From Plasmopara viticola (lineage: Eukaryota; Oomycota; Peronosporomycetes; Peronosporales; Peronosporaceae), in the NCBI GenBank assembly GCA_001695595.3, contig MBPM02000068.1, forward strand, positions 415,806-479,805: DNA of 64,000 bases, read 5' to 3'. Below the pieces are notes generated by a model. The model saw only the letters and a program-made list of their open reading frames with translations. It had not been told where the DNA came from and ran no database searches. Below, one piece after another: positions 1-64,000 of this stretch; positions within the stretch are counted from its first letter, which is position 1, and every line of letters begins with the position of its first letter. Position numbers and translations under genes: made by a program.

Positions 1-1085
1 ATACTTAATGATAAAATGTACATTGTCATTCAGTGATGTTTTATTGATTGCTTTCAGCGTGCAGCACCAACAGGCTATCTTTGTTGTTACGCCGCGTGAT
101 CGATCAGTTGTGATCATTCGCATTCGTTTTTATTTATCAAAGAGTGGAGATTAAAAGCCCTTTCTCTTTCTAGTTACAGCATCTACCGATACATTTATCT
201 ACACTTTAAGCGGTGCAATGTTATGATAGGTTCCCGAACGTTGTACGGTGTCCACCGTGCCGTAGCACTCGTGACGTATATTCCCTATAAAAGGCAGGTA
301 AGATCACCCAGTTTCTGGCCAAATAGGTAGTAGGATATATAGATTGCAAATTGAAGACTGGTTTATCCGGTAGAGAATTTCTTACCTCTAATTCCAGAAA
401 ACTATGAGAGACCTAAAGTCATCTCGTTGGCTACCGCAAAATAAGCGTCAAATTTCTCCCCTTCGACTGGGCAATTATGTATAAGAACCTTCGATAAATG
501 GTGACCAAGGGACTAAATTTTTAATGCCGCTGGTTTAGGGCCGTGCCAATTTTCGTCAAAAGGTCTTAAAACAAGTTGTCGTCCTTGACGTGTCAATTTA
601 CTCTTTTAAAAGCGAGTCAGATGAGAAGCCCGGTATCAGCTGGCCGATCAAGATTATGGCGTCGTTTAACACGCTCGTTTTCATTCTCCAGACAAGGGCT
701 TTTCATAGGGCATCCTCCTTTCCATGATATTACGTTTCTCATTTTAGTGTAATTAAAGTCAGTTCCAAAAGAAAACCTGCTAACGATACTTTTTACCAAA
801 ACTGGTGGAAAAGGTCGAGCTCAACAAAATCTGTAAGTAAAGCAATTGTCAGCACGGTACGTTTTTGATAGGCTTGCACGGCTTGCAATGTCATGCGATT
901 CTCGCAGGAAGGCAATGGATTAAACTTCGATCAAACACAGAACAGTTCAGATTCAGAATAAACTCCTAGTTGCCTACAGTTTTTAATTATTAGGGCAAGG
1001 CGATTTGGCTTGCGGGCTTGTAACCTAATTTAACCTAAAGGAAGATCCGAAAATGCCAACGCACTATCAATTAATTGACGAATTC
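1..1085. other. Gene-free flank
   Basis: No convincing coding region, tRNA or repeat is seen here. The longest open frames are short, start on non-ATG codons or have no recognisable composition. It is the 3' flank of the minus-strand LEA-like gene that ends at 1086. Confidence 0.5.
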
Positions 1086-2433
1086 CTATTCCATCGCATG
1101 ATTGGCTTTGCTCTTGATCGAGTCCGTTGCTTTCCCAGCATTATCCTCGATCGTCTTTTTTGTGTCTCCCATCTTTTCTTTGGTCTTGTTAGTCGCTTCA
1201 CCAGCCGCGTCCTTTGTCTGATGTGCCTTGTCTTTCGCGAAGTCGGTCACTTCACCGGCTCTTTGTCGAGCGGCTCCAGTTTTCTCTTTTGCCATCTCCG
1301 TCCCTTGGCCAGCTTTGCTTTTTGCCATTTCTGACAAGTCGCTAGCCTTGTCTCGTGCCGCTCCAGTTTTCTCTTTCGCCATTTTGGTAGCCTGGCTAGC
1401 CCTGTCCTTTGTCATTCCCTTCGCGTCACCAGCCTTGTCCTTCAATTGATCGGCTTTTTCTTTTGCCACGTCTTTCAATTCCCCAGCCTTCTCTTCGGTC
1501 TTCTCCGTAGCCATGCCAATCGCCTCCTTGCCCTTCTCGGCTGCGTTAGTAAAGGTCTGCTGTACCTCATTTTTCTTGGCAACGGCTGCTCCTATAACAG
1601 TTGAGCCCTTCGCCTCAACGCTTTGGGCTGTTTCTGAATTCTGAGCCGCCAGCTTAGCGTTCTGTAGCGTCTCGGAAATATAGTTCACACTTTCAGTCAC
1701 AATGTCCACAGTCGTTGCAGTTAATTTACAACCAAGGCCACCCGTAATGGTCGAGTCAACTTTGACTGCCGCAGCCGTCACACCCAAGCGGGCGTCCAAG
1801 TCGCGAACCTTTTGGACGACTCCTTCCGCCACGCTGCACACTCCCAGCTTCTCGTCGCCAAACTCGGCGGCACGTACTGCCTCACCCACGACCACTTGGG
1901 CACCATAAGTAGCTTGGCCAGCCATATTGCCAATAGCGTCGCGCAACCTTGTCAATTGTTCATTCGCCGTCTCCACGGCGTCAGTGGCATGTTGACGACC
2001 ACTATTGACAAAGTGCTGCAACGATTCTAGCCCATGCTGGCCACGCGAGCCCCCATACTTATCGTCGTAAGCAATCGCTTCCTTTTGCAGAGTGTCTAGA
2101 GAATCACGAATGGCGTGCATCCCATCCAACGCCACTGGAACTGATCGCTCGGACAAATCCTGACCCTGGGTCTTCAACTTCTGCGTGGCTGAACGCGAAG
2201 CGTCGAGCGCCGACTTCAGATACTCACCAGCTGGCTCAAAGCCTTCGTGATTATTCCCATATTCCTCAACACGCTTAGTTAACTGGAAGCGTTACATTTA
2301 ATTAGCAAAACCTTTCATCACAATTGTATATCTGTTGAGAATAACGCACCTCCGTCAGATAGGAATCAGCTTTCTGCGTCGTGAGATGAATTTGCTCTCT
2401 GGCACGATCAATGTCTTGCTGATGGGCGCTCAT
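1086..2433 (-). CDS. LEA-like helix-rich protein, two exons
   Basis: Predicted protein of 426 residues from exons 2433-2350 and 2282-1086. The 67-nt intron (2283-2349) has a GTGCGT donor and a CCAG acceptor and joins the frame in phase 0. The start is the ATG at 2433 (MSAHQQDIDRAR). The C-terminal third is a run of degenerate 11-residue repeats rich in Ala, Lys, Glu, Thr and Gly (for example AKEKTGAARDKA, AKDKAHQTKDAAGE), which is the hallmark of group 3 (LEA_4) late embryogenesis abundant proteins. The N-terminal half is also helix-prone but lacks that repeat. No signal peptide or membrane span is evident, so a cytosolic protein is likely. LEA_4 proteins are known to protect membranes and proteins during water loss; a role in spore survival is inference. 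It lies 5.5 kb from two other helix-rich genes on the opposite strand. Family call fairly sure; function unproven. Confidence 0.8.
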
Positions 2434-2476
2434 ATTGCTCGGTGTGTTCTTAAGTGTTGCTTGTGGCTGAAGCGGT

Positions 2477-2490
2477 AAATCGCACAATGA
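2477..2490 (-). promoter_or_regulatory. Candidate oomycete initiator for LEA-like gene
   Basis: Minus-strand TCATTGTGCGATTT lies 44 nt upstream of the ATG. It fits an oomycete initiator (TCAYTYY-like) followed by a T-rich flanking element, allowing one mismatch. Assignment is by pattern only. Confidence 0.4.
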
Positions 2491-2499
2491 AAATGATTT

Positions 2500-5400
2500 A
2501 AATGCAGACGACCAAAGCGCACCGTTAAGTTTGACCACGATTTTTCAGCATGCACCTTGTCCCAAGAAGTGATGGGTGGGTCCGATTGACGAATAGATGA
2601 TGACAACGGCCATCTTCCCTGCGAACGGGTGCGGAGGCCTACTATAAAGTCGGATAAAAGCTTTTGCTCTGTAAGAGAACTCTACATTGCAAGTTGAAGC
2701 CATTAAAATGTCGAAACCGAAAAAGTCTTTTCGACTGCTAGACTTAGTGGATTCGTCTAGATAGTCGAGCGTCCAAAGTATCTACTTGACGGCAAGGCTC
2801 AAGGAGTGCTTACGACTACTTACTACCTACAACAGTGTCGTCTTATGATGACTGCTTTGCAGCCTCAGGATCGCGACTTTAGACTTGTGTTCGTAGAGCT
2901 TTCATTCATGCTCTAGGAAAAGGTGGGAGAAGCCGGAACAAACTTTAACCGGTGATTAATTAATCTCAATCTGGCCGTTAGAAATGGAAAAGAAAAGTGA
3001 TTACGTTTCGTACGTCTGCGTTTTGTTAATTGAAGAGAGCAATTCATCATTTTTGCTAGCAAACGCGACAATTTGATGTAGTTGGAAAATGGTTTTTAGG
3101 TCACAAAGTTGACGTCGTACTACGGGTCGTTCTTTGGTCTACTGTATTTGCTTGCATATATAAATTGGCGGCTCGATGCTGACACAAATGGGAAAACCAA
3201 AATCACCGCGACCAAGAAAAGAAATTTTTAGCAAAGTCACCGTTCGAATGGACGTCATGTTCGTTGATCAAGCCGATAAATAAGCTTAAGCTTCACACCC
3301 AGGTCGATTTTGACCGTGCGATAATTGAATCATCCCAATACCCAGTGCTCTCTATTAAAGTATCCAAACAGTCTATTTCAGTTGATCGCAATCATTTGAT
3401 GGCGTGTACGACGCCATCAACGGTTGACATAACGGGCCTAAGTCAACCAAGACTTGAAAAGAATTTCCGTACCATTCTCATGTGCGTGTACAGTCAACAG
3501 CCCATTGCTACTAGTTTATCATTCAAGAGCTGTCAAGCTTTCAGAGGCGAAAGTTTATCATGATGCGTATTAGCTACACATTTACTATGAAAACTGAGAG
3601 CTACCCTAGAAGGACATCCTTGCCTTTTTTGTGGCCAGCGTTTCTCTGGATCTTAAATCTACCAGTGACGTTAAAGTCCTTGGACGAGAGGGATGTCTAC
3701 TTCGCCGGGCTTGGCACAACCTTTGTGATCTTTTTTAACGCAGCTAATTCTGATGTTGCTTTGATCGAGCAATACTTATGCTTGTTGGCACAACATTCGA
3801 GTCAGCTGGCGTACATTAACCAATACTCTGGATAAAAAGCGGTAGTTTCTTATTTAATGATCGAACACCTTTAACTATGCGTCTAAAAATCCATCTTCCT
3901 GCTTGTCTTAAAGAAAATCTTGGACGGATGCAATCGCACTCTTTGCCATGTTAATTGCATTTGGCCGACTCTGTGCGAGGTCAGATAATTGTAACCACAA
4001 GTAAAATGAGCTCACATTCAAGGTCAGAGATTAGAAAGTTTTCAGGTCCCACTACTCTGTGTTTTCTTCGTCTTAATTTAGTGAATCTCTAAATTATTAA
4101 GCTAAGTGGGTATAAAGCATCTAGATGTGCGAATCGCATTATAAAGTGCTAACTTAATTATTGATAGCTTGTAAACCCACGATTGCATGCCTCAGCACAC
4201 ATTTCACGGCTCATTCTCTTTTTCTGACTGAATAATCTACCACTGAGGGTCTCAAAATAAGCCTTCGTGTTCATAAAGTACTGTGTACATTCACACTGTT
4301 CTAAAACATCCTTGCTGTTTGCGTCACAGTCATGATGGCTGGAGCAGGTGCCAAGCGTGTAAGTGGCGCATACAAACCATAGATGTGCCACCTACACGAT
4401 TGGCACCTGCTAAATTTATTAGCAGTACACCCATGTTGCTAATGAGCAAAAACAAAGTTGAGGCTTATGAGCTTACTAGTAGTGGCTTCTGTATATGCGT
4501 CGGCGTAAGAGCCGCAGGAAAGACTGTCTGACAGTCACCACAGATCTTGATACAAACGCCCAATTCACTTGCACACGTGGGAACACCAGGATGTTGTAGA
4601 GACCGTGAAACACAAATCTAGGCCGAAAAAGCAGCTAGTTGGAGCATTTTATTATTTTAACGAACAAAGTACTTACCTTTTGGCGTTCGCAGCCGCGACT
4701 TGGGCTCGATCTGCAAGATTCAACGTATAGTCGAGTAGACCGTCTGCGCACTTCAAGCGATGCAGTTGCAATATACATCGAAAAGTTAGTCCCTCATTTT
4801 GTCGATCTTCACGTTTAGTTCTAAGCTATTGTTCGTTTATAAGTCTGACAAATCCGTTCGTCTATAGAGCTTAAGAACCGGCTCATGTGGTCCAATTACA
4901 GCCTGGACTGCGCCAATGTGCATTGGCAAGCACATCGGTTTTTGCAGACTTGTATATATTCTGGAGGTTATGTCTGAAACAGGCTTTGCTTTTTTGTAGG
5001 TGCAAGAGGAGCGTGTTATACGTACAGCAAAGCAGTCTTTATGCCTACCACAAAATGCATCTTAGCGCTTTCAAAGAGTGATCACATGTGTAGTTGTGGC
5101 TTAATTGCGTCCTTGGATGTTCAGATATTTGTAAGGGACGAATCTGCAGCCGTAAAGCATATGGCACCTAACTATGACGTTACCATCTTGTCTGTAGCGC
5201 TTTCAGAAGGCAATCCTGCCATCAGAATTGGATACTCGCCAAGGAAGGCTTCAAAGACGTCGTCACATCAATTTACGCAAGAAATATTAGTATCTTCAAT
5301 AGCTTCGATGTCTTTCTGGGGCGTACGCATGCCTAAGTTTTCTTTTTATGGATATGTAAGGTGTAGCGGCACCTAGTAGCCTTCTTTGTTCATCGTTAGA

Positions 5401-6030
5401 TAATTTCGCTGCCTTTTGTTCATTGTGATGACATACGTACCAACGTCTAGATTATTCATCTAACTATTATTGGATGTGATCCAAGTCTTAGCTGGTGAGT
5501 CCGCTAGGTAAAGCGACCATCTGCCTCAAGAAGAGATTCTTTTTCGAAAATTCCGAATATAAAGCGGGTTTCAATGCACGACAAGCAGTTGACATACTGA
5601 AGTATTTTAGAGTTTACCGCCATGAAAATTCCCTGTGAAAATTGCAGAGTTTAGTGTAGTGCACATGGTCAAAGATCTAGTAATTACTATCTAGCATAGT
5701 GTTACGGGGTCACACAGCACCTTGCAAAAAGAAGGCGTGCAAATTGTGCTGAAGATCTTTCGATCAAGATTGTCCTTGATTTCCCGATTGCCCCCTACCC
5801 CAAGTGCTATGATTGATAATCCTGATTAAAGTTCCGTTCACGCCTGGTCTTGACAATGTGAAGTTTATGGAAGAGCGTTGTCAAATGTTCTTGAGAGCAA
5901 CATAAAACTAGCGAATGAACAAATTTATCAAAACCTTCCTGTATGGAAGTCGAGCTCGGGTCAGACTTGACAGGCGACAATTTTTACTACAATACTGACA
6001 GGAAAAACTATGCTACAATCACCAACCAAG
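2500..6030. other. Gene-poor stretch
   Basis: No supported gene. Open frames up to about 110 codons occur on both strands but have no recognisable motif. A cysteine-containing minus-strand frame at 4158-4391 overlaps a strong inverted repeat and is not called as a gene. The inverted repeat at 4343-4411 is listed separately. Confidence 0.45.
4343..4411. repeat. Long imperfect inverted repeat (hairpin)
   Basis: Two 29-nt arms (4343-4371 and 4383-4411) are reverse complements at 26 of 29 positions, separated by 11 nt. The arms begin AGCAGGTGCCAA and end with its complement. One mismatch would be a G-U pair in RNA. A transcript could form a near-perfect 29-bp stem. No transposon ends or target duplications were noticed. 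It may be a small-RNA precursor, a foldback relic or a chance local inversion. Confidence 0.7.
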
Positions 6031-6039
6031 TTATAAATG

Positions 6040-6240
6040 TCTCTCACGATACTCACAAACAACTACGCTTTGCTAAACCATACATTTCTGCCGCCACATA
6101 CTATACTCACACATCTTCTTACACGCGCTTAGAAGCCTTTTGTATAGCTCATAAGCTTGCAAAATTCTATGCCTGTCTAACCGACCAGTATCACATCACA
6201 CTGCTTCCAATAGAGTCTAGATTGCACACTTATGGGATAC
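6040..6240 (-). repeat. Dispersed copy of tRNA-array upstream module
   Basis: Read on the minus strand, this follows the order of the module found upstream of each tRNA-Asp in the 32-39 kb array: a GATACTGGTCG-like block, GACAGGCA, GAGCTATACAAAAGGC (array GAGCTGTATAAATGGC) and then GTGTGAGTATAGTATGTGGCGGCAG. It is clearly diverged. No tRNA-like part was recognised next to it. Ends are approximate. Confidence 0.6.
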
Positions 6241-6899
6241 AATTGCAGAGAAACGATTTTGGAGGTCGTTTGTTGAACGAGGCTTGCGCGGTGAAGTCGG
6301 TGAGGGAGGAGTCTTAGTTGCTTTGAGCAAATTGAGAAGTGATATCAAGAGGAGGGCTCTAACGTATTTCTGCCTTGCTACACCCTAACAGGTGGCTTTC
6401 AATCATCTACTGCGAACATTTAAAGGCCATCAGTCTTTTTTACTTTACCTGGCTCCTTACACATCCTGTTATAAAAGCTCTTTAACTTATAATGATTACG
6501 AGAAATCCTTCTGGTATGCGCCTATTCGTATGGATAGTACCAATGCATACTCATTTTCGAGATATTGTGTTTATATGACATAGTGACCGTACCCGCAGAT
6601 CTGTCGGTGACAATGGCTACACCGCGATAAGTACATTGTCTTTTCAACAGCCTGACTGACGTTGGCTGTAGGGATCTGAATGCAAGCCTCTCTAGTAAAA
6701 TTCTTGGTCGTATTAGTATATTCCTGATGACGAGCTCTCGAGTGATTGCTTAATCAGCAATTCGTGATCTTGATGAAGTGAAAATCCCCTCTTTTTCTTT
6801 AAAAATGAGCAAATAACAGATGAGCGAACGTGACCAAAGGAACCTTTATTGAACTCGAGATACTTACCTTTATACGACGACAAGCGTCATACACACATA
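6241..6899. other. Gene-free stretch between module copies
   Basis: Nothing recognisable was seen between the two minus-strand module copies. Short open frames here have no ATG-linked coding signal. Confidence 0.4.
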
Positions 6900-7090
6900 C
6901 AAATATAAGTGCCACACACGATACTCACACATTATCAAATTATTTATTTCTGCCGCCACATCCTTTGCTCGCCATGCCTCCACAAGCCCTCTATGCAGCT
7001 CACCAGCTTGCCAAAAGAGTATGCTTATCTGACCGGTACCCGATACGGTCCACGCATTCTACTGCTGCTTGCACTATTATTTTTCGTCAT
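6900..7090 (-). repeat. Second dispersed copy of upstream module
   Basis: Minus-strand copy of the same module as at 6040-6240. It shows GGTACCGGTCAGATAAGCA, CTTTTGGCAAGCTGGTGAGC and the GGCAGAAATA end in the order seen in the array. It is diverged and has no recognised tRNA part. Having two copies in the same orientation about 0.85 kb apart suggests an old tandem remnant. Confidence 0.55.
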
Positions 7091-7919
7091 AATCGAGCAG
7101 TGGGCTTAGTCGAGTTGCCGTCTCATTGCTGAAGTGCTTATGCATACAACTATAATGCTTTCTCCGCTTTGGATTCGACCTGCGGAATGCGATGAATCAG
7201 TTGCGCTTCGAGAAAATAAAGATCACGTTCGGCGCAGATGTGCCCTGTGAGTGTGCGTACGAACAGTACGGCAAACATATAGATGTGCAGTGGAAAGGTG
7301 TGCTTTTTTTGGGCGGGAAGTAGCTAAAATACCTGATCGATTAAATTTGCTACAAATGTGACATGACTTTGGTGGCACTGCCCGCTATGCATAAATTAAA
7401 TACCGTATGAATAGCAGTTCGCAAACTAGGCTTCGCTAATGTGCCACATACCCTACCTATCACCCTAAAAAGTATTTGGCGTAATTTCAAGCATAGCAAA
7501 ATAACTTCAGCTGTATAGCACAAGTCATATCCTTCGCGGTTGCTGAACAAACCCTGGCCAATCAAGCACTAACGGTTACATGCGTGGAGATTGAGACAAC
7601 TGCATGTTTTTTGCTTGGGCAAGGCAAGGTGTATTCCAGAAGAGAAAAAATTTCCAATTTAATTGACACGGCTCCCTGAAAATATGCATGACCATAACAT
7701 GATCATACCCGTCAAACGTGTGGTCCACCTTTTTTTATGAGCGCAAATCGATATTTATCTTGTAGGTAGTGCGGATAATGATTGGGTTACGATTTAGTGG
7801 GAGCTGAACGGCAGTCTAAAATTTGGGATGAACACTTAACGGCAAAGTTTCATTTTTTTCTCGCAAAACCGTTTTTCCAGGCACGAAAAACTCTAGATGG
7901 AGGCAAGCATAATCTCTTC
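7091..7919. other. Gene-free stretch upstream of LEA-like gene 2
   Basis: No gene is supported. The open frame that runs into the gene at 7974 begins at 7782, but its extra 64 residues lack the composition of the protein and are absent from the paralogue, so they are treated as 5' leader. Confidence 0.45.
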
Positions 7920-7933
7920 TCATTTTCAATTTC
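7920..7933 (+). promoter_or_regulatory. Candidate oomycete initiator
   Basis: TCATTTTCAATTTC lies 54 nt upstream of the ATG at 7974 and resembles an oomycete initiator plus T-rich flanking element. A second T-rich TTTCATTTTTTTC block lies at about 7848. Pattern match only. Confidence 0.35.
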
Positions 7934-7973
7934 AATTCCAAGCACTCCAAGCACAACTCCGAACGAATTGACA

Positions 7974-8684
7974 ATGGCGATCTCTGATAGCTTAAGCAAC
8001 TCCACCCACGAAGACTACTCTAAACTACACGAAATGCTGGAAAATAGTGCAAATGAGGCCTCAAGCTATCTTGACTCGCTCAAGTCCAAGTTCAACGACT
8101 ACGACAACTCCAACAAATCTGCGAAGGAGACTACCACGTCTTATTTTCAAAGTGCCATGGACCGTGCTAGAGCATCGGTGGATGAGTTCAAAAAGTCTGG
8201 AGAAAGCCTTCGCAAAGAAGGTAATAACGCATCGGACTCCGCTGTCAACGCTGCCAAGCGTTCCATGGAGCAAACGGGGTCGGCACTTGACAATCTTGGC
8301 AAATCTGCGCAGGATTACGATCAAAAGATGCGTGACTCGCTCAGCTCGCACGTAGACAACGCCAAAGACAGCGGTTCCTCGACACTGTCGTCTCTGCAAA
8401 ATTCTATTTCTTCTCTTATCAGTTCAACGCGCGATTCGACATTCCATGGCTTTGAGGCGCTTCAAAGTCAATTTGTAGCTACTCAAAAGTCAATGGGAGA
8501 AAAGGCATCCGCTGCAGCTGACAGTGTTTCCAACAAAGGATCGGAGGCGTCGGAGAAACTCACATCGTCATCGAAGACTAGCGACCAAGACAATTTGTTG
8601 GACCGTGCGGCAGGAGCGGTATCGTCGGGACTGGACTACGTGTCGAGTAAGCTTCATAACTCCACGCCAGAAAATACCGTGTAG
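7974..8684 (+). CDS. LEA-like/apolipoprotein-like helical protein, paralogue 1
   Basis: Single-exon gene for a 236-residue protein. The ATG at 7974 was chosen because MAISDS aligns with the start of the neighbouring paralogue (MAISDN at 9776). The protein is hydrophilic, rich in Ser, Ala, Lys, Asp and Asn, almost free of Cys and Trp, and made of amphipathic-helix segments with repeated motifs such as SYLDSLKSKF, SYFQSAMDRARA and SMEQTGSALDNLG. No signal peptide or membrane span is seen. Composition and pattern resemble LEA-type or apolipoprotein-like helical proteins; no specific family could be named. With the gene at 9776 it forms a direct tandem pair about 1.1 kb apart, so local duplication is the simplest origin. 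The two share long identical blocks (for example SNKSAKETTTSYFQSAMDRA). Biochemical role unknown. Confidence 0.85.
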   Translation: MAISDSLSNSTHEDYSKLHEMLENSANEASSYLDSLKSKFNDYDNSNKSAKETTTSYFQSAMDRARASVDEFKKSGESLRKEGNNASDSAVNAAKRSMEQTGSALDNLGKSAQDYDQKMRDSLSSHVDNAKDSGSSTLSSLQNSISSLISSTRDSTFHGFEALQSQFVATQKSMGEKASAAADSVSNKGSEASEKLTSSSKTSDQDNLLDRAAGAVSSGLDYVSSKLHNSTPENTV

Positions 8685-8792
8685 ACGGATCGTAGGCAAA
8701 TTAATTTGTTCTGTTAAGCTTTTCGAATCCAATCTATTTTCCCATATATATGCAAGTAATTTTCGAATTCTGTAACATTTTTATAAACTAAG

Positions 8793-8929
8793 TACTAAGT
8801 TAAGCCGCCGAACGAGACCCTACGTATGCGGACACCACTCTATGCCGTGGACTAGCCAGACTTAGCCTAGCACGTGCATAACTTGGCAACGCGATAACGT
8901 AATACATCACATTACATTACTAAGTCAAG
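8793..8929 (+). mobile_element. Short retroposon, 5'-truncated copy C, with target duplications
   Basis: Residues 8805-8917 match the 3' third of the elements at 58881 and 60580 (from CCGCCGAACGAGACC to the ACATT-rich tail). The insert is flanked by 12-nt direct repeats, TACTAAGTTAAG (8793-8804) and TACTAAGTCAAG (8918-8929), differing at one base. Truncation at the 5' end, a simple-repeat 3' tail and target-site duplications are the signature of target-primed reverse transcription. No protein is encoded. Confidence 0.8.
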
Positions 8930-9690
8930 CGGATCATTTGAAAACGGTAGGAATATATTTTGTCAAACACCTGATTTTGATCACTCTAAATTCTTGTTTA
9001 ATGGGTGAAGAAGCGCAGATTAAATATCGCATATGCTGTATCATTTACAAAACCACCTTATATGTAAGACCATGACTCAAAACCTCAGCGAATCTTTCCG
9101 ACATCAAGGATGCAAAAAACGCTAAATATTTCATTCACCCGATTGATGCTGATGTACCTTCCGTTTATGTGAGTTGTAGCTTGATTTGACCATTTTCACA
9201 AGAAAGGAGCAATAGATGTGCTGTGACCGAGCGTTAAGCATTTGTATGCGGTAATTTTGGGCTTAATCAATTATTGTGAGATTATTTCTTACGCCAAAAT
9301 TGCACCAAAATCGTATTGCTTGAGCAGCAAAAAAAAATCAAATATCAATATCGTAACCAAACACATCTTCGAGCACAAACATTAATGTCAAGCACACTAC
9401 CATTGCGTTTTCTTCTTCGCCTCTTCCAAGATAAAGGTAACCACTTGTTAGATCTAGCGGTTAGCATCTGAATTATTTATCGTAAGCTCGTTTCCTTTCA
9501 GCCGCTCTGCTATACCCACACGACGAGTCACTGCGTCCTTCGTTTTATTACTTTCAAACACCCATCAAATCTAAGCGTCAGACTTCCGTTTCATCGCATC
9601 CATTAAACCATGATTTTTATACTGTTTCAAAATTACGGTTTTTTGCACCCATTAAGCGCTCTTCTCGCTATTGCTTTGGTCGTGTAGCAG
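8930..9690. other. Intergenic stretch between paralogues
   Basis: No gene, tRNA or repeat was recognised between the retroposon copy and the promoter region of the second paralogue. Confidence 0.45.
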
Positions 9691-9697
9691 TAGCATT

Positions 9698-9711
9698 TCA
9701 TTTCCACACTC
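9698..9711 (+). promoter_or_regulatory. Candidate oomycete initiator
   Basis: TCATTTCCACACTC, 78 nt upstream of the ATG at 9776, fits the TCAYTYY initiator core. The T-rich flanking part is weaker than at the other paralogue. Confidence 0.35.
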
Positions 9712-9775
9712 ACTTAAACAATTGATCCGAAGCGAGCAAGTCACATTTCCAATATCTCAAACTACTAACCCAACC

Positions 9776-10444
9776 ATGGCGATCTCCGACAACATCAACA
9801 ATACCTCCAACCAGGAATACTCCAAGCTTCATGAAATGATGGATAACGGTGCGAACGAGGCGTCGAGCTATCTTGACTCGCTTAAGTCTAAGTTTGCCGA
9901 CTACGACAAGTCTAATAAGTCTGCCAAAGAAACTACCACGTCTTACTTCCAAAGCGCCATGGATCGAGCTAGGGCAGCTGTTGATGAATTCAAGAAGTCA
10001 GCAGAAAACGTCCGCAACGAGGGAAACAACGTCTCGGACTCCGCCGTCGACGCCGCGAAGCGCTCAATGGAACATACGAAGACAACTCTTGACAACCTCG
10101 GAACGTCTGCGCACGAGTATGACCAGAAGTTGCGTGACTCTATTAATTCAAATGTGGACACTGCCAAAGACAAAGGTTCCTCGACACTATCGTCGTTGCA
10201 GGATTCCATTTCGTCACTAGTCAGCTCGACTCGCGACTCGACTTTTCACGGTTTCGAGGCATTGCAGAACCAGTTTGCGGCTACTAAAACAGCGATGGGG
10301 GAGCGTGCATCTGCTGCAGCTGACGGTATTTCCAATAAGGCGGCGGAGGTCTCGGACAAGCTCAAGCCCGAATCAAACGATTCGTTGTTGGACCGTGCGA
10401 AGGGTGCTGTGTCGTCAGGAGTGGAGTACGTAACGGGTAATTAA
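9776..10444 (+). CDS. LEA-like/apolipoprotein-like helical protein, paralogue 2
   Basis: Single-exon gene for a 222-residue protein starting at the ATG at 9776 (context CCAACCATGGCG). It is collinear with the protein at 7974 along almost its whole length. Shared blocks include NSANEASSYLDSLKSKF (here NGANEASSYLDSLKSKF), TTTSYFQSAMDRARA and SSTRDSTFHGFEALQ. It is shorter at the C-terminus, ending after VSSGVEYVTGN, where the paralogue continues with a Ser/Asn-rich tail. It is predicted to be mostly amphipathic helix with no signal peptide or membrane span, hence soluble or peripherally bound to a lipid surface. Function is unknown; stress or desiccation protection is inferred from composition alone. 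Downstream of the stop the DNA becomes AT-rich with no further gene for more than 4 kb. Confidence 0.85.
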   Translation: MAISDNINNTSNQEYSKLHEMMDNGANEASSYLDSLKSKFADYDKSNKSAKETTTSYFQSAMDRARAAVDEFKKSAENVRNEGNNVSDSAVDAAKRSMEHTKTTLDNLGTSAHEYDQKLRDSINSNVDTAKDKGSSTLSSLQDSISSLVSSTRDSTFHGFEALQNQFAATKTAMGERASAAADGISNKAAEVSDKLKPESNDSLLDRAKGAVSSGVEYVTGN

Positions 10445-10990
10445 AAAACAATTTCTTTAACCTTGGAAGCGCGTAGCAGCCGCGCGAATGGAAGGAAGTT
10501 GATGACACGATAAGACCTTACAATGATGGTTTATATTTCGAAGTATGAAGAGTACATGTCTGCTGTATTTGAACTTCTCTTACTTAATAGTGAAAATCTA
10601 ATTCAATATATCTTTACGCATTAATAATCACTGAAGACTAAAAAGTTAACAAAAAAGCAGTCTTGGCTTTAGTAAGAACTCTGACACTTTCAATAGCTCA
10701 GCAAACGCGGTTTGAAATTTTGAATAGTATGCCAAATAATATTGTATTTACAAGTATTTCTATGTTTGATTCAAATAGCTGGATTCGTAAAGCTCATTAC
10801 ACATAAATTTCTGAAATTGATACTAATAATCATCATACAATAGATCGTTGTAAATAAGCAGTCATGCTGATACACACATAATGCAAAAAAATGTGTCTAC
10901 AAAATTTTCTATCGTCATACAGCCTACGTTTATTCGACTGTTTAAAAACAGTATAGGACCATTAACATATTAAGGGTCCCATCGTAGTTT
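10445..10990. other. AT-rich gene-free stretch
   Basis: AT-rich sequence with no open frame of note and no recognised RNA or repeat. Confidence 0.5.
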
Positions 10991-10994
10991 TGTT

Positions 10995-11110
10995 GCATGA
11001 AGTGTGACAGGGTAGTGGCCGTTCAGACGTCAAAGTTTTTTGGCAACTAGGTGAGCTGTATAAAAGGCTTGTGAGCAAAGCATGTAGCAGCAGGAATAAT
11101 GAGAAATAGA
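10995..11110 (+). repeat. Dispersed copy of tRNA-array upstream module
   Basis: The block GGCAACTAGGTGAGCTGTATAAAAGGCTTGTGAGC..GCATGTAG is a diverged copy of the array module and is followed, as in the array, by a GAGTGGC block at about 11339 and then a tRNA-Asp-like relic at 11366. This is the only copy outside the main locus that keeps both halves of the unit. Confidence 0.65.
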
Positions 11111-11365
11111 TTTTTACTTAAGCATAAAGACCCGCTAGAGGTTTTATACACGAGAAGCTACTGAATTTTGCTGCTATGTTTTTTAGCCCGCACCCACTAG
11201 TACCTCTAGACGATGACATTATTAAACATTAATGGATAGGCTGGCATTTACGTGCAGGCGACCTTCACAGATGTATCGTGTCAACTATAAAAAAGACTTG
11301 AAGATAGTTGGCTTAAACACAACGAATTGCGATTATCATGAGTGGCCTATAGAACTTTGTTTGGC

Positions 11366-11442
11366 AATTGTAGTATAGCTTAGTAAATTCATAAGTATAC
11401 TCGCCTGTCACGGGCGACCCGGATTCGAAACTTAAACGGGAA
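11366..11442 (+). pseudogene. tRNA-Asp relic outside the array
   Basis: The segment keeps AAGTATACTCGCCTGTCACGGGCGACCCGGATTCGA, which matches the D-arm end, the anticodon arm with GTC in the loop, and the start of the T arm of tRNA-Asp. The D arm is expanded, and the acceptor stem and T-stem 3' side are damaged. After it comes TGTCTCTTCAAACTCGC, matching the array's downstream sequence. It is unlikely to be functional. Confidence 0.65.
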
Positions 11443-11693
11443 TGTCTCTTCAAACTCGCTTTCTCACTCGTTAATTTGCTGTTTCCAGAAAATACAACGA
11501 CGCTCTTACATGCCCCTTTACATCATTACAACCTCGAACAGTTGGTAAGTCAGGCACTCGGGGACTCGTCATAAGAAATAAGCTAACAAAATAGAGACAA
11601 AAACATTTCTGACCGAAATGACCTCACATATTTCTTCCCGACGTTTAATATGCTTTACAAGGGAATTTACTCTTTAAGAGGCTTTCAAAATGT

Positions 11694-11815
11694 CAAGTGT
11701 GCCATCGCAACTCTAACAAGAGCAGTGTGGCAAAGTACTGGTTCGTCAGACTTCTGGCAAATGGACGAGCTCTATAAATGGCTCATAACCACGCGCAAGT
11801 AGAGGGGTGAGCAAA
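11694..11815 (+). repeat. Dispersed copy of upstream module without tRNA
   Basis: It starts with AAGTGTGCCATCGCAACTCT (array AAGTGTGTCATCTAACTCT) and continues through GTACTGGTTCGTCAGAC, GAGCTCTATAAATGGCTC and AGTAGAGGGGTGAG in array order. The tRNA half is absent. A plus-strand open frame just downstream (11807-12088) contains short Ala/Thr/Lys repeats and is not judged to be a gene. Confidence 0.6.
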
Positions 11816-14540
11816 GTTTGCTCAATTGGCCTCTGCGTCAAGTCCGTGACTTGCAAAAAGGCAGAGTCAGCAACAAAGGCTACGCCAACAATCAAAGATA
11901 CGCCTGCAACTAGGGCTACGCCTGCCCGAAAGGCTGAACCAGCAGCGGCAAGCCTTAAAACGCTCATTTCCCTTTGCAATGGGATTCAGGCACCTAACGC
12001 GTACAGCTTTATCGGTTCGCAGCCCCTCAGTCTTACAACCAAAAGGGTGGTGCGGCAAGGCGCTGAGAGTACCTCAGGACTTGAGTGAGACTCGTAGTTC
12101 CGAGAATATTAATACCTCATGAGACATTCCATGGGTACGATCGTCTCGGAAAGGTGAAAGGTGTACGCCGACCCATGTCATTCTAGGACCGCGAAAAGTT
12201 TGACGAAACAATATTTTGCAAAGCTGACCCTTTCCAACGGTAAAGTTTTGTATCTAGCCATACTTCATCTCTTGATATACATATTTGACTTCCCTCTTTC
12301 GTGTTCGTTCAACAGATATTCTATCGTATATTTTGGGCAGACGTACTCGATCTTTCGCTCTGGTGATTGTTTCAGCTGACGTTAAGCAAAACTAGATACC
12401 TGTTTTCGTAGAAAACCTTGTCGCACATTGGGGACTTTAATGAAGAAACTATCTGAGCCTCTTATCTACTTATTATAGAAGCATCTCTGTTCTGAAGAGC
12501 AAGCAGAGCGCAAATTCTGCGATGTTTAATCTTTTCGCTTCGTCTTCCTCTCTATCGGAGAATTGCACGCTGAAGACATCGGCAAGCTCATTCCCGATCG
12601 CCGAAATATTTTTATCCAAAGCTTTACGATTAACCACGGGTCGCTATTCGACACCGTTGTTTGCGGAAAAAGGTAACAAATAATTGCTGGATCAATAGAC
12701 AGCCTAAAGGGCCTCATTTCCGATCCGGTGGGAGTTTGCTGGTGCGTTTCTAGACACCAAGTTTAAAAACCATGTCGGATGTAGGAATCCTTCGAGTCTT
12801 CAGCCAGAAAACAACGTTCGCTGCCATATGACTGATCCGAGACATCTTCGTCGATGATGAAAGATGTTTTGTATATTTAAAGGTATTTTATATTAAGGAA
12901 CATCACCTCTGAGATAATTGGCTTACGCTGTAGCCAAGAGCTATGAAGGTTCGAGGTTGAGAGACTTAACCACCTCGATAATGCCTTCAATCAGAGCATG
13001 CCTGCGAAATACAACGCTCTATATTATTTCTGCAGACAAGGCCTTAGGTCTTGCCACGAAGTCGCTAGGATTCGTTTTCGTATTGCATTTCCATGCTCTA
13101 TCAGCGGAGCCATGCTACCCTTTCTAAGTGGTACTTTGCACACGTGTGATCTGATTGCAATATTTTGTTATCCGTTCTTGGTGGCTTTATATTGTCCACT
13201 CTTGGAACTATGTAATTGTGTGTTGCAGACATATGTTACCCGCTTGCAAAACTTTGCTACCTGCAGCTAATGCTCTATATTTACCACCTGTAGAGCTATA
13301 GGACCTACAACACTTTTTAAGCCTCTCTGGCACCCGATGCCACCAGTGGAACTTTGCTGCCCGCTAATGAAAGTTCTAGATGTGTTTTGAAATGTTCCTT
13401 CGGTAAAACATGTGTTAAGTTACAGGGCCTATTGGGCGTATGGCCTACCTGGGTACCCATGGCTTTTTATTGCCGAGTAATCTAGTGCTCGACTATTTTG
13501 AGCCAAAGCATGCCAAGGTCGAATCATACTTGTCCATATAAAGAGCAAGAACTGGATTCGACTACATAAAATCATTACATTTTACAGCCAGGTCAGTGCT
13601 AATTTAAAAGCTTCAGAGTTGTTCAGTTAGCAGGCCTCAGTGCATACTTATCATTTCCTGTGCAACTTAAACAAATCGACAACAAGGCCGTCGGAAGCAT
13701 TATTTGTCTTCAGTATATAAATATATTCCTACGACGGTCCTCGAGAGCCTTCACCAACTTTTAATGGTCTTTGTGATGCAAAGTGCACTAACAGCGTCGT
13801 TGTATGCTTTAAAAACAACAAACAGCGAGTGAATGAACGAGACAGAAGAGTGTCTCGTCCGGAATTGAATAAGATCACTCGCGTGGCAGGCAAGTATACT
13901 AATTTCTAAACCTAAAAAGTAAGGCTGCTCCAAAGCCTTCCTCGCCTCAGAGACTCTCTGGCGGGTAAACCTTACAAGGCTTGTCTCTTGCAGTACAGGT
14001 GCCCTTGTAAATGACGCACCCCTAAGTGTCGTGGGCCGAAGCAACATTTAATTGTGTTGGCTTTGTCACTGTGAAATGATCCAGCCTACTGGCAGCCCTC
14101 TCAACTGCTATTTTAGTTATCGTTATGACCAATACGACTTTTAGATAAAATACCAGAGCGCCATCCTTTCTATTAAATCCAATCCATGTCTTAGTGAAGG
14201 AGGATGTAAATGGCTGTCTGAAACAAAGCTATTTCACGTCTTAAAAGAATGATGGACAGCAGGAATCCTACCAGCGATTTTGTTTCCTATGCACTGAATT
14301 TATGGCGTGTGAACAGTCCATCCTCGTCATCAGAATATAGAATATCGTCGTAAGGTAGCAAGGACTATTCCAAAAAAACAAAACTTGTTATAATGATTTT
14401 TATATCTACGTTTTAACAACCAATGGCACTAATGAGGTCAATAATCGCTTTGAGATATATTTCCTGGAGCCCTTAGCAGCTATATTAGTCGATGCATATG
14501 CGTTACCCCGAAAATAACTGAAGTCGGGTGCCTCCCCACG
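11816..14540. other. Gene-poor stretch
   Basis: No gene is supported. Several open frames of 60-98 codons exist on both strands (for example 12918-13270 plus and 13751-14047 minus) but have no motif, no clear coding composition and no credible context. No tRNA or mobile element was recognised. Confidence 0.45.
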
Positions 14541-14543
14541 TCG

Positions 14544-14557
14544 TCACTCCCGCTTCT
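14544..14557 (+). promoter_or_regulatory. Candidate oomycete initiator for RGS gene
   Basis: TCACTCCCGCTTCT lies 80 nt upstream of the ATG at 14624 and fits TCAYTYY. Pattern match only. Confidence 0.35.
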
Positions 14558-14623
14558 TCGTCTTGTACAGCGCCTTCAAGTAAACGTGCACTGTGCTATC
14601 TTCTCTGCTGACACTTGGCGACT

Positions 14624-15766
14624 ATGTCAAAGAAGGGTACCAATGAGATCGAGACGCTCGTAAAGGTGCTAGAGAAAGGTGACAAGGATAAACGTGACAT
14701 TGAGATTGACGACATCATTTCAAATCCCATATCATGTGGCTATTTGCTTGACTTTTGCCAGAAACAAGTACGAATGAGCTGTAGTATTTTGTGTCGGATG
14801 AGTTGCTTATTCTACTTTATCTGAATTGGTGTAGTACTGTGCAGAGAATTGAATTTTTTCATGGCTGTTGATAAATTTAAAGACGAGTGTGGATTGCTCG
14901 ACTTTCGCGACCCAGAGTCCGTGCAGTCGTGTAAGGAGATGGCTGATCAAATTTGGGCCGATTTTTTATCGTTAAATTCACCTAACGAGGTGAGTTTGCC
15001 ATCTGATGATCGTAATCAGACCCAGGAACGCATGAAGCGTCCAGGTGAATACCGCGGCAAGCTCTTCGACGTAGCGCTGCAGGATGCCATCAAGACCTTG
15101 CAAAAAGACACACTCATGCGATTTCTTAAGGCGCAGCAGTACACAGAAATGGCTTCGAAAGTCACGGCCGTCCACAATTCGATTGTCAAAAAGGAGCTCG
15201 ACTCGGACAATTCGTACCAGATTGACTTTCCGACAGTTACAACACTTACAGACGAAAAAATTGCGAAAGGCAACTACTCGCTTGACGAAATATTAGACGA
15301 CAAGATACTTTTTCGTGAAATGCTCGACTTTCTTGGAAAAGTGAGTCTATAGTTATAGCCATGTGCGGTGCTCTTTCATTTAACATTTTTTTTTTTAGAA
15401 TTCAAAGCCGAAAATCTTAAGTGTGCGCGTCAGATCCGGCGGTACGAAGAATTGGCGTCGCAGATGAAGGGCGATGAACTCAAGAACTTTGCGTGGAGCT
15501 TGTATCTTAACTTCATCGCTCCCAGCTCCCCATTTGAAGTTTCTTGTACAAATTTGGATCGCAAGTCTGTCCAACTGCGTCTTGGCTGCCCCACCAAGTC
15601 TATGTTTGAACCCATTAAAGAAAACACGATGCTTGTGCTCAGGCAAGACCAAAAAGCTTTTCTGCAGCAGCTGCAGCCCAAGACGCTCAAGGATCGACTG
15701 AAAGCCGAAAAGACTGGGACGTCGTCTCAAAAAAGTGGTTTTCTTTCAAAGTTCAAAGTCTTTTAA
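14624..15766 (+). CDS. RGS-domain protein (tandem RGS), with two apparent frame breaks
   Basis: Three exons: 14624-14767, 14835-15340 and 15399-15766; introns of 67 nt (GTACGA..GTAG) and 58 nt (GTGAGT..TTTTTTAG). About 339 residues if both breaks are repaired. RGS domains accelerate GTP hydrolysis on G-protein alpha subunits. Evidence: exon 1 ends GYLLDFCQKQ and exon 2 reads YCAEN then NFFMAVDKFKDE, the core RGS helix pattern; a second RGS-like region runs from LFREMLDFLGK through EFKAENLKCARQIRRYEEL to the C-terminus. Oddities: one base is missing near 14849-14850 (GAGAATTG where GAGAATTTG would keep frame), and one base is missing at the exon 2/intron 2 junction (AAA|GTGAGT then AATTC; the frame needs an extra G). 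An alternative intron (donor near 14790, acceptor CAG at 14844) would bypass the first break but spoil the motif. Either an assembly error or a decaying gene. Confidence 0.75.
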
Positions 15767-15888
15767 TGGTGGAAGAGAGACGCGCATGCACAAACGTTCT
15801 GGCGTTTTACTTTCCTGTCTTGCACCCTTCGGCCTCTTTAATTGATATGAATATAGAGCTTCATTAAATACAGTCTCATACTTTCCCT

Positions 15889-16431
15889 TCACAGTCCAGC
15901 CGCCGCACTTAATAGCTTCCGGTCGTGAATAGCCACAAAAGCCATTTCCATTTCCACGTCCTGCATAAGAGCAGAGTCTACAGGCGCGTCGTTCATGGTC
16001 AAATCACTCTCCGTCTTATAATGCGCATTCTGCACGGCCTCAACTTGTTCATCACCCTCTTCGTCATCTTCTAGTTCTTCCTCCTCCTCATCGACGTCCT
16101 CGTCCAACTCCGCGACAGTGCGCACCACAGGGCCTTTCTTCAGCGCCTCTTGCGTCACGTCAACCGCTGCTGAAATCTCTTCGTTTTCGTACACAAATCG
16201 CGTGTGTTTGCCCTGAAAAACCGGAAGCCCTCTTGCCACATTCTCTTCGTTGTGAAAAAATTCAGAGCGAGCGCCGAGCTTTGGCTGCGCACGCACAATG
16301 GCGTTTAAACGCTCCACTTCTTGCGTCGTAAACTCCACCGCCTCGCGTTCATATTCAGAGATAGAAATTCGCTGTGCATACTGCTTTGGTCCTGTATACG
16401 AGACGTCGTCCATGGCGTAATCCGTGTCCAT
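15889..16431 (-). CDS. Conserved-looking acidic protein of unknown function
   Basis: Single-exon gene for 180 residues. The open frame extends four codons further upstream to a TTG, but the first ATG is at 16431 (MDTDYAMDD). I do not recognise the family. The N-terminal half is ordinary globular-looking sequence (YEREAVEFTTQEVERLNAI). Residues about 104-130 are strongly acidic (a DEDVDEEEEELEDDEEGDE stretch), followed by a short C-terminal segment rich in Met, Asp and Ala. No signal peptide or membrane span is seen. Such acidic tracts are common in nuclear or ribosome-biogenesis proteins, but that is only a hint. It ends 122 bp from the RGS gene (convergent) and starts 108 bp from the divergent gene at 16540, so the two probably share a bidirectional promoter. 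Confidence 0.7.
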   Translation of the reverse strand: MDTDYAMDDVSYTGPKQYAQRISISEYEREAVEFTTQEVERLNAIVRAQPKLGARSEFFHNEENVARGLPVFQGKHTRFVYENEEISAAVDVTQEALKKGPVVRTVAELDEDVDEEEEELEDDEEGDEQVEAVQNAHYKTESDLTMNDAPVDSALMQDVEMEMAFVAIHDRKLLSAAAGL

Positions 16432-16539
16432 CGTAATGCTCAATCGGTTTTTGACAAAACCGCTTTCAAATTTGAATGGTGACGGGCTTTCTGCATTAAC
16501 TATTGGGAAGTTTCGAAAATGATCTGCTCACTGTGAATA

Positions 16540-17454
16540 ATGTCGAATGGAGCGTTTGACCATCGCGGCAGCAGTATTGCAACCGCGGTGGATACTTGCA
16601 TTGAGCGCATTGTCGACCATTTTGAAAGCAACGACTCGGCGCTTCGCTTGGATGTGCTGCGGGCTCTGAGTAACCAAGCAAAGTTGGCGTTCGAAACCAC
16701 GCGCGTGCGTGAGCATCTCATTAAGCACCCAGTGTCTTCTGATTTGTATGCAGGTCTGACGAGTCAATCGCCAGTGTATAAGATACTGGTCGAGCAGCTG
16801 ACTGTGGACAGCTGCAGCTGCGTTTATGACTTTCAGCGCAACGTCGTCATGACCACGGACGTGCGGTGGACGCTCGGGTCAAAATGCAGCCCAAAACGCA
16901 CCAAGAAGCGCAAAACAACGTCGAGTTCACTTCGTAAAGAGAAGACAACGATGCTTACAACGTACAGATTTGAGAGAGTAAGAAATGTAGAGAAGGACGA
17001 ACGAGAGACTCTGATCAAGTTTACAGTCATCGTGGCTTTTGGAGACGAGGATGCAACTCCACGAGAGCTGCTGCACTTTGAGATGGCATGTGAGCATGCA
17101 TACCCCAAGAGTTACTACGAATCTCAGCAGCAAGTAGCAAGTGAAGAAATAGAGGACGACACAAAGGAGGAGACACAGACTCGACAGCAGCTCGAGGAAA
17201 AGGAGCAAGAGAACGACGAATGTGAGAGTATAGAACGGAACAAAAAGGATTTTGGCGAAGAGCTCCGTAGCTTCCGTTTTAGTAACGAGGTGCTGGTAGA
17301 TATGGGTGGATGGATGGGAGCTGGTGACGAGGAGTTGGACCCCGTGGACGTCATTGGCTTCTTCATGGCGCTGCCCGTGTACGAGGACGAGTGGCTGATG
17401 GACGAGCGCGTATGTGAGATTCTTTTTCAAGGCGAAGAGAGCCCGCGAGAATGA
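16540..17454 (+). CDS. Protein of unknown function with Lys/Arg patch and acidic linker
   Basis: Single-exon gene for 304 residues starting at ATG 16540 (MSNGAFDHRG). No family recognised. It has an N-terminal helical region (about residues 15-90), a strongly basic patch around residues 117-135 (PKRTKKRKTTSSSLRKEK) that could serve as a nuclear localisation signal, a beta-rich middle (LIKFTVIVAFGDED), an acidic Glu/Gln-rich linker (about 203-235) and a conserved-looking C-terminal block containing VDMGGWMGAGDEELDP and FFMALPVYEDEW. No signal peptide. The start lies 108 bp from the divergent acidic-protein gene, and the 3' end is about 180 bp upstream of the giant FN3/EF-hand gene on the same strand. 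Nuclear location is inference from the basic patch alone. Confidence 0.75.
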   Translation: MSNGAFDHRGSSIATAVDTCIERIVDHFESNDSALRLDVLRALSNQAKLAFETTRVREHLIKHPVSSDLYAGLTSQSPVYKILVEQLTVDSCSCVYDFQRNVVMTTDVRWTLGSKCSPKRTKKRKTTSSSLRKEKTTMLTTYRFERVRNVEKDERETLIKFTVIVAFGDEDATPRELLHFEMACEHAYPKSYYESQQQVASEEIEDDTKEETQTRQQLEEKEQENDECESIERNKKDFGEELRSFRFSNEVLVDMGGWMGAGDEELDPVDVIGFFMALPVYEDEWLMDERVCEILFQGEESPRE

Positions 17455-17635
17455 CAATGATGAGGTAGATGTAGACGGGGAGTAAGTAGCGATCGTATAG
17501 CTTTGACTATTGAGACGCCTTCAGCCGTCACGCAATGCTATTTCAAGCCGACTGGTGTAAGACGTTTCAATTGCTTTCGTCGTGTTAGGCATATTTCTTC
17601 TGCCGATCCCTGCGCTTATAAAAACAGCAAAAGAC

Positions 17636-20600
17636 ATGGTGGCGGCCAAGTATTTGAGCGTCCAAAGCAGCAAACAGACTCTACAGCGCCCCCCGTCACT
17701 AACGCGCGACGATTGCATTGATGACTTGTATGAAAACAATGCATTTGGCGACGAAGACGATGCGCTCGAGAAGGCTACAGCAAAGGCGGAAAGGAAAATG
17801 ATGTCAAACGCTGTGGAGCCGCAAGGAGTCAAAGGGGCTTTTGACAGCAAAAGCCAGGGACACAAGGTGCACTTTGACGTATGGGTAGCTCGAAAGGACA
17901 AGTACGAACGTATGGCACGAGCATTGGCTCAGTTGGATTCGAGCCGCGCTGCTAGCGAGGATTCTTGGCTAGAGGTAGCGGTGGCCCTTGCAGCGACCGA
18001 TTGTCAGCTCAAGACAGGCAAGACGTCGGCTTGTGACTGTGCAGGCGTGTGTCGTGAGCCTGCACATTCTGTGGTCAGGCAGCGCACGCGTTGTCAGTGT
18101 CCAGCACAGAAATGTTCGCTATGCAAACGCTGCGTTGGTACGAAGCCAGGAGCAATAAATCCAAAAATGATTGCAGTGCTAGAGCAATACGAAGGAGTCC
18201 TTGGCAAATCTCTTGATAGTACGCGAGACATATTGACACTTGCAGGAAGACTTGTTCGCACCGGTGAAAGCCAGAGCCTTAGTTTGCAGAATGGAAACTC
18301 CATCCGCATCACCACAGCTGCTTATCGAATGGCGAAAACCGTCCTGGCGCAGTGCAGTGTTTTGGAATCAGCAGAAGGGGTGAGACTTCAACGCCCTTGC
18401 ACGTGCCCCGTGCGCCCATTGGGAGACCTGTGGGTGAAGTGGAGCACGAAAAACCACACGTTCTCACGCGTGCCGCTCACTGAAGACGAAGCGAAACAAT
18501 TTTCAGCAGGCACGCGACAAATGATGGATTCCGAGAAAAGTGAAGACGGTGTTACGACATACTACATGACTCTGAAATGGCACGCAGCCGTCAAGCCACA
18601 GAAGGGGGATACCGCCAAGATTGCTGCCCGGCGGGCGCTCTCGACAGACCAAAAGAGGCAAAACGCTTTTTTCCTTGGACTTTGTAAGAAATACTGGCAA
18701 AAAGCCCAACTACGCGTGGCTGAATATCTTCAAAAGACGTTGAGTGCAGCAAATGACAATGCGCAAGGCTCTGGCAAAGGAACGGCGGATGTCGAAATGG
18801 CGGCACTGAACTGTCTTGGCGTGCGGCGTATGTTGCATTGGTTAGAAGAAGATGCAGAAGCTTTGGAAAACGCTCGTCAGGAAGATGCTCGTGAGAAAGC
18901 CGAGGGAGGAATCGTGGCACACAATGCGTGGGTACGGCGGAAGGACCGCCTCCGTATTCGAATGCCAGCTTCGAAGGCAAATGACGGCGTGCGACCTACT
19001 CGACATATACCACCACCTCGTTTTGACTTTTCCATGGGCTCTGGTGTAGTGCGCCATAAGCGGCCTTGCCGTCCACCAAGCTCGACCGCTGAGCTCATGC
19101 AGAATAGCGGGCTCAAGTACGTCCATGCGATGAGTGAAGGTTTCCAGGGTCGTGGTGGAGACTTGGAGAAAAGCAAGCAGGTGCTTGTCCAACAGGGCCA
19201 TGTGCTGCGCGAGAACTTTGATCAAGACATCGCAGATGACGACGAAGATCCCGACTCAAAGCCTTTTTCTAAAGACCGCTATCTTTTTGAGCGCCGCAAC
19301 AACCCAGCACTTCGTGAAAAAGTGGAAGGAGATCGCCGTCGACGAGAGCAAAGTCATGAAAGCTATGCAGCTTGGATAGCACACAAGGCAATGCGAGACA
19401 AAGCAGTCAAGTTCATGAAGCACCTTCCATCGCCACGAGATGGGGCAAAGAGTGACTTGGCCGGCGACAGCAAGGCTGAGTACGAAAACGATTTCGATGA
19501 GGACTTATGTCCAAGTGGTCCTGTGACGCCAGCGGCGATGCGTTGGGAAGCGGTTGGGGAAGCACTTAAAGCCATAGACCGCAATTTGTTGGAGACGTGG
19601 GTGCGTTGGAGTCGTGGCTTTCGCAGTGCTGGGCGCTGCCGTGCATTCTGGGAAAGCTTTGCTCCAATAAGTTGTGACGTCCATTGTGCGTCTTCGCCAT
19701 TGCGAGATGTGTTTCTCAAGCTGCTACATCGTCCGTCGGGCGTTAATTATCGACAGGCTTGCGTTGAATTTTGCACAAAGCGGTACAAACAGGCTTTGGC
19801 TCGCGGTGATAACGTCACTGAAGACGGCGACGAGCTTGACGAAGAGCTGCAGGATGACAAGCTTATCACACGGTATGGATTAATAACTGGACGTGAGCTA
19901 GCCGTCCTTGTTCGTGGTCTTGGGGTTGTGTTGCAGCCAGAGGAAACGCAGCGGCTCGTAGAATTCTTTACTGACCCTGAAGAGGTCCAAGAATCAAGAG
20001 TGGCAAACCGAATAAAGTTAAAGTCGTTTCTAGCTGTCTTGGGAGACGAACGTCGCGCATTATGTCGTGGAGACACGGAGCAATTGCTGAGCTCGATCTG
20101 TATGTGGGAGACTGTGTGCCACGAATGTGGCATGTTGAATGCCTTTCAGCTCGTACTCGGTACGGAAGGTTCCAGTCATCGACGTCGCGCAGAGCTTCCC
20201 GGACATGTGTGTCGGCGTGAAAGATATGGAGGCCGATTCAATTGTCGACCGGAAAGTGATATGATCGTTGTCCGGCGCGTAGCTCCTCGACGCTGTGCCT
20301 TTGCACAATGGGATGATTCAAATGCTACATTATCTCTAAAAAAACTAGAGCTGTGGTCCGCAGAGTCACGAGAGCAACATGTTTTGCGTAGGTTAGTGAC
20401 TTCTGGACAGCCTCCAGCTATCCCTACCTTTGAAAGAGATGACGATAGTGACACGCTGGACTTGACCACAATGCTACGTTTGCGCTGGAGTATGTCTGAA
20501 ACTGGGAATGGTGGAGCTCCAGCTTTCTACCAGCTCGAAACGGCGGGTGCCGAAGGATCAGCAACATTTCGAGTGAACACTTACCACGAGATTTGTCGAG

Positions 20601-22921
20601 ATCCGAAAGACTACTCCGACAATGACGGTGTGCCTCGCGGTACCTTTACGGTGACGGGTCTGTCGCCAAACACAAAGTACGCTTTTCGTGTTCGTGCACT
20701 AAACGGCTTTGGGGCTGGTGCTTATGCTTTCTCATACTTTGTAACGGCTCCAGCGAGGCCTGCTGAACCGCTGGCGATCGCAATTGGCCCTCACAGTGTG
20801 AAACTCGCATGGGAATATTCCTCGTACTATACGCGTCGACTTCGAGAGCTAGAAGAGGTTTTTCGAGAGGCTGATGCCGATGGCAATGGTCGGATCTCAC
20901 GTGACGAGTTTATGGAGGAGATTGAACGCCGTAAGCCGAGACTCGTCGCTTTTCTCCAGCAGACTACAGCTGGTGTGACGGCGACCGATAGTGGAGCTGC
21001 ACCATTAAGTGTCTTTGATGCCATCGAGACGGACGATAATGAGAGCATTTCATGGGACGAGTTCTTTCGGTTTTTCAGTGGTGTGTTGGACCTCGGCGAT
21101 ACAGCATCGCGGAGTTCTCGAACGTCTCAAAGTTCTTTGGGTTCCTCAACAAGCTCGCGTAAGCTGCTGAGTGGCTCAACGTCATTTCGTGCCGTCCAAA
21201 ATAAGGTAAAAGGCAAAAAGAAAGTGGCTTCAACTTGCCGGTACATTCTTAAGCAATGCTCAAACGAGTCCACGGGAGAATACATTGAGATCTACCGCGG
21301 TGCTGCGCCAAGGTTTGAGGTACTGGGACTGCACAGCGGTACGACCTATCAGTTCCGTGTGCAGGCGATTAATGCAGAGGGTCGCGCTAGTCTGCACAGT
21401 GAACCGGTCGTCGTCAATACCCTGTTACCGACTCCAGCACCTCCGATCGTCAATACGACATCTCTCGGGCCAGCAGTGCAAAGTGGCTGTTTGCAGCTAC
21501 GTTGGTCCGTGGCTAAGGCCTTGTCAAGCCTCTCTGCTGCAGCGTCACGGGCACCTAATGGAGCTGACGATCAAGTTTCTCGATTGCTCAAGGAGTGGGC
21601 ACAGGAAACAAGTTTTGATGATGGTGCTGTCGACTTTAAAGCGCGGTTTGATCGCTACGATGTGGATGGCAGTGGATACCTTGAGCAATCCGAGTTTCAG
21701 ACACTTTTAAGCGAACTGGGTGTGCCACCGACACCAGAGCGACTCGCTGCATACCTCGCGGCCTTTGACCTCGATTCCGATGGCAAGATTTCATTTCCCG
21801 AATTCGCTCGTTGGTGGACACAGCCCGAGGTACACTACGTACTCAAACGTGACATAGGTTATCGGGATGAAAAGGACGATAAAACGGACGTGCCCAATCT
21901 TCCGAACGCTGATAGTATGTGCCTCGTGTGTTACCGTGGGTCGGAAGCAATGACTACCGTAAGCGGACTGGAGCCCAACACGCAGTATCGTTTTCGCCTT
22001 CGAGTCGTGGGAGCTCATGCATCAAGTGCTCTCAGTGAAGCCTTAACAATCTGTACCGCCCCCAGCACTCCAGCGTGCGTTGGAAGAGTGAACGTGGGCT
22101 CCGACAAAGCACTAGTCCGCTGGCACCCAGGCCCTGGTGGTGCAGCACGATATGCAGTGGATTGCAAACGCATCAAGACTTTGATGCCACGAGCTGCCAG
22201 CTTAAACGATAGCCCCAGCGAATGGCGTCGTGCGTACGAAGGCCGCGAACCCGTGGCATGTATTCGTGAGCTGCAGCCTGAGACAACCTATCGTCTTCGT
22301 GTATTTGCAATCAACAGCGACGGTATCTTGAGTGCGCAGTCGACAGTCTCGCAACTTTGCACACTCAGTAAAGAGAACGCACAGCGTCGTGCCCGGCTTG
22401 CGAAGCGACCAGCCGGAGCTGCCGACTACTTTACGATTGAATGTGGACCAGAGAAAGGAGACATCGTCCTTGGTGATTCTATACTCTTTTGCGAGCGCCT
22501 CGTACGTCGCAGTAACGATGCTGATCTTTTCTCGAAACCAATCTCGGGTGTAGCGCAGACCTCAGTGTATTCTGCGACCAGTTCATCAGGAGGCGCCGAG
22601 GCCGTCGGGGAACGCACCATCGCAGCGAAGGTCGTTGGAGTCTCTCGACATTCTCGGCACGGCAACGTATTGAATTTGAGTGTGATCTGGTGCACCGTGC
22701 AACTTTACGACGTCGAAACATCAAATATTGCTTCAAGTCGTAATAACCACGGCAAGAAAAAGGTGTCCTTCACTCGCGGCTCTGCAGCGAGCGTTGATAG
22801 CTTCTCGCTTACTCCTGAACTTAAGATATGGAGACGTGAGGGAGACTTGTACCGTTTCGACACCTTTCGAGCGGAATGGGAAGACGAGGCTGCTCGGTAC
22901 GCAAGTACGTGGGATAAGTAG
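17636..22921 (+). CDS. Giant FN3/EF-hand protein with EF-hand pairs inserted in FN3 folds
   Basis: Single exon, 1761 residues from ATG 17636 (MVAAKYLS); the frame is open 18 codons further up to a GTG, but ATG is preferred. No family name is offered. Regions: a cysteine-rich segment (about 129-170, C-x-C and C-x2-C pairs), a long charged helical region (about 200-900), then four fibronectin type III-like modules (about 945-1578), each with the typical LSPNTKYAFRVRALN-type strand. EF-hand loops with intact calcium ligands are DADGNGRISRDE, DVDGSGYLEQSE and DLDSDGKISFPE; a fourth, ETDDNESISWDE, is weaker. They lie in two pairs (about 1070-1140 and 1335-1395) placed inside modules 2 and 3. The C-terminal region (about 1600-1750) is unassigned. 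No signal peptide or membrane span, so intracellular, possibly a calcium-responsive scaffold (inference). It ends 67 bp from the convergent methyltransferase gene. Confidence 0.88.
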   Translation: MVAAKYLSVQSSKQTLQRPPSLTRDDCIDDLYENNAFGDEDDALEKATAKAERKMMSNAVEPQGVKGAFDSKSQGHKVHFDVWVARKDKYERMARALAQLDSSRAASEDSWLEVAVALAATDCQLKTGKTSACDCAGVCREPAHSVVRQRTRCQCPAQKCSLCKRCVGTKPGAINPKMIAVLEQYEGVLGKSLDSTRDILTLAGRLVRTGESQSLSLQNGNSIRITTAAYRMAKTVLAQCSVLESAEGVRLQRPCTCPVRPLGDLWVKWSTKNHTFSRVPLTEDEAKQFSAGTRQMMDSEKSEDGVTTYYMTLKWHAAVKPQKGDTAKIAARRALSTDQKRQNAFFLGLCKKYWQKAQLRVAEYLQKTLSAANDNAQGSGKGTADVEMAALNCLGVRRMLHWLEEDAEALENARQEDAREKAEGGIVAHNAWVRRKDRLRIRMPASKANDGVRPTRHIPPPRFDFSMGSGVVRHKRPCRPPSSTAELMQNSGLKYVHAMSEGFQGRGGDLEKSKQVLVQQGHVLRENFDQDIADDDEDPDSKPFSKDRYLFERRNNPALREKVEGDRRRREQSHESYAAWIAHKAMRDKAVKFMKHLPSPRDGAKSDLAGDSKAEYENDFDEDLCPSGPVTPAAMRWEAVGEALKAIDRNLLETWVRWSRGFRSAGRCRAFWESFAPISCDVHCASSPLRDVFLKLLHRPSGVNYRQACVEFCTKRYKQALARGDNVTEDGDELDEELQDDKLITRYGLITGRELAVLVRGLGVVLQPEETQRLVEFFTDPEEVQESRVANRIKLKSFLAVLGDERRALCRGDTEQLLSSICMWETVCHECGMLNAFQLVLGTEGSSHRRRAELPGHVCRRERYGGRFNCRPESDMIVVRRVAPRRCAFAQWDDSNATLSLKKLELWSAESREQHVLRRLVTSGQPPAIPTFERDDDSDTLDLTTMLRLRWSMSETGNGGAPAFYQLETAGAEGSATFRVNTYHEICRDPKDYSDNDGVPRGTFTVTGLSPNTKYAFRVRALNGFGAGAYAFSYFVTAPARPAEPLAIAIGPHSVKLAWEYSSYYTRRLRELEEVFREADADGNGRISRDEFMEEIERRKPRLVAFLQQTTAGVTATDSGAAPLSVFDAIETDDNESISWDEFFRFFSGVLDLGDTASRSSRTSQSSLGSSTSSRKLLSGSTSFRAVQNKVKGKKKVASTCRYILKQCSNESTGEYIEIYRGAAPRFEVLGLHSGTTYQFRVQAINAEGRASLHSEPVVVNTLLPTPAPPIVNTTSLGPAVQSGCLQLRWSVAKALSSLSAAASRAPNGADDQVSRLLKEWAQETSFDDGAVDFKARFDRYDVDGSGYLEQSEFQTLLSELGVPPTPERLAAYLAAFDLDSDGKISFPEFARWWTQPEVHYVLKRDIGYRDEKDDKTDVPNLPNADSMCLVCYRGSEAMTTVSGLEPNTQYRFRLRVVGAHASSALSEALTICTAPSTPACVGRVNVGSDKALVRWHPGPGGAARYAVDCKRIKTLMPRAASLNDSPSEWRRAYEGREPVACIRELQPETTYRLRVFAINSDGILSAQSTVSQLCTLSKENAQRRARLAKRPAGAADYFTIECGPEKGDIVLGDSILFCERLVRRSNDADLFSKPISGVAQTSVYSATSSSGGAEAVGERTIAAKVVGVSRHSRHGNVLNLSVIWCTVQLYDVETSNIASSRNNHGKKKVSFTRGSAASVDSFSLTPELKIWRREGDLYRFDTFRAEWEDEAARYASTWDK

Positions 22922-22988
22922 GATTTCGACTGCGTACAGGTAGGAAGATGACAACGAGGATCTACTTACAAATGCTCAAATGAGGTGG

Positions 22989-25253
22989 TTACGTAATAAT
23001 TTGAATGTTACGAATGAGCTCGCACAGCTCATCGTCCACGTAATGGGGTGTTACCTGGGGCTTCCCACGGTGACGACCATGGTCATGCAGCTGTTGCAAC
23101 AACGTCTTCGCATCGGGTTCATCTGAGTCTGCTTTACGAATAAAAACAACTGTATTCACATCTTGCTCACTGGGCTTCAGTTGCAGCACAGCACGTGCGT
23201 TTTTAAACACACGATGGAGTCGCGCAATAATGTCTTTGAACAAATTGCTGTCACGACTGGAAACGTTGATTAGCAGCACACCGCGGGGAGCGAGCAAGTT
23301 GTGCACGTGCGCCAGGAACGCATCCTCCACGAAGCTTGTAGGCGGGCAACTCATGCCTACATCGCGCTGTTTGGCATCCACATCCATTATGATGGAATCA
23401 AATTGTGGTTTCACTGCTGCCGTAGACTGCTCCGCCACGTACTCTAGTGCATCAGCCACTACCACGCGCATCCGCTGGTCTTGCTTGAATCCGAAATACT
23501 GCTCAGCCACCATTACGATTGTCGGATCCAACTCGCACGCTGTCACGTCCATACATGGAATATTATCATGTAGGTATTGGGCCAGACAGCCACCTCCGAG
23601 ACCAAGCACCAACGTGCGGTGCAGTGAGTCAGTTGATAGTCTGGTCGACAGTGATGCCGCGTGAAGCGATGCGACCATGCCTTTGTGATACTCAAACGCC
23701 AAGTAAGAAGTGTCCACGCCAACTTGTTTGGCCTGCGCTTTCTTCTTCCTCTGCAGTTTTTTTTTCTTGTTCTTTTTCTTCTTGACAGCTGCAGCCTCCT
23801 TGGGCGTCGTGTCGACAGGTTGAGCGACGGAAGCCTCGAACAGGGCCGGATTGGCAGCAGATGGCGATGCAGGATGTTTACGAGTCAGCATTTTTACTTC
23901 ACTCTGTATAACATTGGTATTACTGAGAAACACCAGACGACGCAGCGTCTCGTCGTCTTCCTGAATCTCTTCCACAAAAAAGGCACCACTGAGCGGTGAC
24001 GTGCACTGATGCACAATGTTGCGCAAACCAAGACCTTCTTCCACCGTCAGGTACGGGATCTTCTCTTCTGGGCCAAGTGTATCGGGAGCCAACTCTACAA
24101 CCTTAGCGTTCAACTCTTCCTGCACCTTAGCTGTGCTCTCAAAAGCGTGACCACTACGACCTAGAGCAACGATGATAAGGCGACTAAATCCAGCTCCAGC
24201 AGCAAGCTCATTTGCCCCTTCCTCGGTCGAAAACATCCACTCGTGCTCGCGACCCTGCGGGATCAAAAACACGGCACAGCTTCCGTTGGGTCCGCGTTTG
24301 TGGATGTCTACTAAACGCAGTGTAAAGCGTGGATTGACTTGACCATTTACGCTATTTATTCGACCTAGACTTTTCATCGCATCTTCCTCATCATTGACAA
24401 TGAGCTCAATAACCTCTTGTCGGCCGACCTTAAGCTGACGTAGCGCCGCTTGTGTCATAGCAAACCACTGCGTAGCTTCCACTTCGTGCGTCAGCCACTG
24501 CAGACGCGCCTCACCAATGTCACTGACAAAAAGCTTTGCATTGTACTGCGCTTTCTTTGCTGTCTTTACATCCGATTTTGGACACTTCAGCGCAGCTACA
24601 AGAAATGGAACAAACGATTTGCGCCCATCACGCGGGAGCTCATGGACGCTAACGCTCCAGTGCGTTTGCTCTGCATCTGCTTCAACTGGCAGGATGAAGA
24701 AACTCAAAAGGTGCTGCAGAATAAAGTCTTGTGCCATGGTGACGCAGCAGTAGCGGCCGCCCGGCGCCAGGACACGCCGCACTTCACAAAGCATTTTCAA
24801 AGCATCGTGTTTGGTTTCAGCCGTGTTTTCAGCCATCAGTGCATCCATAGCGCCTTTGTCCATTACGAGATCGAAGCTTGCATTCTCCAGTGCGCGCATG
24901 TTTGTCATGTCCATTACCTGCCACTGTAGTGCAGGGTATTTGCGCTGCATCTCGTCAATTACGCGCGCACTGAAATCAACACTCAGGAGATTTGAAAAGC
25001 CATCTGCCGACAGGTCCGCACTCAGTGCCGAGTTCCCGCAACCCACGACGAGCACGCGCACTTTGGCCTTCAGACGACGCAGAAGCGGTGGTGGTGCGGC
25101 ATCGGGGAGATTCAGCAATGCCTGTAGCTTGAAACGCAATGAGTTGTAGTCTCCGTACCACTCGAAAGCTTTCTCACCACGCTTTTGGAAAAACAGATCC
25201 CAGTACTCTTGCTTGCGGAAGTCTCCCGCCTTGTGCGGTAGCAACTCGGTCAT
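22989..25253 (-). CDS. METTL13: METTL13-like eEF1A methyltransferase (dual methyltransferase domains)
   Basis: Single exon, 754 residues. The start at 25253 (MTELLPHKAGDF) was chosen over a TTG 11 codons upstream because it matches the start pattern of the METTL13 family. The N-terminal class I methyltransferase has EYWDLFFQKRGEKAFEWYG and motif I VLVVGCGNS (about 67-75), followed by LLSVDFS and DLVMDKGAMDAL. The C-terminal, spermidine-synthase-like methyltransferase has LVLGLGGGCLAQYL (about 547-558) and an acidic ELDP strand. A lysine-rich linker (KKKKNKKKKLQRKKK) separates the halves. In animals the two domains methylate the N-terminus and a lysine of elongation factor eEF1A; that activity is inferred here. 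The gene starts 135 bp from the divergent eRF3 gene, itself an eEF1A-family GTPase, so a shared promoter is likely. Confidence 0.9.
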   Translation of the reverse strand: MTELLPHKAGDFRKQEYWDLFFQKRGEKAFEWYGDYNSLRFKLQALLNLPDAAPPPLLRRLKAKVRVLVVGCGNSALSADLSADGFSNLLSVDFSARVIDEMQRKYPALQWQVMDMTNMRALENASFDLVMDKGAMDALMAENTAETKHDALKMLCEVRRVLAPGGRYCCVTMAQDFILQHLLSFFILPVEADAEQTHWSVSVHELPRDGRKSFVPFLVAALKCPKSDVKTAKKAQYNAKLFVSDIGEARLQWLTHEVEATQWFAMTQAALRQLKVGRQEVIELIVNDEEDAMKSLGRINSVNGQVNPRFTLRLVDIHKRGPNGSCAVFLIPQGREHEWMFSTEEGANELAAGAGFSRLIIVALGRSGHAFESTAKVQEELNAKVVELAPDTLGPEEKIPYLTVEEGLGLRNIVHQCTSPLSGAFFVEEIQEDDETLRRLVFLSNTNVIQSEVKMLTRKHPASPSAANPALFEASVAQPVDTTPKEAAAVKKKKNKKKKLQRKKKAQAKQVGVDTSYLAFEYHKGMVASLHAASLSTRLSTDSLHRTLVLGLGGGCLAQYLHDNIPCMDVTACELDPTIVMVAEQYFGFKQDQRMRVVVADALEYVAEQSTAAVKPQFDSIIMDVDAKQRDVGMSCPPTSFVEDAFLAHVHNLLAPRGVLLINVSSRDSNLFKDIIARLHRVFKNARAVLQLKPSEQDVNTVVFIRKADSDEPDAKTLLQQLHDHGRHRGKPQVTPHYVDDELCELIRNIQIIT

Positions 25254-25388
25254 TCTCAAGAGGGCCGCTTTTGCGTAGCCATTCAATCTTGACCAAAGTG
25301 CACCTGCGCAAGTCGATTACCGGTATTTTGTCATACTGCTAATCTGAAGTAGCAATTAACAGTATTCCCGACAAGCGAAATTCCAAGG

Positions 25389-27188
25389 ATGGACGGCACC
25401 AACCCCCGTACGTGGCGGCTCTCTCAGTTCTTCCTACCTGACACCGCGTATTGATTGATATTGATTGCAAGTAAATAACGTTCAATTTGCATTGTCTGGA
25501 TGTGTTTTCTAGCCAAGAAAACACTGAGCGCAACAGCCAAGGAGTTTTCTTTTAATCCCGGCGCCACTACCTGGACGCCACCCGCTCCCTCTATGCTGCC
25601 TCCAGCACCAGCTCCACCTCGAGCTTTCGATGTAGCTATGCCCATTCCTAAAAAAGGTGGCGCCGCTGTGCTAGGCGCTACGTCTACGCCCTCTATCCCT
25701 GAGCCTTTGGTTCAGGTGGAGAAGAATGTGCAGAATTTGACTCTTGAGGATCAAAGTGAAAAGGTTTCTATGGTTGATGACTCGAAAGAAAGTAGTTCAA
25801 AAGACGAAGAGCACAAAGTTGAGGAGTCTAAAGATGACGAGGCAGCTGATGAGGACGACGCCTTTGACGAGGAGGCGGAAGTCGGTGACGAGGATCCGCG
25901 CGAGCACCTGAATGTCGTTCTCATTGGCCACGTCGACGCTGGAAAGTCCACACTGTCTGGAAATCTACTGTATCTCATGGACATGGTGGACAAACGCACC
26001 ATTGAGCGCTATGAACGGGAGGCCAAGCAGCGCAACCGCGACAGTTGGTTCTTGGCTTACATTATGGACACTGGTGAAGAAGAGCGTGCTAAAGGCAAAA
26101 CTGTCGAGGTCGGCCGCGCCCATTTCGAGACAAAAACGCGTCGCTATACTATTCTCGATGCCCCTGGACACAAAGGTTACGTACCCAACATGATTCAGGG
26201 TGCGTCACAAGCTGATGTCGGTATTCTCGTGATTTCGGCTCGCAAGGGTGAATTTGAGACGGGATTCGAGCGTGGTGGACAGACTCGAGAGCACGCTATG
26301 CTGGCCAAGACTTTAGGTATTAATAAGCTTATCGTCGTCATTAACAAGATGGACGAGTGCAACTGGAGTTTGGAACGATTTGAAGAGTGTGCTACGAAGC
26401 TTCGTCCGTTTCTTCGAATGTGCGGCTTCGCCGTCAAGCGTGATGTCTCCTTCATCCCCGTCTCTGGTTTAAACGGCGACAATGTAAAGGTACGCGTGGA
26501 CAAGGCTAAAGCTCCGTGGTACGAGGGTGAGTCGCTCATTGACCAAATGGATACTTTGCACATTGGTAACCGTAATCCCGATGGCCCGCTGCGTGTCCCC
26601 ATTCTGGACCGCTACGCCGAGCGCGGCACCATTGTTATGGGCAAAGTGGAGTCGGGTGTCCTCAAGACTGGCCAAAAGGTGCTGCTGATGCCGACAAACG
26701 CGGCGGCTGTCGTAAACCAAGTATATATAAATGAGCAGCCTGTTCGTACGGCAAAGCCCGGCGAGAATGTGACAATGCGTCTATCTAGCGGCCTTGAAGA
26801 CGTCCAAAAGGGTTTTGTCCTCTGTGGCACAAAGGAAGAGCCCCCTCCTCGCGCAATTTATGCTTTTGCTGCCCAGATTGCATTGATTGACACACTGGAG
26901 CACCGTCCGTTGCTAACTGCAGGATATAAATGCGTCCTCCATATTCACACTGTGGCTCAAGAGTGCGTAGTCGCCAAGTTGCTGCGGTTTATTGATCCGA
27001 AAACGGGAAAGCCGGTGAAGAAGCACTTGACCTTCATTAAGCAGGGCCAATCGGTCATTTGCCGGATTGAAGTGGAGCAGAGCATTACAATTGAAACGTT
27101 CGCCAACATGCCTCAGCTTGGTCGTCTCACCCTTCGTGATGAGGGAAAGACAATTGCCATTGGAAAGGTATTGGCGCTTGAGAAGTAG
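25389..27188 (+). CDS. Eukaryotic release factor 3 (eRF3/GSPT/Sup35-type GTPase)
   Basis: Translation-termination GTPase that works with eRF1. Preferred model: exon 1 25389-25407 (MDGTNP), 105-nt intron 25408-25512 (GTACGT..TTTTCTAG), exon 2 25513-27188; 564 residues. A start at ATG 25500 inside this intron would give MCFLAKK and 562 residues, but the intron model gives MDGTNPPKKTLSATAKEF with clean splice sites. Evidence: a PAM2-like motif near the N-terminus (LSATAKEFSFNPGA; poly(A)-binding-protein contact), a Pro-rich segment, an acidic linker (about 95-135), then the GTPase: GHVDAGKST (about 145-153), the eRF3-specific NRDSWFLAYIMDTGEEER and KGKTVEVGRAHF, DAPGHKG, GGQTREHAMLAKT and NKMDE, followed by two beta-barrel domains. 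Length and order match eRF3; eEF1A and HBS1 are excluded by these motifs. No Gln/Asn-rich prion domain is seen. Confidence 0.92.
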
Positions 27189-27385
27189 AGCACAAGGAGC
27201 TGCAGAGTGGTGTTATAACGAAGCAGGATAGATTTGGTTTGGAGTAAGTCTCGTTTTAAGTGCTTTGCAGTATTTCGTGTGCTCCCGATAGTGCACACAA
27301 AACCATGCCACGTTATTTCTACCCCCAATACTGCAGTTTCAACTCAATATTGATTTTCCTTTTAATCCGTTTCACTACAGTAGCT

Positions 27386-28516
27386 CTAAGGTTCAGACGA
27401 AGCAGCAATTGCATTAAACATTTGCTTCCGCGCGATCGCAAAGATGGCAACTAATGAGGCCAGCTGCAGTTCCTCCATCGTGCCATTAGACAGCCGGTGC
27501 TCGAGATGAGCCAGTTCGTCGTATATATACATGCGGCACCGCGGCGGCAGCTCTAATTCCATCGTGTAGCGATACACGTCCTGCAGGATATCGCTAGTTG
27601 CATAGCCCTTGATCTTTTGCATCTCGGCACACTTGCGCACAGCTGTTGGAAAGTTCTCGTTAAAAAGCCAGCGAGTTACCGACTCAATATCCTTTGGCAG
27701 CGGATTGCCCGTACAAAGGTACACATTAGCCTCATTGACGACATCGTGGGCCATGGACGTTGCCTGCAAGACGTTAAGGATGCGGCGCATGTCGCCCTGG
27801 CCCAAACGCAGAATTGCGTCAAAGCCGTCTTCGGTGATATTTAACCTAGTAACAGCAGCACAGCAGCAACCTCATTGTCAAAGTCATTTTCAGCATTGAA
27901 AAGCTCCAAAGACGCACTTTTCAAGATGTGCAATGTGCTTGACTCGGCCAATGACTTGGCTCTCACTTAACGGGGCGAAGCGAAAGCGCGTGCATCGCGA
28001 CTGCAGCGCCGGGATGATCTTGCTTACGTAATTACAGATGAGGCAAAACCGTGCATTTTTTGTGTATTTTTCAATGACACGGCGCAACGAAAACTGCGCA
28101 TCATTGGTCATGGAATCAGCTTCGTCGAGTATGATGAGTTTGATGCCCTGACTAAAAAGCTTTTTGGTGCCAGCAAACTCCTTAATCTGATTGCGTACAA
28201 CGTCGATGCCACGGTCATCTGATGCATTAAGCTCCAGTACCATGGAGCTGTAGCTTTTGCCGTAGAGCCGTCGTGCCGCTGCAATGATCATAGATGTCTT
28301 GCCTGTACCCGGAGGGCCATAAAACAGCAGGTGGGGTAGCTTTTGTGCATCAATAAGGCGATTAAGCGTTGATATGATTTCTTGGTGGGCTATAAGATCA
28401 TCTAAAGATGACGGGCGATATTTCTCTACCCATGGCCATGTTTCGGTTGAGCGGTTACGGCTTGAGATTCCCTCAAACGCCGGCTCCTCCACTAACTTCA
28501 TTTCTACGTCCGACAT
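27386..28516 (-). CDS. RFC5: Replication factor C subunit 5 (clamp loader AAA+ ATPase)
   Basis: Two exons, 28516-27918 and 27845-27386, joined across a 72-nt intron (GTGCGT..ACTAG, phase 2) into a 352-residue protein. Start ATG 28516 (MSDVEMKLVEEP). RFC loads the PCNA sliding clamp on DNA. Evidence: WVEKYRPSSLDDLIAHQ, Walker A GPPGTGKTS (about 67-75), LNASDDRGID, Walker B LIILDEAD (about 127-134), and RFCLICNYVSKIIPALQSRC with the SRC arginine-finger motif (about 173-175). After the junction comes ITEDGFDAILRLGQGDMRR (sensor 2), then a C-terminal collar. The sequence is closest to the human RFC5/yeast Rfc3 type rather than RFC2 or RFC4. Length is close to the usual 340. The gene is convergent with eRF3 (197 bp between stops). 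Open sequence above 28516 to 28642 is treated as leader. Confidence 0.92.
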
Positions 28517-28642
28517 CAGGCAGTCAATTCTGCAAAATTGATGAAATATCAATTTCCGGGTTTCTTGGCTACCGGTCTTTAGAGATATGAGCCTTGATTC
28601 GATGAATTTTAGTGCCCAATTTACTAGCGGAGATACGTCCAA

Positions 28643-31477
28643 TTAAGCTATTTATTTATTCCCACGGCCTTTTATATGAAAGGCTAAACGTATTCTATCG
28701 GTATCTATACCGGTTTCCGCACTTTCAGTACTATGTGACTGGTACCCAATCCTATGCCCACGCCGACATATTGACTATCTGAACCCTCGTAAAGTTCCAA
28801 AATGATAAAATCACCTTCCGTATTTGTCGGACAAGCAGATCGCGCTACTCGCCCGACATGCTCAGGTTAATTGGCAAACAATGGAGCTCTCTTGGTCGCT
28901 ATCGCACACAGGGAGCGTGCGAATCGATGATCGTTCACTATGTGTGTGCAATCGATTGCCAGTATCATCCTATGTTGATCCTGTCGATAGCTTTGTCAAT
29001 GCACTGCCCAAAACTCTGAATTCAAAGTGGCTAAACTTAAAGATATTCTCTATTTAGATTGCAGGCCGCAACGATGAAGCGCACTTTGAGAGAAGTACAG
29101 ATATAGACAGACCGACTCCTTTAAATTGTCTTAAAAAGGCACTTCTTCGTTTTTGAAATTCGAGTGAAGTACTCTCCTGACTTTAGTCCAGTCCCAGTAG
29201 GCTTGAGTGGTGCCGAGCAAAGCAAAATTTGCTACAATAAAGTAGAAGCATCTTTCGTGTCCGCCCCGAAGAAGGCCAGAGAAGAGGTTGTTGTCTCACC
29301 CGAGGGCCTTGAAAAATCACTAAGAGAAGCGGTGCCCTCACAGCCAGGGAGCCAGTAGTGGCAGGGCACCTTACGAGAAAAGCTTTGAGCCCTCACAGTA
29401 GGTTTGTTGTTTATACACACCTTGGATTCTAAGCCCAGAACTCTTAAAGCAGCGGTGGATTGTAGTCTGTGCATGCAAGTATATTTACCCCTTTTGCGAC
29501 TCAGATGCCTCTGATACGTTTAGGTTTTTCGCACGCCGGCAAACAATCGTAATCAGCCAAACTATGCTGACAGGTGCTCGAAGGGTGAGCAACTATATAC
29601 GTTAGTTGCCGTCCGAATGGCTAATGGCGTGGTTCTAATCTTCAGAATAAAACTGACCTGGTAGTAACATTTGACAATTTCGACAGCCAAGGTCAATCGT
29701 CTTCTTTCACATGGCCAAGTATGACTCTTGTTGGGATTCAGTAAGCACGAGCACTGAATAAATTGGCAAAGCAAGACCAGAGAGGTCAGCCGCTCGATTC
29801 GCGTTACAGGATTTAAATTGCACCCATGTAAGGCGTACGGGCTCCTTATCAGAGAGCATGGGAAAGAACAGGTCAAAGACTGATATGAGACATATATACG
29901 TGATGGTGCCTCAGAAGCCTTACCCCAGCAAACAATAAAAGCTTGCTGAGAGCCCCGTCCTCGCTAGAGATGACGCTTTAGAGGGGCGTTACATAGCTCA
30001 GCAGGTGGATTAATTAGCGCTACTAATCGCGATTTTCGAAATGTCGCTACCCGATGGAATAGGTAAGTAATACAGATGTGTAATGAAGTATCACCAAGAG
30101 TGGTGGCATAGCTCCGCTAGAAGAGAATGAGAATCCGAAACTTTACCTATTTTTGGATATCACGAACGACCCAGTAGTTGACGAAGAGAGCTAATCCTCA
30201 ACATTAAACAGTGGCTGTGTCACATCAGAGAAGGCACTTCTGGAAGAATTAGAGCTACCAGATTAGCTTTTTGAACTCGAGTTGTTTGATATTAAGTAAA
30301 TTTGACACTTTTTTTGACGGACACTTCATTAACGTAAGATTTTTGGTCTAGGCAAACTGTCTGATTCTTGCTAGACTGATAGATGCGAATTACTTACAAA
30401 ACATAATGTTGGTAAATTGTCGAAGGTGCTTTAATAACGATAAGGTTCCTTCAAGGATATGTATACATACACCGAATTTGACGAAGAGATTATATATATT
30501 AGCGTGCGCTACGCTAATCGTAAAGGGGTCAAAAATTTAATATACCAATTCTTAAAGTATTCTCAGATATGACGCCCAGCGACTAATTAACAAAAACTTT
30601 ACCGGAAAGAAAAGTAAGGCACGCAACTGATCTCGTGTTAGGTATTGTCATGCGACAATGACTGCTAGGAGTGTAATGTAGGCTTATTGATGTCTTGTAC
30701 GCCAGAAAGTCGTAGAAAGGGTGTGTTCAAAACCAAACGACTAATTTACGTTGATGATAAGCCGAACATTGCAGCAAATTCTGCACATACAGTTATTTTA
30801 AAAAGGACGTGTAGCTACTCAGCATGTCCTGTATAGTCTCGTGGATGACTACCATCAAATTTGATTCGGCTAGTCAAAAAAGTCGGTAAGTATGCCTAGC
30901 AAAATGCGATGAGAGACCAGTGATTCCACAGCGGGTATTAATCGTCCCTACTACATTATTCAATGCGGTTTTACTCATTTATAATCTCAGAATGATTTTG
31001 TCTTAAAGAAAATTCACAGTGAGCTGAAGCAAAGCTGTTTTTGATCGAGCAAAGATGTTGTAATTATTTGTAATCACGAATTCTTATGTATTAATGACAC
31101 CCACGACCCAAAGCTGTAAATGAATATAAGAGCGGAAGCTATATTGATTTTGCAATTTTTGTCCGTTTAAATATTTGTGCCTACCTCCAGCTTTCGTTGG
31201 TATTCTGTTGTCACCGATCACAAACAAAAGTGGAAATAAGTTAACCAAATAGGTTCCATCGCATTTATACAACTTGAGAAATAAATTGTTTGACTTTGTT
31301 TGCTCACGCCAGCCCATGTATTTGAAAGCTTGCACTTGAAGCTTTGTTGTATCAAAGCTATTGTTTGAATGTACATGCTATTCGGACGGTGTGTGTGGAG
31401 GACTGTATTGCGTCTTGCTACTAGAAACAATGCTACGGGATCACAGCTCAAAGCAGGTGCGCATGATGTTCAATTTT
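28643..31477. other. Gene-free desert
   Basis: No supported gene, tRNA or mobile element in about 2.8 kb. Short open frames (for example 29164-29358 plus and 29562-29876 minus) have no motif. The sequence is AT-rich with no clear repeat. It separates the gene island from the tRNA array. Confidence 0.5.
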
Positions 31478-31542
31478 TTCTAGCGAGTAACAATTCAATA
31501 TCTAACACGCGGATGGCCCGCATAAACTTTCATGACGGGAAG
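31478..31542 (+). pseudogene. Strongly decayed tRNA-Asp relic left of array
   Basis: It aligns to the array tRNA from TTCTAGCGAGTA through AACACGCGGATGGCCCGCA to GACGGGAAG, and is followed by GTGTATGAGGTCTCGTATGC like array copies 3, 7 and 11. The anticodon loop and D arm are destroyed. Confidence 0.55.
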
Positions 31543-31982
31543 GTGTATGAGGTCTCGTATGCCAGATCGCTTGTTCGCTAATTAAGATTCGTCAACGAAG
31601 CGCTCACAACCCTTAAAATCATGAAGATCACAAACACTTGGTCAGGTAAACTTGACATTAGCACTATACTTATGTACTGGAGACAAATAATGTTTATGGG
31701 GGGTTGTCCCCGTGTCCTTCCGATTGACTTTCTTAAGGTATTTACAATCTCACCAAGGCTTTCAAGTAGCTACGTGTACATCGTGACTTTATTGAAAGAA
31801 ATGTAATGGGGAGCTGGTTGGTTTGATTGGCAAACATTTTGGGCAAGATGGTGAGCAGTACAAATAATTTTGAGTGCATGAACCTTGAGAAGAAGGTAGC
31901 ATGTATAACTTTCTATAGCAGAGCGCTTTCTTATATCTGTAAGTGGCATCTATGATATTTTCTGGTGGTTGTACCACAACGT

Positions 31983-32040
31983 TACCTATTAGTATAGTGG
32001 CTGGTATACCCATATGTAACGCAAGTGACCCAGGAAGTCT
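31983..32040 (+). pseudogene. Truncated tRNA-Asp relic left of array
   Basis: ATTAGTATAGTGGCTGGTAT and GACCCAGGAAGTC match the tRNA-Asp D arm and the start of the T arm. The anticodon stem is broken (CCCATATGTAACGCAAG) and the 3' part is missing. It is preceded by the GTAAGTGGCATC block and followed by TTTTTGGTCTCGC as in array units, so it is an older unit. Confidence 0.65.
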
Positions 32041-32544
32041 TTTTGGTCTCGCACACAAACTCGCTTTTGACTGTATTGCGTCAACTTCAACGACTCCTTA
32101 CAAAAATATTTCATCATCAAGACCACATACACTTGGTTGCGAATCACTTGAAAACACGCCATGAGCAAAATACTATTATGTCAAAGGCATAAAACGTTTC
32201 TGACGAAGCTTGATCTTCTATTCTTATCGCTGCCATTTACAAAGCTAGTTACTATTACACTGAGACTTTTAGATTGCTAAGTGTGAGATAGTAATTCTGC
32301 TAAGAGTTGTATAGCAGAACATCCGACAGGCAGGTTTTGAAAGCAGTGTAATACGGTACTGGTCGATCAGACAGGCAAACACTTTTGGCCAGCTAGTGAG
32401 CTGTATAAATGGCTTGTGCACGCGTGCATGTAGAGGAGTGAGTAGGGTATGCGGCAGCAGGGATATACAGCTACAAACCGCGAAACAATTTAAGGGTATC
32501 GTGAGTGGCATGAATTACATCGTTGAGTGATTGTGGCATAACGA

Positions 32545-32616
32545 TTCTCGTAAGTATAGTGGTAAGTATACCCGCTTGTCACGCAGGTGACCCGGGGTCA
32601 ATTCCCGGACGTAAAG
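32545..32616 (+). pseudogene. tRNA-Asp copy 1, degenerate
   Basis: 72 nt with GTC in the anticodon loop, but the anticodon stem has a C-A mismatch (CCCGC/GCAGG), the T loop has lost TTC (GTCAATT), and the acceptor 3' strand reads ACGTAAA. Probably not functional. It is the leftmost unit of the array. Confidence 0.75.
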
Positions 32617-33083
32617 GCATCTTTGGTCTCGTTCGCATACTGCGTTTTTCAATTTTTTTTAAGTATTTGGCGACACTCACGAACACTTCGCATCATCAAG
32701 GCCACAAATAGCTGGGGAGGAAGTCACTCAAGGACCAGTTCAAAGCAATACACTTCTATACAGAAGTCAAAAATTGTTTCTGATGTAGTTTAACCCAAAT
32801 CCTTCCGGCTGACGTCAAGGCTACTAAAAAGGCCTTTGAACCTTTCTATTCGCTAAGTGTGTCATCTCAACGCTTTTGAAAGCAGTGTGATACGGCACTG
32901 GTTGATCTGACAGGCAACTGCTTTTGGCCAGCTAGTGAGCTGTATAAATGGCTTGTGAACGCGTGCATGTAGAGGAGTGAGTAGGGTATGTGGCAGCAGA
33001 GATATACAGCTTTAAACCGCGAAGCAATTTGAGAGTATTGTGAGTGGCATCAATTTCATCGTTTAGTGTTTGTGGCATAACGA

Positions 33084-33146
33084 TTCTCGTGAGTATAGTG
33101 GTTAGTATACCCGCCTGTCACGCGGGTGACCCAGGTGGACGGGAAG
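33084..33146 (+). pseudogene. tRNA-Asp copy 2, T-arm deletion
   Basis: Acceptor, D and anticodon arms are intact, but the T arm has lost 9 nt (reads CCAGGTGG), leaving 63 nt without a B box. Not expected to be transcribed by Pol III or to fold. Confidence 0.85.
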
Positions 33147-33600
33147 GTGTTTTTGATCTCGTTCGCATACTTCTTTCTGGGAGTTTCTCGAGCATTTGGC
33201 GACACTCGCAAACACTTCACATCATCAAGACAACGAATAGCTCACTCAAGGACCAGTTCAAAGCAATACACTTATATACTGAAGTCAAGAATTGTTTCTG
33301 ATGGAGCTTCACTCCGGATCCTTCCGGCTGACGTCAAGGCTCTCAAAAAGGCCTTTGAGCCTTTCTATTCCCTAAGTATGTCATGTAACTCTATTGAAAC
33401 CATTTGACACGGCACTGGTTGATCTGACAGGCAACTGCTTTTGGCCAGCTAGTGAGCTGTATAAATGGCTTGTGAACGCGTGCATATAGAGGGGTGAGTA
33501 GGGTATGTGGCAGCAGAGATATACAGCTATAAACCGCGAAGCAATTTGAGAGTATTGTGAGTGGCATCAATTACATCGTTTAGTGATTGTGGCATAACGA

Positions 33601-33672
33601 TTCTCGTGAGTATAGTGGTTAGTATACCCGCCTGTCACGCGGGTGGCTCGGGTTCAATTCTAGGACGGGAAG
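33601..33672 (+). pseudogene. tRNA-Asp copy 3, variant T arm
   Basis: Full length with GTC anticodon and a good anticodon stem. The T stem is weakened (TCGGG against CTAGG) and the B box reads GGTTCAATTCT. It is followed by only four T residues. Shares this variant with copies 7 and 11. Activity doubtful. Confidence 0.65.
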
Positions 33673-34256
33673 GTGTTTTAGGTCTTATTTGCAAACTTGA
33701 TTTTGATATTTTCAAAAGCATTAGGGGCACTCACACAAACATTTCGCATTATCAAGACCACGAATAGTTGGGGAAGAGGTCACTTGAGGACCAAATTAAA
33801 GCAATACATTTATATTGTTTTTGGTATTTTTTCGGGCATTTGGCGATAATCACAAACACTTCGCATCATCAAGACCACGAATATCTGGTGAACAACTCAC
33901 TCGAGGACCAGTTCAAAGCAATACACCTTTATACTGAAGTCAAGAATTGTTTCTGATGGAGCTTGACTCCGGATCCTTCCGGCTGACGTCAAGACTATTA
34001 AAAAGGCCTTTGAGCTTTTCTATTCCCTAAGTGTGTCATCTAACTCTATCAAAACCAGTGTGACACGGCACTGGTTGATCTGACAGGCAACTGCTTTTGG
34101 CCAGCTAGTGAGCTGTATAAATGGCTTGTGAACGCGTGCATGTAGAGGAGTGAGTAGGGTATGCGGCAGCAGAGATATACAGCTATAAACCGCGAAGCAA
34201 TTTGAAGGTATTGTGAGTGGCATCAATTACATCGTCTAGCGTTTGTGGCATAACGA

Positions 34257-34328
34257 TTCTCGTTAGTATAGTGGTTAGTATACCCGCCTGTCACGCGGGT
34301 GACCCGGGTTCAATTCCCGGACGGGAAG
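34257..34328 (+). tRNA. tRNA-Asp(GTC) copy 4, intact
   Basis: 72-nt cloverleaf: acceptor TTCTCGT/ACGGGAA, anticodon arm CCCGC-CTGTCAC-GCGGG with GTC, T arm CCGGG-TTCAATT-CCCGG, discriminator G. No intron; CCA is not encoded. A T5 Pol III terminator follows within 4 nt. Confidence 0.95.
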
Positions 34329-34913
34329 GTGTTTTTGGCCTCGTTCGCAAACTTGATTTTGATATCTTCGAAAGCATTAAGGGCACTCACACAAACATTT
34401 CGCATCGTCATGACCACGAATAGTTGGGGCAGAAGTCACTCAAGGACAACTTCAAAGCAATGCATTTTTATTGTTTTTGGTATTTTTTCGAGCATTTGGC
34501 GATACTCACAAACACTTCGCATCATCAAGACCACGAATATCTGGTGAAGAAATCACTCGAGGACCAGTTCAAAGCAATACACCTATATACTCAAGTCAAA
34601 AAATGTTTTCTGATGTAGTTTGACCCCGAATCCTTCCGGCTTACGTCAAGGCTATTAAGGAGACCTTTGAGCCTTTCTATTCCCTAAGTGTGTCGATGTA
34701 ACTTTATTGAAAGCAGTGTGATACAGCACTGGTTGATCTGACAGGCAACTGCTTTTGGCCAGCTAGTGAGCTGTATAAATGGCTTGTGAACGCGTGCATG
34801 TAGAGGAGTGAGTAGGGTATGCGGCAGCAGCGATATACAGCTATAAACCGCGAAGCAATTTGAGGGCATTGTGAGTGGCATAATTACATCGTTTAGTGTT
34901 TGAGGCATAACGA

Positions 34914-34985
34914 TTCTCGTTAGTATAGTGGTTAGTATACCCGCCTGTCACGCGGGTGACCCGGGTTCAATTCCCGAATGGGCCT
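34914..34985 (+). pseudogene. tRNA-Asp copy 5, damaged 3' end
   Basis: D and anticodon arms are intact with GTC, but the 3' side reads CCCGA then ATGGGCCT, which breaks the last T-stem pair and two acceptor pairs. No T4 run follows directly. Probably inactive or unstable. Confidence 0.7.
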
Positions 34986-35452
34986 GTGTTATTGGTCTCG
35001 TTCGCAAACTTGATTTTGGTATTTCCTCGAGCATTCAGCAACAGTCACAAACACTTCGCATCATCAAGACAACAAATTGCTGGTGAAGTAGTCACTCAAG
35101 GATCAAATCAAAGCAATACACTTATATACTGAAGTCAAGAATTGTTTCTGATTTAGTTTGATCCCGAATCCTTCCGGCTTACGTCAAGGATATTAAGGAG
35201 ACCTTTGAGCCTTTCTATTCGCTAAGTGTGTCGATGTGACTTTATTGAAAGCAGTGTGATACGGCACTGGTTGATCTGACAGGCAACTGCTTTTGGCCAG
35301 CTAGTGAGCTGCATAAATGGCTTGTGAACACGTGCATGTAGAGGAGTGAGTAGGGTATGTGGCAGAGGAGATATATAGCTATATACCGCGAAGCAATTCG
35401 AGGGTATTGTGAGTGTCATTAAGTTCATCGTTTAGTGATTGTGAAATATTTT

Positions 35453-35524
35453 TTCTCGTGAGTATAGTGGTCAGTATACCCGCCTGTCACGCGGGTGACC
35501 CGGGTTCAATTCCCGGACGGGAAG
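35453..35524 (+). tRNA. tRNA-Asp(GTC) copy 6, intact
   Basis: All stems pair. The only change is in the D loop (AGTGGTCAGTAT). Followed by GTGTTTTTG, a T5 terminator. Its 5' flank differs from most units (GAAATATTTT) and matches copy 12. Confidence 0.93.
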
Positions 35525-35989
35525 GTGTTTTTGATCTCGCTCGCAAACTTGTTTCTGGGAGTTTCTCGAGCATTTGGCGACCCTCACAAACCCTTCGCAT
35601 CATCAAAACCACGAATAGCTAGTAAAGAAGTCACTAAAGGACCAGTTCAAAGCAATACACTTATATACTGAAGTCAAGAACTGTTTCTGATGGAGCTTGA
35701 CTCCGGATCCTTCCAGCTGACGTCAAGACTATTGAAGAGACCTTTGAGCCTTTCTATTCCCTATGTGTGTCATCTAACTCTATTGAACCAGTGTGACACG
35801 GCACTGGTTGATCTGACAGGCAACTGCTTTTGGCCAGCTAGTGAGCTGTATAAATGGCTTGTGAACGCGTGCATGTAGAGGAGTGAGTAGGGTATGTGGC
35901 AGCAGAGATATACAGCTATAAACCGCGAAGCAATTTGAAGGTTTTGTGAGTGGCATCAATTACATCATTTAGTGATTGTGGAATATTAA

Positions 35990-36061
35990 TTCTCGTGAGT
36001 ATAGCGGTTAGTATACCCGCCTGTCACGCGGGTGGCCCTGGTTCAATTCTAGCACGGGAAG
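35990..36061 (+). pseudogene. tRNA-Asp copy 7, variant T arm
   Basis: Same T-arm decay class as copies 3 and 11 (CCTGG against CTAGC), with GTC kept and the D loop changed to AGCGGTTA. A T4 run follows. Likely weak or inactive. Confidence 0.65.
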
Positions 36062-36645
36062 GTGTTTTAGGTCTTATTTGCAAACTTGATTTTGGTATCT
36101 TCAAAAGCATTAAGGGCACTCACACAAACATTTCGCATCATCAAGACCACGAATAGCTGGGGACGAGGTCACTCGAGGACCAATTCAAAGCAATACATTT
36201 ATATTGTTTTTGGTATTTTTTCGAGCATTTGGCGATAATCACAAACACTTCGCATCATCAAGACCACGAATATCTGGTGAAGAAATCACTCGAGGACCAA
36301 TTCAAAGCAATACACTTCTATACTGAAGTCAAGAATTGTTTCTGATGGAGCTTGACTCCGGATCCTTCCGGCTGACGTCAAGACTATTAAAGAGACCTTT
36401 GAGCCTTTCTATTCCCTAAGTGTGTCATCTAACTCTATCAAAATCAGTGTGACACGGCACTGGTTGATCTGACAGGCAACTGCTTTTGGCCGGCTAGTGA
36501 GCTGTATAAATGGCTTGTGAACGCGTGCATGTAGAGGAGTGAGTAGGGTATGCGGCAGCAGAGATATACAGCTATAAACCGCGAAGCAATTTGAGGGTAT
36601 TGTGAGTGGCATCAATTACATCGTCTAGTGTTTGTGGCATAACGA

Positions 36646-36717
36646 TTCTCGTTAGTATAGTGGTTAGTATACCCGCCTGTCACGCGGGTGACCCGGGTTC
36701 AATTCCCGGACGGGAAG
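36646..36717 (+). tRNA. tRNA-Asp(GTC) copy 8, intact
   Basis: Identical to copy 4 over the 72-nt tRNA. All stems pair, and a T5 terminator follows. Confidence 0.95.
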
Positions 36718-37172
36718 GTGTTTTTGATCTCGTTCGCAAACTTGTTTCTGGGAGTTTCTCGAGCATTTGGCGACACTCACAAACACTTCACATCATCAAG
36801 ACCACGAATAGCTCACTCAAGGACCAGTTCAAAGCAATACACTTATATACTGAAGTCAAGAACTGTTTCTGATGGAGCTTGACTCCGGATCCTTCCGGCT
36901 GACGTCAAGACTATTGAAGAGGCCTTTGAGCCTTTCTATTCCCTAAGTGTGTCATCTAACTCTATCAAAATCAGTGTGACACGGCACTGGTTGATCTGAC
37001 AGGCAACTGCTTTTGGCCAGCTAGTGAGCTGTACAAATGGCTTGTGAACGCGTGCATGTAGAGGAGTGAGTAGGGTATGTGGCAGCAAAGATATACGGCT
37101 ATAAACCGCAAAGCAATTTGAAGGTATTGTGAGTGGCATCAATTACATCGTCTAGTGTTTGTGGCATAACGA

Positions 37173-37244
37173 TTCTCGTTAGTATAGTGATTAGTATACC
37201 CGCCTGTCACGCGGGTGACCCGGGTTCAATTCCCGGACAAGAAG
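37173..37244 (+). tRNA. tRNA-Asp(GTC) copy 9, near-intact
   Basis: Anticodon and T arms are intact. Two changes: D loop AGTGATTA (loss of one of the invariant GG pair) and acceptor 3' strand ACAAGAA, giving one C-A mismatch. T5 terminator follows. May be active but weakened. Confidence 0.75.
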
Positions 37245-37710
37245 GTGTTTTTGATCTCGTTCGCAAACTTGTTTGTGGGAGTTTCTCGAGCATTTGGCGA
37301 CACTCACAAACACTTCGCATCATCAAGACCACGAATAGCTGGTGAAGAAGTCACTTAAGGACCAGTTCAAAGCAATACACTTATATACTGAAGTCAAGAA
37401 CTGTTTCTGATGGAGCTTGACTCCGGATCCTTCCGGCTGACGTCAAGACTATTAAAAAGGCCTTTGAGCCTTTCTATTCCCTAAGTGTGTCATCTAATTC
37501 TATCAAAATCAGTGTGTCACGGCACTGGTTGATCTGACAGGCAACTGCTTTTGGCCAGCTGGTGAGCTGTATAAATGGCTTGTGAACGCGTGCATGTAGA
37601 GGAGTGAGTAGGGTATGTGGCAGCAGAGATATACAGCTATAAACCGCGAAGCAATTTGAGGGTATTGTGAGTGGCATCAATTACATCGTTTAGTGATTGT
37701 GGCATAACGA

Positions 37711-37782
37711 TTCTCGTGAGTATAGCGGTTAGTATACCCGCCTGTCACGCGGGTGACCCGGGTTCAATTCCCGGACGGGAAG
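37711..37782 (+). tRNA. tRNA-Asp(GTC) copy 10, intact body with weak terminator
   Basis: All stems pair; the D loop is AGCGGTTA. The downstream T run is interrupted (GTGTTTCTG), unlike the T5 of other intact copies, so termination may be poor. Confidence 0.88.
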
Positions 37783-38247
37783 GTGTTTCTGATCTCGTTC
37801 GCAAACTTGTTTCTGGGAGTTTCTCGAGCATTTGGCGACACTCACAAACACTTCGCATCATCAAAACCACGAATAGCAGGGGAAGAAGTCACTCAAGGAC
37901 CAGTTCAAAGCAATACACTTATATACTGAAGTCAAGAATTGTGTCTGATGGAGCTTGACTCCGGATCCTTCCAGCTGACGTCAAGACTATTGAAGAGACC
38001 TTTGAGCCTTTCTATTCCCTAAGTATGTCATCTAACTCTATTGAAATCATTTGACACGGCACTGGTTGACCTGACAGGCAACTGCTTTTTGCCAGCTAGT
38101 GAGCTGGATAAATGGCTCGTGAACGCGTGCATGTAGAGGAGTGAGTAGGGTATGCGGCAGCAGAGATATACAGCTATAGACCGCGAAGCAATTTGAGGGT
38201 ATTGTGAGTGGCATCAATTACATCGTTTAGTGATTGTGGCATAACAA

Positions 38248-38319
38248 TTCTCGTGAGTATAGTGGTTAGTATACCCGCCTGTCACGCGGGTGGCCCGGGT
38301 TCAATTCTAGGACGGGAAG
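38248..38319 (+). pseudogene. tRNA-Asp copy 11, variant T arm
   Basis: GTC anticodon arm intact. The T stem has CCGGG against CTAGG with one mismatch and one wobble, as in copies 3 and 7. T4 run downstream. Activity doubtful. Confidence 0.65.
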
Positions 38320-38889
38320 GTGTTTTAGGTCTCATTTGCAAACATGATTTTGATACCTCCAAAAGCAGTAAGGGCACTCACACAAACATTTCGCATTATC
38401 ACGGGAAGAGGTCACTCGAGGACAAATTCAAAGCAATACATTTATATTGTTTTTGGTATTTTTTCGAGCATTTGGCGATAATCACAAACACTTCGCATCA
38501 TCAAGACCACGAATATCTGGTGAAGAAATCACTCGAGGACCAGTTCAAAGCAATACACCTATATACTAAAGTCAAAAATTGTTTCTGATTTAGTTTGACC
38601 CCGAATCCTTCCGGCTTACGTCAAGGCTATTAAGGAGACCTTTGAGCCTTTCTATTCGCTAAGTGTGTCGATGTGACTTTATTGAAAGCAGTGTGATACG
38701 GCACTGGTTGATCTGACAGGCAACTGCTTTTGGCCAGCTAGTGAGCTGCATAAATGGCTTGTGAACGCGTGCATGTAGAGGAGTGAGTAGGGTATGTGGC
38801 AGCAGAGATATACAGCTATATACCGCGAAGCAATTCGAGGGTATTGTGAGTGGCATTAATTTCATCGTTTAGTGATTGTGGAATATTTT

Positions 38890-38961
38890 TTCTCGTGAGT
38901 ATAGTGGTCAGTATACCCGCCTGTCACGCGGGTGACCCGGGTTCAATTCCCGGACGGGGAG
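38890..38961 (+). tRNA. tRNA-Asp(GTC) copy 12, intact
   Basis: All stems pair, with extra G-T wobbles in the acceptor (ACGGGGA). Same D-loop variant as copy 6. T5 terminator follows. Last unit of the array; its spacer carries the foldback at 39096-39151. Confidence 0.92.
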
Positions 38962-39095
38962 GTGTTTTTGATCTCGCTCGCAAACTTGTTTCTGGGAGTT
39001 TCTCGAGCATTTGGCGACCCTCACAAACCCTTCGCATCATCAAATCCACGAATAGCAGGTGAAGAAGTCACTCAAGGACCAGTTCAAAGCATTAC

Positions 39096-39151
39096 AAAAA
39101 CAATTCTTGACTTCAGTATACACTTATATACTGAAGTCAAGAATTGTTTTT
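39096..39151. repeat. Perfect 25-bp foldback in last array spacer
   Basis: Arms 39096-39120 and 39127-39151 are perfect reverse complements with a 6-nt loop (CACTTA). The right arm is the normal array sequence (TATACTGAAGTCAAGAATTG); the left arm is an extra inverted copy found only in this unit. This looks like a local template-switch or inverted-duplication event. Confidence 0.92.
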
Positions 39152-39312
39152 GATGGAGCTTGACTCCGGATCCTTCCAGCTGACGTCAAGACTATTGAAG
39201 AGACCTTTGAGCCTTTCTATTCCCTATGTGTGTCATCTAACTCTATCAAAATCAGTGTGACACGGCACTGGTTGATCTGACAGGCAACTGCTTTTGGCCA
39301 ACTAGTGAGCTG

Positions 39313-40404
39313 ACCACATTCTGACGATTGCTCAAGACTTGAGGCCCCTTGAGGCTTGAACGGAGTGAAAAAAAGGGAAAATATCCGTGGAGATGATCCA
39401 CTACACGAAGCCTTTTTATCACGACCTAGGTCATTCATCCGTGTAATCTATCTATTTTCAAAGGCTCTATATGCGTCTTACCATGCTAATTCGTGAGTCA
39501 TCATCACCATACCACTGTGTTTGCGGCATCCTTAACACGCCGGTTCCGCCTTTACCCTTTCCGACAGATACGATATCCACAAACAACAATTTAAGGTTAC
39601 CTGCGCAAATATAAAGAATAAGGGAAGTGACCAGATGTCACTGATGTCATTCAGAAGATGAAGCTGTGTGCATTACAACGGACCTCGACGAGATACCTAG
39701 TTCGATTTCCATAGAATTGAATCGATGATAAACAAGGAAAAAAGTGAGCGTTCGATCACACCCCCATAGTGTGCGGGACTATTTTCCCAAAAAGAGTTGA
39801 AAAGTTACGAGTATCCCGCTTAAGACAGCTTTGTCCTTGCGTGTGGGCTCCACTAGCAAAATTGCATCGTCTATGGCGTTGACAATTCGACATACTAGTA
39901 AAAAATACAATACACTCTTACTTGAGCAATATCTTTTTACTTTACGCGTATTAGAAAAGGAAAGCGGACGACAGTACCGCGAACGCAGACGTAAAATACG
40001 ACAAGTGTGCACAAATAAGTGCTAGACGTGCATGTTTCTCTTAATCAAAACAGGGAGCTCGTGGCTATTTATGTCCATGCAAAACAAAAAATCGAAATGG
40101 AGAGACATTTTTTTCTTTCACGTGAGGAAGATGTAATGCTAGATCAGCTACAAATATCTGCTTCGAGTCTGGCATCATTGATCTGTCTAAGTATGATCAG
40201 CACTTCTTGCAATCAAGTATGCGACTTAATCACAGCTAATCATACAGAACATTGCTAATTTCGTTTGACGAGTAGACTTTTTTGTAATGGAATCCAATCA
40301 ATAAAAAAAAAGATTGAGCCGCCAAACTCAATGTCTTTCTTGTTATTGAATATTCCAACAGAAACATCTGAGTCGATTAGACGGAGATCCTTGCGCCTGC
40401 GGAG
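39313..40404. other. Gene-free spacer
   Basis: Sequence between the tRNA array end and the 568-bp duplication. Short open frames at 39831-40258 show no motif. Nothing supported. Confidence 0.45.
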
Positions 40405-41540
40405 CGCAGGAAAATCATTAGCCTACTTCTAACTCTTAATAACTGCTATGGACTAGAATACAGAGAATACAAATGCAGAGAGTGATTTAAATAAAAACGA
40501 AATTAAGGTCTTACCGGCGGGCAATGTTTGACCGTTAGTAGACCGGCACAGATTCTTCACGTTGACGCGAATGATATGTTCTCTTGCTTTGGCTTCTGAT
40601 GAACACACAATAGTCGAGCAACATCTTTTGCTATCGTTGCTTTAAGAACATCTAGCACCACGCACGAGGGGCTTGTTTGAGTTCATTTACACTTTTCCGA
40701 AATACACACACATCAATGCATTTGCAAGTGAGAGCAAAAAAGTTCCTGTTTCCGATGACGAATTTCAGTAAAGTCATTACACTTTGTGGTGGTACATTGT
40801 GACATGACCGTCGTCACCGGCAGTATTCCCGGTAACGGCTTTAACGTAACTTAATAAAATATTCCCAAGATGCATGCATTAGTACTATCCATAGGAATAG
40901 GCGACTATACAGCTTCCAACCGGAATACAGTTCCGGACGTCCCATAATCATTGGAAGCCAAGAGACATTGATCGCAGGAAAATCATTAGCCTACTTCTAA
41001 CTCTTAATAACTGCTATGGACTAGAATACAGAGAATACAAATGCAGAGAGTGATTTAAATAAAAACGAAATTAAGGTCTTACCGGCGGGCAATGTTTGAC
41101 CGTTAGTAGACCGGCACAGATTCTTCACGTTGACGCGAATGATATGTTCTCTTGCTTTCGCTTCTGATGAACACACAATAGTCGAGCAACATCTTTTGCT
41201 ATCGTTGCTTTAAGAACATCTAGCACCACGCACGAGGGGCTTGTTTGAGTTCATTTACACTTTTCCGAAATACACACACATCAATGCATTTGCAAGTGAG
41301 AGCAAAAAATTTCCTGTTTCCGATGACGAATTTCAGTAAAGTCATTACACTTTGTGGTGGTACATTGTGACATGACCGTCGTCACCGGTAGTATTCCCGG
41401 TAACGGCTTTAACGTAACTTAATAAAATATTCCCAAGATGCATGCATTAGTACTATCCATACGAATAGGCGACTATACAGCTTCCAACCGGAATACAGTT
41501 CCGGACGTCCCATAATCATTGGAAGCCAAGAGACATTGAT
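40405..41540 (+). repeat. Recent 568-bp tandem duplication
   Basis: Units 40405-40972 and 40973-41540 differ at four positions noticed by eye (about 99% identity). Each unit ends with the first 175 bp of an LTR (from TGTGACATGACCGTCG), so the copy made a partial extra LTR start upstream of the element. No gene is inside. Confidence 0.93.
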
Positions 41541-41810
41541 GGCTGAAAGTAATATGGAATGTGTAAAAAGCCAGATGAAATATAGAAGAATGATAGCTCT
41601 TGTAATGGTAGCAGTAGATGGCTGAGAGTCACTGGTTAGGCTGTAGCACGAAAAAAAAGTCGTCAGATGTCTCCATAATGTCACTTCTCAATTTGCTTTG
41701 AGCAGTTAGCACCCCTCCTCATTCCCCAACTTCGCCCCGCCCGCGCCTCAGCCTCGTCCGACGACCGACTTTAACAAGCTTCTTTCGCGACTATACTATA
41801 TGGATGCACT
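41366..41810 (+). repeat. 5' LTR of decayed Ty3/gypsy element
   Basis: Begins TGTGACATGACCGTCGTCACCGG and shares ordered blocks with 46986-47430: GGTAACGGCTTT, GCATTAGTACTATC, CATAATCATTGG-like, GGTTAGGCTGTAGC, CACTTCTCAATTTGCTTT and CGCCCGCGCCTCAGCCTCGT. The right boundary is uncertain. Divergence from the 3' LTR is large, so the insertion is old. Confidence 0.75.
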
Positions 41811-44800
41811 TGTTGGTCAACTTGAAGAGTTCGAGACAAGAGTGCTCGTGATCACATAGTGAAATACGAGTCATTTTGTGATATTTTGTACGAATCACAT
41901 AGTGGGAAGTACTCGATCAAAAAGGGTTGTCGTACAGCACGAACTCAAAGTTAAGTAAATAGTTAGCTTGGTTGCACGCTACTGCTGTACAAGTACCCGG
42001 AACTCCTTCAGTTGGTCAATGGGATTGTGCTTTTGCCTTTTGTTGAATCCTGTCCCGCTTTTATAATCACGAACACTTTACTCACTTGATTTCGCTTAAT
42101 CTACATTTAATACTACTGAGCTGTTTCGTTCGGCACCGTTGTAGGGAAAAACAAGAGACCCGCGACTTCACATACGCGTTCATCACTACCACTGAGCTCC
42201 TAACAAGCCGTGATAAGGAGCTCGACAAGTTGCGAAAGGACTTGCGGTTATCAACGGTAAAGCAACCTAAGCTTGTTTAACTCATTTGAAACGAAATCCC
42301 GGATTGTAAGGGCTCAGGTGCCAGGTATTTACGGCACGATATCACTGAAATCTAACGCGCCGAAATGCGTAGGCTGTAAAACAAAATTTAACCAGCTCTG
42401 TTATAATGAAGGCCGTGCGGCTGAGCGTCCATCTACGACCCCAAGACCTCGTCAGCAGAGCCGAATAAGTGCTCTTGACAAAATAAAAGTTTACGGCAAA
42501 TGTCGCGCTCAAGATTAAGAGCTCCGGCTCCGCAAATTGCGGCAAGTGAGCAAATTCAACCGTTCAAGCTAATGTAATTCCTTTGAAGCGACAAGACAAG
42601 ACACACTGTCCATGCAACAACTACTGTCGTATCTCACTCAGCAACAACAGCAGTCTCAAGCCCAGGAGCGAGCTTAAGTGCAAGCTCAAATGCAACATGC
42701 TAATGGAAGCTTCGAGTTTTTTGTTGCATCAAGAGGCGAGCAGAAGAAAAACGTCTCACCTTTTTATGAAGATAGCTTTAGGCGAAGTTATTATCTTCGC
42801 AATGGAACAGTGCTACGTTAATAAGCGCCAGTTCATGACAAAATAGTCGTCAGACTTTGTGACGCTTGCCCCAAGCAATTTAGGCTGATTAGTACGAAAT
42901 TGGTACCGTGCCTTTATCGCCAACTGCAAGCGCATAAACGTGCACAAGATGTGAGCACTGTTAAAAACTCAAATTCGTACACGCCTCAGGCCTAAGTATT
43001 TCGAGTATGATTTTTAGGAGCGGATGTTTTTTCTGATTCAAAGGAGAATTATCTATAAGTACATCCCTAGATTCTAGGACTTGATGTGAGTTTAAAATCA
43101 GTAAATTGGACAGCATTTTTTTGAAACTGGAAATCAGCGAATTGCAAACGCATTTTTTTCTAGAGTGGATTAGGGGAGAAACCGCAACGAGGCTTAGAAA
43201 AGAAAGTATGAGTATTTTCCAGGAGGCCATTGAAATTGCCTCAAAATTCGTATTTGCCCATAAATCGGGTAGACCAAATCGCACATCGATCAAGTCGTTC
43301 AAGACGGTGCCTTACGGACCAGCTATTGTGCGAACAAGTCACGATCTCAGAAACAATAGCATCGTTAAAAGAGAAAGGGTTAGAACGACAACTGGACTCA
43401 ATCGACAACATGTAGCAATCGTGGCGTTGTCGGCCACATACCACCGCAATATACCGCTCCTAAACGTAAGGAAGCGAATCATTATATTTGACGCGCACTT
43501 TATGCTGTCAGGAGAGACCCGTCACTGTCTTCATCGATAACGGATATTTTCTTGACGGTATATGCAAAGATTTGGTGAAGCGGCTTGAGCTCGAAGTAAT
43601 TAAGGGTGAAATGATGCAAGTTGACTTTAATTACGACCAGGTTGTTCACCGCCCCCGACGGACGGTGCACATGAACTTGCGGATATCTGGTTTTCCCATT
43701 ACATCGGGAACGTTTTGACTTACGCCTGTTTCGAAAATAAGAGTATCATTATCAGCATGACGTGGCATCATGAGCAAATTCCAGATATCAACTGGACTAT
43801 AGGGCGCCTATCTCCTCGCATCAACACGAAGCGCAACGCATCAGTTTGACTAAACCGCAAAGTCAATGTCCGTCCGTTTTAACTACTGAACAACGCAAGG
43901 CATGAATCTATCGGAGCCGCGATATTTATTTTACTATCGGCAACAAGGCCACCATTACCGTCAAGGAATGCCACAGCTAATTTTCTCTCACCAGTTTGTT
44001 TATTAATGCGTCACAACAAAACATTTAGTAAACCCCCGTGGGTCTGTAAGTGCTTTAAAAATCAAGTGTGGAGATCGCTCAAGGATAGTCCGGCGTATGA
44101 AGTGCTACGCAAGTGTGCGAGCACAGCATTTCGCACGGAGCTTTGAAGTGAGACGCCTCTAGTACGGGAAGAATTCGAGCACGAGATTTAGCTCAAGCCC
44201 GGTACCAGAACAATATCCATCAAATGATGGGCTAGAGTCCCGGACAGTGCAGAACGATCCAAGAAGGGGCCAAAGAGATGATGACAAGATGGCATTATTC
44301 GACTGAGTACGTTGGCCTTTTTGGCACTTACGTTTTGTGTCAAGGTTAGCGCATTGTGCGCGATTAATGTCAGCCAAATCTAGCGACGATCTTGTCAGCG
44401 ATACCAATGCCGCGCAGAGGAGACAACTTTGACTCCATGTCTGGAAGTCATTCGTTTCGTGCATGGGCCTATTTAAGGTTTCTACCAGGTTAAATCGCGT
44501 GAGTCGCATATCTTTTTTACGGCTTTTTTAGCCTCAAAGATGGCCGATTTGATTGTCTAGTCACTCTCATGGGACTGAGCGGAAGTACAGGTACGTTCGA
44601 TCGGCTCTTCGATAAAGTTTTTCTAGATCTGAGGAATTTGATGAGAATCTACTTTGACGACATCTACATGTTCATACAAAGTAAAGATTCGCAGACCACG
44701 TAACGGCTTAAGACCGTGTGCTTCAACGGTGTGAAGAACAGCAACTTTACACCAAGTTGTCAAAGTGCCAATTTTGCGTAAATGAGACCCCATGCCTAGA

Positions 44801-46961
44801 AGACTTTGTTGGACGAAAAGGCGTCCGAATGGACCTCGACAAAATAAGTACATCGCAGAATGGCCTGTTCCCAAGAATGCAGTGCTTCTTAGGCACAACA
44901 GTCTATGTCTCGAGGCTTTGCAATTTGCAGGACTACTCCACGGCAATATAAAAAACGTAATCGAGAAGCGATTTAACTCTCGGACGATCAGCTACCTGCT
45001 TCGCAGAGCTTAAGTGTCGATTGACCCTTCAACCTGTTTGTAGTCCTTTAAACTTCTCGAACCATTTGATATACGAATGGATCCCTCGAATTTCGCTATA
45101 GGAAGGGTCGTGTTACAAAAAAAGGAGAGCAAGATCATCCAATTGCTTTTACTGGTTGGAAGATGTAGCCAGCCGAGTTGAATTACCTGTTTGTGAGCAA
45201 GAGCTACTTGCAATTATGCATGAGCTAAAAGTATGGCGTGTGTATCTTCTCGATCGACTATTCACGGTCAAAAGTATCACAAAAGCGCTGAGATAATCCA
45301 GACGCAGAAGAGTGCAAATCGTAGAGTAGCTCGATAATTCAATGAGCTTGCTGAATTTTAGTCATTGTTCAAATAATTTCCCCGTGAAACTGACACCGTG
45401 GCTGATGCACTGACACGCAATCCGGAATTTGAAAGTAAAGCTGCCCAATTCAGCTTGCAAGAGCTACTGGAAACGGCTAAATATCGCGAATTCGTGGTAA
45501 TTATCCGGAAGAACAGATCCGTTTGCTAAATCTACAAAGACGATGTATGCGTGGAATAGAGATCCACAGTACGTCATCAAGAAGCTTATAAAAAAGACGT
45601 TGTCCCAAAGTCTCATTGCAAGGTGCTATTTTGTATTGCGAAACTGGCGAAGATGAGACTCCACGACTGTATAATCCAGATGACGAAGATCCAAAAATCG
45701 CGTCATCTGCTAAACATGATTCTGTATCAGCAGGCCACCCAGGTTTTACAAGACATACCTGGCCGTACGTCAAAAAAAATACTGGCCAAAAAATGGCAAG
45801 GTACATTTATCGCTATGTCAACACATGCAAAACGTGTCAGCGCAACAAGGCTAAGCAGATCAAACCGCCAGGATTACAACAGTCTCTGGATTATTCAATA
45901 GGCAGATGGATCGACATTTCAATGGACTCCATCGTGTCTTCACCGGAGACCGAAATTGATACAATGCCGCTATGATGATTGTTGATCGCTTAAACAAAAA
46001 GAGCCGTGTTTATCGTTACGAAGACAACGGACGATACCGCAGATATTGCAAAGGTCTTCATGAAGAAAAATATGAAGGACCATGGCATACTATTATGTCT
46101 GACGGAGACACCATCTTTGCGTCAAAGATATGGCAAGCAATCGTGTCTACTATGGCTACGCAATACAATTTGGCTTAAGCTTTTAGGCCACAAATGGATG
46201 GACAAATGGAAAGATCTAACGTTTCAATGTAGATTACCTCCGAATTGTCATCAACCCAGCATAGAATGATTGAGATGACTTTTTGCATTTGGCTGAGATA
46301 GCCTATAATCGACGCGTTCACTCTAAAATTAAAACATTGTTCGATGCAGAGCTAGGTTATGTTCCTTGTATGCCGGATGATTGGCATCAGATTCAAAATT
46401 TCATGATTAAGAAAATCAGAACAATACTTTTACCTTCGTCAAGAAACGTTACCTAAGGTCGCAAAGAATCGGATGAGCAAAGCGCAAGAGCGCATGAAGT
46501 AATATTATGACAAGAAAAGACGTGTTCAAGACTTTCAAGCTGGCGATGTGCTGCTTTTGGACGGCAAGAAATTGGCGTAACAAAGTTTTGCCTAGTCGAA
46601 GAAACTCGCGCCAAGCCATTCTCGATCGTATAATGAATATTATATTGCGAAAGCCCCATGGGTTAAAATTATTGAAGATATTGAAGCTGCACTCAGTGAT
46701 GCACACTTCAGTGTCGAGGCCGTATCGCAAGGACCCCCAAGCGCCAATAAAAGTTGAATAAAGTCATGTTGGCCGATGGCTCCTAGGGACAACTCGTTGA
46801 AGCCGCAATTGGACATCGTAAGTACAAGGAGAGAATACAGTCAAAGTTTGGTAGCTTGGTGATACCAATCAAGAAGCCACATGGGAGCCCTTGGATAAAC
46901 TAAAGCAGATTTGCGGACTTATCGACCTTTAGTGGGAATCCAAAACGATGAGCTCTTACTT

Positions 46962-46985
46962 TTAAAGTAGGAGAGAGAGAGGTCA
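46962..46985 (+). other. Polypurine tract of the Ty3/gypsy element
   Basis: AAAGTAGGAGAGAGAGAGG immediately precedes the 3' LTR start (TGTGATTTGACC), the expected place for the plus-strand primer. Confidence 0.75.
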
Positions 46986-47430
46986 TGTGATTTGACCGTC
47001 GTCACCGGTAACTTTGCCGGTAACGGCTTTTTCAAACACGTGCATTAGTACTATCAGTAGAAATAGGCGAATTCCGACCGAAAGACAGTTCCAGAGTTCT
47101 TATAATCATTGGGTTATAAGTTTCTTTTTTGACTGAAAGTATTCTATGACGTAACGAAGAATGACAGCTTTTAGTCTGGTAGCTGAGAACCATTAGTTAG
47201 GCTGTAGCTAGAAAACAATTTGTCAGAGCTTTCCATAATACATCACTTCTCAATTTGCTTTAAGCAGACAACACGACTTAGCCCCGCCCGCGCCTCAGCC
47301 TCGTTTGACGACCGACTTAAAAAAGGTTTCTCCACGGCTGTGTTACGCACATATTTCAACGCAGTGAATGCAATGTATCTGTGCATCAAGACTTGGTCAC
47401 GCTTAATCAGTATCACCTGATAGCGGTTGC
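46986..47430 (+). repeat. 3' LTR of decayed Ty3/gypsy element
   Basis: Starts TGTGATTTGACCGTCGTCACCGG and matches the 5' LTR in ordered blocks. It contains deletions relative to the 5' LTR. The right end near 47430 is approximate. Confidence 0.7.
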
Positions 47431-47990
47431 AGCACAACGAAGCTGAGAAGCGTGAGATGGAACAGACTTATTACGTGTAAGCAATGATTATCTTTATTAC
47501 AGACTTGGCCGGACATCGCAAGCTTCTTTTGACAAGTATGTCACTCCGGGTTCACATTTCATTTGTTGCTTAAGTCTCTTGGTACAACATTGACGTGCAC
47601 GTGACGTGGCCAATGCAAGATTTCTTCGTGCACTTAGAGTCTGTAGCGTTGCAGAAATGCGAACAGCGCTGACGCAAGCCGATCTGCGTCGACAATCCTG
47701 TTTAGTTCTCATTCAATTCGTATATAAATTCACTTTGGAGGTTGGGAGTCCTTTCTACTTGTACGTGGCTATAGCAATGACAATTCTTGAAGTGCTATAC
47801 CCCAAAAAATTTGTGTCTAAGCTTACTTTTGATCAAGCCAGTCCAGAGACGGTCAGAGAAGATCACTAATTAATCATAACGATATCGACGAAGTTTGGGA
47901 TACAGGCTGCTACTACTGTGAGGTTCTCACCCTTATTCACAGTAAACAAAAGATTAGTAGGGAGTCGGCGAAAAACATTTTTCAAAAGCT
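47431..47990. other. Gene-free spacer
   Basis: Between the 3' LTR and the stop of the coiled-coil gene. An open frame at 47606-47869 has no recognisable motif. Confidence 0.45.
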
Positions 47991-49543
47991 TTATTTTGAC
48001 TTAAGGGCTATTACCTTTGCTCGAGTCCAGTCAAACAAATTAACGAGATCGGCATCAACTCGTGTTAATTTTAAGCTGTGTTCCATGCGAAGGCTAGTCA
48101 CTTCTTTTTGCAACTTTTTTACCCGGTCCGAAAGAACTTGCTGCCCTGTGTCTACGTGTTCAATAGAGTGTTTGCTATACTCTTTCCGATTCAGCACGGT
48201 GTAATTTGTCTCAAGCTTCCGCACAGATGCCTTCAATGACTCAATTTCGTTGTTCCACGCAGTTTGCGCTTTTTGCAAGCACTTTAAAAGCTCGCTCGGA
48301 ATTTTGGTTGTTATCTAATAAATTGATAACGTCAGGTGATCAAATACTTGGCAACTACAAAAGTACAAATACAACCTGGTCGCAATAAGCCTGCACATCT
48401 TGCAATCGACTTTCCGTCTCCCTCTTCAGCGTGTGATGGTTTTTCAAAGTCTCGCGCAAACGAATTGATAGTGCGTCAAACTGCTTCCGGTCCACTGATC
48501 TTGATGCTAGCGAGTCTGCTTTCCTATATATCAAGCAAAGGGTGTAAGTGTAATAGTCACCACAGCAACGCATGAACCACCTTACATTGCTTCGAGGTCT
48601 GTCACCACCTTTTGAAGTCGTACATTCAGGTCACCACCTTGTGTCAAATCCAACTGACTCACAATACCCATACTACCGGCAGCCGTTGGGTGGTCTGTAA
48701 GCGAGGCAGGAAGCTTCAGCTTCAGCTTCAGTAGCTCTTTGTCCAACGCAAACAGCTTATTATCCAAATCATTAATTTTGTCGCCGAAATTTTGCATACT
48801 TGCGCATTGTAGCTTGTTGTCTCGCACAGTGTCGCCTCGGACGCAAGTCACTGCCTGTTCAATAGCTTCTAGTTTCTGAGCCATAAACTCTTTTGACGCA
48901 ACAAACTACCACAAAAATCCATTCACCTAAAGTTCATAAGCTACCTCGAATGCTTTAAAAATGCTTACCTCTTGACGCAGTAGTCGCATCTCCATCGCGT
49001 GTTCCTCCTGTACTCCCTGCAGCCTTTTAATCAGCAAACGTAGCTCCTGGTCATCAAGTTCAAAAACAGTAAGAAGATGTGGAATGAACAAACCATCGGA
49101 AAGTACTGCAAAGCGTACGTATCGGTCTGCTGAGGCTCGATCATCCATCACTTTGATAGTTTGTTCAGCGCGAGAGTCCGCAACGTCGCACTGCTGCTGG
49201 TGCGTCTCGACCTCATTGATTTGCTCCTGCAACGTCTCCAGTAGCTCCTGCGACGCCTCATCCAAATGCAGCCGGTATTGCTTCTCCACCTGCAACAGCT
49301 AACCGATCGTCCTCAGCATAAGAAAGCGTGTCATTAACTTTCCATCAATTAAACCTTCACGGCCTCCGTGAGCTGCAGCACCTGCGGCTTTAAGTCCTGC
49401 GCCACCGCGCGTAACTTTTGCCGAGTTGTCTGCAACGCATTCTCTGCCCTCTCGCGTCGATTGCGCTCCGCCAAAAGATTGTTGCTGCCTCCAAGGATGT
49501 GTGGCTTTACGGCACTGACGTTAGCCTTGGTGCTAGCCACCAT
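47991..49543 (-). CDS. Five-exon coiled-coil protein of unknown function
   Basis: Exons 49543-49355, 49289-48969, 48905-48586, 48523-48376 and 48314-47991 join without frame loss into a 433-residue protein. The four introns are 65, 63, 62 and 61 nt, with donors GTTTAA, GTAAGC, GTAAGG and GTTGTA and AG acceptors; phases 0, 0, 2, 0. The start is ATG 49543 (MVASTKAN); an in-frame GTG lies 18 codons upstream, so a further 5' exon is possible. Nearly the whole protein is predicted alpha-helical coiled coil, rich in Gln, Glu, Leu, Lys and Arg (ERNRRERAENALQTTRQKL, ASQELLETLQEQINEVE, VDRKQFDALSIRLRETL). No signal peptide or membrane span. Similar small helical proteins occur in cilia and the cytoskeleton, but I do not recognise the family. 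The start is 167 bp from the divergent UBA3 gene. Confidence 0.75.
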
Positions 49544-49710
49544 TGTCGCTTCAATTTGCGTCTTTTCATCAGCTTCACCATATTTGACGTCTACCACCTC
49601 AAATTAAGATACCGCCGTTCTTGTAACACGTTAATTCATTGTATCCCTCACTCTACGACGCAGTGGCTAAACCTGCGACTTCGCTGCTTACTCTTCCAGG
49701 AAAGACGTTT

Positions 49711-51219
49711 ATGGCCTCACCATCTGCTTCTACTCCATCTCTATCGCTCGCCCACAAGAAGCCGAAACTGAGCCATCCTGATTTTGCGCCTTCTCATTCG
49801 TTGAAAGACACTGATATCTCTCCCTGCACTATGAAGACCAACTTTGTGCACTCAGTGCGTAGCAGTCAGCGTCACTGGGACCTGTTGCAACTTCTGAGCC
49901 ACCGCACAAGCTATCCAGCCGAGACATCAATCGTGGCTTTAGGCGAATTCGACTCAGACGCAGCCCAGGACACTTTTAGCTTCCTGCAGGACGAGTGCCG
50001 TGTGCTGATCATAGGGGCTGGTGGCCTAGGATGCGAGCTGTTGAAAGATGTGGTGCTCTCAGGATTTACGAAGGTGGATATCATTGACATGGACACAATC
50101 GATGTGTCCAACTTAAATCGTCAATTTCTATTCCGAGCTACCGATGTTGGCAAGTCAAAGGCCGAATGCGCTGCGGCGTTTGTTCGGACACGCATGACTT
50201 CGAAGAGCAATCAAGTAGACATCACACCACACTACAAAAAGGTGCAGGATATGGATACAGACTTTTACCGCCAATTTCACGTGATTCTCTCGGGTCTTGA
50301 CAACATTGAAGCGCGTCGCTATTTAAATTCGCTCGTTGTGTCGCTGGTTGACGTGGATGAGGATGGACAAGTCGATCCATCGACAATCATTCCGCTCATT
50401 GATGGTGGCACGGAAGGTTTGCGGGGTCAAGCGCGTGTTATCATCCCTAGAATCACGAGCTGCTTTGAATGCTCCCTTGAGACATTTCCACCGCAAAAGA
50501 GCTTTCCCATGTGCACCATTGCAGAGACTCCTAGACAACCAGCACATTGTATTGCCTACGCGTTTATTGTGCTCTGGCCACGAGTGTTTCCAGACAAAAA
50601 GCTTGACAAGGATTCGCCAGAACACATGCAATGGGTTTTTCAGGTCGCCAAGGAACGTGCTGATCAATACGGAATTGCTGGTGTGACGTACAGTTTAACG
50701 TTGGGAGTAGTGAAGAACATTGTTCCAGCGGTGGCGTCAACGAACGCGATAGTGTCGGCCATGTGTGTGAGTGAGGCGCTTAAGGCCATGACCTATTGCA
50801 GTCGCTTAATGAACAATTACCACATGCACATGGGGGCCACAGGCTGCTACTCGCACACTTTTCAGTACGACCGGAAAAGTGACTGCTTGGTGTGTTCATC
50901 GCAGCAAAAGACGCTGCAAGTGGATCCGGACACTATGACGCTGCAAAAGCTGATCGACGAGCTCTGCGGCGACGACTTTCGGCTGCTTAAACCTTCAATT
51001 AGTTCTGCGCATGCAAATTTGTTCATGCAAGGACCACCAGCTCTTCGTGCTGCTACTAGTGTCAATCTTTCTAAAACGCTGCGAGAGCTCGTCAAGGACG
51101 GCGAAAGCCTTACAATCACGGACGCTGTCTTTGTGGGCGATGTGGCGCTGTCATTACAGCTTTCTTTTAAGCCGAAACTTTACAATGGAGTGGAAAAGCC
51201 GACGTCAATGGAAGATTGA
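49711..51219 (+). CDS. UBA3: NEDD8-activating enzyme E1 catalytic subunit (UBA3)
   Basis: Single exon, 502 residues from ATG 49711 (MASPSAST); the frame is open 24 codons further to a TTG, but that part lacks conservation. With its partner NAE1 it adenylates the ubiquitin-like protein NEDD8, carries it as a thioester and passes it to UBC12 for cullin neddylation. Evidence: Rossmann-type nucleotide loop IIGAGGLGCELLKDVVLSGF (about 95-114), NLNRQFLFR, SGLDNIEARRYLN, GGTEGLRGQARVIIP, zinc-binding CFEC and CLVC pairs, and the catalytic-cysteine segment FPMCTIAETPRQPAHCI with Cys about 268. The C-terminus has a ubiquitin-fold-like domain. It is longer than the human enzyme (463), mostly at the N-terminus. 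UBA2 and UBA1 are excluded by the MCTIA motif and single-domain size. Confidence 0.93.
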   Translation: MASPSASTPSLSLAHKKPKLSHPDFAPSHSLKDTDISPCTMKTNFVHSVRSSQRHWDLLQLLSHRTSYPAETSIVALGEFDSDAAQDTFSFLQDECRVLIIGAGGLGCELLKDVVLSGFTKVDIIDMDTIDVSNLNRQFLFRATDVGKSKAECAAAFVRTRMTSKSNQVDITPHYKKVQDMDTDFYRQFHVILSGLDNIEARRYLNSLVVSLVDVDEDGQVDPSTIIPLIDGGTEGLRGQARVIIPRITSCFECSLETFPPQKSFPMCTIAETPRQPAHCIAYAFIVLWPRVFPDKKLDKDSPEHMQWVFQVAKERADQYGIAGVTYSLTLGVVKNIVPAVASTNAIVSAMCVSEALKAMTYCSRLMNNYHMHMGATGCYSHTFQYDRKSDCLVCSSQQKTLQVDPDTMTLQKLIDELCGDDFRLLKPSISSAHANLFMQGPPALRAATSVNLSKTLRELVKDGESLTITDAVFVGDVALSLQLSFKPKLYNGVEKPTSMED

Positions 51220-51780
51220 GCCACGTCGGTTGCATCAAACAGTTGCAATTTTTAACTATTTAGTATTCTCGGCTTTGCTTGCGCTAAATAAGTTAAGGAT
51301 GCTAAAGCGATCTGTGATTATTTAACCTTTTTTTTGAAGAAGTCCAATTTAAACTAGTAGTTGCATTTACTAACGCAAAAAAAACATTAAATTATGTCTT
51401 TCATTTCGTATTTACTTCATATCCTGGATATAAAACAATATTCAGATTTAAAATGTGCAACTTATTTGCGCTTTTTGACGCACCGTGAAGTACATGTCAA
51501 ATTGACTACTCTCTCACTTCTCAGCAATAAGGCAAAAGTACGAGGTATAAGCGTACGTCCATTTGTTTCACGCTTCAATACCATCATTCTAGAAAAATCG
51601 TTGCGAGATTTAACGCCATTTATCGTTGCCATATGCAAGCAAAGTCTATTACACGACATACTTTTAGCACGTCCTCGTCAACTTGGTACATCAATTTTCT
51701 TTTATCAAATAATTAGCTGGAAGGTTCAAGCTACAATTCCGATTATCTGACGGGATCATCAATACTCCGTCCATAAATTA
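51220..51780. other. Gene-free spacer downstream of UBA3
   Basis: AT-rich 3' flank. An open frame at 51394-51750 (118 codons) has no motif and AT-driven composition; not called a gene. Confidence 0.45.
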
Positions 51781-51789
51781 AATACCACA

Positions 51790-53420
51790 TCCTAAGTTTG
51801 CCGATCTGTTCATCAGCGCCTTGATCATTGTGATCAATATGCTTCTCGTCCAAAGAATGCGATACTTTCAAACTCGTCAACTTTCCTAGACCTTTATCAT
51901 ACCGTTCGATCGAGAACGACACTTAAGCTTCCCGTATTTTTTTTGGCGACATTCAATTTCCACCAGCTTGATGGAGTCTAAAAAATGTTCGTGAGCAACC
52001 TTGTCCTCCTCGTTGACCGAAGCGCAAGCACTGCTTGAAGCTGGTAATACACATTCCCTGGCTTAAGCTTTATCAAAATCAGAAAAATCTTGGCTTACTA
52101 TCCGTTCTTGAGTATAAACCGCTTCCAGGCAAAAAAGCACCCCTCACGGAACCCTTCCTTGCATCGTAAACTCTGCACAAATTCCTCTATCTCGACGTTA
52201 TCAAGACGAATGTTTATATGGTAAAGTATGACATGGCTTCTAGTTGTCACACCGCACAAGCCCTACTTCCCGGCAATCTCTTTTTCAGCCCAAGCAGCTC
52301 TAGTAACATTTGATTAATCTAACCTCGCGTTTCGTCAAGTTATACAGCGAAAAGTTCGCCTTAAACCCCCTATCTAATTAAAAAATCAGACCTGAAGTCA
52401 TATTCTGCAATACATTTTTCTCTAAATGAAAAGCATTCAGCAGTACTGTTGTCGTCAAAAGTGATAACTCAGCGCAAATCGTATCGCAAGATCTTCGAAG
52501 CATCATCGACTATTGCTGCAACTAGCATTCGAACGAAATCATTCTTGTCGTATTTGCTGTGCTCTTACATTTCGCGCAGGAACAACCGGTAAGCACCCGC
52601 CTGCCTTTTGTAGTCTCAGCGAACGAGACATATGTACAAGAACACAATCTCAACTTTTTCCGCGCTAAGCTAGTCGAGCGAAAACACGAGCTTTTAGTTT
52701 GCTGACCTATGCGTTAAATAGTCATCTGTGCTTCTCAAGAAATCTGAAAAGGGTAGTGCATTACACGATCGTGAACTTCGAATTAGTTGGCAAGCGTCAA
52801 TGTACGTAACGGATTAATCGTGACAGTTTATGTGTGCGATGAATTGTCCAGACAAGGCCTATCTGCAAGTTTTTCCAGCACACAATAGGTAGACATTCTT
52901 TCCTCGAAACAAATCTGCTATGCGAACAAATCGATTGTCGTTGTTGCCAGAATCGGAAGCTTTGTCATAACGGAGGTAGTTTTGCTCAGCTTCCGCTCAA
53001 TACATGTAGTTCACTTTTTTGTTGGTAAACGACGAAAGTCGACGAACCTGATGATGAAGCAGACACTCGTGTCGCAGCTCATCACGAACGAATCTTGTGC
53101 GAATACTGCGACTTCCGCAATATCCTACTACAGCTTTAAACATGCCTCAGGTGCATAGTAGCTTCAGTTCGTGATCCAAAAGTACTGTAGCAGCCTTTAT
53201 CACCGCTTACGAGCTCATTATATCGGCCTGCTTCGGACTTGCATATGATGAGCCCCGATCTCCTGATTAAGTCGTGTAAAATGGCTTCTTTGCTTTCTTA
53301 CATGGAGCCATACTCGTTCATTCACGTCTGCTTCTGCTTGTAGCCACTATCGTGGCCTTGCTCATGATTCGCTACATACACAGCAATCCAAGAGCCGCTT
53401 TTACCAGCGGGTAGCTCTCA
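51790..53420 (-). mobile_element. Probable decayed Ty1/copia relic
   Basis: The minus strand holds many short frames broken by stops. Fragments suggest copia-type Pol: near 52130-52200 a stretch resembling the ..PEGF..C.LKRSIYGLKQ region of copia reverse transcriptase, and near 53330-53390 a GH-containing, knuckle-like piece. No LTRs or target duplications were found. The assignment rests on weak, frameshifted similarity and could be wrong. Confidence 0.35.
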
Positions 53421-53590
53421 CGTCGGGTTGCATTCACATTTGAGGCTCCATCAGTGCAGCCTTTGAAGTGTTTTGATGAATATACTAAGAATCACCACAG
53501 ACTTTACTATTTGTCGCGCAATGTCCGAGGCAGCAACGCACTACTTCGACCGTCACTCTTTCATATTTCAAAATATCTTCAGTCTAACCA

Positions 53591-53604
53591 TCACTCTACA
53601 AATT
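53591..53604 (+). promoter_or_regulatory. Candidate oomycete initiator for SMC4
   Basis: TCACTCTACAAATTT-like element 53 nt upstream of the ATG at 53644, fitting TCAYTYY plus a T-rich flank. Confidence 0.4.
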
Positions 53605-53643
53605 TAAGAAAGTCGATTCCGCGCGCAAATCTAAGGGCGCAAT

Positions 53644-56600
53644 ATGGTAAGTAAGGACGGAGATGCCACCGCGCCATCGCTTGAAGAAGAGCGGGAACAA
53701 AATCAGGAAGAAGAAACGGAGGCAATGGATAGAGAGGAGGTCATTAGTGTGGTACATACGACGGTAACAGAAAAAGAGATAGGCGAGACTCAGCCGATGG
53801 AGACGGAGGAAGCCGTCCCAGCGCCCTCAACACCCGTTGCCAAGAGGCCGACGCCAATGTCCACGCCGACAGCCACTACACCAGCGGTGTCTACGCCTGT
53901 CAAAGCTGCACCCGTTCCGCGATTGATGATTACCAAGATGCAATTGGAGAATTTTAAATCATACGCAGGCAAAGTCGAGATTGGACCCTTCCACAAATGT
54001 TTTAGCGCCGTTGTGGGTCCTAATGGAAGTGGTAAATCCAACGTTATCGACGCCCTACTTTTTGTGTTTGGTAAACGTGCGTCAAAATTACGCCTTAAGA
54101 AGGTATCCGAGCTCGTTCATCGCTCAGCCCGCTTTCCGAACTTGGACATGGCTACCGTCTCTGTCTATTTTCAGGAGATCATTGACACTGACGAAAAAGA
54201 TGCAAAAGTTACCGACAATGAAGCGAATTACACGGTCGTGCCCAAGTCTCAGTTTAGCGTCACGCGTTCTGCTACGAAAAATAACGTGAGCAAATACTAT
54301 GTGAACGACCAACCCAGCAACTTTACGCGCGTCACCGAGTTGCTCCAAGACAAGGGAATTGACTTGGATAACAATCGTTTTCTTATATTGCAGGGAGAAG
54401 TGGAACAAATTGCTATGATGAAGAGCAAAGGCACTGAAGGCACGAACGAAGACGGATTACTCGAGTATCTGGAAGATATAATTGGCTCAAATGTCTACGT
54501 GGAGCCCACTGAGCGAGTCTGGGATGAAGTAGAGCAGTGCAACGAAGTGCGTGGTGAAAAAGTGAACCGCGTTAAGCTTGTGGAAAAAGAAAAGGCTCAT
54601 TTGGAGGGTCCACGAGCAGAGGCACTCGAGTACTTGCGCAAGGAGAAAGAAGTGTACATGAAGACAAATATATTGTACCAATTGTGGATCCAAGAAGCGT
54701 CCAAGAATCGCATGTTGTGCGAATCGAAGCGCGACGAGCTGCAGTCCAAGTACAAGGCAGAAATGGCTCGGATGGAGAAGAATCGAAAGGAATTGGAGTC
54801 TGTGGAGGCCATTTACCAGCGTGTGAAGAGCGAGCATGATGAAGTCGCTAAACAGCTGGATGAAGCAAAGAGTGAATACGCTGAGTTCGAAAAACAAGAT
54901 GTGAAGCTGCGAGAAGAGCTGAAATACGCCAAAGAACGACAAAAGGAGCTGCAGTCCGCGCAGAAGAAGGAGCTGAAAAAGCAGAAAAGTATCGAGCAAA
55001 AGATGCAGGAGAACGAAGAGCTTGTGCCGCAGTTAGAGAAGGAGGTAGAAAAACTGCAGGCGAAGCTTAAAAAGCAGGAACAGGTGCTGGAAAGCATTGT
55101 AGACGGACACAAGGAAGAGACGGCTAAGCTTCGTAGTACGATGGAGAATATTCAACAAGAGATGGAACCGTTTCAGACTGAGATGAATACTCTGCGATCA
55201 GTAATTGACACGACTGACACAGAGATTCAGCTGGAGGAAGAACCCGTCACAAACGCCAAAAAGGCACTTGAAGCTAACACGTGTGGAGCTATTGAAGCTG
55301 AAGCGAACATACGCGGACTAGAGGAAGAGCGGACTGAGAAGCAGGAGAAGCTTATTAAGATGAAGGATCGCATCGTCGATGCTCAGCAAGAACTCGAGGA
55401 CATCAAAAACAGAGAAAGCTCTGTTTCGGAAAAGTATCGCGAAGCTCGCACTAAAGCAGAAGAGGCGTCTGGTGCTGTGCAGTCCCATGCGACTCGGAAC
55501 CGCATGCTGCAAGAACTGCTGGACGCGTCCAAGCCGGGTAAGCCTTTAGAAAAGACTGGGTTCTACGGTCGTCTGGGAGATCTTGGTGCGATCGACGGCA
55601 AGTACGATGTTGCCATTTCAACAGCGTGCGGTTCGCTTAATAACTTGGTGATTGAGACAACATCAGGGGCTCAGGCATGCGTGGCCTACCTACGCAAGCA
55701 CAATTTGGGGCGAACGACTTTCTTGATTTTAGAACAGCTAGGATATCTCAAGTCCAAGTACTCACAGCACTTTCGTGAGGTGACCGCTCCATCCGGACAA
55801 CCAGCACCGCGGCTTTTTGATCTTGTAAAAGTTCATGAAAAAAAGTTTCTGCCAGCATTCTACTATGCTTTGCGTGACACACTAGTGGCAAAGGACTTGG
55901 ATGAGGCGTCTGCAATTGCTTACCAAGGTCGACAATGTAAGCACCGCGTTGTTACCCTGGATGGGCAATTGGTTGAAATGTCTGGCGCTATGTCGGGTGG
56001 AGGAAAAAGAGCTCGTAGCGGAGGCATGTCGAGCTCGCTTACTAATGGTTTGAGCGAGGACGAAATTCGAAGCTTGCAAGAAATGGCGTCTTCTTGCAAA
56101 GCGAGCTCGGACAAATTCGTGATGAAAAAGAGTCGCTGGAACAGGAGTTAATGCATCTCAAGCGCTCTATCGAACAGTATGAGAATGATCTGCCGAAGAT
56201 TAATTTAAATTTAAGCGCCACAAAGACGCGTTTGGAGGACTTCAAGAAAAATAAAAGCATCCTGGAAAAGCAGACTATACTCTGCGCAGAAGCCAAAAAG
56301 AAGGTTAATAAGCTCATCAAGACAAAGACTGCCAAAGAATCCGAGTATAAAACTATCAAAGTGAAAGTTGACATAATGTCGACTAAATTGGCTAAAATAA
56401 AGGAGCAAATTCTCGATGTGGGTGGTGAGAAGTTGCGAAAAGAGCAGGATGTGGCGAAAAAGATCTCGAAGCAAATAGCCGAGAAGACTAAAGAGATGAC
56501 CAAAATTCGAGTCGATTTTAAAAGCAGTCAAAAGAATTCTGAGAAGAATGAGCAGGCGTTAAAGAAGATTGAACAAGATATTGAAGCAGCGAAGAGAAAG

Positions 56601-57953
56601 ATCGAGCACACCCGCGAGCAAATCGTTGCTATGGAGGAGAAGGCGCTGGCGGTGCTTCAACAGTGCGAGACCGTTCAAGAAGAGGTCACATCAAAGGAAA
56701 AGGAGCTTCGAAAAGACGAAGTCAAGTACAGGAAGCTGAAGAAGGAATATGACGTGATGGCGAGTGCAGAAGTGGATCTCAGTAACAGCTTGGAGGACTG
56801 TGAGAAGATACTCGAGGAAAATACCAAGAAGGAAAGTTACTGGAAAACGAAACTTACGGCCCTTCAAGCTGCGTTCGTTACGGAGCAAGAAAACAATGCT
56901 GGCGTCTTTGAGGATGAACGAGGACAACCTGCTCGAAAGCGTCACAAAAAAAACAAGAACACTGACGGTGATGAGGAAATGGACGAGGAGCAGAAGGATG
57001 AGAACGAGGATAGCGAAGATGAACAAGATGCTAACTTAGATGTCACACTTGAAAAACTTCCAATGTTGGACTCTGTTGCGTTGTCTCGTTACAGCAAGGA
57101 AGAGATGAAATACGAAATTTCGGTACTTGAGCAACAGCGCGATGAACTCAAAGCCAACGTGAACATGGGCGCTTTGACAGAGTACACGCAAAAAGAAGAA
57201 GAGTTCAAGGCTCGTGTCCTAGAGCTTGAAGAAACAACCAAACTTCGTGATGCAAAGCGCCACGAGTATGACGAGCTGCGCCGCAAGCGACTGGAGGAGT
57301 TCATGACGGGCTTTCGCACCATTACGCTCAAGCTGAAGGAAATGTACCAGATGATCACGCTCGGGGGTGATGCTGAATTGGAGCTTGTGGATTCATTAGA
57401 TCCATTTTCAGAAGGTGTCGTGTTTAGTGTGCGGCCCTCGAAGAAAAGCTGGAAGAATATCTCAAACCTTTCTGGTGGTGAGAAGACCCTGGCGTCTTTA
57501 GCCCTCGTGTTTGCGTTGCACCATTACAAGCCAACGCCGCTGTACGTAATGGACGAGATTGACGCTGCATTGGATTTCAAAAATGTGTCGATTGTGGGCA
57601 ACTACATCAAGCAACGAACGCGCAACGCGCAGTTCATCATCATCTCTTTGCGCAACAATATGTTCGAACTCGCAGATCGTCTGGTGGGAATATACAAGAC
57701 CAATGACGCTACAAAGAGTGTGACCATCAATCCAAAGATCTACGAACAGGGCAATACATTTAACGCGACGACTACGCCAGTGGGGAAGACGCCCGGAACT
57801 TCGAGCCTAAACAGTCCTACCAGTGGCTCCCGTCGGTCCGTAAAAAAGGTTCGTCGGTCTAGCCAGCAATCGCTGCCGTCGCCTGTCGCACAGCAAAGTG
57901 CACCAGTGGTGAGTACGCCACTGCAAGACCGAACAAAACTAGCTCTCTTTTAG
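53644..57953 (+). CDS. SMC4: Condensin subunit SMC4, with one apparent frame break
   Basis: Single exon of 4310 nt; about 1436 residues if the break near 56094 is repaired. SMC4 pairs with SMC2 as the ATPase core of condensin, which compacts mitotic chromosomes. Evidence: acidic/Pro/Thr-rich N-terminal tail (1-90), then LMITKMQLENFKSYAG and Walker A GPNGSGKSN (about 125-133), DNNRFLILQGEVEQIAMMK typical of SMC4, a first coiled coil, a hinge at about 637-780 (GFYGRLGDLGAIDGKYDVAI), a second coiled coil, an acidic insert with a basic RKRHKKNK patch, the signature NLSGGEKTLASLALVFAL and Walker B PLYVMDEIDAAL. The break: TCTTCTTGCAAAGC lies in frame 1 and CTTGCAAAGCGAGCTC continues in frame 3; adding one T in the TT run restores LQSELGQIRDEKESL. 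As SMC4 is essential, assembly error is likelier than pseudogenisation. The start context ATGGTAAGT also resembles a splice donor. Confidence 0.92.
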
Positions 57954-58869
57954 TCAAATTGTGTGTAATGGATTAATTTGCTTGCGATCTGCTGCTGCAT
58001 TGCTACCTATTCACTTACTTTTGTCGTGGTCTTGCACAACAAAGAGGGCTATAGAGTTTCACGTTAATACTATCAGCTTTTGTTGAAGATGTTGCAATTA
58101 AAATTGCCGATAAAATGAAGGCATTTTGATTGAAGTAGCTTTGTCATGATAAGTTGCGTGTCAGTGCCATGAAAAAAAGCATCGTAGCCGTCAATGTGCA
58201 GATTCAGGCAAATTCTGTATGTAGCGACAAAAATATGTGCATATACACGTCTTGCACCAATTAAAATTGTCATGCGCTGACGTGCCGATCAAAAAGTGAC
58301 TGAGGTGCGGCAAATCATGCTGCAAGCGGTATTACATGCTACAGCGCTGCAAAGTTCAACTGCTGCACCTTTTGATTGGCTCTGTCCAAACAAACTGTTT
58401 TGCTTCAATTCCAGTCTCGCAAAGGTCTAACGCTGTGGATATGGCATCGCAAAAAGAGACGCGAGCAACAAGGAAAAAAAGATGACAAGGCATCGACTGA
58501 CTGTCTAACAGAGGGCGCTAGTATCAGGTGCGAAGGAGGTTGGACAAGGACATGGTATAGCAATGTATAATGCGGTTGCCGGATGCTCCGCTGCTCAATC
58601 TTACTATACACGCTTGAGTAAATTACGATTTGAGGGACCAGAAGCATATATTTAAAAGGTGTCTCGCTTAATATGCAGATGGCGGGCGGTGAAATCGGGT
58701 AGAGGCAACTTTAACGGCATCCAAAATTTTGTAACGAAAACCGCCTTCGTTTTACACACCTCATAACCTTCACTTAGGCTCATTCGTTTCTTCGTGGTCT
58801 ACAGGGGAATTTGCCGTCACAGCCAGTTGATGGCAGAAGACACATGCCGACTAAAAAATTAAAGTGTCC
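57954..58869. other. Gene-free stretch downstream of SMC4
   Basis: No supported gene or repeat. Short open frames at 58376-58570 have no motif. Confidence 0.45.
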
Positions 58870-59221
58870 CATTGATCCTAAGCAGCGAAAACGTTGGGGT
58901 GACGCCCTCCTTCCAAGCGCGGGGGCTAAATGCTCACGCGCTTCGGGAAGGTGCTCTCGGGCATCTTTAGGTCTCTAACGAGTCTCACCCTCGACGCGAC
59001 GATCTCCAGCACCAGAGCGCCACCTGGGCTCTTACCAAGTGAAAGATAAACAAAATAATGGAAGACCCTCACGACCTCGGTGCTGGCTGCACTGCTCGCC
59101 GAACGAGACTCGACGTATGCGGACACCTCTCTATGCCGTGGACTAGCCAGACTGAGCCTAGCACGTGCATAACTTGGCAACGCGATAACGTAATACCATA
59201 CAATACAATACATTGATCCTA
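58870..59221 (+). mobile_element. Short retroposon, copy A, with target duplications
   Basis: Element 58881-59210 (330 bp) is flanked by 11-nt direct repeats CATTGATCCTA (58870-58880 and 59211-59221). It contains GGGGTGACGCCCTCC, GCGCTTCGGGAAGGTGCTCTC, GGAAGACCCTCACGACCTCGG and ends in a simple ACAATACAATACATT-like tail. It is the longest of three copies in the window and begins 13 nt further upstream (AGCAGCGAAAACG) than copy B. No protein is encoded, and no clear Pol III A/B boxes were seen, so it could be a SINE or the tail of a LINE. Confidence 0.85.
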
Positions 59222-60566
59222 TTCTTTGCATTATTGAGTATTAAACACTATTGATCTATTTTGACCAGTCTCTCTAAATTGACATACGTCATTTTAACAA
59301 ACTGTTGTGCGTCATCACTCAATTACGCTAAATTCACGTAGAAACGCTTAATGACTTCGTCAACATATCCGTAAATTGGTATTTCGTGACGACGGAGTCC
59401 ACCTTAATGCGATCTAAATAAGGTGATGACGATGTGTTTCCTGCGTGCTAGGAAACACCTTGTTTGTCATCTCAGACTTGCTTTGCTTCCAATTGCTCGT
59501 GAGCCATGACCTTGAACATGGTGCGTACCAATAGCACCTCTTACTTAAAAAAATTAGTCAAAGATATTTACGCTTTTGCTGATTGAAATGCGATTGCCCA
59601 TTATAACCATGTCGAGCACCATTGGTACCTTCTCAAAAATGAGATAGGGAATACCTGCCGCCATCGTGTTCGCGTCCACAAACGCTTCGGTCACAACTGT
59701 AGTTCCTTAGACGTGACAATTGTTTTTGTCCAGTGCGTGATACACTACGAACTCATCAAATTCAAGACTACAAGCCTTGTACCAATATTTCCACTGCTGA
59801 GTCCGAGATTTCAACAAGAATATGGCAATCGCGATAGCACGTTTGCAGCATACAGTCTTCACGTACAAATCGGGTAGCAGCACGTCTTGGTTTACATGTT
59901 TTCTTTGTCGTTGATAAAATCATATTTGGCAACTTCCAATCTAGCGTTTACAGACTCTTCACCATTCTCACGTTCCACAAGTCGAAGCGCTTCACGATTT
60001 CGTCAATATTTGCCCGACCCTTGAAATCACGGTCGACTTGTGATCATCCATTCGTTTAGTCATTCTAATCTCGCCGAGCCTCTACATCTTAACCGTTCTC
60101 TTTGAAGCTCCTTTAGCTTCATATGTCTCCGCCCTCGCAACTCATTTCGGGTCTTACCAGACTCTAAAAAGTTCGCGCGACGGCAAACGGTTGCGGTTAA
60201 CCACTATAGGTCTATTAATGTTTAAATATATCAACCCAACACTGACTCCTAAAACGAATTTATACGGCTAATGAATGACCTGGAAGTCGATTTTCAAGGA
60301 TCTCTGCAATGATCGTGCCGTCCACATGGCTATCGAAGCTTTTTACCTAAAGCTCGTAGATCGTTATCTCCCTACTCCTTAAATTTATATTAGTAGAAAT
60401 CCCAAGACTGAAATGGACTTGCATTTGCCGATTCAAGACTGGATTTCATTTTGGTCTTATTTCTATCAAAGTTAAATATATTACACTCTTATTGATTTTT
60501 TTAAAAAATCACGTGACGTATATCAAAGTACTAATTAGTGTTACACGCGCTACTTTTGTGTAGCAC
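59222..60566. other. Gene-free stretch between retroposon copies
   Basis: Broken short frames only. A small inverted repeat (GTGTTTCCT/AGGAAACAC) is at 59434-59458. It may hold old element remains, but no family is recognised. Confidence 0.4.
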
Positions 60567-60906
60567 TATTACGCTCTCCTTGGGGTGACGCCCTCCTTCC
60601 AAGCGCGGGGGCTAAATGCTCGCGCGCTTCGGGAAGGTGCTCTCGGGCATCTGCAGGTCTTTAACGAGTCTCACCCTCGACGCGACGGTCTCCAGCACCG
60701 GGCGCCACCTGGGCTCTTACCAAGTCAGAGCCAAGCAAAATAATGGAAGACCCTCACGACCTCGGTGCTGGCTGCACTGCCCGCCGAACGAGACCCGACG
60801 TATGCGGACACCACTCTATGCCGTGGACAAGCCAGACTGAGCCTAGCTCGTGCATAATTTGGCAACGCGATAACGTAATACATTACATTACATTATTACG
60901 CTCTCC
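60567..60906 (+). mobile_element. Short retroposon, copy B, with target duplications
   Basis: Element 60580-60893 (314 bp) is flanked by 13-nt perfect direct repeats TATTACGCTCTCC (60567-60579 and 60894-60906). It is collinear with copy A from TTGGGGTGACGCC onward and ends in CATTACATTACAT. The different 5' end and private target duplication show independent insertion events. Confidence 0.88.
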
Positions 60907-63900
60907 CTGCAAATTTGAAGCCCATGAAAGCAATACCTTCTTGTAGGATTTCCTTTTTCAAATATTTATTAGATGACACCTTTGTGACTTGTTTCGCATC
61001 TTGATAACCCACACAACATTCTTGGTGTTTCTTACGGCACAGACTCTAGATCAAGCGTTTACCGTGTCGTCCGCTCCTTAAAAATACATGCTCAGCCGTC
61101 GGATGACACTTTGGTCATTCGAAGTGCAAATCACTATCCATTTAAAACGGACAAGACATAATTGTCACGATGTGCCAAACTCGATATCGGCAAAAAAAAC
61201 GACGAGTGCTCTCCTTGGCGAAGCCTCGGACCTACCCATGAGCCGACTGCTTACATTGGCAAGTGGATCTACACAGTGTATCTATTCAAAGAGAGCCTTG
61301 TATGGCACCCTACATACGCCATGACCACGTGAGCAAAGCTCTCGCAAGACTGTGCGTCGTACACCGCGTTCGTATGAGAGAACAGAGCTGTTACTGAGCA
61401 CCTCACGCACACTGAATATTTTCTACGATTGTACGCTCTGTGTGGTCTTATGATCGTAAGCGTTGTGTACTCTCTGGTCGCACTTTGCAACAGCTTAAGC
61501 GAAGTCGATAAGCGCGTGAAACACTTCCTTTTATACGATGTCATTTTGACAGAATACTACCGGCAGACTCTCGCTCTGTAATCTATGGTCACAAAATCTT
61601 CTGTGAGCAAGCATTTCTGATAAAGTGCCTCGAAGTAGACTCTGATCGTGGCCTTAGCGCATTCTGCCCTAGTGACGGGAAACGTTGTTATTCTAATGAG
61701 CTCTTTTAGTGAGGATACCTTGTTTTCTTCACAAAAATCTGTAGTTGACCCCGGTGACGGAATAACGTGAAAATGCACACCACATGATAGTGGCGCCCGC
61801 TGACTTTATCGAGAGAAGCTGGAGCAAGACGATCACCCAGAATCACGCATTTAAAAAGATATGATGTAATTCAGGAGTTGGCTAAATGTAATACGATGAC
61901 CCCGACTGTCTTTGCCAAGTCATGGGCTTGGTATAGCAGCTCTGAGATATACAGAACCTCCCTGGCCAGTTTTCACGCCTCGAGCCTGCGATTGCATCGT
62001 TCTGCGAGAAACTGGCTCTTCGCATCCAGATGAAGGCAGTTCGCCTTTGGAATCAAAACTGCTCCGATTGACGGTTCGGCTTTCCTGCGTATCGCCCGAT
62101 GCCAAAATTCCTGCATTCGTTTGGTACGCAATACGGATTTTCCCGCGGGTAAGATTAACATCCAACACGGCCAATGCTTTGGACGATGGGCGTTATAGCT
62201 AATTCACCACCGAGTGCCAACACACGTTGCTAAGAAAAAAACACATGAATCAATGAGAGTCTTAAATTCTTTCAAAAGCTTTAAGTGCATACGCTGTGCT
62301 CCTATTAGCCATGCTCTAAATGTATTAATAACGCCTAAATATAATTTGATCTTAAAGACATTGGTGATTGCACAAGGCAGTCTAAGGCCATTCGATTATT
62401 TAATTTACAAAATTTCGATTGGTTTCGCAGAGTCTTCCGACTTATTTACGTACAGTAAAGGGGCTGGTTGCAAGGCTATTCTCGTCCATCAGGTCTAGCA
62501 CAACAGTTCGATGGTGCTAATGGAATGCGAGAGTTTGCTACGCCATTCGAGTAGAACGGCGTGCGCCTTATTACGGTCATCGGAATGTTCAGCCTGGGTA
62601 TTAACTTTCTTAAAATGAAGCCATTACACAAGAATCGATCCGCGACAAAGAATTGTGAGAGTCTGTCAAAACGACAATGCTACTTTTTGAAACCGTCAAA
62701 CGTTCTCTAAGTAGCGCTGAATAAAGTCATCGTGTTCATGCGGTTATAGTTTTGTCTGCTGTGTGACGAGCCAAAATCAACTGCCAGCATCGCAATGGCA
62801 CCGGCAAGCTTGTTGATGGTGCAGCCGCATTTGACAAGGCCTTTACTCAATTCGAGCTACCGATAGCGAGCTCTTATCAAGCCATACGTTTTATTTTGAC
62901 CAAGACGACAGCCAAGTGGCCGCTAAATCGATACGATACTTTAGAACATTAACATGAAAAACATTTACGTGGCTATAAACAACAGGTCTCGCTTTATCGA
63001 GAGCCAATTTAAAATAGCACTCAATTGCATCGACAGTTTCTCATTCGGGTTAATAATGCTATCGCTTCTCACGGCGTTTAATAGAGCTACGCACATGCAA
63101 TTCTGCGATAAGCGCTTTGGATTAGATCCGATATAGACGAGGTCACAGCTGTGTATGAACTAGTTCAAAGTCTGGGCGACGCAATACTTTTTTCAGCAAA
63201 AGCGTCGTGCTGTCCTAACTTGTACCTCACCTCAAAGTTGTACTATGTAAATTAAGAGACCTACCTGGTCATTCCCGGCGGGAGATGAGCGTGACTGTGT
63301 TGCAGTGCGAGAAACAGCTGAACCCATAATTGGACAAAAGCATACTTCCCCGCAAGTTTTTCTTGACACGGTCAAAAAGTATATTTTTGGCAGCCTTGAG
63401 CTGCCGAGATACGTTTGCTGTCACTAAAGTTTGCTCTTCAGCGTCTGTTTATGGCAATGCGCTGCCAGCGACAAAATCAGGCGCGGTGCACAAGACAGAG
63501 AGGGGTTGCTTTGATTTTACGTACAAGGTCGGCGCCTGTAACATATTTCTCTTGTCCTCATCAAAATCCTCTTAGTGTTGGCCCATTATGTGGCTTAATC
63601 ATGATGGTCAACAGTTGCATAGCCACTTCTGCGTAGTTTTCACCGTGTATGTGTAAGTAACTGTCCAAGACAACCAACTTCTTAAGTCTTTCTGGTTCAG
63701 CTCGCTCAATCCACAATGACCTAGACCTTAATAGAGGCCCGAAGGCCGTACATTCGGATAAAGCACCCTTATAAGGAATTTATCTTGACGCTGAAGATGC
63801 CGTTATCTGCACAAGCTTTCTTTATTTGTGAGCATGCCCTTGAGGAGTGAAATGTTTGTCTTTCTATGTTTTGTACAGTTATGGACAAAATATTACAGAA

Positions 63901-64000
63901 GCATGTTTGTGCGTACAGCTTGTGAGGTCTGAACATTGCTTCATCAATAGATCAAATATCTCAGGCGCGTTTGAGAGCCTTTGAAGTATGGCCCAGCTCT
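60907..64000. other. Gene-free terminal stretch
   Basis: No gene is supported in the last 3.1 kb. Overlapping open frames near 61912-62202 (plus) and 61920-62174 (minus) and the one at 62214-62498 have no recognisable motif; the last ends AGCKAILVHQ, faintly like a Ty3 RNase H end, which is too little to call. Confidence 0.45.

What the first reader, a model, noticed from the sequence alone, without database searches (positions are those of the whole stretch)
32270..39312. Tandem tRNA-Asp array in mosaic 0.52-0.66 kb units
Twelve tRNA-Asp(GTC) copies sit head-to-tail inside large units that also carry about 450-580 bp of non-tRNA sequence. Five copies fold perfectly (4, 6, 8, 10, 12), one is near-intact (9) and six are damaged. 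Variant classes (3/7/11 with a weakened T arm; 6/12 with shared flanks) are interleaved, which points to unequal exchange or gene conversion rather than one amplification. Decay is worst on the left. Single-isoacceptor amplification this dense may affect Asp decoding, form a chromatin barrier, or be a selfish unit.
Basis: seen in the sequence. Interest (0 to 1): 0.75.

Follow-up and report, generated by a model that had tools for sequence, protein, structure and literature searches.

The report
Short, decaying edge of tRNA-Asp array
A downy mildew genome carries long head-to-tail rows of the gene for one transfer RNA, and this stretch is a short, partly broken row of that kind: ordinary for this group of organisms, but it ends at what looks like a chromosome rearrangement and has an unusually well preserved piece of DNA upstream of each copy.

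Summary
Two more, heavily decayed units precede them (array 31505-39315). By size and scaffold count the genome is Plasmopara viticola INRA_Pvit_2. The same unit forms larger arrays in it: 68, 67 and 13 tRNA-Asp genes in the fetched parts of contigs C3, C210 and C338. C171 and C210 are allelic to the left flank, and C210 runs through at least 70 units where this contig has 12. Only copies 4 and 8 keep every stem pair and every invariant position tested. Seven of 12 carry G at U8, and that class fills 39 of 70 units on C210. This is best read as the degraded edge of a monomeric tandem tRNA array shaped by unequal exchange and conversion, a kind already described in Phytophthora infestans; an effect on Asp decoding is unlikely. 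Two less ordinary points: a 100-bp block around a TATA box ~140 bp upstream of the tRNA is the least variable part of the unit (0 of 100 differences between two unit classes, found post hoc), and the array's right edge looks like a rearrangement junction lying exactly at that TATA box.

The parts
31505..31793 (+). heavily decayed partial unit (profile 240-537)
   Evidence: nhmmer E 3.3e-21; same piece on C210 and C171
31796..32288 (+). heavily decayed unit (profile 2-525)
   Evidence: nhmmer E 1.1e-40; same piece on C210 and C171
32340..39248 (+). twelve tandem tRNA-Asp units; starts 32340, 32879, 33396, 34052, 34710, 35248, 35785, 36441, 36968, 37506, 38044, 38685
   Evidence: the profile was built partly from these units
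39249..39312 (+). partial last unit, ending just before the TATA box: junction with right flank Y
32545..32616 (+). tRNA-Asp copy 1, damaged
   Evidence: Rfam 39.8 bits; 3 broken pairs
33084..33146 (+). tRNA-Asp copy 2, damaged (63 nt, T arm partly lost)
   Evidence: below Rfam gathering score
33601..33672 (+). tRNA-Asp copy 3, damaged T stem, G8
34257..34328 (+). tRNA-Asp copy 4, consensus
   Evidence: Rfam 62 bits; all pairs; all tested invariant positions
34915..34984 (+). tRNA-Asp copy 5, damaged acceptor and T stem
35453..35524 (+). tRNA-Asp copy 6, all pairs, but G8
35990..36061 (+). tRNA-Asp copy 7, damaged T stem, G8
36646..36717 (+). tRNA-Asp copy 8, consensus
   Evidence: Rfam 62 bits
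37173..37244 (+). tRNA-Asp copy 9, one acceptor mismatch, G19->A
37711..37782 (+). tRNA-Asp copy 10, all pairs, but G8 and no T4 run
38248..38319 (+). tRNA-Asp copy 11, damaged T stem, G8
38890..38961 (+). tRNA-Asp copy 12, all pairs, but G8
37526..37625 (+). low-diversity TATA block (profile 21-120), shown for unit 10; every unit has one
33815..33931 (+). ~117-bp internal duplication (profile ~302-419), shown for unit 3; also in units 4, 7, 11
5843..6206 (-). relic of a unit
   Evidence: nhmmer E 3e-42
6638..7039 (-). relic of a unit
   Evidence: nhmmer E 2e-32
11001..11820 (+). relic of one interrupted unit and the start of a second
   Evidence: nhmmer E 2.8e-08, 8.4e-29, 1.6e-09
13688..13911 (-). 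relic of a unit (tRNA and downstream part)
   Evidence: nhmmer E 2.8e-25

Best explanation
The short allele and degraded edge of a monomeric tandem tRNA-Asp(GTC) gene array. Shown: units of about 537 bp (or ~656 bp with an internal duplication), each with one tRNA gene, 9 of 12 followed within 14 nt by four or more T; the same unit in larger, more uniform arrays elsewhere in this genome; an allelic contig with the same left edge and at least 70 units; mosaic units; a defective variant amplified on that contig. Inferred: Pol III transcribes the intact copies from the internal A and B boxes; copy number changes by unequal crossing-over and conversion; homogenisation keeps interior copies alike while edge copies escape it and decay; the right edge was made by a break in a unit joined to an unrelated flank.
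For: tRNA calls and pairing; larger arrays with the same unit on C3, C210, C338; allelic left flank on C171 (98.5% over 14.9 kb) and C210 (97% over 6.5 kb) with the same two decayed edge units; gradient on C210, 4 of 49 units passing next to the flank and 17 of 21 further in; segment-wise changes of nearest relative; the same array organisation and edge pattern in Phytophthora infestans (PMC9584435, section 9 read in full).
Against: No expression data. No reads, so 12 units could be a collapsed or chimeric assembly. The least variable part of the unit is not the tRNA but the upstream block, which plain tRNA-gene amplification does not predict. The T-A restoration of T-stem pair 50:62 in 17 of 82 units leaves open that some G8 copies are under selection.
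Confidence: 0.85

Rival explanations
1. Assembly artefact: a longer array was collapsed, or haplotypes were chimerically joined through the repeat, giving an apparent 12-unit array between flanks Z and Y.
For: C3, C210, C338 and C171 end at or near array sequence, so the assembler did struggle; three contigs cover flank Z, more than a simple diploid needs; C29 joins Y to another flank without an array.
Against: The 12 units differ from one another and from the closest units elsewhere by several per cent, so they are not copies of one collapsed unit; the array-Y, X-array and X'-Y junctions fall at matching places without homology between the joined sequences, unlike a repeat-driven join. The assembly is described as PacBio-based (PMC9130769, passages).
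Confidence: 0.12
2. A tRNA-derived mobile element (SINE-like) that happens to lie in tandem.
For: Fragments of 35-109 bp lie on C47, C5, C257, C24, C2, C7 and C9.
Against: Units are head to tail; the fragments come from different parts of the unit; the one isolated unit (C9) shows no target duplication. The genome searches were capped.
Confidence: 0.02
3. The unit's working part is the upstream TATA block (external promoter, transcript start or protein-binding site), the tRNA being a passenger in this array.
For: Lowest diversity of any 100-bp window in both arrays; 0 of 100 differences between class consensuses against 40 of 365 elsewhere outside the tRNA (Fisher P 6.5e-5; longest identical run 115 bp, P 0.0007); stands alone, sharply bounded, at C24 (two duplicated copies) and C2.
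Against: Chosen after seeing the profile; a conversion tract gives the same pattern; relics support it only weakly (331 of 429 against 1023 of 1412, P 0.053; a first alignment had one relic misaligned); the sequence between block and tRNA is not conserved; no match in the tRNA-Lys stretch or the tRNA-Pro units.
Confidence: 0.2

Closest known systems
Monomeric tandem tRNA gene arrays of Phytophthora infestans (Matson et al. 2022, PMC9584435)
   Same: One tRNA gene per ~0.5-kb unit (tRNA-Cys 513 nt), long homogeneous arrays, variants grouped near an edge, growth ascribed to unequal crossing-over.
   Different: Another genus; tRNA-Asp is not discussed in the section read; here the edge is mostly defective copies, a defective class is amplified, and allelic length differs.
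tRNA gene arrays of Entamoeba (PMC2652664, passages)
   Same: Tandem tRNA units homogenised by concerted evolution.
   Different: Units there hold up to 5 tRNA genes and, in E. histolytica and E. dispar, short tandem repeats between genes; none here.
Human 1q23.3 tRNA variable-number tandem repeat (PMC4041453, abstract)
   Same: Copy-number-variable alleles (9-43 units); little besides the tRNA genes and one short element is conserved in mouse.
   Different: 7.3-kb units that bind CTCF; here ~0.54-kb units with one tRNA and no known insulator site.

Membership tests
Oomycete monomeric tandem tRNA arrays | same tRNA gene repeated head to tail, one per unit | tested here: met
   12 copies, all with anticodon GTC
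Oomycete monomeric tandem tRNA arrays | unit of about 0.5 kb | tested here: met
   517-658 bp; 537-538 bp for most of C3
Oomycete monomeric tandem tRNA arrays | near-identical interior, variants grouped at an edge | tested here: met
   C3 60 of 68 tRNAs identical; C210 gradient; the C68 array is all edge-like
Oomycete monomeric tandem tRNA arrays | oomycete genome | tested here: met
   92,937,831 bp, 358 contigs equal the P. viticola INRA_Pvit_2 figures; no marker phylogeny was made
Oomycete monomeric tandem tRNA arrays | copy number confirmed by reads | not testable with these tools
   no reads held
Entamoeba-type tRNA arrays | several tRNA genes per unit | tested here: not met
   one per unit
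Entamoeba-type tRNA arrays | short tandem repeats between genes (E. histolytica, E. dispar) | tested here: not met
   Tandem Repeats Finder: 0 rows
tRNA-derived SINE | dispersed copies with target-site duplications | tested here: not met
   one isolated unit, no duplication; fragments only elsewhere; searches capped
Functional tRNA-Asp gene set | all stems paired and the tested invariant positions kept | tested here: not met
   2 of 12 copies; the list of invariant positions is recalled
Functional tRNA-Asp gene set | transcription | not testable with these tools
   no RNA data held

The most novel reading that the evidence does not exclude
Each unit is bipartite: a discrete ~100-bp TATA module ~140 bp upstream of the tRNA is held more constant than the tRNA, even in arrays of mostly defective tRNAs; it acts as an external promoter or binding site, and its open state also makes it the preferred break point. 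The array's right junction lacks the TATA box and the next ~21 bp; the isolated, circularly permuted single unit on C9 opens just downstream of that; 8 of 18 fragment endpoints fall at profile positions 60-140 (scan P 0.02, post hoc). Arrays would be rearranged, and new ones seeded, by breaks and reinserted circles at a Pol III-type promoter.
Probability: 0.2. Interest if true: 0.6.

Novelty: new member of a known kind. Interest (0 to 1): 0.36.

Why it matters
It extends the tandem tRNA arrays known from Phytophthora to a downy mildew locus, shows an allelic size difference (12 against at least 70 units, as assembled), and shows a defective tRNA class being amplified, which suggests that array growth can be a by-product of recombination and not selection for more tRNA. 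If the upstream block proves functional it would be an unexpected external element for a tRNA gene, and a natural system for asking whether Pol III promoters are breakage points.

Tried and rejected
Another RNA in the unit: a permissive Rfam search of 31000-39600 gave tRNA, weak tRNA-like matches and microRNA matches below their gathering scores, the latter all on the palindrome at 39083-39165. Another RNA at the fragment loci: on L012-L019 only tRNA matches; on L039 and L040 one sub-threshold match. C36:427183 matches the short TATA pattern but not the rest of the block and was treated as chance. Reading C29 as a plain empty site was dropped, because C29 holds the X flank twice, in opposite orientation. 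Plasmid records: no match. A first stem-pair count was void through a wrong end-gap setting and was replaced. A first relic comparison misaligned one relic; its replacement weakened the result. C2:274607-274712 (75%) was seen and not examined. A genome-wide tRNA count was not possible: 63 of 13,680 first-look candidates were scored. Paper searches; in their listings I saw no paper on tRNA-Asp arrays in Plasmopara, which is all that is claimed.
Full report
What is there. The window is C68:415806-479805 of a genome of 92,937,831 bp in 358 contigs. Size and scaffold number equal those of the Plasmopara viticola INRA_Pvit_2 assembly (92.94 Mb, 358 scaffolds, PacBio) given in PMC9130769 (passages seen); that is the basis of the species name. 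tRNA-Asp(GTC) genes lie on the + strand in units of 517-658 bp. A unit profile, built from the 12 window units and every fourth C210 unit, places 12 units at 32340-39248, two far more decayed units at 31505-32288, a partial unit at the right edge, and relics on both strands at 5.8-13.9 kb. The window outside the array, read backwards, gave no match at E <= 0.01. In the other stretches examined (E <= 0.001) the profile found, outside the arrays, the same two edge units on C210 and C171, one single unit on C9 and the fragments described below; it found nothing in C3:2600000-2648300, C338:1-16980, the 10 kb left of the window or 6 kb of C29.

Condition of the tRNAs. Of 12 copies, 5 (4, 6, 8, 10, 12) form all 21 stem pairs at 72 nt, copy 9 has one mismatch and 6 are damaged; 9 of 12 have a run of four T within 14 nt downstream, copies 1, 5 and 10 not. 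Folding of seven copies agrees, although for 6, 10 and 12 the centroid structure lacks some stems. At twelve positions that are invariant in tRNAs (list recalled, not from a call), U8 is G in 7 of 12 and A in 1, and copy 9 has G19->A; copies 4 and 8 pass everything. The same test passes 21 of 70 units on C210, 11 of 12 on C338 and 59 of 67 on C3. Not scored: the partial last units of C68, C210 and C338, the first and last of 69 on C3, and the units of C171 (3) and C9 (1).

The family in this genome. In the fetched stretches ARAGORN found 68 tRNA-Asp on C3 (2648858-2685392, contig end 2685544; 60 of 68 identical), 67 on C210 (22338-62616, contig end 63015), 13 on C338 (contig end 24154), 10 on C68 and 1 each on C171 and C9. 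This is not a genome-wide count. C210 is graded: 39 of its 70 units carry G8, all within units 1-48; 4 of units 1-49 and 17 of units 50-70 pass. A defective class has been multiplied, not only left to decay. In C68 plus C210, T-stem pair 50:62 is G-A (broken) in 17 and T-A (restored) in 17 of 82 units, so selection on folding in this class cannot be excluded.

Alleles. C171:70000-84879 matches C68:434145-449045 at 98.5%. C210:16000-22504 matches C68 at 97%, and C210 and C171 agree at 99% over 6.9 kb. All three share the two decayed edge units. So the left edge is shared by descent while the length differs: 12 units here, at least 70 on C210. That three contigs cover this flank is more than a simple diploid needs. 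On the right, the SMC-gene region is 99% identical between C68 and C29, as expected of alleles.

The right junction. On C29 the right flank (Y) is joined to another flank (X') with 14 bp between and no array. On C338 a copy of X is joined to the array at profile position 93, and X stops where X' does. In the window the array stops just before TATAAAT (profile position 64-65) and goes over into Y. The two array ends and the two flank ends look like one break in a unit (about 28 bp lost: the TATA box and ~21 bp after it) and one break at X|Y (14 bp lost), joined crosswise. C29 holds X twice in opposite orientation, so translocation, inversion and deletion cannot be told apart. Misassembly remains possible; the absence of homology at the junctions speaks against it.

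Mosaic structure. With the unit cut into four segments, the nearest relative of most window units changes from segment to segment; unit 6 stays nearest to 12 throughout, and 12 is nearest to 6 in three of four. This supports unequal exchange and conversion. Units 3, 4, 7 and 11 share a ~117-bp internal duplication.

A conserved upstream block. Pairwise diversity is lowest in a 100-bp block around TATAAAT (profile 21-120; TATA at 65, tRNA at 206): 3.8% in the 12 window units and 2.9% in C210 units 1-49, against 7.7% and 7.1% in the tRNA and 11.5% and 10.3% downstream of it. Between the consensus of 50 C3 units and of 39 G8 units of C210 the block has 0 of 100 differences, the rest outside the tRNA 40 of 365 (Fisher P 6.5e-5), and the longest identical run, 115 bp, has P 0.0007. 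The region was chosen after seeing the profile, and conversion could give the same pattern. The check on eight relic pieces is weak: 331 of 429 identical in the block against 1023 of 1412 in leader plus downstream, P 0.053. The block stands alone, sharply bounded and 82-88% identical, at C24 (two duplicated copies) and C2. tRNA-Pro units on C47 have a TATA ~40 bp upstream instead; neither they nor a 1-kb tRNA-Lys stretch of C27 match the block in the profile search.

Fragments elsewhere. Pieces of 35-109 bp lie on C47 (inside a tRNA-Pro array), C5, C257, C24, C2, C7 and C9. C9 also holds one isolated unit that starts at profile position 116 and ends at 97, one unit in circular permutation, without target duplication. 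This fits a reinserted circle, but one case proves nothing. Of 18 endpoints 8 lie at positions 60-140 (binomial P 0.003); the best 81-bp window holds 9, scan P 0.02 (post hoc).

Comparison with what is known. Matson et al. 2022 (PMC9584435; passages, outline with abstract, section 9 in full) report 11,056 tRNA genes in P. infestans, about 64% in tandem arrays of one gene, a 513-nt unit for tRNA-Cys and variants grouped near array edges, and propose growth by unequal crossing-over. The array here meets these features. Entamoeba arrays (PMC2652664, passages) differ in multi-gene units and short repeats; the human 1q23.3 tRNA repeat (PMC4041453, abstract) is a parallel for allelic copy-number variation. 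A satellite-DNA paper on Phytophthora parasitica (PMC7290008, passages) notes that array borders diverge more than centres.

Verdict. Real, correctly described, and a new member of a known kind. The conserved TATA block, and the junction lying at it, are the points worth following.

Noticed in passing
39083-39165: Near-perfect palindrome (TTCTTGACTTCAGTATA...) in the last unit, from an inverted copy of about 20 bp of the unit itself; it scores as a microRNA-like hairpin below threshold on both strands.
   Followed up: partly
L013 2112-2220 (C47): A 109-bp piece of the tRNA-Asp unit, 98% identical to a window unit, lies inside a tRNA-Pro(AGG) array with ~350-bp units: sequence moved between arrays of different tRNAs.
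   Followed up: partly
L012 3050-3572 (C9:491049-491572): One isolated, circularly permuted tRNA-Asp unit with a consensus tRNA; possibly a reinserted circle.
   Followed up: partly
58894-59210, 60580-60895, 8726-8919: A dispersed repeat of ~315 bp, also found on C24, C7 and C29; on C7 it lies next to a 39-bp piece of the tRNA-Asp 3' half.
   Followed up: no
40402-41269: Direct repeat of at least 300 bp, copies 568 bp apart, 99% identical, just right of the array.
   Followed up: no
41360-43300: Moderately repeated sequence: about 65-80% matches on many contigs (719 first-look candidates, 40 scored).
   Followed up: no
7782-8684 and 9656-10444: Tandem pair of similar helical proteins; the second matches Pfam Apolipoprotein below its cut-off; the protein at 1086-2291(-) matches LEA_4 below its cut-off.
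   Followed up: no
L041 (C27:2600-3600): Another array: two tRNA-Lys(TTT) genes 557 bp apart.
   Followed up: partly
C29:756031-760952 and 813176-818167: The X flank occurs twice in opposite orientation on one contig, 91% and 99% identical to C338: a large inverted duplication beside an array.
   Followed up: partly
22989-28642 and 49627-57953: Conserved genes flank the array: methyltransferase, eEF1A-type GTPase and AAA ATPase on the left, ThiF/E2-binding and SMC proteins on the right.
   Followed up: partly
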